Below, one piece after another: positions 1-41,638 of a stretch of DNA of 41,638 nt. Numbering within the stretch: the stretch's first letter is position 1; each line of letters begins with the position of its first letter. The DNA comes from Phycisphaerales bacterium. GTDB lineage: Bacteria; Planctomycetota; Phycisphaerae; Phycisphaerales; SM1A02. The DNA is taken from NCBI GenBank assembly GCA_022446965.1, contig JAKVBV010000021.1, positions 1 to 41,638 on the forward strand. The letters are read 5' to 3'. Below the pieces are notes generated by a model that was not told the DNA's origin, did no database searches, and saw only the letters and a program-made list of their open reading frames with translations. A program made the position numbers and the translations under genes.

Positions 1-1593
1 AACTGCCGCATGGCCGGCGTGAAGTTCCTCAGTGCCGGGGGCAGTGGATCGCTCGATGACGCGGTTTCGTCCATGCAGTACGTGTCGGCCACCGGATTCA
101 AGGTGTCCAACAACTCTTGGGGCGGCGGCGGATTTTCACAGGCCATGTTCGATGCCATCCAAGCTGCTGGTGACAATTTCGGTCATATCTTCGTCGCTGC
201 TGCCGGCAATGGTGGCAGCTACGGCGCCTCCTATCCTGCGGCGTATACCTGTACCAATATCATTGCCGTAGGCGCCTGTGATGTCGACGAGGGCCTCGCT
301 TCGTTCACGCAGTACCACCCGACAGAAGTCGACATCGCTGCACCGGGCGTGGGTGTCGTGTCCACCGTACTGGGCAACAGCTATGACTCTTACAGTGGCA
401 CCTCAATGGCCACCCCCCATGTGGCTGGTGTAACAGCGATGGTCTACTCCTTGATGGGCGGCAACGATGCCGATGTCGTCCGAGACATTGTGCTCAACAC
501 CGCTCGCCCCTCCGCACCCTGGAGCGGCAACTGCGCCACAGGCGGCATCGTCGATCTCGACGCTGCCCTTGATGCCACCTTCCTCGGCCCCAAGATCACG
601 CTGGTAAGCAGCGTGCCGGTGGAAGCCGATCCCAACACCCCGCTGGGCGTGCAGATCACGATCGATCCTCGTGAGGACGTGCTCGTGCCCGGCAGCGTGA
701 AGTTGCACTACCGCAACGAACTGGGTGGCTGGTCAAGCATGGACATGAACCATGACGGCGGCGATGCCTACAGCGGCTCCGTGCCCGGGTACGGCTGTGA
801 CGACACCAGCGGCTTCTTCCTGTCCTGCCAAGGCGTGACCGACGGTCTCGTGCAGCAGCCCAGCGGTGGCAGCGCCAACGCGTACAGCTGGACCATCGGC
901 ACGGTCGTCGTGGCCTACGAAGACAATGGCCAGACCAACGGCGATTGGAGCGTGGAAACCACCGCCTTAGACGGCGGCTGGAACCGAGGCGTGCCGGTCA
1001 ACTGCCAGCGGGGCGATCCCCCGGCGGACTTCGACGGCTCAGGTGCCTGCTGGCTCACCGACAACTCGTCGGCCGACAGCTGCAACAGCGATGTGGACGA
1101 GGGCTCCACGATGCTCATGTCCGGTGTGATTGATATCTCTGGTGTGCAGAACGCACAACTGTCCTATGCCCGCTGGTTCCACAACAGTTTCGGCGCCTCG
1201 CCCTACACCGATTCATTCGTGGTGCAGATGTCCGTCAATGGCGGAGGCTGGACAACGCTCGAGACGGTCGGCCCCAACGGGGCGGATGTGGATGGTGGCT
1301 GGGTCAACGTAACCTGGGATCTGGCCGATCTCGCACCGGGTGCAGACACGATTCAGCTGCGGTTCACAGCGTCAGACATTGGCGGTGACACGCAGTCAGT
1401 CGTGGAAGCAGGCGTGGACGCCATTCGAGTGGCGGCCCGCGAATGCGACGATCAGCCCGTGTGCCCCGGCGATATCGATGGCTCGGGCAGCGTGGACGTG
1501 GATGACCTCCTCATGGCGATTGCCGGATTCGGCGACGACTACACCGTGGATGACGTCCTCACGATCCTTGCCCACTTCGGCAGCAACTGCTGA
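1..1593 (+). CDS. Secreted subtilisin-like serine protease (S8), 3' part, with C-terminal dockerin-like module
   Basis: The frame is open from base 1, so the start, the signal peptide and the catalytic Asp and His lie upstream of the window. Visible protease signs are NNSWGGGG, the AAAGNGG oxyanion region and GTSMATPHVAGV, whose catalytic Ser codon is at 403-405. The protease domain ends near base 560. Then come Pro/Val-rich beta-sandwich sequence and, at about 1090-1440, a jelly-roll-like domain resembling those of immune-inhibitor-A/MAM proteins. The last ~45 residues are dockerin-like: GDIDGSGSVDVDDLLMAIAGFG followed by a second helix, DDVLTILAHFG, that lacks its Ca loop. The family is usually exported and degrades proteins outside the cytoplasm; the end module probably serves sorting or attachment (inference). 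A strong hairpin follows the stop. The ATG at 10 is internal, not the true start. Confidence 0.9.
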   Translation, partial: NCRMAGVKFLSAGGSGSLDDAVSSMQYVSATGFKVSNNSWGGGGFSQAMFDAIQAAGDNFGHIFVAAAGNGGSYGASYPAAYTCTNIIAVGACDVDEGLASFTQYHPTEVDIAAPGVGVVSTVLGNSYDSYSGTSMATPHVAGVTAMVYSLMGGNDADVVRDIVLNTARPSAPWSGNCATGGIVDLDAALDATFLGPKITLVSSVPVEADPNTPLGVQITIDPREDVLVPGSVKLHYRNELGGWSSMDMNHDGGDAYSGSVPGYGCDDTSGFFLSCQGVTDGLVQQPSGGSANAYSWTIGTVVVAYEDNGQTNGDWSVETTALDGGWNRGVPVNCQRGDPPADFDGSGACWLTDNSSADSCNSDVDEGSTMLMSGVIDISGVQNAQLSYARWFHNSFGASPYTDSFVVQMSVNGGGWTTLETVGPNGADVDGGWVNVTWDLADLAPGADTIQLRFTASDIGGDTQSVVEAGVDAIRVAARECDDQPVCPGDIDGSGSVDVDDLLMAIAGFGDDYTVDDVLTILAHFGSNC

Positions 1594-1616
1594 TCCGAAG
1601 CATCTTGTGATTGAAC

Positions 1617-1650
1617 ACAGCGGGCACTCGCCAAGGCGAGTGCCCGCTGT
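1617..1650 (+). terminator. Rho-independent-type terminator hairpin
   Basis: A near-perfect inverted repeat: left arm CAGCGGGCACTCGCC (1618-1632), loop AA, right arm GGCGAGTGCCCGCTG (1635-1649), extended by an A-T pair at 1617/1650. TTCATTCT follows on the plus strand. It lies between the convergent subtilase (+) and MuiA-like (-) genes and could stop transcription from both sides. The T-tract is only moderate, so the efficiency is uncertain. Confidence 0.75.
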
Positions 1651-1674
1651 TCATTCTGAGGGGTGGCCAATCGA

Positions 1675-3297
1675 TCACAGACCGGTGATGGACATGTCCT
1701 TGGGCCAACGCACATCCAGTGTCCACTGCACGATGCGGGCCGTGGTGCCAACGGCTCCGGCAGGCACTTCGATGTCCCAACGCAGCACGCCCTTAGGCTG
1801 CTCGTCTCGCACATACTCCGGATCGGTGGACAGTGGATCGGAGAGATCCTTGACCTCCACCTTGATGCGTTCATCTTGCGACACAGGTCGCCGATCAAGC
1901 ACACGCACCGTCACCGGCGTGGGGCCGGAGTTCTCCAGCACGATCGTGGCCACCTGCTCGAACTGACTCGTGTCGCCGAAGAAGCCCTTGGTCCCCCGCT
2001 TGGTTTCCACGCTTCGCTCGGCGGTGAGCGTGGGCATGGGACCGAATGGCAGTTTCACGCGTTCGCCAGCGGCCGTCGAAGCAACACTCGCACGGCCCAC
2101 GAAGCCGCCATCGACGAACAGACTCGCTTCGCCCGGGAGCAGGAGGTACGGACCGGGGTTGGTGCCCTCGGCGAGCAGGAAGACATCTTCAGTTTGGCCG
2201 GGCACGGACAGGTGGATGAGTTCGCCGTCGAGTTCGGTGGTGCCGATCTGCAGGCGTCGATCCGCCCTGGCGTCGCTGGGTACGTCGACGCGACCGGGCA
2301 GGGTGTAGGTCACGTTCACCGGTGACCCACCCACAGCGGACTGCAGATGAAAGGCGTAGGCGTTCTCCGCCACGGCAGCATCAGCCTGCGGCATCTGCAT
2401 ACCACGACCACGCATCCCACGACCAGCGCTGGGCGGCGGCGGCGGCGCATGTTCGGCCAACGTCCAGTGATGCAGTGACGGCGGATGCAGACTGTTGCTC
2501 GGCTGGGCGGTGGACAGTGTCATCTCCACATCCGACCACGCCTCACCCGTCTGCTGCACGACGGCAGCACGATACTCGAGCACGACATCACCCGTGCTCG
2601 AGTTGATTCGAGCGTCGTACACCGGATGCCAACTGGCATGATGCTGCAATGCAGACACCGTGATCGTGGACGACGTTGCCCGGGCCACCTGCAGGTGGAT
2701 TGTCGCGAAGCGTTCTTCAGTGGTGGCACCACCGGCAGACTCCCATGCGGACTGCGCGGCGGCGACTGCCTGTTGTGCACGCTCTTGATCACGATGCACG
2801 GCAATCTTCTGGTCCAGCACGCGAGTGAGTTGCTGGGAGACAAACTCCATCTGTTGCTTGATCGCCGCAGTGTCCAATGCACTGGTGCCGGCGGCTTCGG
2901 ATGCGGCCTGCACCGCCTTGGCCTGCATGCCTTCGAGAAAGGCCTGCTCTGATTCCAGTACGGCGAGCCGGTTCATCACGACAAGCAGTGCGTCTTCGGC
3001 CTCGTCCAGCACGCGAGCAAGTTCATCGCGATCGCCTGCAGGCGTCTTGACGGTTCGCGCCGTGAACTGCACGTCTGTCACCGCGGCCGGCCCCGACGCG
3101 GAAGCCTGCAATGTGTCGGACAGCAAGCCGCGCGGCAGGTTCTTAACCACGATCGTCTGTGCTCCAGGCGCGAGTTCCACTTCCACTTGTCGCTCCACCC
3201 AGGCTCGATCGGGATAGACCGTCACGGCAACGGGCGGCGCATCAAAGCCCTGAATGGTGGCGAAAGATGTGGCGAGCAACAACGTGGTGGTGATCAT
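1675..3297 (-). CDS. MuiA-like DUF4139 family protein
   Basis: 540 residues. After a signal-like start (MITTTLLLATSFATIQG), the sequence PPVAVTVYPDRAWVERQ opens the DUF4140 N-terminal domain typical of the mucoidy inhibitor A family. A helical, Ala/Glu/Gln-rich stretch at about residues 90-190 looks like a coiled coil. The C-terminal half is DUF4139, with SVETKRGTKGFFG, RVLDRRPVSQDERIKVE and a final VRWPKDMSITGL close to the family ending. The biochemical function of the family is unknown; the name comes from a mucoidy phenotype. I chose the ATG at 3297 because the secretion signal starts there; the 40 codons upstream are Arg/Ser-rich and unlike protein. It lies 159 bases after the DUF481 gene, so it may have its own promoter. 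Confidence 0.85.
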   Translation of the reverse strand: MITTTLLLATSFATIQGFDAPPVAVTVYPDRAWVERQVEVELAPGAQTIVVKNLPRGLLSDTLQASASGPAAVTDVQFTARTVKTPAGDRDELARVLDEAEDALLVVMNRLAVLESEQAFLEGMQAKAVQAASEAAGTSALDTAAIKQQMEFVSQQLTRVLDQKIAVHRDQERAQQAVAAAQSAWESAGGATTEERFATIHLQVARATSSTITVSALQHHASWHPVYDARINSSTGDVVLEYRAAVVQQTGEAWSDVEMTLSTAQPSNSLHPPSLHHWTLAEHAPPPPPSAGRGMRGRGMQMPQADAAVAENAYAFHLQSAVGGSPVNVTYTLPGRVDVPSDARADRRLQIGTTELDGELIHLSVPGQTEDVFLLAEGTNPGPYLLLPGEASLFVDGGFVGRASVASTAAGERVKLPFGPMPTLTAERSVETKRGTKGFFGDTSQFEQVATIVLENSGPTPVTVRVLDRRPVSQDERIKVEVKDLSDPLSTDPEYVRDEQPKGVLRWDIEVPAGAVGTTARIVQWTLDVRWPKDMSITGL

Positions 3298-3456
3298 CGA
3301 TGGGACCCCTGAAGGTGATGAAGCGTCAAAACGACCAGAGCCTAACGAGCGCCGCGGGAACACCGCAGCGTGCCCGGTCTCAGGTTGTGCAACTGCGACA
3401 CGTGCCGAACATTGCATCAGACCTGAAGATCGGCGGTCGTGCCCCCCTGCACCGCG

Positions 3457-4407
3457 TCAGAATGTCCAGTTGAGCCCCGTCCAGAGCTTCAGATCATTGG
3501 CCGCGGTTCCAGACGCTGGCGTGGCATCGTAGATGTTTCGCACCCCCACACTCCAGGCCACGGTGCGGTCGTCACGCAGCAGCATCTGCCACTCCAGCCG
3601 TACCGTCGCCAGGTAGTCACTCCAGGCATTCACGTTGGGCGCGATGGAAGCCTGCCCCACAAGACGCTGCCGCTCGCCGATCACCAGCGAGCCGTCGGCC
3701 TCCAGCAGCAACTGCGGTTCAGTCATGCCTGAGCCGTACTCCCACGTGCCCCCACCACCACCTTTGAGCTGCAACTGGACATGGTCTTCGTCAATCGCCT
3801 GCCAACCGATCCCCGCATACGGGCTCACGCGGTGCCCCCATGACTCGAACTGATCGAACTGCCATGTGGCCTGGGCGAACACATCCAAGGCCGGATCCTG
3901 CATCGCCCACTGGCGCTCCCCACGAATGAGCGCGTCATTGTCGGTCACGGAACCCTCGGTGGTGTTCAGATACCAGGTGCCCTTGAGTGTGGTCGTGCCG
4001 GTGTCGTCTGCATGGTTCAGGCTGCCGTGCAGGCGAAGATTGAGCGTGTCCTGTGTCGTGTAGCTGGCCGTGACTGCCGCGCCCAGCGTGCCTGTCCATG
4101 GCGTTGGTTCGTCCGCTTCGGCGCAGGCCAGCACGTCGGCGGCCATCGCTTGCGTCGCTGCAGAATTCACACCCACGTGCAAGGGCGCATGACTGGAGTC
4201 TTCGTCACCAGCATCGATCCCGGCCACCTCATCCTGGGCCAGCTTGAGCACACCGAACACCGGATGCTGTACGTACACGTGTCCGTGCGTGGTGGTGACC
4301 GCCGTCCCTCGGAGGGTGTCGCCATGCACCGTGTGTACGGTGACATCGCCCTGTGCACTTGGCAGCAGCGCCGCACTCATGATCATCGACAGTGTTCGAA
4401 CACCCAT
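3457..4407 (-). CDS. DUF481 family outer-membrane beta-barrel protein
   Basis: 316 residues. A short signal-like segment (MGVRTLSMIMSAALLPSAQG) precedes a small N-terminal domain built around VHGDTLRGTAV and FGVLKLAQDEVAGI, as in DUF481 (YdiY-like) proteins. The rest alternates polar and aromatic residues in beta-strand fashion, e.g. DTLNLRLHGSLN, DVFAQATWQFDQF and TVRLEWQMLL. It ends in LWTGLNWTF, a C-terminal Phe typical of outer-membrane barrels. The role of the family is not established. The start at 4407 is set by a strong GGAGGTG five bases upstream; in-frame ATGs at 4419 and 4425 overlap that site. It lies 36 bases after the kinase gene and is probably the end of the 4407-7984 operon. 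Confidence 0.8.
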   Translation of the reverse strand: MGVRTLSMIMSAALLPSAQGDVTVHTVHGDTLRGTAVTTTHGHVYVQHPVFGVLKLAQDEVAGIDAGDEDSSHAPLHVGVNSAATQAMAADVLACAEADEPTPWTGTLGAAVTASYTTQDTLNLRLHGSLNHADDTGTTTLKGTWYLNTTEGSVTDNDALIRGERQWAMQDPALDVFAQATWQFDQFESWGHRVSPYAGIGWQAIDEDHVQLQLKGGGGGTWEYGSGMTEPQLLLEADGSLVIGERQRLVGQASIAPNVNAWSDYLATVRLEWQMLLRDDRTVAWSVGVRNIYDATPASGTAANDLKLWTGLNWTF

Positions 4408-4410
4408 GTG

Positions 4411-4417
4411 CACCTCC
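4411..4417 (-). promoter_or_regulatory. Ribosome binding site deciding the DUF481 start
   Basis: GGAGGTG on the minus strand, with GGAGG five bases before the ATG at 4407. It lies inside the longer reading frame that begins at 4425, so it argues for the shorter protein. Confidence 0.7.
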
Positions 4418-4443
4418 ATGTGCAAGGGCGGAAGGGTACTCGC

Positions 4444-5406
4444 TCAGCAGCCGATGTGCGATACCCAACCGGCAACGCCGTCAGAGGCAAACGCTCGTTT
4501 GGTGGCGGCCACTTCGCGTGCGCCGATGGCGTCGGGCAGTCGTGTGGCATATCCGCTACAGAGACCACAGAAGGTGGACCGCACCGCGGCCGTCCACAGC
4601 CGGTCACACCATGGCAGACCAACACGCTCCAGGTGCGCCCGTGCCAATGCCAGTGCATCGTCGGCCGACTCCGGCCCGACATGCGCCGTGAGCCACAGGG
4701 CGACGTCGATGATCGGTGGGCCGATCGAGGCCGTCTGCCAATCCAGCAGCCACACATGATCGCCGTCGAAGCGGAGGTTGTCGGCGTGCACATCGCCGTG
4801 CATCAATCGGCCGGTTGACGCAGCGAGCAGGGCGAGATCTGCGGGCAAGTGCGCGGTCATGTCCTGGGCCAGTGCGGTCAACCACGACACATCCTCGGCC
4901 GCGGCCCAGTGGCCGATCGCCGTGGGCCAACGCCGGGCATAGCGATTGACACGGCGCCCATGCGGTGTGCTACCACGGGTGGTGCCAACACCCCATCGCG
5001 GCAAGATCTCCTGCATGGCCTGCGTCGCCTCGCACCGGTGCACAGGTGTGAGGGCCTTGAGCACCTGCTCGACCGTATCCACATCGGCGATCGCGCCCAC
5101 ATCGCCATCCGTCCGGCCGCAGCAACTGAGCAAGAGTGCTGGGCCGTATGCCGTGTCCAGACTGGCATGCACAACCGGTGCATGCACACCGAGGTAGGGC
5201 AGCAGGTGCTGCAACACCCATGCTTCTCGACCTGCTCGGGCCGGATCAAGCGATGCGCTGGGAATCTTGGCGACAAAGGTGCGGTCTCCATCCGACACCA
5301 CCATCAGTTCGCATGTCGCGCCGCGATCAGCAGGAACAGATGTCGTGCAGACGGCGGACAACGGGCGGCTCGAGACCGAGGCCCACAGCGCGTCGAGCAC
5401 GGGCAT
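4444..5406 (-). CDS. Aminoglycoside phosphotransferase (APH)-fold kinase of unknown substrate
   Basis: 320 residues. The N-lobe carries a nucleotide-binding Lys in TFVAKIP (K47) and a Glu in GREAWVLQHL (E61). The C-lobe has the Brenner-type catalytic loop LMHGDVHADNLRF (H203, D205, N210) and the metal-binding Asp in VWLLDWQ (D222), so all key phosphotransfer residues are present. The family phosphorylates small molecules such as aminoglycosides, choline, homoserine or sugars. Nothing here identifies the substrate, and antibiotic resistance should not be assumed. Its ATG lies three bases after the stop of the membrane-protein gene, which suggests co-translation and perhaps a shared pathway. 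Confidence 0.8.
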   Translation of the reverse strand: MPVLDALWASVSSRPLSAVCTTSVPADRGATCELMVVSDGDRTFVAKIPSASLDPARAGREAWVLQHLLPYLGVHAPVVHASLDTAYGPALLLSCCGRTDGDVGAIADVDTVEQVLKALTPVHRCEATQAMQEILPRWGVGTTRGSTPHGRRVNRYARRWPTAIGHWAAAEDVSWLTALAQDMTAHLPADLALLAASTGRLMHGDVHADNLRFDGDHVWLLDWQTASIGPPIIDVALWLTAHVGPESADDALALARAHLERVGLPWCDRLWTAAVRSTFCGLCSGYATRLPDAIGAREVAATKRAFASDGVAGWVSHIGC

Positions 5407-5409
5407 GGC

Positions 5410-6285
5410 TCAGAAGCCCACGTCCATGGCGTCCTGCACCATCTCGATCGCCAGCCAGGCGGTCACCGCTGCTGGCAGCAGGCCCCCCACCAGCACGGCC
5501 GCCACGCGGCCCTTCGTGGTGGCAAACGGCAAGATCAACATTACACACGGACCGGCGATGCACATCCACCATCGCCACTGAGGAATGCCGTCCCATGAGT
5601 TGTCATACCGCACACCGATCACCACCAGCATGACGAGGGCGCATGCTAGGCCAGTTGCGGCACCCACACCCAATCGGCCTTGCGGGGCTGACTTCGCGCC
5701 GATGCTCAACAGAATGGCCGCCGCAGCCGCCGTGGCCGAGATGGCCCCTGCTGCCAACGACAGGGTGATGTTCGATGACGCGAGCAAGGTGAGGCTCAAG
5801 GCCGCACCGGCGCCCCAGATCAGCGTGCATGTGAGCACGGGTCGGGCCTGTCGCATGATGGCCGCCATGACGAGCACGCCAATACCCACCTGCAATCCAA
5901 GCGTGATGCGAGCATCCAGGCCGTCCAGATCAGGCAGCACCAACAACCATCCAGCCACACCACCGGCGATCGCCGCGGCAATCACTGATGCAACCGAAGG
6001 CGATCGTGTGCCGAAGGCGCCCGACACGCCTGCACCAAGCATGCCGCCGGCCAGGAATGTCCACGGGAGAATCAACCACTTCTGTTCAGGTGGAAGTGTC
6101 GGCAGCCCCTTCTCCACTATGAATGTGATGAAGGCGGCCAGTGGCAGACACAGTGCACACGCCGCGTCCGCCAGAACAGCGTGTCGGCGAAAGGCCGGCA
6201 CGAACAACGCCAAGGCAAGCAGCCCCGCACAGATGGCGGCGGGCATTCCAACGGCCCACATGGCCTGTTCAATCATGGCATCCAT
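5410..6285 (-). CDS. Polytopic integral membrane protein, unknown function
   Basis: 291 residues with about ten hydrophobic segments covering nearly the whole protein, e.g. AAICAGLLALALFVP near the start, GGVAGWLLVLP, VGIGVLVMAAIM and AAVLVGGLLPAAVTAWLAI near the end. I do not recognise a family. Charged residues between segments are few, and no ATP-binding or catalytic motif is visible. A carrier, a membrane enzyme or a structural membrane protein are all possible. The start is supported by GGAGGTG at 6291-6297. It sits between YceI (21 bases upstream) and the APH-fold kinase (three bases downstream). Confidence 0.75.
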   Translation of the reverse strand: MDAMIEQAMWAVGMPAAICAGLLALALFVPAFRRHAVLADAACALCLPLAAFITFIVEKGLPTLPPEQKWLILPWTFLAGGMLGAGVSGAFGTRSPSVASVIAAAIAGGVAGWLLVLPDLDGLDARITLGLQVGIGVLVMAAIMRQARPVLTCTLIWGAGAALSLTLLASSNITLSLAAGAISATAAAAAILLSIGAKSAPQGRLGVGAATGLACALVMLVVIGVRYDNSWDGIPQWRWWMCIAGPCVMLILPFATTKGRVAAVLVGGLLPAAVTAWLAIEMVQDAMDVGF

Positions 6286-6290
6286 GCCTG

Positions 6291-6297
6291 CACCTCC
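6291..6297 (-). promoter_or_regulatory. Ribosome binding site of the membrane-protein gene
   Basis: GGAGGTG on the minus strand, with GGAGG seven bases before the ATG at 6285. It lies between the YceI stop (6307-6309) and this start. Confidence 0.65.
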
Positions 6298-6306
6298 ATG
6301 GCCCGG

Positions 6307-6912
6307 TCAGGCACCAGGACCAGTATCACCTTCCAAGCCCACGATGAGTCGCACTTCGTCGCCGAGGGCACCATTGTCCACGCCCCAATTCATGCCGAAG
6401 TCACTGCGAAAGACGCTGAAGGTGGCTTCCCAGCCAGCCTTGGCGACCACGGGGTTCCCGATCACGCCGGTGGTCTCGATGACGGCTTCAACCTCTTCGG
6501 TCTTGCCAAGCAAGGTGAGATCGCCCTTGACCTTCCATTTGCGCGGACCGATTCGCTCGGCGCCAGTGCTCTTGAACGTCATCGTCTCGAACTCGCGAGC
6601 GTTGAAGAAATCCGGCCCCTGGAGATTGCGGTCGAGCTTGGCCGTGCCCGTATCGATACTCTTGGTCGCCACGGTGACATTGAACTCAGGCGCCGACGAG
6701 TCGTCGCGAGGATAGGTCACGGTACCCGTGACATCGTTGAACCGACCCCAGAACTGACCGGCACCAGCATGCTGCACGCGAAAGAGCGCCATGCAATGCA
6801 CTGGATCCAGCTTCCATGTTTCGAGCTGGGCCGATCGAGCCGTGGCCAGTGCCAACGATGGCAGCAGACAGGCTCCAATCAACGCAATCCAGAGTGTTCG
6901 TCGCAGCATCAT
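6307..6912 (-). CDS. YceI family lipocalin-fold periplasmic protein
   Basis: 201 residues. The signal peptide MMLRRTLWIALIGACLLPSLA ends at about residue 24. The mature part follows the YceI pattern: WKLDPVHCMALFRVQHAG at the entry, FNDVTGTVTYP, VATKSIDTG, LQGPDFFNAREFETMTFKST, the KVKGDLTLLGKT strand and FSVFRSDFGMNWG near the end. YceI proteins form a periplasmic beta-barrel that binds long isoprenoid or lipid ligands. Its length fits the family. The start has AGGAG seven bases upstream, and that motif overlaps the TAG stop of the M42 gene, so the two are probably translationally coupled. Confidence 0.92.
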   Translation of the reverse strand: MMLRRTLWIALIGACLLPSLALATARSAQLETWKLDPVHCMALFRVQHAGAGQFWGRFNDVTGTVTYPRDDSSAPEFNVTVATKSIDTGTAKLDRNLQGPDFFNAREFETMTFKSTGAERIGPRKWKVKGDLTLLGKTEEVEAVIETTGVIGNPVVAKAGWEATFSVFRSDFGMNWGVDNGALGDEVRLIVGLEGDTGPGA

Positions 6913-6922
6913 CGTGTCGCTC

Positions 6923-7984
6923 CTACTTCAGGCTACCCAGCCAGACGGCCAACAGATCAATCGTGGCCTGCAGATCCTTCTTCGAGCACATCTCGGTGAC
7001 CGTGTGGATGTACCGCGTGCCACACACCAATGCGACCGTGGGCACGCCGTGTCCGGATCGCTGAATGGCCGCGCCATCCTGACCACCTCGAGGCAGGATG
7101 CACCGCTGATGCTTGATGCCCTTCTTCTTGGCCAGGGCACACATCGACTCGGCCAGTTTCTGATCGGCAATCATGGACGAATCCATGAACATCACACCGG
7201 CACCGTCGCCCATCTTCGTGACCCGATCGACATCCGGCACACCAGGCGTATCGCAGCACAAGGTGGTGTCGAGGCCCACACCGATGTCGGCCTGCACACT
7301 CTGCGCTGCCGTCAACGCACCACGCAACCCGACTTCTTCCTGCGTGGTGAACGCCACGACGATCTCGCAGGCATGCTTTCCAGCGGCGCTGCGTGCCTTG
7401 TCGATCTTGCGCACCGCCTCAATCGCGGTGAAGCAGGCGAGCCTGTTATCGATCGCCTTGGAGACGAAGGCTTCGGGCAGATCGAGAAACGGCTCGTGCA
7501 TCACCACGAAATCTCCCACCTTTACCTTGCGCTTCACGGCTGCAGCCGTCATCCCCAGATCGATGCAGAACTGCAGCGGCTCTGGAATGGACTTTCGCTC
7601 TTCCGGCGAGGAGATGTGAATTGGCTTGCCTCCTGGGTTCATCACGCCAGGAAGGTCGCCGCTCTTGCAGCACACCAGCACTCGGCGGGAGAACAGGTTG
7701 CGAGGATCAAAACCGCCTGCAGGATTCACCCATACGAAGCCACGGTCATCCACATGTCGTACGTAGAAGCCGATCTCGTCCATGTGGGCGCAGATCAGCA
7801 CACGTGTTGGTGTGCCCTTGCCCTTGGCTCGGGCGTGGCGTGTACAGATCAGCGAGCCCATGGCGTCCACACGGGTCTCGTCGAAGAGCCCGCCGATGGC
7901 GTTTTCGACCACCGCTCGGACCCGTTCTTCGCGACCAGGCACGCCCGGGGTCTCACACAAATCACGAAAGAGTGCTGTTCTCAT
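6923..7984 (-). CDS. M42 family aminopeptidase (glutamyl aminopeptidase/endoglucanase M type)
   Basis: 353 residues, usual length for M42. The di-metal site can be followed: AHMDEIG (H67, D69), KAIDNRL (D179), TTQEEVGLRG (catalytic E216, ligand E217), GLDTT (D239) and RYIHTVTE (H327). The entry RDLCETPGVPGREERVR is also typical. M42 enzymes are cytosolic, form large tetrahedral assemblies and trim N-terminal residues from peptides. I chose the ATG at 7984 because the catalytic domain begins immediately there; the frame stays open upstream without conserved sequence. It is the first gene of the minus-strand operon that runs to about 3457, and it is divergent from the kinase-like gene. Confidence 0.93.
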   Translation of the reverse strand: MRTALFRDLCETPGVPGREERVRAVVENAIGGLFDETRVDAMGSLICTRHARAKGKGTPTRVLICAHMDEIGFYVRHVDDRGFVWVNPAGGFDPRNLFSRRVLVCCKSGDLPGVMNPGGKPIHISSPEERKSIPEPLQFCIDLGMTAAAVKRKVKVGDFVVMHEPFLDLPEAFVSKAIDNRLACFTAIEAVRKIDKARSAAGKHACEIVVAFTTQEEVGLRGALTAAQSVQADIGVGLDTTLCCDTPGVPDVDRVTKMGDGAGVMFMDSSMIADQKLAESMCALAKKKGIKHQRCILPRGGQDGAAIQRSGHGVPTVALVCGTRYIHTVTEMCSKKDLQATIDLLAVWLGSLK

Positions 7985-8146
7985 GAGGGTGGCCACTGTA
8001 TCACCCCAATCCCCGCATGAACGCCCTTGCCTCGGGCCGGAAACGTGCGATTCTGGCGATGTGCTTCTTGCCCCAGCCATCTTGAGGATGGCGGCGGTGG
8101 CACTGTCGGGCAACACACTGCTTGTGGGTTCACCGGGCCGAAGTGC

Positions 8147-9034
8147 ATGGGGGCACCGCAGCGGCGACGTGCAGGCCTTCTCCGATATCAGGACCAGTGG
8201 ATCCCGATCGGCGATGTCTTGCCCCAGTCACTCGACGCATGGGATGAGTTCGGCAGTGACATCGTGCTCGACGGCGTAGAATGCTCCGTTCCCATGGGCG
8301 TCACAGTGCAACAAGCTCCGGAGTTCAATCTCCAACCTGGCCGTGTCATCGGTGGCACGTACGTGATCGAGCGCCTGCTCGGCAGTGGCTGGGAAGGCGA
8401 GGTGTACAAGGTGCGCGAACGCCGCACCGACGCCATTCGGGCCGTCAAGGTTTTTCGACCGGATCGCAATCCAAAGGACCGCGTGCTCACCCGATACGCC
8501 CAGAAACTTGAACGCCTGCGCGACTGCAGCATGGTGATCGACTACCACCACACCGAACGCCTGCGATGGCAGAACGAGTGGCTCACCTGCATGGTGTCGG
8601 AGTATGTCGAAGGCGAAGTACTCAGCCGTTTCGTCCGTCGCCGCGGAGGGCGCATGGACCATGTGTCGGCGCTCCTGCTGATTCGTGCCCTGGCCACCGG
8701 CCTCAGCGAAATCCACGATGCCGGCGAGTACCACGGTGATCTGCACTGGGGCAACGTGCTCGTGCGACGCCGCGGCCTCTCGTTTGAAGCCAAGGTGCTC
8801 GACTTTTTCCACTGGGGACGCCCCACTGCTGCGCAACGTCGTGCTGACATCTGCGAACTCGTTCGCATCCTGCACGATGTCACCGGCGGCCGCGCCCGCT
8901 ACGCAGCACAACCCCAGGTGGTGAAGGACATCGTGCGTGGCCTACGCAAGGATCGCATCATCGAGCGGTTCCCCACGGCCGCCGCCATGGTGCGGTACCT
9001 GAACACCTTCGACTGGCCGGTGAAGGCCCGCTGA
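8147..9034 (+). CDS. Protein-kinase-like protein
   Basis: 295 residues from the first ATG of the frame. The kinase fold starts near residue 64: glycine loop LLGSGWEGEVYKV, Lys in RAVKVF (K101), catalytic loop YHGDLHWGNVLV (H196, D198, N203) and metal Asp in VLDFFHWG (D219). The usual HRD is HGD and DFG reads DFF, so it is a divergent member. The catalytic Lys, both Asp and the Asn are kept, so activity is plausible. The ~65 residues before the kinase, including LLRYQDQWIPIGDVL, might be a small GYF-like module. The start is uncertain: no ribosome site precedes 8147. ATG 8294 would remove the N-terminal module, and TTG 8027 would extend it. Confidence 0.75.
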   Translation: MGAPQRRRAGLLRYQDQWIPIGDVLPQSLDAWDEFGSDIVLDGVECSVPMGVTVQQAPEFNLQPGRVIGGTYVIERLLGSGWEGEVYKVRERRTDAIRAVKVFRPDRNPKDRVLTRYAQKLERLRDCSMVIDYHHTERLRWQNEWLTCMVSEYVEGEVLSRFVRRRGGRMDHVSALLLIRALATGLSEIHDAGEYHGDLHWGNVLVRRRGLSFEAKVLDFFHWGRPTAAQRRADICELVRILHDVTGGRARYAAQPQVVKDIVRGLRKDRIIERFPTAAAMVRYLNTFDWPVKAR

Positions 9035-9052
9035 GCCAAGTACCATCGGATC

Positions 9053-9559
9053 GTGCACCTTGAGGCGATCATCGACCGACTCGACCACTTCCCCACGCTG
9101 ATGCGGTCGTGCGTCGGCGCTGTCTCCGCTCAAGACCTGCACTGGGTGCCTCCCCACGGTGGATGGAGTATGGCGATGATCACTGCCCATCTGCTTGTGG
9201 AAGAACGCGTGGACTTTCGGCCTCGATTGCAGCGGCTTCTCGATGATCCTTCGCTGGAATGGGATCCAATCGATCCCGAGAAGGACGTGCTGGACATCGA
9301 CACCTCCGATGTGGGTGCCCTCGTCGACGCGTTCACCACCGAACGCCGAGACTCCGTGCAGTGGCTGGGGACACTTGAGGCGATGCAGCTGCAGGCGGTC
9401 AAGACGCATCCCAGATTCGGTGACATGCACGCCGGCGAGCTGCTCGGCGCATGGATCGCCCATGATGCGTTGCATCTGCGGCAGTTTGCGCGGCGTCTGC
9501 ACGAACTCGCTGTGCGGGATGCAGCGCCTTGGAATGTCGACTACGCCGGCGAGTGGTAG
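9053..9559 (+). CDS. DinB superfamily protein
   Basis: 168 residues, GTG start, 18 bases after the kinase-like gene and probably co-transcribed. It shows the four-helix DinB/YfiT-like pattern: LEAIIDRLDHFPTLM at the entry, WSMAMITAHLLVEER carrying the first metal His, and AWIAHDALHLRQFARRLHEL carrying the other two in the HDALH pair. Such proteins bind Ni, Zn or Fe through three His residues. Many are thiol-dependent transferases with bacillithiol or mycothiol, but the cofactor here is unknown. The N-terminal and C-terminal helices are both complete for the family. Confidence 0.85.
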   Translation: MHLEAIIDRLDHFPTLMRSCVGAVSAQDLHWVPPHGGWSMAMITAHLLVEERVDFRPRLQRLLDDPSLEWDPIDPEKDVLDIDTSDVGALVDAFTTERRDSVQWLGTLEAMQLQAVKTHPRFGDMHAGELLGAWIAHDALHLRQFARRLHELAVRDAAPWNVDYAGEW

Positions 9560-9567
9560 TGCACCGC

Positions 9568-10845
9568 TCAACCGAGCAGATCTGCGAACTGCATCGGGGG
9601 TGGCTCGAGATCGACCACCGGTCCAAATCGTGCCGCGAAGGCCTCTGGATCGAGACACGTGCACGCGGCCATGGCCTGCATGGCTTGCGCATCTTCGAAG
9701 TCATCTCGACGCAATCGGATCATGTATCGCCGGGCCACGGCATATCGTGCGCTGGCGATGTCCACCTGACGCACGCGAACATGACCCGTGTCAACGTCGA
9801 TCAAGTCCTGGAGTGACACCGGCCGGAAGTGGCCTCGCTGCAGTGTCACCAGCGCCCCACTGCCGCCTTCCAACAGATACTTGGCGGCGCAGTACCCCAG
9901 ATCTCGCGTGTACTCCATGTCCGCCGGCACCGGGTCGGCGCAGCGCAACTCGTACCCGAGTTCCTTGGACACGACCGTCGTCGCGCACTCCAACTCCGAC
10001 AATCGACGCCGCACTTCGTCCTTGAGGGCTCGTCCCAGATCGAGTTCCGCCATGCGAACGTGGCCGTGTTCGTCTCGCTCCACGTGTCCCAGAGACGCCA
10101 TCTCAGCTGAATCGATGGCCAGACACACACCCTCGGCGATGATCACGACACCGTCATCACGACCGTCGGCCTTGCGTTTCACGATGGCCCCGACAATGGT
10201 GTCGGCCACCGCATCGAGGGTGACCTTGTGATCTCCGAACTCTTCCGGAATGATCGTCAGCGTGGCGCCGGCAGACTTTCCGATGCCCAGTGCCAGATGG
10301 CCCGCCTTGCGGCCCATGGCCACCACGATGTACCACCGGCCGGTGGTCCGAGCATCGACCATGAGGTTCTGCACGATCTGCGCGCCCTCGCTGCGGGCAG
10401 TTTCGTAGCCGAACGTGTCGACATCGGCCGGCAGATCGATGTCATTGTCAATCGTCTTGGGGACATGGGCCACCTGCAGGGCGCCATCAGCCGCTTCGGA
10501 GACGCGCAACGCGCTGGTCGCCGTGTCATCCCCGCCGATGGTGAGCAGGCTGTCGATGCCCGCAGCACTGAGTGAAGCGACACAGTGTCCAACGCCGTCG
10601 GCGGTCTTGGTGGGATTGGCCCGCGATGTACCCAGCACACACCCTCCGCGAAAGTGGATACGGCTCACGCGGTCGATCGTTAGTGGCTCGAGGTGTGGAG
10701 CGCCCGACATCAACCCTGAGAAACCGTCGTGGATGCCAAGTACATCGACGCCCTCGAGACGGGCGCGAATCGTGGCTGCAGCGATCACGCTGTTCACACC
10801 GGGCGCAGGGCCACCCCCCATCAAGATTCCCAGTCGCTTGGTCAT
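9568..10845 (-). CDS. Phosphofructokinase, probably pyrophosphate-dependent
   Basis: 425 residues. PFK motifs: GILMGGGPAPGVN at the phosphate-donor site, GGDDTA (104-109), VPKTIDND (129-135) with catalytic D133, and MGRKAGHLAL (178-187) for the sugar phosphate. The Asp after GGD (D107, where ATP enzymes have Gly) and the Lys before TIDND (K130, where ATP enzymes have Gly) are the two residues that mark PPi-dependent enzymes. The reaction would be fructose 6-phosphate + PPi to fructose 1,6-bisphosphate, reversible, in the cytosol. It is convergent with the DinB gene (8 bases apart) and divergent from the DUF1080 gene. An AAGGGA lies about ten bases before the ATG. Confidence 0.9.
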   Translation of the reverse strand: MTKRLGILMGGGPAPGVNSVIAAATIRARLEGVDVLGIHDGFSGLMSGAPHLEPLTIDRVSRIHFRGGCVLGTSRANPTKTADGVGHCVASLSAAGIDSLLTIGGDDTATSALRVSEAADGALQVAHVPKTIDNDIDLPADVDTFGYETARSEGAQIVQNLMVDARTTGRWYIVVAMGRKAGHLALGIGKSAGATLTIIPEEFGDHKVTLDAVADTIVGAIVKRKADGRDDGVVIIAEGVCLAIDSAEMASLGHVERDEHGHVRMAELDLGRALKDEVRRRLSELECATTVVSKELGYELRCADPVPADMEYTRDLGYCAAKYLLEGGSGALVTLQRGHFRPVSLQDLIDVDTGHVRVRQVDIASARYAVARRYMIRLRRDDFEDAQAMQAMAACTCLDPEAFAARFGPVVDLEPPPMQFADLLG

Positions 10846-10911
10846 TCGTCATGTCCCTTCATGGACGTGAACCCTAGCTGCAACCGTGTTGCTTTGGCTA
10901 GCATCCTTGAC

Positions 10912-12198
10912 ATGCTTCATGCAACAACACTGATCGTGGCGTTGGCCGCCGGCGCACCTGATTCTGAATTCGTTGATCTCTTCAACGGCGACACGCTCGC
11001 CGGCTGGGTGAATGTGAACGGCGCCGAGTCTACGTGGCAAGCCGAGGATGGCATGATCAAGTGCACAGGCAAGCCGGTGTGCCTGCTCCGCACTGACCGC
11101 ATGTACGAGAACTTCGTGCTGGAATTGGAGTGGCGACACCACGAACCCAAGGGCAATGCCGGCGTGTTCGTGTGGTCCGACGCGCTGCCCCACCTTGGCG
11201 TGCCATTCTCCCGTGCCATCGAAGTGCAGGTGATGCTTGGCGTGGAGACACCCAACTACACCAGCGAAGGCGACATCTTTTCCATCTGGGGGGCCACGAT
11301 GACGCCCGATCGACCCCACCCGGCGGGATGGGCCCGCTGCCTCCCCAGTGAAGCTCGCACCAAGGGCGCCGGTGCGTGGAACCACTATCGCATCGAGTGC
11401 CTTGACGGCCGCATCACGCTCGCCAACAACGGCAAGGTGGTCAGCGGCGGATACGACTGCAACCCACGCCGTGGCTACATCTGCCTGGAAGCTGAAGGCA
11501 CACCTGTCGACTTCCGCAACCTCCGCATCAAGGAACTGCCATCCGAACCGGCACCTCAGGCTGCCAGCGCCAATGCGGCCACGGGCTTTCGTCCACTCTT
11601 CAATGGACTTGATCTCTCCGGCTGGACGCCACCGAAGGGCAAGGAAGACAACTGGTCGGTCAAGAGTGGCCGACTCGTACACAACGGCAACGGTGGCGAT
11701 TGTTGGACCAGCGATGACTACGGGGATTTTGATCTCGTGTGCGACTGGCGTTGGATCGGCGACAGCCAAGGCCCCATGGATCGACCGGTTATTTTGCCCG
11801 ACGGTTCTGTTGCCAAGAACGAGGACGGATCGAATCAGACCGTGCGGATCGATGAACGCGACAGCGGGATCTACCTGCGCGGTTCGAGCAAGAGTCAGGT
11901 GAACATCTGGGCCTGGCCGGTGGGGTCGGGCGAGGTGTACGGCTATCGCACCGATGGTCGCCAAACGCCCCAAGTGCGGGCTGACGTCACCCCGCGTGTC
12001 GCCGCCGATGCACCCGTTGGTGAGTGGAACCGCTTCTTTATCCGGATGCGAGGAGATCGCCTGACGGTCGTCCTCAACGAGCACACTGTGCTGGAAAACG
12101 CGCACCTGCCCGGAGTTGCGCTCAGGGGCCCCATCGGTCTGCAGAGCCATGGCAGTGGGATCGAGTTCACAAATGTGCTGATCCGAACACTCGATTGA
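10912..12198 (+). CDS. Secreted tandem 3-keto-disaccharide hydrolase (DUF1080) protein
   Basis: 428 residues. MLHATTLIVALAAGAP is a short signal peptide. Two DUF1080 domains follow. The first begins FVDLFNGDTLAGWV near residue 22. The second begins FRPLFNGLDLSGWT near residue 226 and ends IGLQSHGSGIEFTNVLIR. Both keep the LFNG...L.GW opening, W at the start of the next strand and the concanavalin-like beta pattern. DUF1080 members are abundant in planctomycetes and include hydrolases of 3-keto-glycosides; others may only bind glycans. I chose ATG 10912 because the signal peptide starts there; ATGs further upstream (10729, 10861) add non-protein-like sequence. Confidence 0.88.
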   Translation: MLHATTLIVALAAGAPDSEFVDLFNGDTLAGWVNVNGAESTWQAEDGMIKCTGKPVCLLRTDRMYENFVLELEWRHHEPKGNAGVFVWSDALPHLGVPFSRAIEVQVMLGVETPNYTSEGDIFSIWGATMTPDRPHPAGWARCLPSEARTKGAGAWNHYRIECLDGRITLANNGKVVSGGYDCNPRRGYICLEAEGTPVDFRNLRIKELPSEPAPQAASANAATGFRPLFNGLDLSGWTPPKGKEDNWSVKSGRLVHNGNGGDCWTSDDYGDFDLVCDWRWIGDSQGPMDRPVILPDGSVAKNEDGSNQTVRIDERDSGIYLRGSSKSQVNIWAWPVGSGEVYGYRTDGRQTPQVRADVTPRVAADAPVGEWNRFFIRMRGDRLTVVLNEHTVLENAHLPGVALRGPIGLQSHGSGIEFTNVLIRTLD

Positions 12199-12229
12199 CC
12201 CTGCATCACAGGGAAAAATCTCAGGTCAA
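12195..12229 (+). repeat. Nested inverted repeats in the leader of the GYF/Sm-like gene
   Basis: An outer pair TTGACC (12195-12200) and GGTCAA (12224-12229) encloses an inner hairpin CCCTG-CATCA-CAGGG (12199-12213). The two cannot form fully at the same time. The A-tract lies after the inner hairpin on the plus strand, so this is not a standard terminator. The role, if any, is unknown. Confidence 0.35.
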
Positions 12230-12293
12230 CACTTGCAAAATTCGCCACGGCGCGCGACACCATGTGTGGTGCGACATCGTGCCGCGCCCATAT

Positions 12294-12300
12294 GGAGGTG
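12294..12300 (+). promoter_or_regulatory. Ribosome binding site deciding the start at 12305
   Basis: GGAGGTG, with GGAGG six bases before the ATG at 12305. It excludes the upstream in-frame ATG at 12233, which has no such site. Confidence 0.7.
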
Positions 12301-12304
12301 CTGT

Positions 12305-12847
12305 ATGACCACGGCAGTGAACGCAAGTGCTCGCTATCGATTCAGGGTGGGAGATACCGTTTCCCCTTGGATGAGCGCCGATGCCCTCCGTGCTGCAGCA
12401 CTGGATGGCACGCTCACTGAAGATGGCGATGTGCAGCCCATCGGCCACGACACGTGGACCAAGGCCAACGAAATCAAGGGCCTCACCTTCCTGCAGCCCG
12501 AACCGGAAGAAGAGGAACCTGATCTCCCCCGCGCCGAACATCACCCACGGTTCAAGACCCTCCGGGACTTGTTGCAGAATTTCCTGCACAGCCGTGTTCG
12601 GATCAATCTGTTGTCACCCACTCGCTTCGACGAAGCCGAGCTGCTGCTGTGTTGTGAAGATCACTTCGAAGTGAATCTTCCCCTTCGCCGCATTCGTGCA
12701 TTCGTCCCCTATCGCCGGATCATCGCCGTGGCCTCCACGGAGAAGGAAGGCGAAAGCGATACCTACCGTGACTCCCACGATGTCACCATCGAAGTTGAAC
12801 CCTGCCTGGCCTTCCAGCCCCCGAAGTCCATGCGGGACCGGGTATGA
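12305..12847 (+). CDS. Small GYF-like plus possible Sm-like protein, unknown function
   Basis: 180 residues. Residues about 10-62 (YRFRVGDTVSPWMSADALR ... DTWTKANEIKGLTF) fit the GYF-2 type module: an aromatic entry, an Ala/Leu helix, a late Trp and a closing GL. Next is a Glu-rich linker, PEPEEEEPD. The rest (NFLHSRVRINLLSP, ELLLCCEDHFEVNL, FVPYRRIIAVAS) is a five-strand-like pattern with the YxxIxxV ending often seen in Sm-like or small beta-barrel folds; this is inference only. No signal peptide or membrane segment is visible. I cannot assign a function. It is convergent with the SSF symporter gene. Confidence 0.7.
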   Translation: MTTAVNASARYRFRVGDTVSPWMSADALRAAALDGTLTEDGDVQPIGHDTWTKANEIKGLTFLQPEPEEEEPDLPRAEHHPRFKTLRDLLQNFLHSRVRINLLSPTRFDEAELLLCCEDHFEVNLPLRRIRAFVPYRRIIAVASTEKEGESDTYRDSHDVTIEVEPCLAFQPPKSMRDRV

Positions 12848-12905
12848 ATCGGCGACCGACCGCCTGACCCACACATCTTTCTTGCCCCTCTCCCCAACGC
12901 CCTGT

Positions 12906-15131
12906 TCAGGGCCGGACGCTACCGTCGTCGGCGGCATCAGGTTGCGCCATGCGCAGCCGTTTGTACAACCGCATGAGATCGCGCACCCCGCCGATCGTGA
13001 ACCACAATGTCACGATGCCGCCGACGACAAGCACCAGATACAAGTAGCCCTTCCACAGCTTCGCCCACGTGGCGTCGTCCAGCGTGATGCCCATCGACCA
13101 TGCCACGATGCCAACCACCAGGGCTAGGGTGAACACCAACGGCCAGGCCAGTGTGACCGCGGTCACGATGCGGTCCCAGCGGGTCATTTCCGCGTCAAAG
13201 CCAAGGCGCATGAGCCACGTGGCAGCCTGTTCACCTGTAGCATCTTCGCCCTCGAGGGCGTGCTCGCCTCGGTGCAAGAGCGCGTCGAGATCGTGTTCGT
13301 GCCTCGGCCCGAGCAGCGACACCAGCACGTAGCACAACACCGCACCCACGATGGCGAAGAACGTGAGCACCTGTCCGGTCAGCCCCACCTGCACCCAGCG
13401 GAAGAACCGGTTGAGGGCATCGAACATGCCAGTCTCGTGCACCACATGTGCGAGCCAGACATCACCTTCAGCCAACACGTGTTCGGACCCGGCCGCCAGC
13501 GAGAATGACTGCAGCGGCGCTCCTGCATCATCGACCAGCTGCATGGCCGCGGACCCATCGTCCGCGAGCGTGCTGTCCACGACCAACGACCCCGTCACGC
13601 CCTCCACGTGTACGCGCATCCCACCCTCGTCGACCGGAGCGTGTGTGACCGCGTCACCCACATGAACTTCGATCACCGGACCCGTGACAAATGCACCTTG
13701 ATCCAGCTGCTTGATGACCACGCCGCCGCCAGAGAGCGTGATGCCCACGATCATGGCCACCCACGCGGCCGGCGTGGACCCACGCTTCCAATACAGCCCA
13801 CCGATGATCACCGACCCAGCCCCGCCGAAGAACACCGCGCCGGTGAGGGCAAGAAACATCGACACATACTGTGTCGGTTCGTAGTACATGCTGAATATGA
13901 ACGCGAAGACCGCCACCAACAGAATGCCGCCCCGTAACGCCCACAAGTGCGCACGTGCCGACAGCGGCTTGCCGCCACGCAACGGCAGCACGACATCCTG
14001 CACGAGGATCGTGCCCCAGGAGTGCAGATAGGTGTCGTTGGTCGACAAGAAGGCCCCCACCAACGCCATGGAGAACAACCCCATCAAGATGGGCGGAAGC
14101 ATGGCGCGAGCTGCTGCGGGCGCCCGCACCTCGGCCGCAACGGCCGCCGTTGGCGCTTCGTCCACCACGGTCTGGATGGCGGCGGCGGTGTCCGCGAACG
14201 CGGGATCGTGCTGCACGGCGTGAATGCACAACGGCAACAGCAGCGTGATCAACATGAGCACGCGGAAACGCCAGCCCGCGAGGATGTTGGCCATCTTGGC
14301 CTCGTGTGCGTTGATCGCCGAAGCGTGATAGCCACTTGTGCCCTGCCAGGACAGCATGCCGTAGAACAGCACCAGCACCGAGATCAGCCAGTACCAGGCG
14401 TCAAAGCGGCCTTCGTCTCCCAGATCGAACGGGTTGACCAGCGAGCGACCTGCCGGCCGATCAAGGATCGCCGTTTCGATCGAAGACCAGGGCACCAGCC
14501 ACAGCAGGAACACCATGACGATGAGGAACACCCAGTTGGAGATCGTTCCCTGCAACCAGTCGGTCACCAGCACCGCGATCTGCCCCCCAAGGAATACGAA
14601 GAACAACGCCAGCACCAGCAGCGCCAGCATTATGAGCTCGAAGGTGCCCATCGAGAACCCACCGACCATCACGTCGGGCGGCAGATCCCACAGCACGATG
14701 AAGAAGCGGGCGGCGACGGCCGGGAAGATGCCGTAATTCACCAGGCCGGCGGCGAATGCCACGAATCCGGCGAAGATGCGGAACCGTCTGGAATACCGCA
14801 TCTCCAGAAACTGCGCCATGGTTAGGGCACGAGTGCGGCGGTACCGGTAGATCACCCACCCTGACAACGCCATGATGATGAGGGCCGGCCCCTCCAGAAA
14901 GCCCCACCAGATCGACGTGAATCCGACGTCGTAGTACTGCTGCCAGAACCACACCAGCGAGATCACGCCCACCTGCGCCATCCCGTAGGCCACGGTGATC
15001 AGATAGCGCCCGGCGCATCGTTCGGCGGCGAGAAAGCCCGACACGGTCTTGGCGTGACGCCGCGTGGTCAGCGCCGTGATCGCCAGCACGATGGGCAAGG
15101 CCGCGACGAGAATCCAGTCAATCGTGGTCAC
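12906..15131 (-). CDS. Sodium:solute symporter (SSF) with soluble insert
   Basis: 741 residues, GTG start overlapping the GH38 stop as GTGA (15128-15131). The first ~475 residues are a typical SSF core of about 12 membrane segments: MTTIDWILVAALPIVLAI, ALTMAQFLEMRYSRRFR, FLGGQIAVLVTDWLQG, the sodium-site-like MALVGAFLSTNDTYLHSW, and GGLYWKRGSTPAAW. Residues about 484-568 are hydrophilic and beta-rich and break the membrane pattern. Three more membrane segments follow (588-607, 660-680, 696-714), and the tail is charged. It probably takes up a sugar or related solute with Na+; the pairing with GH38 points to mannose or a mannoside. The insert is unusual for the family. Confidence 0.88.
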   Translation of the reverse strand: MTTIDWILVAALPIVLAITALTTRRHAKTVSGFLAAERCAGRYLITVAYGMAQVGVISLVWFWQQYYDVGFTSIWWGFLEGPALIIMALSGWVIYRYRRTRALTMAQFLEMRYSRRFRIFAGFVAFAAGLVNYGIFPAVAARFFIVLWDLPPDVMVGGFSMGTFELIMLALLVLALFFVFLGGQIAVLVTDWLQGTISNWVFLIVMVFLLWLVPWSSIETAILDRPAGRSLVNPFDLGDEGRFDAWYWLISVLVLFYGMLSWQGTSGYHASAINAHEAKMANILAGWRFRVLMLITLLLPLCIHAVQHDPAFADTAAAIQTVVDEAPTAAVAAEVRAPAAARAMLPPILMGLFSMALVGAFLSTNDTYLHSWGTILVQDVVLPLRGGKPLSARAHLWALRGGILLVAVFAFIFSMYYEPTQYVSMFLALTGAVFFGGAGSVIIGGLYWKRGSTPAAWVAMIVGITLSGGGVVIKQLDQGAFVTGPVIEVHVGDAVTHAPVDEGGMRVHVEGVTGSLVVDSTLADDGSAAMQLVDDAGAPLQSFSLAAGSEHVLAEGDVWLAHVVHETGMFDALNRFFRWVQVGLTGQVLTFFAIVGAVLCYVLVSLLGPRHEHDLDALLHRGEHALEGEDATGEQAATWLMRLGFDAEMTRWDRIVTAVTLAWPLVFTLALVVGIVAWSMGITLDDATWAKLWKGYLYLVLVVGGIVTLWFTIGGVRDLMRLYKRLRMAQPDAADDGSVRP

Positions 15132-18094
15132 GCAGTCGGCTCGATACGGAGTGTGACCACACCAAAGGGCCGCAGCGGAACGATGGTCGTATCGCCATCA
15201 TGGTGCAGTCCGTCGAGGCCGAGCGGTTGTTCGTGCAGGTCACACGACGACACGACGCAGGCCGCGGGCCAGTGCATCGTGGCAGTGCCATGTGCACCGT
15301 GTACTTCCACCAGCCGCACGATCATTCCACGATCGTCTTCGGCCCCCTTGCATGCCATGATCTCCACCTGGGCCGGTGCCGACACGTCCATGCTGAACGG
15401 TGCCGCTTGAGGCTGCGTCGCCATGGCCTCACGCCCAGCGAACACTTCAGCTTCGGCGACCACGCCTGCCTGCAAGGCGCACCCTGCATGCGGCATGAGC
15501 CCCCACCGCAATACATGCGCGCCTCGATCGGCGTCGGGGTCGGGGAACTCCGGCGCTCGCAGCAGCGACAGCCCCAATCGGCCGTGCAGTCCGCTGCGTC
15601 CGTAGATCCCACGATCCAGCACGGCAAGACCACATCCTGATTCGGCCAGATCCATCCAGCGATGGCCCGGCACTTCGAAGCGAGCAGCGTCGAATGCCGT
15701 GTTCTCGTGCGTGGGCCGACGAATGTGGCCCATTTGAATGCCGTAGGTCGCTTGACTCGCCCTGATGTCGGTGCCGAATTCGCACCGCAGCAGACGCCGC
15801 GACTGTGCCCAGTCGATGCTGCACTCCACCTCGAGCACGGGCGAGCCAGCCCTCAGGATGTATCGCATCACGACGGCACTGGCGTCGGCAATGTCTCGCT
15901 TCACCTCGATGATGGCACACATGGGATCGCTCGAGACACACTCGACTGATGCGGCCGGCGCAAGATCGATCTCGTGATCGCGATACTCGCGGTCGATGTC
16001 CCAGGCCTCCCACCGCCTGGGTCGATCGCGGTATAGATGCAGCGTGTTGAGCGGGCCTGCCAATGCACGCGTCGCCCCCTGCGCCTTGAGGTCATGTACG
16101 CACCCGTCGTCACCAATTCGACACGACACGATGGCGTTGCTCAACGTGAGCCCGTCCACCTCGACCGGCTGGACATCGGCAGGCAGGGTGTCCGTCAATG
16201 CCACGCACCCCAAGGGTGGCGCATCACTGAACCAGCGACAGCGGCCTGCGTCGTCAGCCAGCACACCTGAACGTGTGGTCGACGCCGGATTGAACGCGTG
16301 GGTGTCGCCCGTGACATGCGCATCGATGCGTGACGCCGCTTCCATCTGCACGGTCGCCATGTCCCTCCGGCAGTCCTCGTACACCGCACCAATCGATGAA
16401 CCAGGCAGAATGTCATGGAACTGCTGCAGCAGCAGACGGCGCCAGGCCTCCACCAGGGCGCGGCGCGTTTCGATTCGTCCCACGGCATCGCCCACACTCA
16501 GCAGTTCAGCCAGCCGCAACGATTCCTCAGCCTGCAGATTGGCTCTCTTGAGCCAGCCGTGCGACGTGAACGTGCCACGGTGCATTTCCAGATACAACTC
16601 GCCGTCCCAGATGGCTGGCGGTGTAACGCTTTCGGGTCGGGTGAAACCACCCAATGTGCCCATCGTCACTTGGGGCAAACCAGGGGCGGACCCACTCCAG
16701 CGGGCACGCTCGACCATGGTGTCAGTCGGGCCACCGCCGCCGTCACCCCATCCATAGGGCTGCATCCACGCTGTAGAGCGCCCATGTCTGTCCGCCATGG
16801 CGTTGGCCTGCGCACCGACCAGATCCTTGGGTTCCAGCTCGGCGTTGTACGTGTGACCAGGTGTGAAGTGCGATGCGATGCGCGTGCCATCGATGCCCTG
16901 CCACGTGAAATCGACGAAGGGGAAGGCCGTCACCTCGTTCCAACAGATCTTGTTGGTGATGAATCGCTCCAGACCGGCCAGCTTCACCAGTTGCGGAAGG
17001 CTCGCGGGGAAGCCAAAGGTGTCGGGCAGGAACAACACCGACTGTGATCCCGCTGCACCAAATCGATCTTGCCACCAGGCCGTGCCGTGGATGAACTGCC
17101 GTATCAGCGACTCGCCCGAAGGCACCTGACAATCAGGCTCCACCCACATGGTGCCGCCAGCTTCCCAACGACCCTCCTGCACGCGAGCGGCGATGGCGTT
17201 GAACAGCGCCGGGTCATCTTCCTCCAGCCATGCATACTGCTGGGCCTGTGAGGCGGTGAAGCAGAAGTTCTCGTACCGATCCATCAGCCGCAGGGCCGTG
17301 GCCCACGAGCGACGAATCTTGCGCCGCGTTTCGGCGATGGGCCACAACCATGCGGTGTCGATGTGCGCGTGTCCGACGGCAGTCACCTGCGTGTCTGCAT
17401 GTGACCCGGCAAGTGCCGAACGCAGCCAGTGAAGTGCCGCCGGAGCCGATTCGTGAACGGCGTCGTCGTCGATCATCGTGCCCACGTGCACGAGCGCATC
17501 GGCCACCTGTTGCGCCTGCGGAGCGGTGCCCTCGAGGGCACGCAACAATCGCACGCCGAAGTCGATGCCCACTGCCAGTTCCCATGTGGGCTCATGCACC
17601 CGCACGAGCTGGGCATGCTCGAACCGGCCGGGCGTGTCTTCCGCCCAGCGGGCGTGATCTTCCGGTGGATCCCACCAGAACAATGTTGCGCCGAGCGGTC
17701 GATTGCAGGCGGCTTCCACCTCGAAGGACATGTCACCTGAGGCGTCTTCCGGCAGTCGCACGAGATCGTGATTGGCATCGAGGCCATGCCATGCTTCACC
17801 ATCGCGAATGAGCAGTGCTTCGGTGCCGCTGCTGAAGCGAACCGCGGGCGCTCCCTCACCTTCGGGCATGGTGCCCGAACAGGTAAACCATGCAGTGGAC
17901 CATACCGGCCCCCATCGCCAGCCTGGCTGCACCGGCTGAAAGTCACCAGCCGCGGGCCGCTGCCCTCGTTGTGTAGTGACACACGCCTGCACGGACAGGT
18001 CCAACGCTGCCGTGATCGCCGCTGGCATCAGCACGTCGGTGACGAGAGTGTGCGCCGTGATGGCGGTCAATTCACGAGGGTCGACAGGCGGCAT
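15128..18094 (-). CDS. Glycoside hydrolase family 38 alpha-mannosidase
   Basis: 988 residues. The N-terminal ~230 residues form a beta-domain. The catalytic domain opens with VGHAHIDTAWLWP, carrying Zn ligands H244 and D246. The nucleophile is D358 in LFLPDTFGFPASLPQ, and the helical segment RRALVEAWRRLLLQQFHDILPGSSIGAVYEDC is characteristic. The C-terminal beta-sandwich region includes YGIQMGHIRRPTHENTAFDAARFEVPGHRW in pieces matching the family. No signal peptide is visible, so it probably acts in the cytosol on imported alpha-mannosides. The length fits bacterial GH38. Its stop overlaps the SSF start; the MFS gene is 17 bases upstream. Confidence 0.93.
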   Translation of the reverse strand: MPPVDPRELTAITAHTLVTDVLMPAAITAALDLSVQACVTTQRGQRPAAGDFQPVQPGWRWGPVWSTAWFTCSGTMPEGEGAPAVRFSSGTEALLIRDGEAWHGLDANHDLVRLPEDASGDMSFEVEAACNRPLGATLFWWDPPEDHARWAEDTPGRFEHAQLVRVHEPTWELAVGIDFGVRLLRALEGTAPQAQQVADALVHVGTMIDDDAVHESAPAALHWLRSALAGSHADTQVTAVGHAHIDTAWLWPIAETRRKIRRSWATALRLMDRYENFCFTASQAQQYAWLEEDDPALFNAIAARVQEGRWEAGGTMWVEPDCQVPSGESLIRQFIHGTAWWQDRFGAAGSQSVLFLPDTFGFPASLPQLVKLAGLERFITNKICWNEVTAFPFVDFTWQGIDGTRIASHFTPGHTYNAELEPKDLVGAQANAMADRHGRSTAWMQPYGWGDGGGGPTDTMVERARWSGSAPGLPQVTMGTLGGFTRPESVTPPAIWDGELYLEMHRGTFTSHGWLKRANLQAEESLRLAELLSVGDAVGRIETRRALVEAWRRLLLQQFHDILPGSSIGAVYEDCRRDMATVQMEAASRIDAHVTGDTHAFNPASTTRSGVLADDAGRCRWFSDAPPLGCVALTDTLPADVQPVEVDGLTLSNAIVSCRIGDDGCVHDLKAQGATRALAGPLNTLHLYRDRPRRWEAWDIDREYRDHEIDLAPAASVECVSSDPMCAIIEVKRDIADASAVVMRYILRAGSPVLEVECSIDWAQSRRLLRCEFGTDIRASQATYGIQMGHIRRPTHENTAFDAARFEVPGHRWMDLAESGCGLAVLDRGIYGRSGLHGRLGLSLLRAPEFPDPDADRGAHVLRWGLMPHAGCALQAGVVAEAEVFAGREAMATQPQAAPFSMDVSAPAQVEIMACKGAEDDRGMIVRLVEVHGAHGTATMHWPAACVVSSCDLHEQPLGLDGLHHDGDTTIVPLRPFGVVTLRIEPTA

Positions 18095-18111
18095 GGGGAC
18101 ACACTAGCGGC

Positions 18112-19458
18112 TCACTGCGAGGCTGGCGTACCCGTGTCGTCGTCACGGCGACGTCGTACGAGGGTCAACACCACAACCCACAACACACCGGCGCCGGCGA
18201 TCCATGTGGACCACACCAATTGCGGTCTGATGCCGGTCCAATCGTCAGCGGCGCCTTCCGACACGGCGAAGGCCAGACCGAACAGCGTGAGGCTGAAGGC
18301 CAGACGACCCGCCAACGACTGCATCGACAGATAGGTGGCACGCAACTGCACCGGCACGGCACCGGTCACGGCGGCATTCAGCGGCGGTGTCATCAACGCT
18401 CGGGGGCAGGACCGCAGCAGCAAGAGGGCCACGATCACCGGGCTCAGCACCCAGGCCATCATTCCAATGGTGATGGCCTGCAGCGCCGTGGCACACAACA
18501 ACACGCCCCAGAGCCCGATGCGGTTGCGTAGTCGAATGCTGCGGGCAGAGGCCATAGAGGCCAGCCAGAACGTCACGGCCACATGCAGGCCCGTGACCAA
18601 CGGCGTGTCGGCCGCCTTCAACAGGTCATCGGACAGGACCGACTTGATGTACGACTGGAAGTACTCGTAGGGAATGTGGTTGAGCACCAGCATCAGCGCG
18701 ACGTAGCTGAACAACAGCAACAACACCGGGCGGCGCCACTGCCCGATGCACTGCGCGGCCTGACGCACCAGATGAGACTTGGTGCGTGAATCAGCGGTGT
18801 CTGGTTCACGCATCTTGAACACGGTCACGAACATGGCGATCGCGACCACGAAACTCAGCACGTACGGCAGGCGCAGGTCGAACCAGGCAACAACGCCGCC
18901 GATGAGCGCCGCACCAGCACCACCGAGAAAGCGGATCCGGCCAGCCCGCGCCTCACGAGCGGCAAACTGATCCACCGCTCCAGCTGCGTCCAGACTGTCA
19001 TGGTGCAGGGCTGTGTCGGTACCACTGCGAAATGCAATGCCCGCAGCCCGTAAGCCCTGCCCGACCGCAAGCAGCGCGAACAGACCCATGCTGGTCTCTT
19101 GCACATCCCCCCCGGGCACCACACCCATCACGGTGGGCGCGCCGAGCAGGAGCAGATGGCTAACCGCCATCAAGGCCGCGCCGACAAGCAAGGTGGGCCG
19201 CCGACCGATGCGATCACCGATCCATCCACTGGGCACTTCGACGATCACCACGCACAGGAAGTAGAGGGCTTCCAACCGCAGCACGTCTTCCAGCGGAAGC
19301 AATGACGCGAAGTAGATGAAGAACACAGGCACCCAGAAGGATGCCTCCGCAAACAACGCGTACCGCTGATATAGATCAGCGGTACGCAGATGAGGTCGGG
19401 TCAGGTTCGACGTGGGATCAGGGGTCGTCGTCTTCTTCATCATCATCCGGCGGCGCAT
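18112..19458 (-). CDS. Major facilitator superfamily transporter
   Basis: 448 residues with about 12 hydrophobic segments. The MFS motif A is seen as GDRIGRRPTLLVGAAL after segment 2. The central loop is charged (KMREPDTADSRTKSHL). The tail is VVVLTLVRRRRDDD. The substrate is unknown; its place upstream of GH38 and SSF suggests a sugar, but drug export is possible. The start is unclear: ATGs at 19458, 19446, 19443 and 19440 all lie inside the 3' end of the beta-helix gene, and none has a good ribosome site. The overlap of 23-41 bases with that gene is genuine whichever is used. Confidence 0.85.
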   Translation of the reverse strand: MRRRMMMKKTTTPDPTSNLTRPHLRTADLYQRYALFAEASFWVPVFFIYFASLLPLEDVLRLEALYFLCVVIVEVPSGWIGDRIGRRPTLLVGAALMAVSHLLLLGAPTVMGVVPGGDVQETSMGLFALLAVGQGLRAAGIAFRSGTDTALHHDSLDAAGAVDQFAAREARAGRIRFLGGAGAALIGGVVAWFDLRLPYVLSFVVAIAMFVTVFKMREPDTADSRTKSHLVRQAAQCIGQWRRPVLLLLFSYVALMLVLNHIPYEYFQSYIKSVLSDDLLKAADTPLVTGLHVAVTFWLASMASARSIRLRNRIGLWGVLLCATALQAITIGMMAWVLSPVIVALLLLRSCPRALMTPPLNAAVTGAVPVQLRATYLSMQSLAGRLAFSLTLFGLAFAVSEGAADDWTGIRPQLVWSTWIAGAGVLWVVVLTLVRRRRDDDTGTPASQ

Positions 19459-20824
19459 CGTAGGGGCAGTTGCCCCATCGCGTCAGGATGTAGATGAGAT
19501 CGCGGACATCAACGATTCCGCTCTGGTCGACGTCGCCCGTGCCCCCATTGCTGTTGCCAAAGTTCTGGATCCACAGGATCAACTCGTCGTAGAAGACGTT
19601 GCGGTCGCCGGTGATGTCCGCGAGGCAATCGCACTCATCGGGATACCCGTTGAGATCGAGGTCCACCTTGTCCCCGTCGAGGACTTCGCAGAGGTCGAGA
19701 ATGCCGTTGTCGTTGCAATCGCCACCTTCGTTCATCTGGCACAGATCGGGGACGCCATCCCCGTCACAGTCTTCCAGATCGTCCTGGCACTCGTCACCAA
19801 TGCCATTGCCATCGCAATCAGTGAGCAGTTCTTCTTCGACATCGCACGCGTCGGCGATGCCGTTGCCATTGCAATCACCAAAGAGAAGCTCGTAGGCATC
19901 AGGAATACCGTCGCCGTTGCAGTCGGGATCGCAGCTGTCCGGACGCCAGTTGCCGTCGAGATCCTGGGTCAGCCCCATGGCGATCTCGAGCACATCCTTG
20001 ATGTTCGTGTTGTCGCAGTCGGCTTCGCACTGGTCCCAGAGACCATTGTCATCGAGGTCGGACAGCGGCCACATGCTGCCAGTGCCATCGTCACACTCCG
20101 CATCGGGGTCGAAGTTGGTGCCCTCTTCGACATCGTCGAAGCAGTTGTCGTTGCAGTTGTCACACTCGGCCCAGTTGTAGGTCCAGTCGTCCTTCTCCAA
20201 CTCTCCGACGGAGATGTTGGATGCCGTCGTGTACCCACAGATCACCGTACCGTTCAAGGCGATGACAGCGGTACCCTCGGCATGGAAGAAGTCGGCCTGC
20301 GGACCAGGGAGTTGATGCTGGCCCGTGCAGTCTTCAAATCGACAGAACTCGAAGGTCGCGTTGGACTCGGCCCAAACGGCGCCGCCGGAGTAGTCCGCAT
20401 GGCAGTCTGAGAAGACACAGTTATTGACGAACACTTCAGGACCGTCGACATACAGGCCGGCCCCGGAATGGGCCTTGCCACGCCGGATCGTGAAGCCCTC
20501 GATCGTGACAACAGCGGAGGGCAGCCCCACGACTTCAAAGACGCGGTCGTTCTCCTGGCTATCGAGGACGGTGAGATCAGCACCGTGTGTGGATCGGATG
20601 GTGAGGCTCATGCCGGCGGTGTTAACCATCGGAAGGAGGAGCCCGTTGTCGTACTCACCCGGGCCGACCTCGATGGTGTCACCACTGTTGGCCACCACCA
20701 GAGCCGCATGCAGGGAGTTGAAGTCGCCCGATCCGTCCTGCTCGACCGACCATGTCTCCGCGCCAGCCACGGTGACACACAGCATGGTGGCGATGGAACC
20801 GATCATCAAAGCACGTGGACGCAT
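19418..20824 (-). CDS. Secreted beta-helix protein with Ca-binding repeats and dockerin-like end
   Basis: 468 residues. The signal peptide (MRPRALMIGSIATMLCVTVAGA) ends near residue 22. Residues 24-200 are a right-handed beta-helix of the pectate-lyase-like type (WSVEQDGSGDFNSLHAAL, GDTIEVGPGEYDNG, VTIEGFTIRRGKAHSGAGLY). Residues 230-400 are Asp/Asn/Cys-rich with DxDGDGxPD-like calcium loops (CNGDGIPDAYE, CNGNGIADACD, CDGDGVPDLCQ), as in thrombospondin type 3 repeats. Residues 401-452 are dockerin-like (LADITGDRNVFYDEL; GDVDQSGIVDVRDLIYIL). The tail is a run of Asp/Glu/Pro. It probably sits at the cell surface; a carbohydrate-lyase activity is not shown. TTGGAG six bases before ATG 20824 decides the start. 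Confidence 0.88.
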   Translation of the reverse strand: MRPRALMIGSIATMLCVTVAGAETWSVEQDGSGDFNSLHAALVVANSGDTIEVGPGEYDNGLLLPMVNTAGMSLTIRSTHGADLTVLDSQENDRVFEVVGLPSAVVTIEGFTIRRGKAHSGAGLYVDGPEVFVNNCVFSDCHADYSGGAVWAESNATFEFCRFEDCTGQHQLPGPQADFFHAEGTAVIALNGTVICGYTTASNISVGELEKDDWTYNWAECDNCNDNCFDDVEEGTNFDPDAECDDGTGSMWPLSDLDDNGLWDQCEADCDNTNIKDVLEIAMGLTQDLDGNWRPDSCDPDCNGDGIPDAYELLFGDCNGNGIADACDVEEELLTDCDGNGIGDECQDDLEDCDGDGVPDLCQMNEGGDCNDNGILDLCEVLDGDKVDLDLNGYPDECDCLADITGDRNVFYDELILWIQNFGNSNGGTGDVDQSGIVDVRDLIYILTRWGNCPYDAPPDDDEEDDDP

Positions 20825-20909
20825 CTGAAACTCCAAGGACTCCGGCACGGGGCGCACAGGCAAGCGTACCCCGTATCACCCTGCATATCGGCTGTTTGTT
20901 GCATTTGCT

Positions 20910-20929
20910 GCACAGGATCCCCCCTGTGC
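20910..20929. promoter_or_regulatory. Inverted repeat upstream of the beta-helix gene
   Basis: GCACAGG-N6-CCTGTGC, a perfect 7-base inverted repeat about 86 bases upstream of the ATG at 20824. It could be a regulator site or a small hairpin. No clear -10/-35 pair was found near it, so this is a weak call. Confidence 0.25.
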
Positions 20930-21003
20930 GTCCGATTCTGCGGACGATTCGGGCTGTATGTTCTCGGACATTGACCTGTCTCCCCCTATTACGACCGCCC
21001 TGC

Positions 21004-21183
21004 GGCACCATTGTGGAGGGCATCGCCCTGCCGAATCCCACCAGCGTCGCCTTGCATGAAGCCTGCGGCTTTCGTCCCGTGGGCGTGTTCCATGAGGTAG
21101 GCCGCAAATTGGACCAGTGGTGGGATGTGGGCTACTGGGAGCTGGTGCTGGAGCCCTCGTCAGGCTCGTCCCCTGCGACGTGA
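21004..21183 (+). pseudogene. 3' remnant of a phosphinothricin-type GNAT acetyltransferase
   Basis: The last 59 codons of a GNAT family N-acetyltransferase are recognisable: GTIVEGIALPNPTSVALHEA, then CGFRPVGVFHEVGRKLDQW, then DVGYWELVLEP. This is the acetyl-CoA-binding C-terminal half of the phosphinothricin/methionine-sulfoximine acetyltransferase group. The frame stays open upstream to about 20815, but the sequence there has no GNAT character. The substrate-binding N-terminal half and the Arg/Gly acetyl-CoA loop are absent, so about two thirds of the gene is missing. It probably has no activity. The 3' end overlaps the RND gene end (21132) on the other strand. Confidence 0.65.
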
Positions 21184-24100
21184 CGCCACAGGCGCTGCAG
21201 ATCATCCACGGCGATGTACAGCGCCGGCACGATCAACAAGATCACGAACGTGGCGAACAGAATGCCGAATCCGATCGACAGGGCCATGGGCACCAGAAAC
21301 TTCGCCTGAATGCTCGTCTCGAAGATCATCGGCGAGAGTCCACAGAACGTGGTGATGCTGGTCAGCAGAATCGGCCGGAAGCGCCGAGTGCCCGCCACCA
21401 TCATGGCATCGATCGCCGTGCCCTGAGGATGACGCTGCCGCCACCGGTTGGCCGTCACGACCAATACGAGTGAATCGTTCACCACCACACCGGACAATGC
21501 GACCACGCCAAACATCGTGATGATGTTCAGGTTGTAGCCAAGCAAGATGTGACCGATCAATGCACCGATGAAGCCGAACGGAATGGCCGACATCACGATC
21601 AATGGTTGCACGTAACTCTTGAATGGAATGGCGAGCAGCCCAAAGATCACCAGCATGGCCAGGGCGTACCCCGTGCCGAGATCCTCGAACGTATCCATCT
21701 GATCTCGAAACTCACCTTCGAACGACCACGTCAATCCCGGATGCCGCGGAGCGATGTCGGACCACAACCGGGGGGCAAGATCGACGATCACCTCGTTGGC
21801 GTTCGTGATCTGCGTATCGACTTCAGCCGATACCGCCAGCACCCGTTGCCCATTGATGCGGGAAATGGCGGTACGAGCACGATCCGGTGTGATGGCCACC
21901 GCTTCTGACAACGGCATTTCATCACCAGTGGGCGTGCGCAGCACCAGTGTGTCGAGCACGCCCAGAGACGACCGCTCGTGTTTGGGCAGCCGCACCATCA
22001 CCCGAAGCTCATCGCGGCCACGCTGCTGCCGCATTGCTTCAGCCCCGTAAATGGCGTCACGACCCTGCCGGGCCGCGTCCAGCGTGGTGATGCCCGCGGC
22101 ACGTCCTTCCGGCGTGAGCGTGAAGTTCAGCTGTGGCTTGCCGGTGGACACGCCCGAGTCCACGCCGCGGATCCCTTCGTATCCCTCGAGCATGGCCGCC
22201 ACATCGAGTGCGGCGGCGTCGAGCGCATCTCGATCTCGGTGAATCAGACGGATCTCAAGCGGCTTGTCGCCCTCGCCGAATCCGTCGCGAAAGGACATCG
22301 CCTCCACACCGGCAACCGGCCCGATGGCATCGCTCCAGCGTGACGTGATCACCGACGCGGGCACGGTCTGCCGCTCAGGATCAAGCATCACCCACATCGA
22401 GACGAGTGATTCGTCGGCGCCTTCGATCCGCACCGGACCGAACGGGTTCAGGTTGGCCCCCACCACGGAGAACTTGCCGTCCACCGCGTCGGTCAGTTCC
22501 AGTTCGGTGATGGCCGTATCGAAGCCATCCTGAAGTGCCGTGAGCACACGGTCAGCTTCGCTGCGCGGCGCACCCACGGGCAAGCGACCCGAAACGATGA
22601 TCGCACCCGAGTCGATCGCTGGCATGAATGTGAACGGAATCCAACCGCCTGCGACGTAGCCGATGGATGCAAGCAACATTGCCACGCCTGCGGTGATGGT
22701 GGCATACCGATTGCGAAAGCACAGCCAGGCAAACGGCGTGTAGCACCGCTCGATGGTCCATTGCAGCCCAGCGCGGCACCGTGCTGAAGGCTTGCCCACG
22801 GCCCGCCAGAATGCGGAGTCCTTGCCCTTGTGGGCCAGGTGGGCGGGCAACACCAACAGCGACTCGATCAACGACACGAAGAACACGCTGATCGTGATCG
22901 CCGGGATCTGCATGAACAGCTTGCCCTCACCACCAGGGACGAAAAACATCGGCGCGAACGCCACGATGTTCGTGGTGACAGCGAAGAACACCGGCATCGA
23001 TATCTCTTTGGCGCCAGCGATAGCCGCGTCGAGCACCGGCAACCCCTGCTGTCGCTGCTCGTAGATGTTTTCCCCCACCATGATGGCGTCATCCACAATG
23101 ATGCCCAGCGTCACGATGAACGCGAACAGCGAGATCATGTTGATCGTCGCGCCCGTCAGGGGGATGAAGAGGAACGAGCCGAGAATCGAGATCGGAATGC
23201 CGAGCATCACCCAGAACGCGAGGCGTGGCTCGAGGAACAAGCCAAGCATCAACAGCACGAGCGCCAAACCGATGTAGGCATTGCGCAACAGCAGATCGAT
23301 GCGTTCGCGGTAGATCACCGAGTCGTCGTTCCAGATCGTCAGATCGATGCCGGCTGGCACGCTGGAGATGGCCTGGTCCACGAAGGCATGAGTCGCTTCG
23401 GATACACCGATGGGTGTTTCCATGCCGGTGCGATACACCTCGACAGAAATTGTGCGATCGTCATTGAAGAACGCGGCAAGATCCTGCTCGCGGAAATCCT
23501 CACGAATGTCGGCGATCATGCCCAGCGTGACGCGCGTGCCGTCGGGCCGCGTGATGACGGGAATGTCCTTGAACTGGGCCGCCGTCTCTCGCCGCTCATT
23601 CGTTCGCACCAGCACCCGGCCGGACTCCGACCGGATCTCTCCGGCGGGCAGGTCCACCGAAGCGGCGCGAATGGCATTAGCGACGTCGCCGATGGTCAGG
23701 TGCAGTGATCGCAGTGTGTCGGCCGACACCTCAACCGCGATTTCCAGCGGCCGCGCATACGAAAGCTCGGCGAACGTGATCCCCGGCGTCTGCAACAGAT
23801 CTTCGCGCAGCCGTTGGGCGGTTTCTCGCAAGGTGCGTTCGTCGGCATCGCCGTGCACCAGGACCGACACCACTCGATTGCGTGACGAGAACAACCGCGC
23901 CGTGGGCCGTTCGATGTCTTCCGGGAAGGACGTGATCCGGTCAACTTCGGCCTTGATGTCCTGCAACGCCTTGGGGGCGTCCACGCCACGCACCAACTCG
24001 ACGATGACACTGCCGCCACCCTCCGCGGCCGTGGAGGACACACGCTTGACCCCTTCCAGCCCTTCCACCACGCCCTCGATGGCCAGCAACACACCCTGCT

Positions 24101-24305
24101 CGACCTCTTCCGGCCCGGCACCGGGATAGGCCACCGACACGATCGCCATGTCGATCGTGAATTCCGGAAACACCTCCTGCTTGAGCCGACCGGCCATCAA
24201 CAGGCCGCCGATCATGAAGGTGATCATCAGCAGATTGGCTGCAACCGGGTTGCGGCACATCCAGCCAATGAGGCCGTCGCGTTCTGAAGGCAGGCCGCGG
24301 CGCAT
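21132..24305 (-). CDS. RND family efflux permease (AcrB/HAE type)
   Basis: 1057 residues, full length for the family. The first membrane helix is NPVAANLLMITFMIGGLLM. Two periplasmic porter loops follow (about residues 50-345 and 570-880). The TM4 proton-relay pair is in TLGIIVDDAIMVGENIYEQ (near residue 400). GVVALSGVVVNDSLVLVV is the matching TM10 region. The first TM is preceded by only ~17 residues, as usual. It would pump hydrophobic or amphiphilic compounds out through the adaptor and the outer-membrane channel, driven by protons. The ATG shares one base with the adaptor stop (TGATG at 24303-24307), so translation is coupled. Confidence 0.95.
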   Translation of the reverse strand: MRRGLPSERDGLIGWMCRNPVAANLLMITFMIGGLLMAGRLKQEVFPEFTIDMAIVSVAYPGAGPEEVEQGVLLAIEGVVEGLEGVKRVSSTAAEGGGSVIVELVRGVDAPKALQDIKAEVDRITSFPEDIERPTARLFSSRNRVVSVLVHGDADERTLRETAQRLREDLLQTPGITFAELSYARPLEIAVEVSADTLRSLHLTIGDVANAIRAASVDLPAGEIRSESGRVLVRTNERRETAAQFKDIPVITRPDGTRVTLGMIADIREDFREQDLAAFFNDDRTISVEVYRTGMETPIGVSEATHAFVDQAISSVPAGIDLTIWNDDSVIYRERIDLLLRNAYIGLALVLLMLGLFLEPRLAFWVMLGIPISILGSFLFIPLTGATINMISLFAFIVTLGIIVDDAIMVGENIYEQRQQGLPVLDAAIAGAKEISMPVFFAVTTNIVAFAPMFFVPGGEGKLFMQIPAITISVFFVSLIESLLVLPAHLAHKGKDSAFWRAVGKPSARCRAGLQWTIERCYTPFAWLCFRNRYATITAGVAMLLASIGYVAGGWIPFTFMPAIDSGAIIVSGRLPVGAPRSEADRVLTALQDGFDTAITELELTDAVDGKFSVVGANLNPFGPVRIEGADESLVSMWVMLDPERQTVPASVITSRWSDAIGPVAGVEAMSFRDGFGEGDKPLEIRLIHRDRDALDAAALDVAAMLEGYEGIRGVDSGVSTGKPQLNFTLTPEGRAAGITTLDAARQGRDAIYGAEAMRQQRGRDELRVMVRLPKHERSSLGVLDTLVLRTPTGDEMPLSEAVAITPDRARTAISRINGQRVLAVSAEVDTQITNANEVIVDLAPRLWSDIAPRHPGLTWSFEGEFRDQMDTFEDLGTGYALAMLVIFGLLAIPFKSYVQPLIVMSAIPFGFIGALIGHILLGYNLNIITMFGVVALSGVVVNDSLVLVVTANRWRQRHPQGTAIDAMMVAGTRRFRPILLTSITTFCGLSPMIFETSIQAKFLVPMALSIGFGILFATFVILLIVPALYIAVDDLQRLWRHVAGDEPDEGSSTSSQ

Positions 24306-25507
24306 CAGGGCTGATCCTGGTCCACCAGCAACATGCCGGCCACAGGCGTGGGCACCGCACTGGCGATGATGCGATCACCCTGATCGAGGTTGAGATCAAC
24401 GATCACGGTGTCCAAGGTGCCCGCGAGAACATTGACCGGCTGAATGCGAAGCCTGCTGTCCACCCCGATCACCCAGACAACATCACCCTCACGCAGTACC
24501 GACCGCGGCAGCACGACGGCGTCATCTCGTGACGGACCTTGCAAGGTGACGGCGACATAACTGCCCAGCAGCAGTGGCATCCGTTGACCCACCGCCTGAT
24601 CGAGCGGCCGATCCACCTGCACCAGTACTCGCGCCTGCCGCCCGGCCCCGTCAACTGAACCCAGCAGTCGATCAATGCGACCGACATAGGTGGCAGCTGT
24701 GCCGTCGGCCAGCCGAACCTCGATGGTCGCTTCGCCACCAGGCACATCACCACGAGGCAGCTGCACGCGGGCGAGTTCCTCCATGGGGACACCAGCCTCC
24801 ACCCACCAGGCATCAATGCCGACGAGCGTGGCCAGCACCGTGGTTGGCCCGACCAGCGAGCCCTCCGCTACCGTTCGTTGCTGCACCATGGCGTCGAACG
24901 GCACTTCGACCCTGGTACGGGCGAGCGCCAGTTGTGCTTCTTCCACGCGCGTCCGGGCTGCTTCCACCGCCGACTTGGCCTCACGTAGATGCGGGCCACG
25001 CAATGCGAGATCGGATTCTGCAGCCTCGAGCGATAGATCGCCCAACACACCACCAAGCAACTCGAAGTCGTTGCGCGCGATCCGCGATCTCCCTTCTTCG
25101 ACCTGCAGGTTGAACTTCGCTGTAGCCAGCCCGGCTTGAGTCTGCTGCAACGCCAGTTCGAAATCGCGACGTTCGATCTGCGCCACGAGCGTGCCCTTGG
25201 GCACCACCCTGCCTGGCGTGAGCGCCTCGTCAACCACGGTTACACGACCGGACACTTGCGGCTGCAACGAGACGGTGCGACTGGGCTTCACTTCGCCCCA
25301 TGCCAGCACATCGAGGCGATGACTGGCCTGCTCGGTGCCGATCGTCCGCACGGCCGTGGCCAACTCGGTACGTTCCACCCGCGGGGGCTGTTCACGTGCA
25401 CTGAACAGGGTCATTGCCGCCAGGACACCCAGGCCGAGAAAGCCCACGGGAACCAGCACACGAATCAACGACATCACGGGACGAGCCTTCTTGGCCAGTG
25501 CGTTCAT
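24305..25507 (-). CDS. RND efflux periplasmic adaptor (membrane fusion protein)
   Basis: 400 residues. One N-terminal membrane anchor (VLVPVGFLGLGVLAAMTLF) is followed by the HlyD/AcrA order: half lipoyl motif VSLQPQVSGRVTVVDEALTPG, a helical hairpin (about 130-215, with LQQTQAGLATAKFNLQ), the second half lipoyl RVEVPFDAMVQQRTVAEGSLVG, beta-barrel IDAWWVEAGVPMEELA, and a membrane-proximal domain. It bridges the pump and the outer-membrane channel. The start has AAGGAGG four bases upstream and overlaps the outer-membrane-factor stop as ATGA (25504-25507). The long open frame further upstream is inside that neighbouring gene. Confidence 0.93.
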   Translation of the reverse strand: MNALAKKARPVMSLIRVLVPVGFLGLGVLAAMTLFSAREQPPRVERTELATAVRTIGTEQASHRLDVLAWGEVKPSRTVSLQPQVSGRVTVVDEALTPGRVVPKGTLVAQIERRDFELALQQTQAGLATAKFNLQVEEGRSRIARNDFELLGGVLGDLSLEAAESDLALRGPHLREAKSAVEAARTRVEEAQLALARTRVEVPFDAMVQQRTVAEGSLVGPTTVLATLVGIDAWWVEAGVPMEELARVQLPRGDVPGGEATIEVRLADGTAATYVGRIDRLLGSVDGAGRQARVLVQVDRPLDQAVGQRMPLLLGSYVAVTLQGPSRDDAVVLPRSVLREGDVVWVIGVDSRLRIQPVNVLAGTLDTVIVDLNLDQGDRIIASAVPTPVAGMLLVDQDQP

Positions 25508-26928
25508 GTCTCCTCCTTCGACAGCACGCGCCGGGTATTCACCGGCGGTTCCAGGTCCTGCATCCAATCCCCGCCCAGGGCCAGATAGAGATTTGCGCGA
25601 TAGACCAACCGTTGCCGCCGCGCTTCGACATGCTGTCGCTGCAGGCCTTGCAGCACCTGCACGGCGTTGATGACATCGAGGTACTCCGCCAAACCGTCGG
25701 CGTACTGCAGATGCGCCTCGGCCAACTGCGCCTGTGCGATGCGGATCTGTTTCTCGATTTCGATCAGGAGCGCGTCTTGCCACTGCTCACGCTCAAGTGC
25801 GTCGTCCACTTCTCGCGTGGCCGTGAGGAAGGTGTCTGTCCAGGCAGCCAGACGCTCCTGGACGGCCGCTTCCTGGCGATCAACTTCGAAACGGCGGCGG
25901 TTGGCGTCAAAGATCGGCTGAAAGAACGAACCGCCGATGGCGACGGTGGTCATGTCGATCGGGCCGCCAAAGTTCGACGCGTGCAGATCGCCGTCGATCG
26001 TCAAACGCAGCGCCGGCAGACGGTCAGCGACCGCCGCCGCGACAGCGTGATCCGCCGCGGCCAGCGCGTGATGTGCCCCGCGAACATCAGGTCGCCGTAC
26101 AAGAAGATCCGCCGGTGCGCCCAAACTGGGAAATGGCGGCACTTCTGGCAGGAAGTCCTCGACCATGCCTTCGGGCATCGACTGTGGGGCGCGGCCCACG
26201 AGCGTGGCCAGCGCATTCCAGGACACGCCCAACGTGGCTTGGGCCGGCGGGATCATCGCCCGGGCAGCTTCCACCTGTTGACGTTGCTGCAATACCTGCA
26301 GTGCGGTTCCGAGCCCGTTGGCGTAGCGATACTCCACTGACTGCAGCAGCGCCTCGGATACCGCCACTTGTTCGTCGAGCACCTCGAGCAGTTCAGATGT
26401 GGCACGGATCGTGAACCATGCATCGGCCACCTGACCGGTCAGGGCCAGCGCCGTGGCGTGCACCTGCGCCGCACTCGCCTGAGCTGTCAGTTGGGCGGCT
26501 TGAGCCGTGTTGGCGATGCGCTTCCACACGTCGATTTCCCACGACAACCCAGCCCCCACGATCACGCTGGTCGCACCACTGGAGCCACCTGGAACACCAC
26601 GAACGTCTGTCTCGGTGTGCGACAGATTCCGCGATCGCACGGCAACTTCCGGCAGCAGCGGCGCGTGCGCGATACCTGCCTGGGCTCGGGCCTGCGCCAT
26701 TCGTGCCCACGCCTGCCGCAACGACTGGTTGTGTGCCAAGGCCTCGTCGATCCACTGATCAAGCATGGGATCGCCGTAGGCTCGCCACCACTGCTGGGGA
26801 TGGGGATGGCCTTCAGGCACATCCCCCCAGGACAGCGGCACGTGGACATCAGGCAGTGCCCGATCGTGCACGGGATGCACGGTGCACCCGCCCAACACCA
26901 CCAGGATGCAGCACGCACGCTTCATCAT
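25504..26928 (-). CDS. Outer-membrane efflux channel lipoprotein (TolC/OprM/NodT type)
   Basis: 474 residues. The N-terminus MMKRACCILVVLGGCTVHP has a lipobox-like LGGC, so it is probably a lipoprotein. The mature part holds two outer-membrane-factor repeats, with WWRAYGDPMLDQWIDEALAHNQSLRQAWARMAQAR at the entry in typical form, LSWEIDVWKRIANTAQAA, LVRRPDVRGAHHALAAADHAV and a coiled tail ending LALGGDWMQD. It would form the exit duct of the RND pump. The ATG at 26928 overlaps the TetR stop as ATGA; a second ATG follows directly at 26925. Confidence 0.93.
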   Translation of the reverse strand: MMKRACCILVVLGGCTVHPVHDRALPDVHVPLSWGDVPEGHPHPQQWWRAYGDPMLDQWIDEALAHNQSLRQAWARMAQARAQAGIAHAPLLPEVAVRSRNLSHTETDVRGVPGGSSGATSVIVGAGLSWEIDVWKRIANTAQAAQLTAQASAAQVHATALALTGQVADAWFTIRATSELLEVLDEQVAVSEALLQSVEYRYANGLGTALQVLQQRQQVEAARAMIPPAQATLGVSWNALATLVGRAPQSMPEGMVEDFLPEVPPFPSLGAPADLLVRRPDVRGAHHALAAADHAVAAAVADRLPALRLTIDGDLHASNFGGPIDMTTVAIGGSFFQPIFDANRRRFEVDRQEAAVQERLAAWTDTFLTATREVDDALEREQWQDALLIEIEKQIRIAQAQLAEAHLQYADGLAEYLDVINAVQVLQGLQRQHVEARRQRLVYRANLYLALGGDWMQDLEPPVNTRRVLSKEET

Positions 26929-27521
26929 GACACCCCAGCCGCTTGACGAATGCCGGCGATCGTCATGGTGGTCACGTGATCGGCGATGGCCTCGGGGTTC
27001 GACGATGGCACGCCCTCGAGCTGCTCCAGCAGCCCGGTGCTCCCGCGATAGATGAGGCACTGGCCCACCACCGACAACGCGATGCGTGATACCGATTGTT
27101 GGTCAAGCGATTCATTGCCGACCGCCGCGATGATGTCACGCAGCGCGTCGAACACCGGCTGCATGCCACGCTGCACGAGTTGCTCCATGGCGCCGGTGGG
27201 ATTGGACCGTTCATGGACCATGAGTCGGTCAACCAACTGCGCGTCTGAGGCCGTCAATCGCCGGACGTACCACAACACCCACGCGTGCAAGGCATCCACT
27301 GGATCGGCATCTGCCAGTGTGGGCATGGGCGCATCGGCCAGCGATTGATACGCATCGAGCAGGACCTGCGCATAGAGCGAGGCCTTGTCACCAAAGTGGT
27401 AGTTGACCGCTGCGATGTTGACGTCGGCGGCCGTGCACAAATCACGTACGCGGGTGCCATGCAGACCGCGGGCGGCGAACTGCACGCTGGCAACATCCAG
27501 AATGCGTTGACGGGTGGACAT
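26925..27521 (-). CDS. TetR/AcrR family regulator (CecR/CerR-like)
   Basis: 198 residues. The N-terminal helix-turn-helix spans residues 3-50 (RQRILDVASVQFAARG, VRDLCTAADVNIAAVNYHFGDKASLY). The C-terminal part has LMVHERSNPTGAMEQLV and MQPVFDALRDII, matching the DUF1956 (CerR-type) ligand domain found in CecR, a regulator of efflux genes in E. coli. It is the first gene of the operon and overlaps the outer-membrane-factor gene by four bases, so it probably represses itself and the pump until a ligand binds. The candidate operator is 27536-27548. Confidence 0.92.
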   Translation of the reverse strand: MSTRQRILDVASVQFAARGLHGTRVRDLCTAADVNIAAVNYHFGDKASLYAQVLLDAYQSLADAPMPTLADADPVDALHAWVLWYVRRLTASDAQLVDRLMVHERSNPTGAMEQLVQRGMQPVFDALRDIIAAVGNESLDQQSVSRIALSVVGQCLIYRGSTGLLEQLEGVPSSNPEAIADHVTTMTIAGIRQAAGVS

Positions 27522-27535
27522 GGGAATGCAAACAC

Positions 27536-27548
27536 CTGTTCCAAACAG
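27536..27548. promoter_or_regulatory. Candidate TetR operator palindrome
   Basis: CTGTT-CCA-AACAG, a perfect 5-base inverted repeat lying 15 bases before the TetR ATG and 8 bases downstream of the -10 box, i.e. at or just after the expected transcription start. The position suits a repressor site. It is short for a TetR operator, so the call is tentative. Confidence 0.45.
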
Positions 27549-27556
27549 TTGATTGA

Positions 27557-27585
27557 ATTCTAGCCCACACTGATAGCCTGCACAA
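27557..27585 (-). promoter_or_regulatory. Sigma-70-like promoter of the efflux operon
   Basis: On the minus strand, a -35 box TTGTGC (27585-27580) and a -10 box TAGAAT (27562-27557) are separated by exactly 17 bases. The local sequence is AT-rich compared with its surroundings. Transcription would begin near 27550 and run into the TetR gene at 27521. Confidence 0.6.
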
Positions 27586-27632
27586 GTGCTTTGTTATCAA
27601 TCTGTTGTGATCAGATCCGTGCCCGGCAGGCC

Positions 27633-28202
27633 TCAGATGGGGTCAAAATCACTGGGCCCCAGCCCGCGCGGCTTGAGCATGCGGGCGGGCGAGCCCACGC
27701 AAATCGACCAGCTCGGCAGATCCTTGAACACATCCGAGCGGGCCCCCACCACGGTGCCATCGCCGATGTCCACCCCTGCGGCGACAAAGCAATCGGCCGC
27801 CACCCAGGCTCGGTCACCGATGACGATCGGCTTGGGCACCAATGGGAAGTCGACATGCTCGTGGTCGTGGGTGGCGCCGCACAGATAGGTGTACTGACTG
27901 ACCACGGCATGAGCCCCGATGGTCACGCCGCCCACGTTGTACACGTCAACGTCATTGGCAATGCACGCATGCGCGCCCATGGTGAGCCGGCTTGGACACC
28001 AGATCACAGCCTTGGGATAGATGCGAGCGGTGGGATGCAGCTTGGCGCCGAACACACGCAGCAGCATGTTGCGCCACAGATGGCACGGACGCGGCGTCCA
28101 GCGAAACAACAGCACGTAGGCGAAGGCCCACAGCACACGGGCGATCTTGTTGCCCATCGTGTGCGGCGAAATGCCCTGCTTGGGTGTGCCGTTGTCGCTC
28201 AC
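27633..28202 (-). CDS. WcaF-like left-handed beta-helix acyltransferase
   Basis: 189 residues, GTG start nine bases after the formyltransferase stop. A short helical N-terminus (RVLWAFAYVLLFRWTPRP) precedes hexapeptide repeats: LHPTARIYPKAVIWCPSRL, ACIANDVDVYNVGGVTIG, VVSQYTYLCGATHDHEH, IVIGDRAWVAADCFVAAGVDIG. The His pair in GATHDHEHVDFPL is where WcaF-type O-acetyltransferases carry their catalytic His. The end ICVGSPARMLKPRG is typical. It probably acetylates a sugar of an exported polysaccharide, in the cytosol or at the membrane. It is the last gene of the saccharide cassette. Confidence 0.88.
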   Translation of the reverse strand: MSDNGTPKQGISPHTMGNKIARVLWAFAYVLLFRWTPRPCHLWRNMLLRVFGAKLHPTARIYPKAVIWCPSRLTMGAHACIANDVDVYNVGGVTIGAHAVVSQYTYLCGATHDHEHVDFPLVPKPIVIGDRAWVAADCFVAAGVDIGDGTVVGARSDVFKDLPSWSICVGSPARMLKPRGLGPSDFDPI

Positions 28203-28211
28203 AGCGCCACC

Positions 28212-29000
28212 CTACCGCAACCTGTGCCCACGAGCCTTGAACCGCCGCATGTCCTCCCGTGTGGGCATGCTGAAGTCGCTCGACTGAGCCTCTTCGTTGG
28301 GCATGGTCTCGGGATCCCCCGCCCGAACCTTGTGCACGCACTCGATGATCGCCTCGGCGGCAAGGTCTTTGGAGCGGGCCATGACGTCTTCGAGGCAGTC
28401 GTGTGCCTTGAGCGTGTAGCGCTTCTGCACCACGATCGGCCCGTCGTCGAGCTTCTCATTGACGAAGTGCACGCTCACACCACCCTCGCGTTCGCCATTG
28501 GCGAGCGTCCAGAAACTGGGCATCAGACCGCGATACTTGGGCAGCAGTGCGCCGTGGCAGTTCACGATGCCACGAGGCGTCTGCTCCCGGAGCGCCTTGC
28601 CGTAGAACTGGGTGCCCGAGATGGACAGAATGAACTCCACACCCTGATCACGCAGCATGGCTCGGAACGCGTCGGAGTTCACATTGAGCGCCTCAGTCAC
28701 GTCGACGCCGTACCGCTTGGCCACCGCCTTCACGCTGTGGCACGTACGGGTGGATCCGAGGATGTCATTGACGATCTTGCCCTGGATCTTCTTCCAGACA
28801 AAGCGACGAAACTTCCACTGGAAGTACCCAAAGCCGTAGAGCTTGAGCAGGTCCATCGCAGTGCCGAAGAGGGACCGCTTGCCCTGGGCGACACTCTGAA
28901 TGTTCACACCCATGCAGTCGTCGCCGAATTCACGCAGCACCTTGTCGAGCACCTTGGGCAGATAGAAGGGCTCGTTCTGAATGAACACGTAGAACTTCAC
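28212..29000 (-). CDS. Formyltransferase family protein in a saccharide cassette
   Basis: 262 residues. The catalytic core of the methionyl-tRNA/GAR formyltransferase fold is clear: GIVNCHGALLPKYRGLMP (N147, H149) and EKLDDGPIVVQ, whose Asp pair (185-186) completes the Asn-His-Asp set. The N-terminal half is Lys/Phe-rich and differs from tRNA formyltransferases, and no C-terminal OB domain is present, so tRNA is an unlikely substrate. In polysaccharide loci such enzymes N-formylate amino sugars with 10-formyl-THF. No aminotransferase is visible here, so the acceptor is unknown. Its ATG overlaps the GT4 stop as ATGA (28997-29000). Confidence 0.85.
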   Translation of the reverse strand: MKFYVFIQNEPFYLPKVLDKVLREFGDDCMGVNIQSVAQGKRSLFGTAMDLLKLYGFGYFQWKFRRFVWKKIQGKIVNDILGSTRTCHSVKAVAKRYGVDVTEALNVNSDAFRAMLRDQGVEFILSISGTQFYGKALREQTPRGIVNCHGALLPKYRGLMPSFWTLANGEREGGVSVHFVNEKLDDGPIVVQKRYTLKAHDCLEDVMARSKDLAAEAIIECVHKVRAGDPETMPNEEAQSSDFSMPTREDMRRFKARGHRLR

Positions 29001-30226
29001 GCCGTGATCGCCTTCTCGACTTCGTCACAGAATCGACCACAGAGCGATGTCTTGGAGTACTCACGGCGGATGGTTTCTTGCGCCCGCTCGCCCATGGCAC
29101 GCAACTCGTCGCGTGAGGTGGCGGCGATCGCCTTGAGGGTGTCCACCGCACCGTCGACATCACCGTGGGCGATGTGCCAGCCGATGTTGTTGTCCGCCAC
29201 GATGTCTGATGCATGACATGGATCCGGTGCCAGCAGCAGAATGGGTCGCCCCACAGCCATCGCGCCGTAGATCTTGCACGGGTGCACCACACCAACCACG
29301 TCATCGCCGACCGACACCAGATGCACGTCGGCGGCGCTCAGGGAATAGCGCAACGTTTCAAACGGCTGATAGGGCATCGAACGGATGTTGGAGGGTTGAT
29401 GCTCGGCGATCGTGTCGTCGACATCCTTCTTACCCACACCACCACCAATGAAGAGGAACTCCATGGTGTCGTCGTCCTGCAACTTCAAGGCGGCATCCAA
29501 CACCGTGCGCACCGGGGTAGAGAACCCGTGATTGCCGGAGTACATGATCACGAACGACTTCGGGTCGACGTTCGCCTGCCGCCAAGGGTTGTCTGCATGA
29601 TCGATCATCTCCATGTGGTCGTCGTGAGGCCACGGTGGCATGACTGCCGTCTTGCCGGAGATATCTCGCTTCTTTTGCAAGCGTGCTTCCATGAAGCGGT
29701 CCAGCGGCACGATGCGTCGGGCCCGACCGAGGATGCGCCGATTGAGCCAGTTCATGCAGCGTACGGGCAGCGAACCGTCCTTCACCTTGCCCAGTTCGAT
29801 CACCTGGTCAGGATTGAGATCCATCACCCAGTAACAGATGGGCGTTCGGCGCAACCATGACACCACCAAGGCGGCCACAGGACACATCGGCGGAGATGTG
29901 CTCACCACGATGCATGACATGCGCCTGGTGAACAGCCCCATCAGCATTTCCTGCACCATCAGCAGCACGGCGGCAAGCACCCGCAGGGGCAGGCTCTTCT
30001 TGCCGAACGAACTCAATGGCAGACGACGAATCTCGACACCGTCACGCACCTCATGCAGGGGGTACTTGCGGCTGGGATCGTCATAGCCTCGGCTGGCCGC
30101 GAGCACCTTGACGCGGTGCCCACGACGAACCAACTCGGCTGCCGCATCGTGCATGTGCTGACCGACACTGGCCGGATCAGGCACATAGACCTGCGTCAGG
30201 ACGAGGATGGTGCCTCGCGTACGCAT
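28997..30226 (-). CDS. Glycosyltransferase family 4 (WbuB-like)
   Basis: 409 residues with a GT-B two-domain arrangement. The N-lobe starts GTILVLTQVYVPDPASVGQHM and has AAELVRRGHRVKVLA. The C-lobe starts at FVIMYSGNHGFSTPVRTVLDAA. The nucleotide-sugar site is seen as VVGVVHPCKIYGAMAVGRPILL, the WbuB-type form of the family EPxGxxxxE region. GT4 enzymes of this group transfer a sugar to a growing O-antigen or exopolysaccharide unit at the inner membrane face. A hydrophobic stretch (LRVLAAVLLMVQEMLMGLF) could dip into the membrane. The epimerase stop is only four bases upstream. Confidence 0.9.
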   Translation of the reverse strand: MRTRGTILVLTQVYVPDPASVGQHMHDAAAELVRRGHRVKVLAASRGYDDPSRKYPLHEVRDGVEIRRLPLSSFGKKSLPLRVLAAVLLMVQEMLMGLFTRRMSCIVVSTSPPMCPVAALVVSWLRRTPICYWVMDLNPDQVIELGKVKDGSLPVRCMNWLNRRILGRARRIVPLDRFMEARLQKKRDISGKTAVMPPWPHDDHMEMIDHADNPWRQANVDPKSFVIMYSGNHGFSTPVRTVLDAALKLQDDDTMEFLFIGGGVGKKDVDDTIAEHQPSNIRSMPYQPFETLRYSLSAADVHLVSVGDDVVGVVHPCKIYGAMAVGRPILLLAPDPCHASDIVADNNIGWHIAHGDVDGAVDTLKAIAATSRDELRAMGERAQETIRREYSKTSLCGRFCDEVEKAITA

Positions 30227-30230
30227 GAGC

Positions 30231-31223
30231 TCAGGCGTTGGTCTTCGACCCGTACTTGGCGAGGTACTCGGCCTCGATCCAGTCGTAGGTCTTCTTCATG
30301 CCGTCACGCAGCTTGATGCCCGGAGCCCAGCCCAGACGGTCCATGATCATGGTGTTGTCCGAGTTGCGGCCGTTCACGCCCTTGGGCGCGTCGAGCTTGT
30401 GCGTGCGTTCCAGCTTGATACCGGCAATGTCCTCGACGATGTCCACCAGACCATTGATCGTGGTGAGTTCGTCACTGCCGAGATTGATCGGCTCGAGGAT
30501 GTCGCTGTGGGTGATGTCTTGGATGCCCTTGATGCAGTCGTCGATGTACATGAACGACCGGGTCTGCTTGCCATCACCCCAGATCTCGATCGAGTGATCG
30601 CCGGTGTGCTTGGCGTGAATGACCTTGCGGCAGATGGCTGCCGGCGCCTTTTCGCGTCCACCTTCCCACGTGCCTTCGGGCCCGTAGACGTTGTGGAAGC
30701 GGGCAACGCGGCAATACATGCCGAAGTCCTCGCGGAAGTGGCGACACATGCGCTCGGAGAAGAGCTTCTCCCAGCCGTAGCCGTCTTCGGGCATGGCGGG
30801 GTAGGCGTCTTCTTCCTTCAGCGGAATGACGTCTTCACTCACCTGCTTGTCGGCGTTGTACACACACGCGGAGGAGGAGTAGAAGTACTTCTCACATCCG
30901 CAATCCCGTGCGGCCAGCGTCATGTGCACATTGATGAGCACGGACAACATGCACAGGGCCTTGTTGTTCTCAATGAAGCCCATGCCGCCCATGTCGGCGG
31001 CAAGCTGGTACACCTCTTGCATGCCTTCGCAGGCCGCGTAGCAGGCGTCTTTTTCCTGCAGGTCGGCGACGACGTTTTCGGCCTCATCGTGGACCTGGTA
31101 CCACTGGTCGTAGGGCTTGATGTCCACGCTGCGGACACGATGCCCCTGCTCGAGGAAGGTCTTCACGAGGTGGCCACCGATGAAGCCGCCACCACCGGCG
31201 ACGAGAATGGTCTTCTGCGACAT
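30231..31223 (-). CDS. GDP-mannose 3,5-epimerase-like SDR enzyme
   Basis: 330 residues. The Rossmann motif GGGGFIGGHLV (10-20) binds NAD. The rest follows the plant GDP-mannose 3,5-epimerase closely in motif and spacing: LAADMGGMGFIENN, SSSACVYN (C120), DGYGWEKL (Y149, K153), RFHNVYGPEGTWEGGREKAPAAICRK (K192), GDGKQTRSFMYIDDC and GVNGRNSDN. C120, Y149, K153 and K192 keep the spacing of the Arabidopsis residues C145, Y174, K178 and K217, as I recall that enzyme. It would convert GDP-D-mannose to GDP-L-galactose and/or GDP-L-gulose in the cytosol. It is first in the cassette and probably supplies the sugar for the GT4. Confidence 0.88.
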   Translation of the reverse strand: MSQKTILVAGGGGFIGGHLVKTFLEQGHRVRSVDIKPYDQWYQVHDEAENVVADLQEKDACYAACEGMQEVYQLAADMGGMGFIENNKALCMLSVLINVHMTLAARDCGCEKYFYSSSACVYNADKQVSEDVIPLKEEDAYPAMPEDGYGWEKLFSERMCRHFREDFGMYCRVARFHNVYGPEGTWEGGREKAPAAICRKVIHAKHTGDHSIEIWGDGKQTRSFMYIDDCIKGIQDITHSDILEPINLGSDELTTINGLVDIVEDIAGIKLERTHKLDAPKGVNGRNSDNTMIMDRLGWAPGIKLRDGMKKTYDWIEAEYLAKYGSKTNA

Positions 31224-31525
31224 GTCTGGGTTGGATCCTGTGTCCTGAGTGGGGTCTTGTCGTGCGGGTCACTTGCCCCCCCGGGCACAGCATCGGCCCC
31301 GGTTGGGGGGCATCCTGAGCCACAGGTGGCAAAATCGCGATGATAGCACAACACCGTGCTGCTCGGCAGCGGTCCAGAACCACTCCAGACGCTCCCTAAA
31401 TATCGTGTTGGCAGCACTATGCGCCCAGCGCAGGCCAGGTTCGCGCCGGGGCAGGAACTTCCTCGGATACCCCCTGTCCTGCGGCGAGATGCTACAACCG
31501 CTGTTCTTCCCCTTTGGAGCCCCCT
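31224..31525. other. Divergent intergenic region (302 bases)
   Basis: It separates the epimerase (-) and tricorn (+) genes and should hold both promoters. I see no gene. An inverted repeat AGCAC-AACACC-GTGCT lies at 31345-31360. An AT-rich island, CCTAAATATCG, lies near 31395-31405. A C-run (31275-31281) and a G-run (31312-31318) could pair loosely. No convincing -35/-10 pair was found for either gene. GGAG at 31516-31519 is the tricorn ribosome site. Confidence 0.5.
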
Positions 31526-34500
31526 ATGCCCCTCTCAAGCCTGTTCGTCTCGTTGCTGCTCGCCGTCCCTGTCGCGGACTGGACCCACACTGGCGGATTC
31601 CCGCAGTACCCCGCGCTGACGCCCGACGGCGGCCATGTCGTGTTCTCGGATGCCGGCGATCTCTGGTCCGTGCCCGCCACCGGCGGAACAGCTACACGAC
31701 TGACCTCCCATGGGGCCAATGAACTGGCCAGTGCAGTCTCGCCCGACGGCACCCACCTGGCGTTTGAATCCAATCGCGACGGCACCACGAACATCTACCT
31801 GCTGCCCATCACCGTGGACACCGGACGCCTCGTCGTCTCGGGCGGCATCCGTCGCGTCACGACGAGTGATCGCTCCCAAGCGCTCAGTGGCTGGTCCGCA
31901 GATGGCCTGGATGTGCTCTTCAGCAGCTCCCACGAGCCGGCCACCTATCGCACACCCCGAATGTACGCCGCGCCCATCGACGGCGGCCCCGTGCGACGCC
32001 TGAGCGATGCTCATGGTCGTGAACCGCGCATCAGCGCCGATGGATCCACCCTCACGTTCACACGTGGCTACGCACCCTGGGCCCGCCCAGCCTACCGCGG
32101 CAGTGGTAATCGCGACGTGTGGGCGATGGATACGGCCACAGGCACGTTCCGCAAGGTCAGCGACCACCGAGCCAACGACGGCCAGACGTTCGTGCGCCCG
32201 GATGGCTCCATCGCGCTCGTGTCCAGCCGCGACGGTCAGAACAACATCTGGCTCGTGCCCAAGGACGGCATGGTGCGACAGGGCCGACAGCGCACGCAGT
32301 TCGCACCGACCGACACTGACACGACCATCGGCCACGGCGTGCGCGATCTGCATGTGTCCGCGGACGGCTCCACCGCCACATTCGCGGTGTGGGACACGCT
32401 CTACACCCTGAACCTCGATGACCGCGACGCCACCCCACAGGCCGTGGACGTTGCTCGCAGCGGTGATCTCGTCACGCTCGACGCACGGCGCCAGAGCCTC
32501 GACCGAGAAGTGGATGAAGCACGCCTGCACCCCTCCGGCGACGCGATCGCCGTGTCGGCTCGAGGCGAACTGCTCGTGCGTTCACTCGATGAAGACTATC
32601 CCGCTCAGCGCATCAGCCCTGACCAAGCGCGTCAGCGTGACATCGCCTGGTCGCCCGACGGGCACACCCTCTACTACAGCACCGATGCCAATGGTGCGGT
32701 GGAGATTCATGCCGCCACCGTGACACTGCACCGAGGCGATCTTGATGCATCGCCCGAAGACGACGACGCTGAAGACAAGGCCGTCAAAGAAGACACGAAT
32801 GCTCAGAACGAAACCGAATCGGATGACGCTGAAGACGCGTCCACCGAAGACGGCAGCGAAGAAGAGGGCGAGGACGACGCAAAGAAAGACACGGCCAAAG
32901 CCAAGCCGGCCAAGAACGACACCGGTGCACACTGGGCCTCTGCGCTGCGCTTCGACACGGCGCCCGTCATCACCGGTGACTTCGATGCCCGCCGCCCGCA
33001 GCCATCTCCTGATGGCCGCACCATGCTCTACACCCGCAATCGCGGTGACCTGGTGCTTCGTGATCTGGCCAGTGGCGAAGACACCGTGCTGCTGGAGTCG
33101 TGGAACGATGCGGATGCACGCTGGCTGCCTGACAGCCGACACATCGTCTACAGCGTGGACGACATGGACTTCAACACCGACGTGTGGTTGATGGACGTCG
33201 CCGACCCGAGCACGGCCGTGAATCTCACACGGCACCCGGACATCGACACATCACCGCGCATCAGCGACGACGGCACGTTCCTGGTGTTCCTCAGTGATCG
33301 CGGTCGCATCGGGCACAACTACGAATTCGACGTGTACGGCATGGCCCTCGATCCCGCCCTGCTGGACATGGCGGACTGGGCCTACGACGACCATGTCGAG
33401 GCGGCGGGTAAGGCCGTGTCTGGCAAGTCGATCCTGCCGATCGTCGATCTGTCGGACACCTCCGAGGCCGGCGAGCCCCTCACCTTCACCGACTTGGACA
33501 CCGCATGGCGACGCGTCTTCCAGATCACATCACTCGATGATTCCGAGAGCGACCTGTACCTCACCCGCGACGGCAAGCGCGTCCTCTTTAGTGGTGATGT
33601 CGACGGCACCAACGCACTGTGGTCCACCGACTGGCGCGGCAAGGGCCGCAAGCAGGTGGTCGCCGGAAGCGTGTCCGACCTGCATGATCTGCCCAACGGC
33701 AAGCAGCTGAGCTATGTCTCCGGCGGCCAGGCCAAGACCGTGGCCCCGTCGGGCGGATCCGCCAAGACTCGAAGCATCGACGCCGATGCCCAGATCGATC
33801 TGGCGGCTGAGCAAGCGCAGAAGTTTGCAGAAGCCGCCCGCCTGTTCGGCCGTGACTTCTATCACCCCACCATCAAAGGCCTCGATTGGCCGGCGCTCAG
33901 CGCCCGATACGGCGAGCTCGCCGCCAGAACACGCACGAGCCAGGCCTTCAATCGTGTCCTCAACGAGATGTTTGGTGAGGTGAACGGCTCCCACACTGGT
34001 GCTTGGGGTGGCTTCGGTACACCTGGCACCGGCCGCACGAGCATCGGCTATCTCGCAGTGGATGCGAGCCCGGTGCCCGGCGGATGGCAGGTGGACCGCG
34101 TCATGCCCGAAGGCCCCGCCGACATGGCAGACGGGCTCAACGTGGGCGACATCATCCGTGCCGTGAATGATGTGCCATTCACGACAGACGACACGTTGCT
34201 GCCGCAGACGGATATAGGCGTCGCCCTCAAGGACACCGCCGGCAAGGAGACCATGCTCGCGGTGCGTTCGCCCCAAGGCGAAGACCGCCTCATGTTGATC
34301 ACACCCATCAGCAGTGGCGCCCTGCGATCGCTGGCCTATCTCGACGAAGTGGAACGCACACGTGCCCAGGTTGAGGCAGCATCTGATGGACGCCTTGGCT
34401 ATCTGCACATTCGCGGAATGAACATGCCCTCCGTGCACGACTTTGAACGCGACCTCTACGCCGCCGCCCATGGCAAGGATGGACTGCTCATCGATGTGCG

Positions 34501-35005
34501 TGATAACGGCGGTGGCTTCACGACAGACATCCTGCTGTCGAGCCTGACTGCACCCGTGCACGCCTACACGGTGCCGCGAGGGTCAGATCCCGCCCACCTG
34601 CACCCTGACACCTACCCGCGGGACCGTCGCTTGATCTACGCCTGGACACGGCCCATCGCCGTGCTGTGCAATCAGAATTCGTTCAGCAATGCTGAGATCT
34701 TCAGCCATGCGATTCAGACCACGGGCCGCGGCCCTGTGATCGGTCAGGAAACATTCGGCGGCGTTATCTCGACGGGCGCCCACACCTTGATCGACGGCAC
34801 CACCATCCGCCGGCCGTTCCGCGGCTGGTATCTGCCTGACGGCACCGACATGGAGTCCCGTGGCGCCATTCCGGATGTCATCGTTGAACGCACCCCTGCG
34901 GACGAAGTCGCTGGCGTGGATGCCCAACTCGAAGCGGCGATCAAGCGACTGCTGCAAGACATCCCGGCGCATCCACCCGTGGCATCGCCCAAGCCTGCAT
35001 CGTGA
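31526..35005 (+). CDS. Tricorn-type S41 protease
   Basis: 1159 residues. After a signal-like start (LSSLFVSLLLAVPVADW), the first ~740 residues are TolB/WD40-like propeller blades (YPALTPDGGHVVFSDAGDLW, LASAVSPDGTHLAFES, PQPSPDGRTMLYT). They are interrupted at about 408-470 by a long Asp/Glu/Lys-rich linker. Next come the C1 region (ARLFGRDFYHPTIKGLDWPAL), a PDZ domain (about 838-925, ADGLNVGDIIRAVNDVPF) and the S41 core: LLIDVRDNGGGFTTDILL, then NSFSNAEIF with probable nucleophile S1054, and GPVIGQETFGG. Tricorn enzymes degrade oligopeptides made by larger proteases; the signal suggests a periplasmic site. GGAG six bases before ATG 31526 decides the start. Confidence 0.93.
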   Translation: MPLSSLFVSLLLAVPVADWTHTGGFPQYPALTPDGGHVVFSDAGDLWSVPATGGTATRLTSHGANELASAVSPDGTHLAFESNRDGTTNIYLLPITVDTGRLVVSGGIRRVTTSDRSQALSGWSADGLDVLFSSSHEPATYRTPRMYAAPIDGGPVRRLSDAHGREPRISADGSTLTFTRGYAPWARPAYRGSGNRDVWAMDTATGTFRKVSDHRANDGQTFVRPDGSIALVSSRDGQNNIWLVPKDGMVRQGRQRTQFAPTDTDTTIGHGVRDLHVSADGSTATFAVWDTLYTLNLDDRDATPQAVDVARSGDLVTLDARRQSLDREVDEARLHPSGDAIAVSARGELLVRSLDEDYPAQRISPDQARQRDIAWSPDGHTLYYSTDANGAVEIHAATVTLHRGDLDASPEDDDAEDKAVKEDTNAQNETESDDAEDASTEDGSEEEGEDDAKKDTAKAKPAKNDTGAHWASALRFDTAPVITGDFDARRPQPSPDGRTMLYTRNRGDLVLRDLASGEDTVLLESWNDADARWLPDSRHIVYSVDDMDFNTDVWLMDVADPSTAVNLTRHPDIDTSPRISDDGTFLVFLSDRGRIGHNYEFDVYGMALDPALLDMADWAYDDHVEAAGKAVSGKSILPIVDLSDTSEAGEPLTFTDLDTAWRRVFQITSLDDSESDLYLTRDGKRVLFSGDVDGTNALWSTDWRGKGRKQVVAGSVSDLHDLPNGKQLSYVSGGQAKTVAPSGGSAKTRSIDADAQIDLAAEQAQKFAEAARLFGRDFYHPTIKGLDWPALSARYGELAARTRTSQAFNRVLNEMFGEVNGSHTGAWGGFGTPGTGRTSIGYLAVDASPVPGGWQVDRVMPEGPADMADGLNVGDIIRAVNDVPFTTDDTLLPQTDIGVALKDTAGKETMLAVRSPQGEDRLMLITPISSGALRSLAYLDEVERTRAQVEAASDGRLGYLHIRGMNMPSVHDFERDLYAAAHGKDGLLIDVRDNGGGFTTDILLSSLTAPVHAYTVPRGSDPAHLHPDTYPRDRRLIYAWTRPIAVLCNQNSFSNAEIFSHAIQTTGRGPVIGQETFGGVISTGAHTLIDGTTIRRPFRGWYLPDGTDMESRGAIPDVIVERTPADEVAGVDAQLEAAIKRLLQDIPAHPPVASPKPAS

Positions 35006-35106
35006 TCATCTGGGGCACCATCATCACCATCGGCATGGTGGCTGTCGGTGCGCTGGTCTGGCGACTTCTGCAAGCGCAGGATGACGGCACCGCCGAGGAT
35101 CAGTAG
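35002..35106 (+). CDS. Candidate 34-residue single-pass membrane peptide
   Basis: A GTG at 35002 overlaps the tricorn stop as GTGA, the same coupling used by many gene pairs here. The frame runs 34 codons to TAG at 35104-35106. The peptide starts MIIWGTIITIGMVAVGALVW, one hydrophobic helix, then RLLQAQDD and an acidic tail, GTAEDQ. The overlap with the ferredoxin-NADP reductase 3' end is only seven bases. No function is known. The composition (one helix, Trp at both ends, then Arg and acidic tail) looks like a real small membrane protein and not chance, but it could still be spurious. Confidence 0.5.
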   Translation: MIIWGTIITIGMVAVGALVWRLLQAQDDGTAEDQ

Positions 35107-36026
35107 ACCTCGACCATGCACCGGGCCCCCGCCCGCACCTTGCGCTCGGTCACGTTGTCACGCACGCGTTCGATGTCGTTGGGCCATTCGAGGTAGTCGT
35201 CAATCAGTCCTGCATCGACGAAGTGCCGATAGATGCCCGTCTCCATGCCCTTGATGCCGCACATGTAGACCAGCGTGCCCGAGTCGGCCAGCAGCGCCGT
35301 GATGGCATCGTTCTCCACCACCGCCTGATCCACGTATCGCCGCGGCCCTGATTCGGGTCGACTGATCGCAGTGTGATAGTGGAAGTTGTCGTGCGCCTCG
35401 GCCAGGGCGATGAAGTCGTCGTGATACAGCAGGTCGGTGCCGTAGGGCACGCCCATCACCAGGTGGATCGGCCGGTCGCACGGTCCGTCTGGATGCTCGA
35501 GCAGTTCCTTGACCATGCCTCGAAATGGCGCGATGCCCGTGCCGGTGGCGACGAACACGTAGTTGTGTTCGCTCGTTGATTCAGGCAACAAGAATCGCTT
35601 GCCAGATGGCCCGGTCACCGCGACTTCGGCCCCCGTGGGGATGTCACACAACCAGTTGCTGCACACACCGAGGAAGAGGTCGTGCACTTCTGGATCATCG
35701 GCTGACCGTTCATCAATCACTCGCTTGACGGTCGTGGACAGCACATTGCCCTCGCCATCTTCCCCCCAGCTGGGCGACGCGATGGAGTACAGGCGAACAG
35801 CATGCAATTTGCCGCTGGGATCACGGCCTGGTGGCACCACTCCAAAGGCCTGTCCGGCGCGGAAGTTGCCCGCCAACGGTGTGCCCGACACGTCGATGTC
35901 GATGTGGCGAACGAAGGACGCACTCTTGCCTTTCATGCACAGGGCCGTCGACACCAGCGTGCCGATCACCGGCTCCTTGGGTCGAACCAGGTTCATGTGA
36001 ACGTCCGGCAAGCGTGGGTCTGACAT
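35100..36026 (-). CDS. Plant-type ferredoxin-NADP+ reductase
   Basis: 308 residues. The FAD domain shows RLYSIAS (78-84) and VCSNWLCDIPTGAEVAVTGPSGK, nearly the chloroplast/cyanobacterial wording. The NADP domain shows ATGTGIAPFRGM (160-171), MGVPYGTDLLYHDDF, TLVYMCGIKGMETGI (C256) and the C-terminal VEVY, whose Tyr stacks on the flavin in this family. The entry PKEPVIGTLVST also matches. The enzyme exchanges electrons between ferredoxin or flavodoxin and NADP(H). No phycobilisome-linker or transit domain is present. ATG 36026 is chosen because upstream codons are Arg/Cys/Ser-rich; no clear ribosome site is seen. Confidence 0.92.
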   Translation of the reverse strand: MSDPRLPDVHMNLVRPKEPVIGTLVSTALCMKGKSASFVRHIDIDVSGTPLAGNFRAGQAFGVVPPGRDPSGKLHAVRLYSIASPSWGEDGEGNVLSTTVKRVIDERSADDPEVHDLFLGVCSNWLCDIPTGAEVAVTGPSGKRFLLPESTSEHNYVFVATGTGIAPFRGMVKELLEHPDGPCDRPIHLVMGVPYGTDLLYHDDFIALAEAHDNFHYHTAISRPESGPRRYVDQAVVENDAITALLADSGTLVYMCGIKGMETGIYRHFVDAGLIDDYLEWPNDIERVRDNVTERKVRAGARCMVEVY

Positions 36027-36057
36027 GCCGCGAGCATAGCGGCTGCTCGAGCAACGA

Positions 36058-36087
36058 CAGCGACTCGCCCAATCGGGCGAGTCGCTG
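36058..36087 (-). terminator. Hairpin after the fibro-slime gene
   Basis: A perfect 13-base inverted repeat, CAGCGACTCGCCC and GGGCGAGTCGCTG, with a four-base loop, located 25 bases past the fibro-slime stop and 31 bases before the reductase start. The minus-strand tail is TCGTTGC, poor in T, so it may be a weak intrinsic terminator or a processing hairpin. Its core resembles the hairpin at 1617-1650. Confidence 0.6.
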
Positions 36088-36112
36088 CGAGCACTGCACA
36101 TGTGGGCCGGTG

Positions 36113-37021
36113 TCAATCAAACGCGGCTGTCATGGGCGGTGGATCGGGGCAGCCCAACTGCAAGTTCGTGACGATTCGGAAGTTGGACTGCGTCCGGTGA
36201 CGCTCGGCGAAGAAGAAGTGCAGTGAATAGGTCTGGCCGTGATTCAGGCCGAGTCGATCAAGATCCACGTACTGATGCGTGGCGGCGTGCACGCCACCGA
36301 GATCAATGACCAGTTCCCCATTGATGTAGACCCACACGTCATCGTCGCCGATGAACTCGAACATGTTGTCTCTCGTGGCGTCGTAGGAGAACTCAGTCTG
36401 CAGCTCGAACGTGAAGTGGAAGTTGCGATCTGGCGCCCACGGCGGATTATCAGGATTGCCAAAGAGCTGGTCTTCGATCGGGAAGAAGCCGGCCAGTTGG
36501 CTGTACAGCGGATCATCAGAATCGTCGAACACATATGAGCCGTCAGCCTGCCGGTGGAACGTCAGTGAAAGCGGCTGAGACAGATTCCAGCGGCATCGAT
36601 CACGGAACCACTTGCGAAATGAACTGATGCTGTGGATGCCACCGTCATCAGACGGGCCACGCACCTCAGCCGTGTCGCCAAGGGCTGGATCCACCAATGA
36701 CCAGCAAATCGGACGCCCGGCGGAGTCCATCGCCTGCTGGACCACCTTGAAGCCGTTCCCGGTGAACGCAGGCTTGCCATGGCTGTCGAGCGTGGTGCTG
36801 ACATTGCCGCAGTAGAGACCGAAACCACTCTCGGGCATGACCTCAAAGTCTGGGTGGGATCTCAAACGCCCTGGAGGATTGGCCGTCCGCTCGAAGAAGT
36901 CTCGCACGGTGCCCACCAACTCGATGGTCTCCGGGCCGGACTGCCCCTTGGCCACGGACCCGGGCCAGCAGGTGGCCGCCAAAGCGACCGAGAACACTGT
37001 GCATCGAAAGGGGAAAGACAT
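36113..37021 (-). CDS. Secreted fibro-slime domain protein
   Basis: 302 residues. A signal peptide ends near residue 26 (FSVALAATCWPGSVAKG). The fibro-slime domain is clear: ELVGTVRDFFE at the entry, FTFELQTEFSYDATRDNMFEFIGDDDVWVYING in family form, ELVIDLGGVHAATHQYVDLD, and GQTYSLHFFFAERHRTQSNFRI at the end. The domain is PA14-like and is found in proteins of bacteria and slime moulds, probably binding glycans or calcium outside the cell. Three Cys pairs could be oxidised. No dockerin-like end is present, unlike the other secreted proteins. GGAG seven bases before ATG 37021 supports the start. It is divergent from murA. Confidence 0.9.
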   Translation of the reverse strand: MSFPFRCTVFSVALAATCWPGSVAKGQSGPETIELVGTVRDFFERTANPPGRLRSHPDFEVMPESGFGLYCGNVSTTLDSHGKPAFTGNGFKVVQQAMDSAGRPICWSLVDPALGDTAEVRGPSDDGGIHSISSFRKWFRDRCRWNLSQPLSLTFHRQADGSYVFDDSDDPLYSQLAGFFPIEDQLFGNPDNPPWAPDRNFHFTFELQTEFSYDATRDNMFEFIGDDDVWVYINGELVIDLGGVHAATHQYVDLDRLGLNHGQTYSLHFFFAERHRTQSNFRIVTNLQLGCPDPPPMTAAFD

Positions 37022-37170
37022 GTTGGTGCTCCGTCGGGCTGCGCCTCCGACGAAAGGACCCTACGATTCACCTTCAGGTTCGAGCACGCTCAATTCGCGG
37101 GAGGCTCGGGCCGTAGTCCACCTGTTCTGTCTGCGCCATTTGACCGGCGCCTCCGGAGACCACACCTCGC

Positions 37171-38463
37171 ATGGACGCACTGCGAATTCAAGGCGGCAGC
37201 CGCCTTTCAGGCACGCTCACGGTTGACGGATCAAAGAACGCCGCGTTGCCGGCGCTCGCCGCAGCGCTGTTGTGTGACGGCACGTTCACCCTGCGTGGCG
37301 TTCCTCCATTGCAAGACATTCAGAACATGACGCACCTGCTTTCCGAACTGGGATGCGATGTGCATGTGAACGGACGTGACATCACCGTTGAAACCAACGA
37401 TATGAGCAAGGTGCACGCGCCATACGACATCGTGCGCACCATGCGAGCATCCATCTGCGTGCTTGGCCCGCTGCTCGCTGCACGCGGTGAAGCCCGAGTA
37501 GCCATGCCCGGCGGCTGCGCGATCGGCGACCGCCCTGTCGACCTGCACCTGCGCGGGCTCAAAGCGCTGGGCGCCACCGTGTCGCTCGAAGGTGGTGACA
37601 TGGTGCTGCGGGCACCCGAACTCCGTGGCACGACCGTGTTCATGGGCGGCCCGTTCGGATCCACCGTGCTTGGCACTGCCAACGTGCTCTGCGCCGCCGT
37701 GCTCGCTCGCGGTGAAACCGTGATCGAGTCCGCCGCCTGCGAACCCGAAGTGGCCTTTCTCGCCACCATGTTGCGAGCCATGGGCGCCGACATCGAAGGC
37801 GAAGGCACACCGCGAATTCGCGTTCGAGGCGTGTCCAAACTCAACAGCGTGGACATCGACCTCATGCCCGACCGCATCGTGGCGGGCACGCTTGCTGTGG
37901 CCAGCGCCATAACCAATGGCGACGTGCAGTTGGATCGATTCCCACTCGACCATCTGCTGGCCGTCAACGATCGGCTAGCCGAAGCAGGCGTCCACATCGA
38001 GCAGATCGATGCGTCACAACCCCCGGATTGCTGCTCGGTCAAGATCACCACGGATCGGAGGCTCCGACCGATTCTCTTCACGACGCAGCCGCACCCTGGC
38101 TTCCCCACCGACCTGCAGGCGCAGGTGATGAGCTTGTTGTGCCTGGCCGATGGCAACAGCATCGTGACGGAGAAGATCTACCCCGATCGATTCCTACACG
38201 TGCCGGAACTGGCCCGCATAGGAGCCACGGTCATTCGACAGGGCGCCACCGTGGTGGTGCAGGGCGTGGATGAACTCGTGGGCGCCCCCGTCATGGCGAG
38301 CGATCTTCGCGGCGGTGCCGCACTGGTGCTTGCGGGCCTTGCGGCACAGGGCGAAACGCTGGTGCGCCGCATCTACCACGTGGACCGAGGGTACCTCGGT
38401 CTCGAAGACCAACTCACCGCGCTTGGCGCATCGATCGAGCGGGTGGACGGCGGTCCTATGTGA
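37171..38463 (+). CDS. murA: UDP-N-acetylglucosamine 1-carboxyvinyltransferase
   Basis: 430 residues, normal length. Active-site features: GSKNAALPAL (K22), VRTMRASICVLGPLL (R92), and MPGGCAIGDRPVDLHLRGL with C116, the Cys attacked by fosfomycin in sensitive enzymes. The C-terminal inside-out barrel has FPTDLQAQ, and the end is YHVDRGYLGLEDQLTALGA. It transfers enolpyruvate from PEP to UDP-GlcNAc, the first committed step of peptidoglycan synthesis in the cytosol. The gene stands alone in its direction. GGAG is 13 bases before the ATG, rather far. Its stop overlaps the TrmH-type gene end by eight bases (38456-38463). Confidence 0.97.
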   Translation: MDALRIQGGSRLSGTLTVDGSKNAALPALAAALLCDGTFTLRGVPPLQDIQNMTHLLSELGCDVHVNGRDITVETNDMSKVHAPYDIVRTMRASICVLGPLLAARGEARVAMPGGCAIGDRPVDLHLRGLKALGATVSLEGGDMVLRAPELRGTTVFMGGPFGSTVLGTANVLCAAVLARGETVIESAACEPEVAFLATMLRAMGADIEGEGTPRIRVRGVSKLNSVDIDLMPDRIVAGTLAVASAITNGDVQLDRFPLDHLLAVNDRLAEAGVHIEQIDASQPPDCCSVKITTDRRLRPILFTTQPHPGFPTDLQAQVMSLLCLADGNSIVTEKIYPDRFLHVPELARIGATVIRQGATVVVQGVDELVGAPVMASDLRGGAALVLAGLAAQGETLVRRIYHVDRGYLGLEDQLTALGASIERVDGGPM

Positions 38464-39283
38464 CAGCCAGGGCTCGCGCCCGCTCCCACAACACCACACT
38501 CGCGGCGCTCGTCACGTTCAAGGACGGTACGCCGTCCGCCATGGGAATCTCCACCACGGTCTCGGCAACGCGCATCACGTCATCGGACAACCCATGTCCT
38601 TCGTTGCCCAGCACGATCACGGCACGCGCCGGCGGCGGCGCACTGTTCAGCGGCACCGATTGCGGCGCCGATTCTGCCGCCCACACGCCCAGCCCCCGAC
38701 TTCGCAATGCCTGGAGCGTGTCCGCGAGATCGGCCGTCACCGCCATGGGCGTGGAGAGGGTGTGTCCCATCGACACTCGAATCGCCTTGCGGTACAGCGG
38801 ATCGCAACAGGTGCTGTCGAGCAACACGCCGTGAGCACCAAAGGCGGCCGCGAGGCGAAACAGCCCTCCCATGTTGTCTACGTTGGTCATGCCTTGAGCC
38901 GCCACGACCAGGCACGGCCCCTCGGCAGGCAAGGCGTCCATGAGCTGCTCGGGGACAAGCGATGAGGCCGCAGGCCGCAATCCAGCTGCCAGCACGCCAC
39001 GATGAATGTGGAATCCGGCGATGGCGGTCATCACGTCGAGCGGCGCCGTGTACACCGCGACCGCGTCGGGCATATCGTGCAACACATCGCGCATCGCCTC
39101 GAGCCGTGGCGGAGAGAGAAAGATCGACTGCAGCCGTTCGGGCGTGCGCAGCAAGCGTCGCACCACCATTTCACTCTCGGCCATGAAGAGGCCTTCGCGA
39201 CCACGCAGATCGCGATCACGCACGTCGCGATAGACGTCGACCCGCGGGTCGTCGGCCGTGTCGATCCGATGCGGGCCGTTCAC
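38456..39283 (-). CDS. TrmH/SpoU family RNA 2'-O-methyltransferase
   Basis: 275 residues. The SPOUT knot motifs are in order: NVDNMGGLFRLAAAFGAHGVLL (motif 1), VIVLGNEGHGLSDDVM (motif 2) and IPMADGVPSLNVTSAASVVLWE (motif 3). The N-terminal ~110 residues are an RNA-binding domain of the SpoU-substrate type (GLFMAESEMVVRRLLR). It uses SAM to methylate a ribose in tRNA or rRNA; the position cannot be told. The GTG start at 39283 overlaps the MlaD stop as GTGA. This extends the Mla unit with an unrelated housekeeping gene. Confidence 0.9.
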   Translation of the reverse strand: MNGPHRIDTADDPRVDVYRDVRDRDLRGREGLFMAESEMVVRRLLRTPERLQSIFLSPPRLEAMRDVLHDMPDAVAVYTAPLDVMTAIAGFHIHRGVLAAGLRPAASSLVPEQLMDALPAEGPCLVVAAQGMTNVDNMGGLFRLAAAFGAHGVLLDSTCCDPLYRKAIRVSMGHTLSTPMAVTADLADTLQALRSRGLGVWAAESAPQSVPLNSAPPPARAVIVLGNEGHGLSDDVMRVAETVVEIPMADGVPSLNVTSAASVVLWERARALAVT

Positions 39284-40416
39284 GTGCCGTCCGTCTGCGC
39301 GGCACCGGTGTGCTGCAACACCTGATTGAGCTGATCTTCCGCACGGCGATACCGTTCGGCGGCTTCTTCGAGGTGCTGTTGCAGCACGCCCCACGCAGGT
39401 TGCGCCGAGGCCGCGTCACCATGTTCGGCGATCAGGCGATCGAGGCTGTCCGCAGCCGACCGAAGATCGGCGGCGCCGAACACAAAGTTGCGGCTCGCCG
39501 CGTAGATCAATTCGTTCGATGCTTCGTCGGCCGTCGGGCGATACAGCAATCGCCAAGGGCTGTTCCGCAGCTCCTGCACCATCAGGTTCATCTGCTGGCT
39601 GGACAAATCAAGATTGGCCAGCGTCGAGCCCACCGCGGACGACCACAACGGCCAGTTGGCCTGCAGTTTGGTCATCGTGCCGCGCGCCGAAGCCAGTGTC
39701 TCCTGCACATCGCTCGAGGCCGCGTCACCCATGGCCCACTGGAGCAGTTCGCCGTCGCCTTTGAGACGCTGCATCACCTGTCCCATGTCGGTGAGGCCGG
39801 CCTGTACGGACTGCGCCGATTCTTGCCCCACGACCCATGGCAGAAGGTGCCCGTCGCCACGCAACCGGCCGGTGATGGCCGCGAGATTCGCGAGCATTTC
39901 ACTGGTGCTCTGTGAGGCGCCCGGCCCGACGATCGAGCCGAGCATCCCGCCGGCGGTCGTGCCCACGATGGTTCCGCCGGCGGCCACCGTCGTGCCCGGA
40001 TCACCGGTGGCGTTGGCCATGCGCGACTGGGCATCCCACCCCACAGAGATCACGTCGAGTGAAGAACTGCTGCCGATGAGTCCGCTGCGGACCACGATCA
40101 CGGCGTTGGAATACAACGTGATGTCCGAGGACAGCGAGAAGTGCACGTCCACATCACGCGCAGCCCCAGATTCATGGGACAGCGTGATTCCCGTGACATC
40201 CCCCGACAAGATGCCTCCGATGCGCACCTCTGAACCGGGGGCAAGGTGATCGACTCCATCTTCCACCGGATACGTCACCACGTAGTCGGTGTGTCGTCCA
40301 CCAAACATCGATGCCCACGCATCGGTGAGCACGAACAGCACGGCGATGGTCAGCAGGAGGCCGACCATGACGAAGGTGCCGGCCTTGAGATTCTGCGTCG
40401 CGGAAGTGGTACTCAT
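39280..40416 (-). CDS. mlaD: MlaD family MCE-domain lipid transport protein
   Basis: 378 residues. One N-terminal membrane helix (GTFVMVGLLLTIAVLFVLTDAW) anchors a periplasmic part. The MCE domain covers about residues 42-125 (DYVVTYPVEDGVDHLAPGSEVRIGGILSGDVTGI in family form, SLSSDITLYSNAVIVVR, GLIGSSSSLDVI). The remaining ~230 residues are mostly helical (DLSSQQMNLMVQELRNSPWRLLYRP), longer than E. coli MlaD, as in Mce/YebT-like or TGD2-like proteins. It would carry phospholipids between membranes with the MlaF ATPase. Its ATG overlaps the mlaF stop as ATGA (40413-40416). Confidence 0.88.
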   Translation of the reverse strand: MSTTSATQNLKAGTFVMVGLLLTIAVLFVLTDAWASMFGGRHTDYVVTYPVEDGVDHLAPGSEVRIGGILSGDVTGITLSHESGAARDVDVHFSLSSDITLYSNAVIVVRSGLIGSSSSLDVISVGWDAQSRMANATGDPGTTVAAGGTIVGTTAGGMLGSIVGPGASQSTSEMLANLAAITGRLRGDGHLLPWVVGQESAQSVQAGLTDMGQVMQRLKGDGELLQWAMGDAASSDVQETLASARGTMTKLQANWPLWSSAVGSTLANLDLSSQQMNLMVQELRNSPWRLLYRPTADEASNELIYAASRNFVFGAADLRSAADSLDRLIAEHGDAASAQPAWGVLQQHLEEAAERYRRAEDQLNQVLQHTGAAQTDGT

Positions 40417-41372
40417 GATGTCTTTGCTCCCGACCGCTTGAACAAGCGGCGAAACAGACCTGGTTTGTCCATGTGAGGCACGACCCGCGTGGTCTGCACG
40501 GAACGTCCGCCGGTGAGTTTGCTGTGGTCCACACCAAGAAGATCGTCTGCGTAGGCCTGTTCCCCGGGGCCAGCGTCGGCCATGGGGCCTTCGGCGTCGC
40601 CACGAAGAAACTGGCGAATCAGAAGCTGCGTGGTGTCGAGTTCGCCAAGCTGATCCTGCGGCCAGTCGCGGAGCCGCTCGAACGCATCACGGGTGCCGTT
40701 CATCAACACGCGACCCCTGTGCAACATCACCATGCGATCAGCAATGGTGAAGGCGGAGTCCATTTCGTGGGTGACGACCACACTGGCCACACCGAGCTTC
40801 TTGGTGAGATCGATCATCAAACGGTCGATCGCGGCACTCGTCACCGGGTCGAGCCCCGCCGACGGCTCATCGTAGAACAGGATCTTGGGATCGAGCGCGA
40901 GCGCACGGGCAAGCCCGGCCCGCTTCTTCATGCCACCACTGATTTGCGAGGGGTACTTGTCGGCCGCTTCGCGGAGATCAACCAGTTCCAGTTTGATCTT
41001 GACCATCATGTCGATGATCGATCCGTCCAGTTGTGTGTGCTCTTCCAGCACGAGCGCCACGTTGTCGGACACCGTCATCGAATTGAACAGGGCGCCACTC
41101 TGGAACAAGATGCCGAACTGCTTGCGCACCTCGTTCATGCCTGCTTCGTCGAGCGAAGCGAGATCCTGCCCCAAGACACGCACCGAACCTTCATCGGGCG
41201 TGAGTGCCCCGATCATGTGCCGCAGCGTGGTCGACTTGCCGCAGCCAGATCCACCCATGACGACAACGATCTCCCCCTGCCGCACGTCCATGTTGAGCCC
41301 GTCGAGCACGGTTTGATTGCCGAACCGTTTGACAAGGTCGCGGATTTCGATGACCACGTCACCGGCGCTCAT
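40413..41372 (-). CDS. mlaF: MlaF family ABC transporter ATPase
   Basis: 319 residues. Walker A is GGSGCGKST (40-48), the Q-loop is in FGILFQSGALFNSMTV, the signature is SQISGGMKKRAGLARALALDP, Walker B is ILFYDEPSAGLDP and the H-loop is VVTHEM. ISGGMKKR and SGALF are hallmarks of the Mla/Mkl/TGD3 group. The last ~60 residues after RQFLRG are polar, ending in LFRRLFKRSG, a basic amphipathic tail. It powers lipid movement through an MlaE-type permease that is not in the window. ATG 41372 is chosen: GGAGG lies seven bases upstream and it overlaps the previous stop as ATGA. A GTG at 41393 would add seven residues. Confidence 0.92.
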   Translation of the reverse strand: MSAGDVVIEIRDLVKRFGNQTVLDGLNMDVRQGEIVVVMGGSGCGKSTTLRHMIGALTPDEGSVRVLGQDLASLDEAGMNEVRKQFGILFQSGALFNSMTVSDNVALVLEEHTQLDGSIIDMMVKIKLELVDLREAADKYPSQISGGMKKRAGLARALALDPKILFYDEPSAGLDPVTSAAIDRLMIDLTKKLGVASVVVTHEMDSAFTIADRMVMLHRGRVLMNGTRDAFERLRDWPQDQLGELDTTQLLIRQFLRGDAEGPMADAGPGEQAYADDLLGVDHSKLTGGRSVQTTRVVPHMDKPGLFRRLFKRSGAKTS

Positions 41373-41638
41373 GGGCGTGCCTCCGGAGGCCACGTGAGCG
41401 AAGTGCCGTCTTCCAAGGTGATCACGATGGCACGGAACTCCAAGACGAATGCCCCTTCCGGCGATTGCAGCACGAACAGGGCATCAACCTGTGCGGCCGC
41501 TCGCGTGAATCGCGCCTCATAGCCTACCCACCACGCCCCGGCGGGTGCGTCACGCTCGGGTTGGTCCGGACGCTGTCGCATCGATTCCAATGTGCCCAGC
41601 CGCGATGCGATCGTGTGCAGGAACATGCCCGCTTGGCG
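41369..41638 (-). CDS. Unrecognised protein upstream of mlaF, partial
   Basis: The frame is open to the window edge; the ATG at 41626 may be internal. The 89 visible residues include MFLHTIASRLGTLESMRQRP, WWVGYEARFTRAAAQVDALFVL, and AFVLEFRAIVITLEDGTSLTWPP. The last part alternates hydrophobic and polar residues like beta-strands, and there is no membrane helix, so it is not an MlaE permease C-terminus. The stop overlaps the mlaF start (ATGA at 41369-41372), so it belongs to the same operon. A periplasmic or auxiliary lipid-transport component is possible but unsupported. Confidence 0.6.
   Translation of the reverse strand, partial: RQAGMFLHTIASRLGTLESMRQRPDQPERDAPAGAWWVGYEARFTRAAAQVDALFVLQSPEGAFVLEFRAIVITLEDGTSLTWPPEARP
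41380..41384 (-). promoter_or_regulatory. Ribosome binding site deciding the mlaF start
   Basis: GGAGG on the minus strand, seven bases before the ATG at 41372. It lies within the alternative longer frame from 41393, so it favours the shorter product. Confidence 0.6.

What the first reader, a model, noticed from the sequence alone, without database searches (positions are those of the whole stretch)
27633..31223. Compact cassette: GDP-mannose 3,5-epimerase, GT4, formyltransferase, WcaF-like acetyltransferase
Four minus-strand genes are packed with gaps of 4, -4 and 9 bases. The epimerase keeps all four catalytic positions of the plant enzyme, best known from ascorbate synthesis, yet its neighbours are polysaccharide enzymes. 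The set suggests that GDP-L-galactose or GDP-L-gulose is transferred and then acyl-modified. The formyltransferase is odd because no aminotransferase is nearby to make the amino-sugar acceptor. The combination may define an undescribed surface glycan unit.
Basis: partly seen in the sequence, partly recalled or inferred. Interest (0 to 1): 0.6.

Follow-up and report, generated by a model that had tools for sequence, protein, structure and literature searches.

The report
Split L-galactose and formyl-sugar gene set
Four packed genes in a marine planctomycete that seems to have lost its flagellum look like one half of a split sugar-coat gene set that would add the rare sugar L-galactose and a formyl group; the other half, including the enzyme that probably frees the amine to be formylated, lies elsewhere in the genome.

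Summary
The four genes, strands and gaps are as described. The epimerase carries every diagnostic residue checked for GDP-mannose 3,5-epimerase. Its glycosyltransferase co-occurs with it (13 of 14 genomes), while most related islands without it carry gmd, an fcl-like gene and another glycosyltransferase: I infer a donor swap from GDP-L-fucose to GDP-L-galactose.

The formyltransferase puzzle has a likely answer. In 18 of 24 genomes with this formyltransferase a DUF3473 polysaccharide deacetylase lies beside it on the same strand, and no aminotransferase was detected there. A genome from another order and a haloarchaeal plasmid, fetched as tests, show a deacetylase there too (two weaker plasmid hits do not). 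In the window's genome the deacetylase survives alone on another contig, at the parB-cysS site where flagellated relatives keep the island next to fliD-fliS. So the cassette is half of a split island.

Flagellin, FliD and FlhA were not found here, which argues against flagellin glycosylation. Best reading: an N-acetylhexosamine is deacetylated, then N-formylated, and L-galactose is added and O-acetylated. Activities and the glycan are untested; an ArnA/ArnD-like deformylation scheme is the main rival.

The parts
30231..31223 (-). GDP-mannose 3,5-epimerase (GME/GM35E), 330 aa; S118, C120, Y149, K153, N178, K192, R222 and R286 match the Arabidopsis diagnostic residues
28997..30226 (-). GT4 glycosyltransferase, distant WcaI relative, in a clade tied to GME; predicted (not shown) L-galactosyltransferase
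28212..29000 (-). sugar N-formyltransferase-like protein, 262 aa; N147, H149 and D185 invariant in 22 homologues; helices at residues 44-80
27633..28202 (-). WcaF-like hexapeptide acetyltransferase, 48% identical to E. coli WcaF
26925..27521 (-). flank: CecR-type TetR regulator before the RND efflux genes; not counted as part of the cassette
31514..35005 (+). flank: Tricorn-like protease, divergent; the same neighbour in G001 and G002

Best explanation
The cassette is half of a split glycan island. GDP-mannose (a protein with the ManC GMP domain is encoded on C69) is turned by the epimerase into GDP-L-galactose (GDP-L-gulose as side product). The GT4, a distant relative of the WcaI fucosyltransferase, transfers L-galactose where related islands transfer L-fucose. 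The WcaF-like enzyme O-acetylates that residue. Separately, a DUF3473 polysaccharide deacetylase encoded on contig C80 removes the acetyl group of an N-acetylhexosamine in the same glycan, and the formyltransferase N-formylates the freed amine, so no aminotransferase is needed. Shown: family assignments, conserved catalytic residues, genomic linkage in relatives, the split of the island and the absence of the flagellar genes searched for. Inferred: every substrate, the order of steps, the history of the split, and that the product is a cell-surface glycan.
For: GME: 8 of 8 diagnostic residues checked, with Lys and Arg where GDP-fucose synthases have His and Lys. GT4 orthologues of at least 50% identity: 14 of 61 genomes, 13 with GME (GME in 22 of 61, leaving out a 36% hit; Fisher p 9e-7, not corrected for relatedness). 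GT tree: a 26-row clade, all with GME within 6.5 kb, though most of these loci were found through GME. Of 12 formyltransferase loci without GME, 9 hold gmd and an fcl-like gene, one an fcl-like gene alone, two neither. The E. coli record names WcaI a fucosyltransferase, and its WcaE entry names O-acetylated fucose as acceptor. 21 of 21 FT genomes have DUF3473 against 14 of 40 others (12 of 40 over the cut-off; p 2e-7). In 18 of 24 FT genomes the two are neighbours on the same strand. New loci: G334 has GT4-FT-DUF3473 followed by UDP-GlcNAc 2-epimerase and a UDP-sugar dehydrogenase; a Haloarcula plasmid has deacetylase and formyltransferase genes overlapping by 4 bases. Own C80: parB - fcl-like - deacetylase - cysS - coaE - rho; in five relatives parB-fliD, then the island, then cysS. 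The own fcl-like protein lost the epimerase Cys and His.
Against: No activity was measured. 9 of 22 GME genomes lack the close GT4. G053 has a 50% GT4 with gmd and fcl and no GME. G034 has GME with a fucose-type GT4. Two GME loci also hold gmd (L042, L108). In 6 of 24 FT genomes the deacetylase is not adjacent: G023 (6.3 kb, other strand), G021 (other contig) and the window's own lineage G000, G001, G002, G036, so cooperation here rests on relatives. Six GME loci hold the deacetylase without FT (L039, L044, L119, L124, L126, L127), so the deacetylase is not tied to formylation. Two other plasmid hits looked at have no such pair. The archaeal deacetylase is PF01522 but not DUF3473. The fcl-like enzyme kept beside the own deacetylase has unknown activity.
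Confidence: 0.5

Rival explanations
1. Formylation is transient, as in the arn lipid A pathway (ArnA formylates, ArnC transfers, ArnD deformylates; pathway and operon order recalled, not from a call): the formyltransferase protects an amino sugar and the deacetylase-like enzyme later removes the formyl group, leaving a free amine.
For: The formyltransferase's best PDB sequence matches are ArnA, and ArnA domains are among the best fold matches. The order GT-FT-NodB-family enzyme recalls arnC-arnA-arnD.
Against: No aminotransferase detected beside the pair (tblastn with one DegT query; none of the 25 families listed, out of 119, is DegT). The own deacetylase scores 269 bits with TIGR03006 and does not match the ArnD model at E 1e-3; the G034 homologue scores only 19 bits with it. 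Pfam finds no second domain in the formyltransferase, whereas ArnA has a dehydrogenase part.
Confidence: 0.2
2. The formyltransferase works on an amino sugar made by the DegT aminotransferases encoded elsewhere in the genome (C58 Wzy-type locus or C20), like known nucleotide-sugar N-formyltransferases.
For: Two strong DegT genes at C20 and C58; C58 also holds a dehydratase, a PglD-like acetyltransferase and an initiating sugar transferase.
Against: In relatives the formyltransferase travels with the deacetylase, and no aminotransferase was detected beside it.
Confidence: 0.15
3. The cassette serves flagellin glycosylation, as the position of the island beside fliD-fliS in relatives suggests.
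For: In five relatives read here the island lies between fliD and cysS (L118, L119, L120, L128, L129); flagellin glycosylation islands with formyl- and acetyltransferases at fliDC are described in enterobacteria (PMC4875605, passages).
Against: FliD, flagellin and FlhA were not found in the window's genome; FliD and flagellin are also absent in G001, G002 and G036, which keep the cassette; 8 of 21 FT genomes lack flagellin. It may still apply to the flagellated relatives.
Confidence: 0.03
4. The cassette makes a small molecule such as an L-galactose- or L-gulose-bearing antibiotic rather than a surface glycan.
For: Bacterial GMEs are linked to bleomycin and A201A (PMC6678494); here the cassette lies beside RND efflux genes.
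Against: Homologous clusters hold several glycosyltransferases and sulfotransferases; no polyketide or peptide synthase is among the families shown there, but one search shows only 25 of 119 families.
Confidence: 0.07

Closest known systems
Colanic acid genes gmd-fcl-wcaI-wcaF of E. coli
   Same: GDP-mannose-derived L-sugar donor, WcaI-like GT4 and WcaF-like acetyltransferase
   Different: GME in place of gmd+fcl; a formyltransferase is added; no Wzx, Wzy or Wza in the window; GT4 only 22% identical to WcaI
Bacterial GM35E locus of Methylacidiphilum fumariolicum (PMC6678494; passages and discussion section read)
   Same: GM35E next to a glycosyltransferase, proposed envelope role
   Different: No formyltransferase or deacetylase is mentioned in the discussion that I read
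Sugar N-formyltransferases (ArnA, WbkC, WlaRD, FdtF)
   Same: Formyl_trans_N fold and N-H-D triad
   Different: Known ones use aminotransferase-made amino sugars (recalled); this one travels with a polysaccharide deacetylase
Flagellin glycosylation islands (PMC4875605, passages)
   Same: Glycan genes beside the flagellin/cap genes with formyl- and acetyltransferases
   Different: No flagellar genes found in the window's lineage; the cassette is at another site
XrtA/PEP-CTERM polysaccharide deacetylase TIGR03006
   Same: Own C80 deacetylase 269 bits (cut-off 276); the G034 homologue scores 339 bits
   Different: Here in a parB-cysS island, beside a formyltransferase in relatives; exosortase association not tested

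Membership tests
GDP-mannose 3,5-epimerase (GM35E) | Ser-Tyr-Lys triad plus catalytic Cys and Lys (Lys, not His) | tested here: met
   S118, Y149, K153, C120, K192 (criteria from PMC8787198)
GDP-mannose 3,5-epimerase (GM35E) | Arg that acidifies the Cys (Lys in GDP-fucose synthase) | tested here: met
   R286 aligns with R306
[quoted passage not shown]
   needs an assay
GDP-L-fucose synthase (Fcl/GMER) | Catalytic His base | tested here: not met
   Lys in the window protein; 106 bits against cut-off 500
WcaI glycosyltransferase | Curated family score | tested here: not met
   PRK10307 141 bits, cut-off 276; wcaI 60 bits, cut-off 800
WcaF acetyltransferase | Curated family score | tested here: not met
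   TIGR04008 165 of 326; PRK10502 177 of 192; 48% identity to E. coli WcaF
Formyl_trans_N sugar formyltransferases | Pfam domain and N-x-H...D triad | tested here: met
   PF00551 87.5 bits; N147, H149, D185 invariant in 22 homologues; VIA Z 20-21 to Fmt and ArnA
Formyl_trans_N sugar formyltransferases | Amino-sugar acceptor made by an aminotransferase in the cluster | tested here: inconclusive
   in the window itself none; in relatives none detected by tblastn with one query beside FT; Pfam scan of 56 of 74 unlabelled neighbours shows no DegT among the 25 of 119 families listed, so a single case could be hidden; the genome has DegT genes elsewhere
ArnA/ArnD pair | ArnD-type deformylase | tested here: not met
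   own deacetylase has no PRK15394 match at E 1e-3
Flagellin glycosylation island | Flagellin present, island beside fliC/fliD | tested here: not met
Wzx/Wzy polysaccharide locus | Flippase, polymerase or export genes in the cluster | tested here: not met
   no such Pfam family among the 37 window ORFs scanned; a Wzy-type locus exists on C58

The most novel reading that the evidence does not exclude
A deacetylase and a formyltransferase form a conserved acetyl-for-formyl exchange module for glycan hexosamines, found in planctomycetes and at least one haloarchaeon and independent of the aminotransferase route; the planctomycete islands exchange their L-sugar module (gmd+fcl for L-fucose, gme for L-galactose) around this core.
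Probability: 0.4. Interest if true: 0.65.

Novelty: new variant of a known kind. Interest (0 to 1): 0.5.

Why it matters
If true, N-formylated surface sugars can be made by editing an existing N-acetyl sugar, which would widen the search for formylated glycans to organisms without the usual aminotransferase genes in the cluster, archaea included. It would also show how a donor swap (L-fucose to L-galactose) is achieved by exchanging an epimerase together with its glycosyltransferase, and that a glycan island can outlive the flagellum beside which it sat.

Tried and rejected
Flagellin glycosylation for this organism: rejected, because flagellin, FliD and FlhA were not found. The epimerase as another SDR: rejected. 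The formyltransferase as methionyl-tRNA formyltransferase or PurN: curated scores far below cut-off (73.9 of 201.5; 65.1 of 150.1), though Fmt structures are its best fold matches. Recent recombination of the epimerase with the G036 lineage: third codon positions are as diverged (58% identical) as against the genus-mates (61% and 52%), so not supported. Promoters and terminators: counts near the shuffled expectation (1 against 0.9; 3 against 2.1), no use. Plasmid hits H2 and H3: H2 lies where no gene is annotated and no glycan cluster is seen, H3 is in a peptide-synthase/siderophore-like cluster; neither has the pair, so 1 of the 3 plasmid loci read has it (PLSDB's gene tables are incomplete). 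56 of 69 plasmid records are Pantoea; those among the 25 listed are annotated arnA. Literature: searches listed no paper whose title or shown start of abstract describes a deacetylase plus formyltransferase exchange (39, 40 and 44 returned nothing at all); subscription papers are mostly not held, so this is weak evidence of absence. One search gave one paper, not on WcaI/WcaF function, which I did not open.

Limits: the gene caller is my own and missed or mis-framed some genes (for example GME in L112 and L038), so presence calls rest on tblastn. The GT tree is a quick tree (SH-aLRT only) with long branches flagged; one row (L074) was cut to 420 residues because its frame ran on; L103 and L078 were left out as copies of L120 and L119. 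Most GT4 loci were found through a GME search, so the tree alone is biased; one search is the less biased count. The formyltransferase counts use matches with E below 1e-23 (12 close, 9 distant) plus three named loci found through GME (L038, L045, L064); weaker matches were left out because their frame lengths suggested ArnA or Fmt, which I did not test. The 36% GME hit in G035 was left out of the GME count. One search scanned 56 of 74 unlabelled neighbours; the 18 dropped were short or recurring flank genes. Fisher tests treat related genomes as independent, which they are not. The residue numbers of E. coli Fcl are recalled.
Full report
The observation. The window is contig 27 of a 2.24 Mb genome in 112 contigs, 97% complete. 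The nearest named epimerase loci are in Phycisphaerales MAGs of the ALOHA series (L032, L033).

The epimerase. Its best solved relatives are plant GDP-mannose 3,5-epimerases (E 1.6e-95), and the next named family follows at 6e-25. A review (PMC8787198, passages) gives residues that separate GM35E from GDP-L-fucose synthase. All eight that I checked are present, including the Lys base (His in fucose synthase) and the Arg (Lys in fucose synthase); identity to the Arabidopsis enzyme over 309 aligned residues is 46%. A protein with the ManC GMP domain, for GDP-mannose supply, lies on C69. The first characterised bacterial enzyme lies next to a glycosyltransferase and was proposed to serve LPS synthesis (PMC6678494). 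GME in a glycan cluster is therefore known.

Conservation of the set. In 61 genomes (own plus 60 relatives) GME is present in 23 at E 1e-40, one of which is only 36% identical. The exact four-gene order is in the window's genome and both genus-mates (L113, L114). G036 has GME-GT4-FT; G025 has GME-GT4-FT-deacetylase-AcT; G042 and G050 have all of these with other genes inserted. Three more named loci (L038, L045, L064) have GME, GT4, FT, deacetylase and AcT homologues. The formyltransferase is rare: 4 of 294 genomes sampled across the phylum at E 1e-40, the window's own included.

The missing amine maker. In larger clusters the gene beside the formyltransferase encodes a polysaccharide deacetylase with DUF3473. 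In the 61 genomes, 21 carry this formyltransferase (12 close, 9 distant, all with E below 1e-23). All 21 carry DUF3473, against 14 of the other 40, or 12 of 40 over the cut-off. With three named loci, 24 genomes were examined. In 18 the two genes are neighbours on the same strand with gaps of 18 to 479 bases. In G023 they are 6.3 kb apart on opposite strands, in G021 on different contigs, and in the window's lineage (G000, G001, G002, G036) on different contigs. The two formyltransferase subfamilies are only about 30% identical, so the link is old. The reverse does not hold: six GME loci have the deacetylase but no formyltransferase. A DegT aminotransferase query found nothing near the formyltransferase in these loci. 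A Pfam scan of 56 neighbours lists glycosyltransferases, sulfotransferases and methyltransferases among its 25 shown families and no DegT, but 119 families matched in all. I then looked at loci that had played no part in forming the idea. G334, the one further genome found in the phylum-wide search, from another order of the class, has GT4, formyltransferase and DUF3473 deacetylase in a row, followed by UDP-GlcNAc 2-epimerase and a UDP-sugar dehydrogenase, which points to an N-acetylhexosamine context. Of three plasmid loci read, the one whose match covers over 80% of the query, from the archaeon Haloarcula halobia, has a polysaccharide deacetylase gene overlapping the formyltransferase gene by 4 bases among glycosyltransferases, with no aminotransferase annotated in 18.8 kb; its deacetylase carries PF01522 but not DUF3473. 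The other two have no such pair.

A split island. In five relatives read here (L118, L119, L120, L128, L129) parB and fliD lie on one side of the island and cysS on the other, with fliS found in four by tblastn and in L128 only as a weak protein match; coaE and rho follow cysS in L119 and L120. In the window's genome contig C80 reads parB - fcl-like SDR - deacetylase - cysS - coaE - rho (L147), and G001 and G002 are the same (L148, L149). G036 has parB - fcl-like - deacetylase without cysS in the stretch read (L150). FliD and flagellin were found in none of the four, and FlhA not in the window's genome. The simplest history, inferred, is that flagellar genes were lost, the GME-GT4-FT(-AcT) part moved to the efflux-operon site seen in the window, and the deacetylase stayed. 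Eight of 21 formyltransferase genomes lack flagellin, so the glycan is not only a flagellin decoration.

The donor swap. Of 12 formyltransferase loci without GME, 9 carry gmd and an fcl-like gene, one (L134) an fcl-like gene only and two (L135, L141) neither. The L152 gmd scores 536 bits (cut-off 415); the L134 fcl-like protein scores 292 bits (cut-off 500), and the three such proteins aligned keep Cys109, Tyr136, Lys140 and His179. Their glycosyltransferases fall in other clades of the tree. In the four genomes with the split island the remaining fcl-like protein has lost the Cys (S, A, A, I) and the His (N), while Ser/Thr, Tyr and Lys remain. A gmd query had no match at E 1e-10 in the SDR loci read from the window's genome. 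GT4 orthologues of at least 50% identity occur in 14 of 61 genomes, 13 of them with GME, in one case (G011) far from it. Exceptions: G053 has a 50% GT4 with gmd and fcl, G034 has GME with a fucose-type GT4, and two GME loci also hold gmd. E. coli annotation names WcaI a fucosyltransferase and gives O-acetylated fucose as WcaE's acceptor. L-fucose is 6-deoxy-L-galactose (general knowledge), so a WcaI-like and a WcaF-like enzyme beside GME fit an L-galactose version of the same step. The GT4 is only 22% identical to WcaI and the acetyltransferase 48% to WcaF.

The formyltransferase itself. N147, H149 and D185 are invariant in 22 homologues. The AlphaFold model (7 sequences, mean pLDDT 84, pTM 0.85) matches Fmt and ArnA structures (VIA Z 20-21, rmsd about 3, about 210 residues). 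It has helices at residues 44-80, and the second subfamily lacks about 13 residues at 76-88. The acceptor cannot be read from this.

The deacetylase. The own protein scores 269 bits with the XrtA deacetylase model (cut-off 276) and does not match the ArnD deformylase model at E 1e-3; the H-x3-H motif, the RAP motif and the late His are invariant in 14 homologues. That favours deacetylation over deformylation but does not prove it. The order GT-FT-NodB-family enzyme resembles arnC-arnA-arnD (recalled), so I keep an ArnA/ArnD-like scheme as the main rival.

Verdict. The finding is a new variant of known L-sugar glycan clusters, with a possibly general deacetylase-formyltransferase module as its most novel part.

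Noticed in passing
L147:632-1552 (own genome C80), L148, L149, L150: Fcl-like SDR beside the deacetylase has lost the epimerase Cys and His in four genomes but keeps Ser/Thr-Tyr-Lys; its new activity is unknown.
   Followed up: partly
L113:13458-14336, L114, L112:12350-13120: A class II glutamine amidotransferase-like gene (nearest EgtC, 154 bits, cut-off 219, tested for L113 only) lies between the cassette and the TetR gene in G001, G002 and G036 but is missing in the window.
   Followed up: no
window 30231-31223 against L112: The window's epimerase is 92% identical to that of another genus (G036) but 81-84% to its genus-mates, whereas GT4 and FT are nearest the genus-mates; third codon positions do not support recent exchange.
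   Followed up: partly
L136 (own genome C58): Wzy-type glycan locus with UDP-sugar dehydrogenase, CapD-type dehydratase, DegT aminotransferase, PglD-like acetyltransferase and initiating transferase.
   Followed up: partly
L117, L116, L126, L127: Family f2 clusters add sulfotransferase genes, an anion transporter (CitMHS) and two ABC permease genes, suggesting a sulfated glycan (families tested on L117 and L045).
   Followed up: no
L118 (G034): GME coexists with a fucose-type GT4 and the second formyltransferase subfamily, an exception to the donor/GT pairing.
   Followed up: no
L038: A record titled Cyanobacteria bacterium carries a planctomycete-like GME-GT4-FT-deacetylase cluster; possibly a misassigned bin.
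   Followed up: no
window 21132-27521: TetR/CecR-type regulator followed by outer membrane channel, HlyD and AcrB-type pump genes; looks like an ordinary RND efflux operon.
   Followed up: no
window 15128-18094 and 10861-12198: A GH38 alpha-mannosidase gene and a 3-keto-disaccharide hydrolase gene lie in the same window.
   Followed up: no
L161:6461-7960: Heparinase II/III-like gene directly before the GT4-FT-deacetylase set in G334.
   Followed up: no
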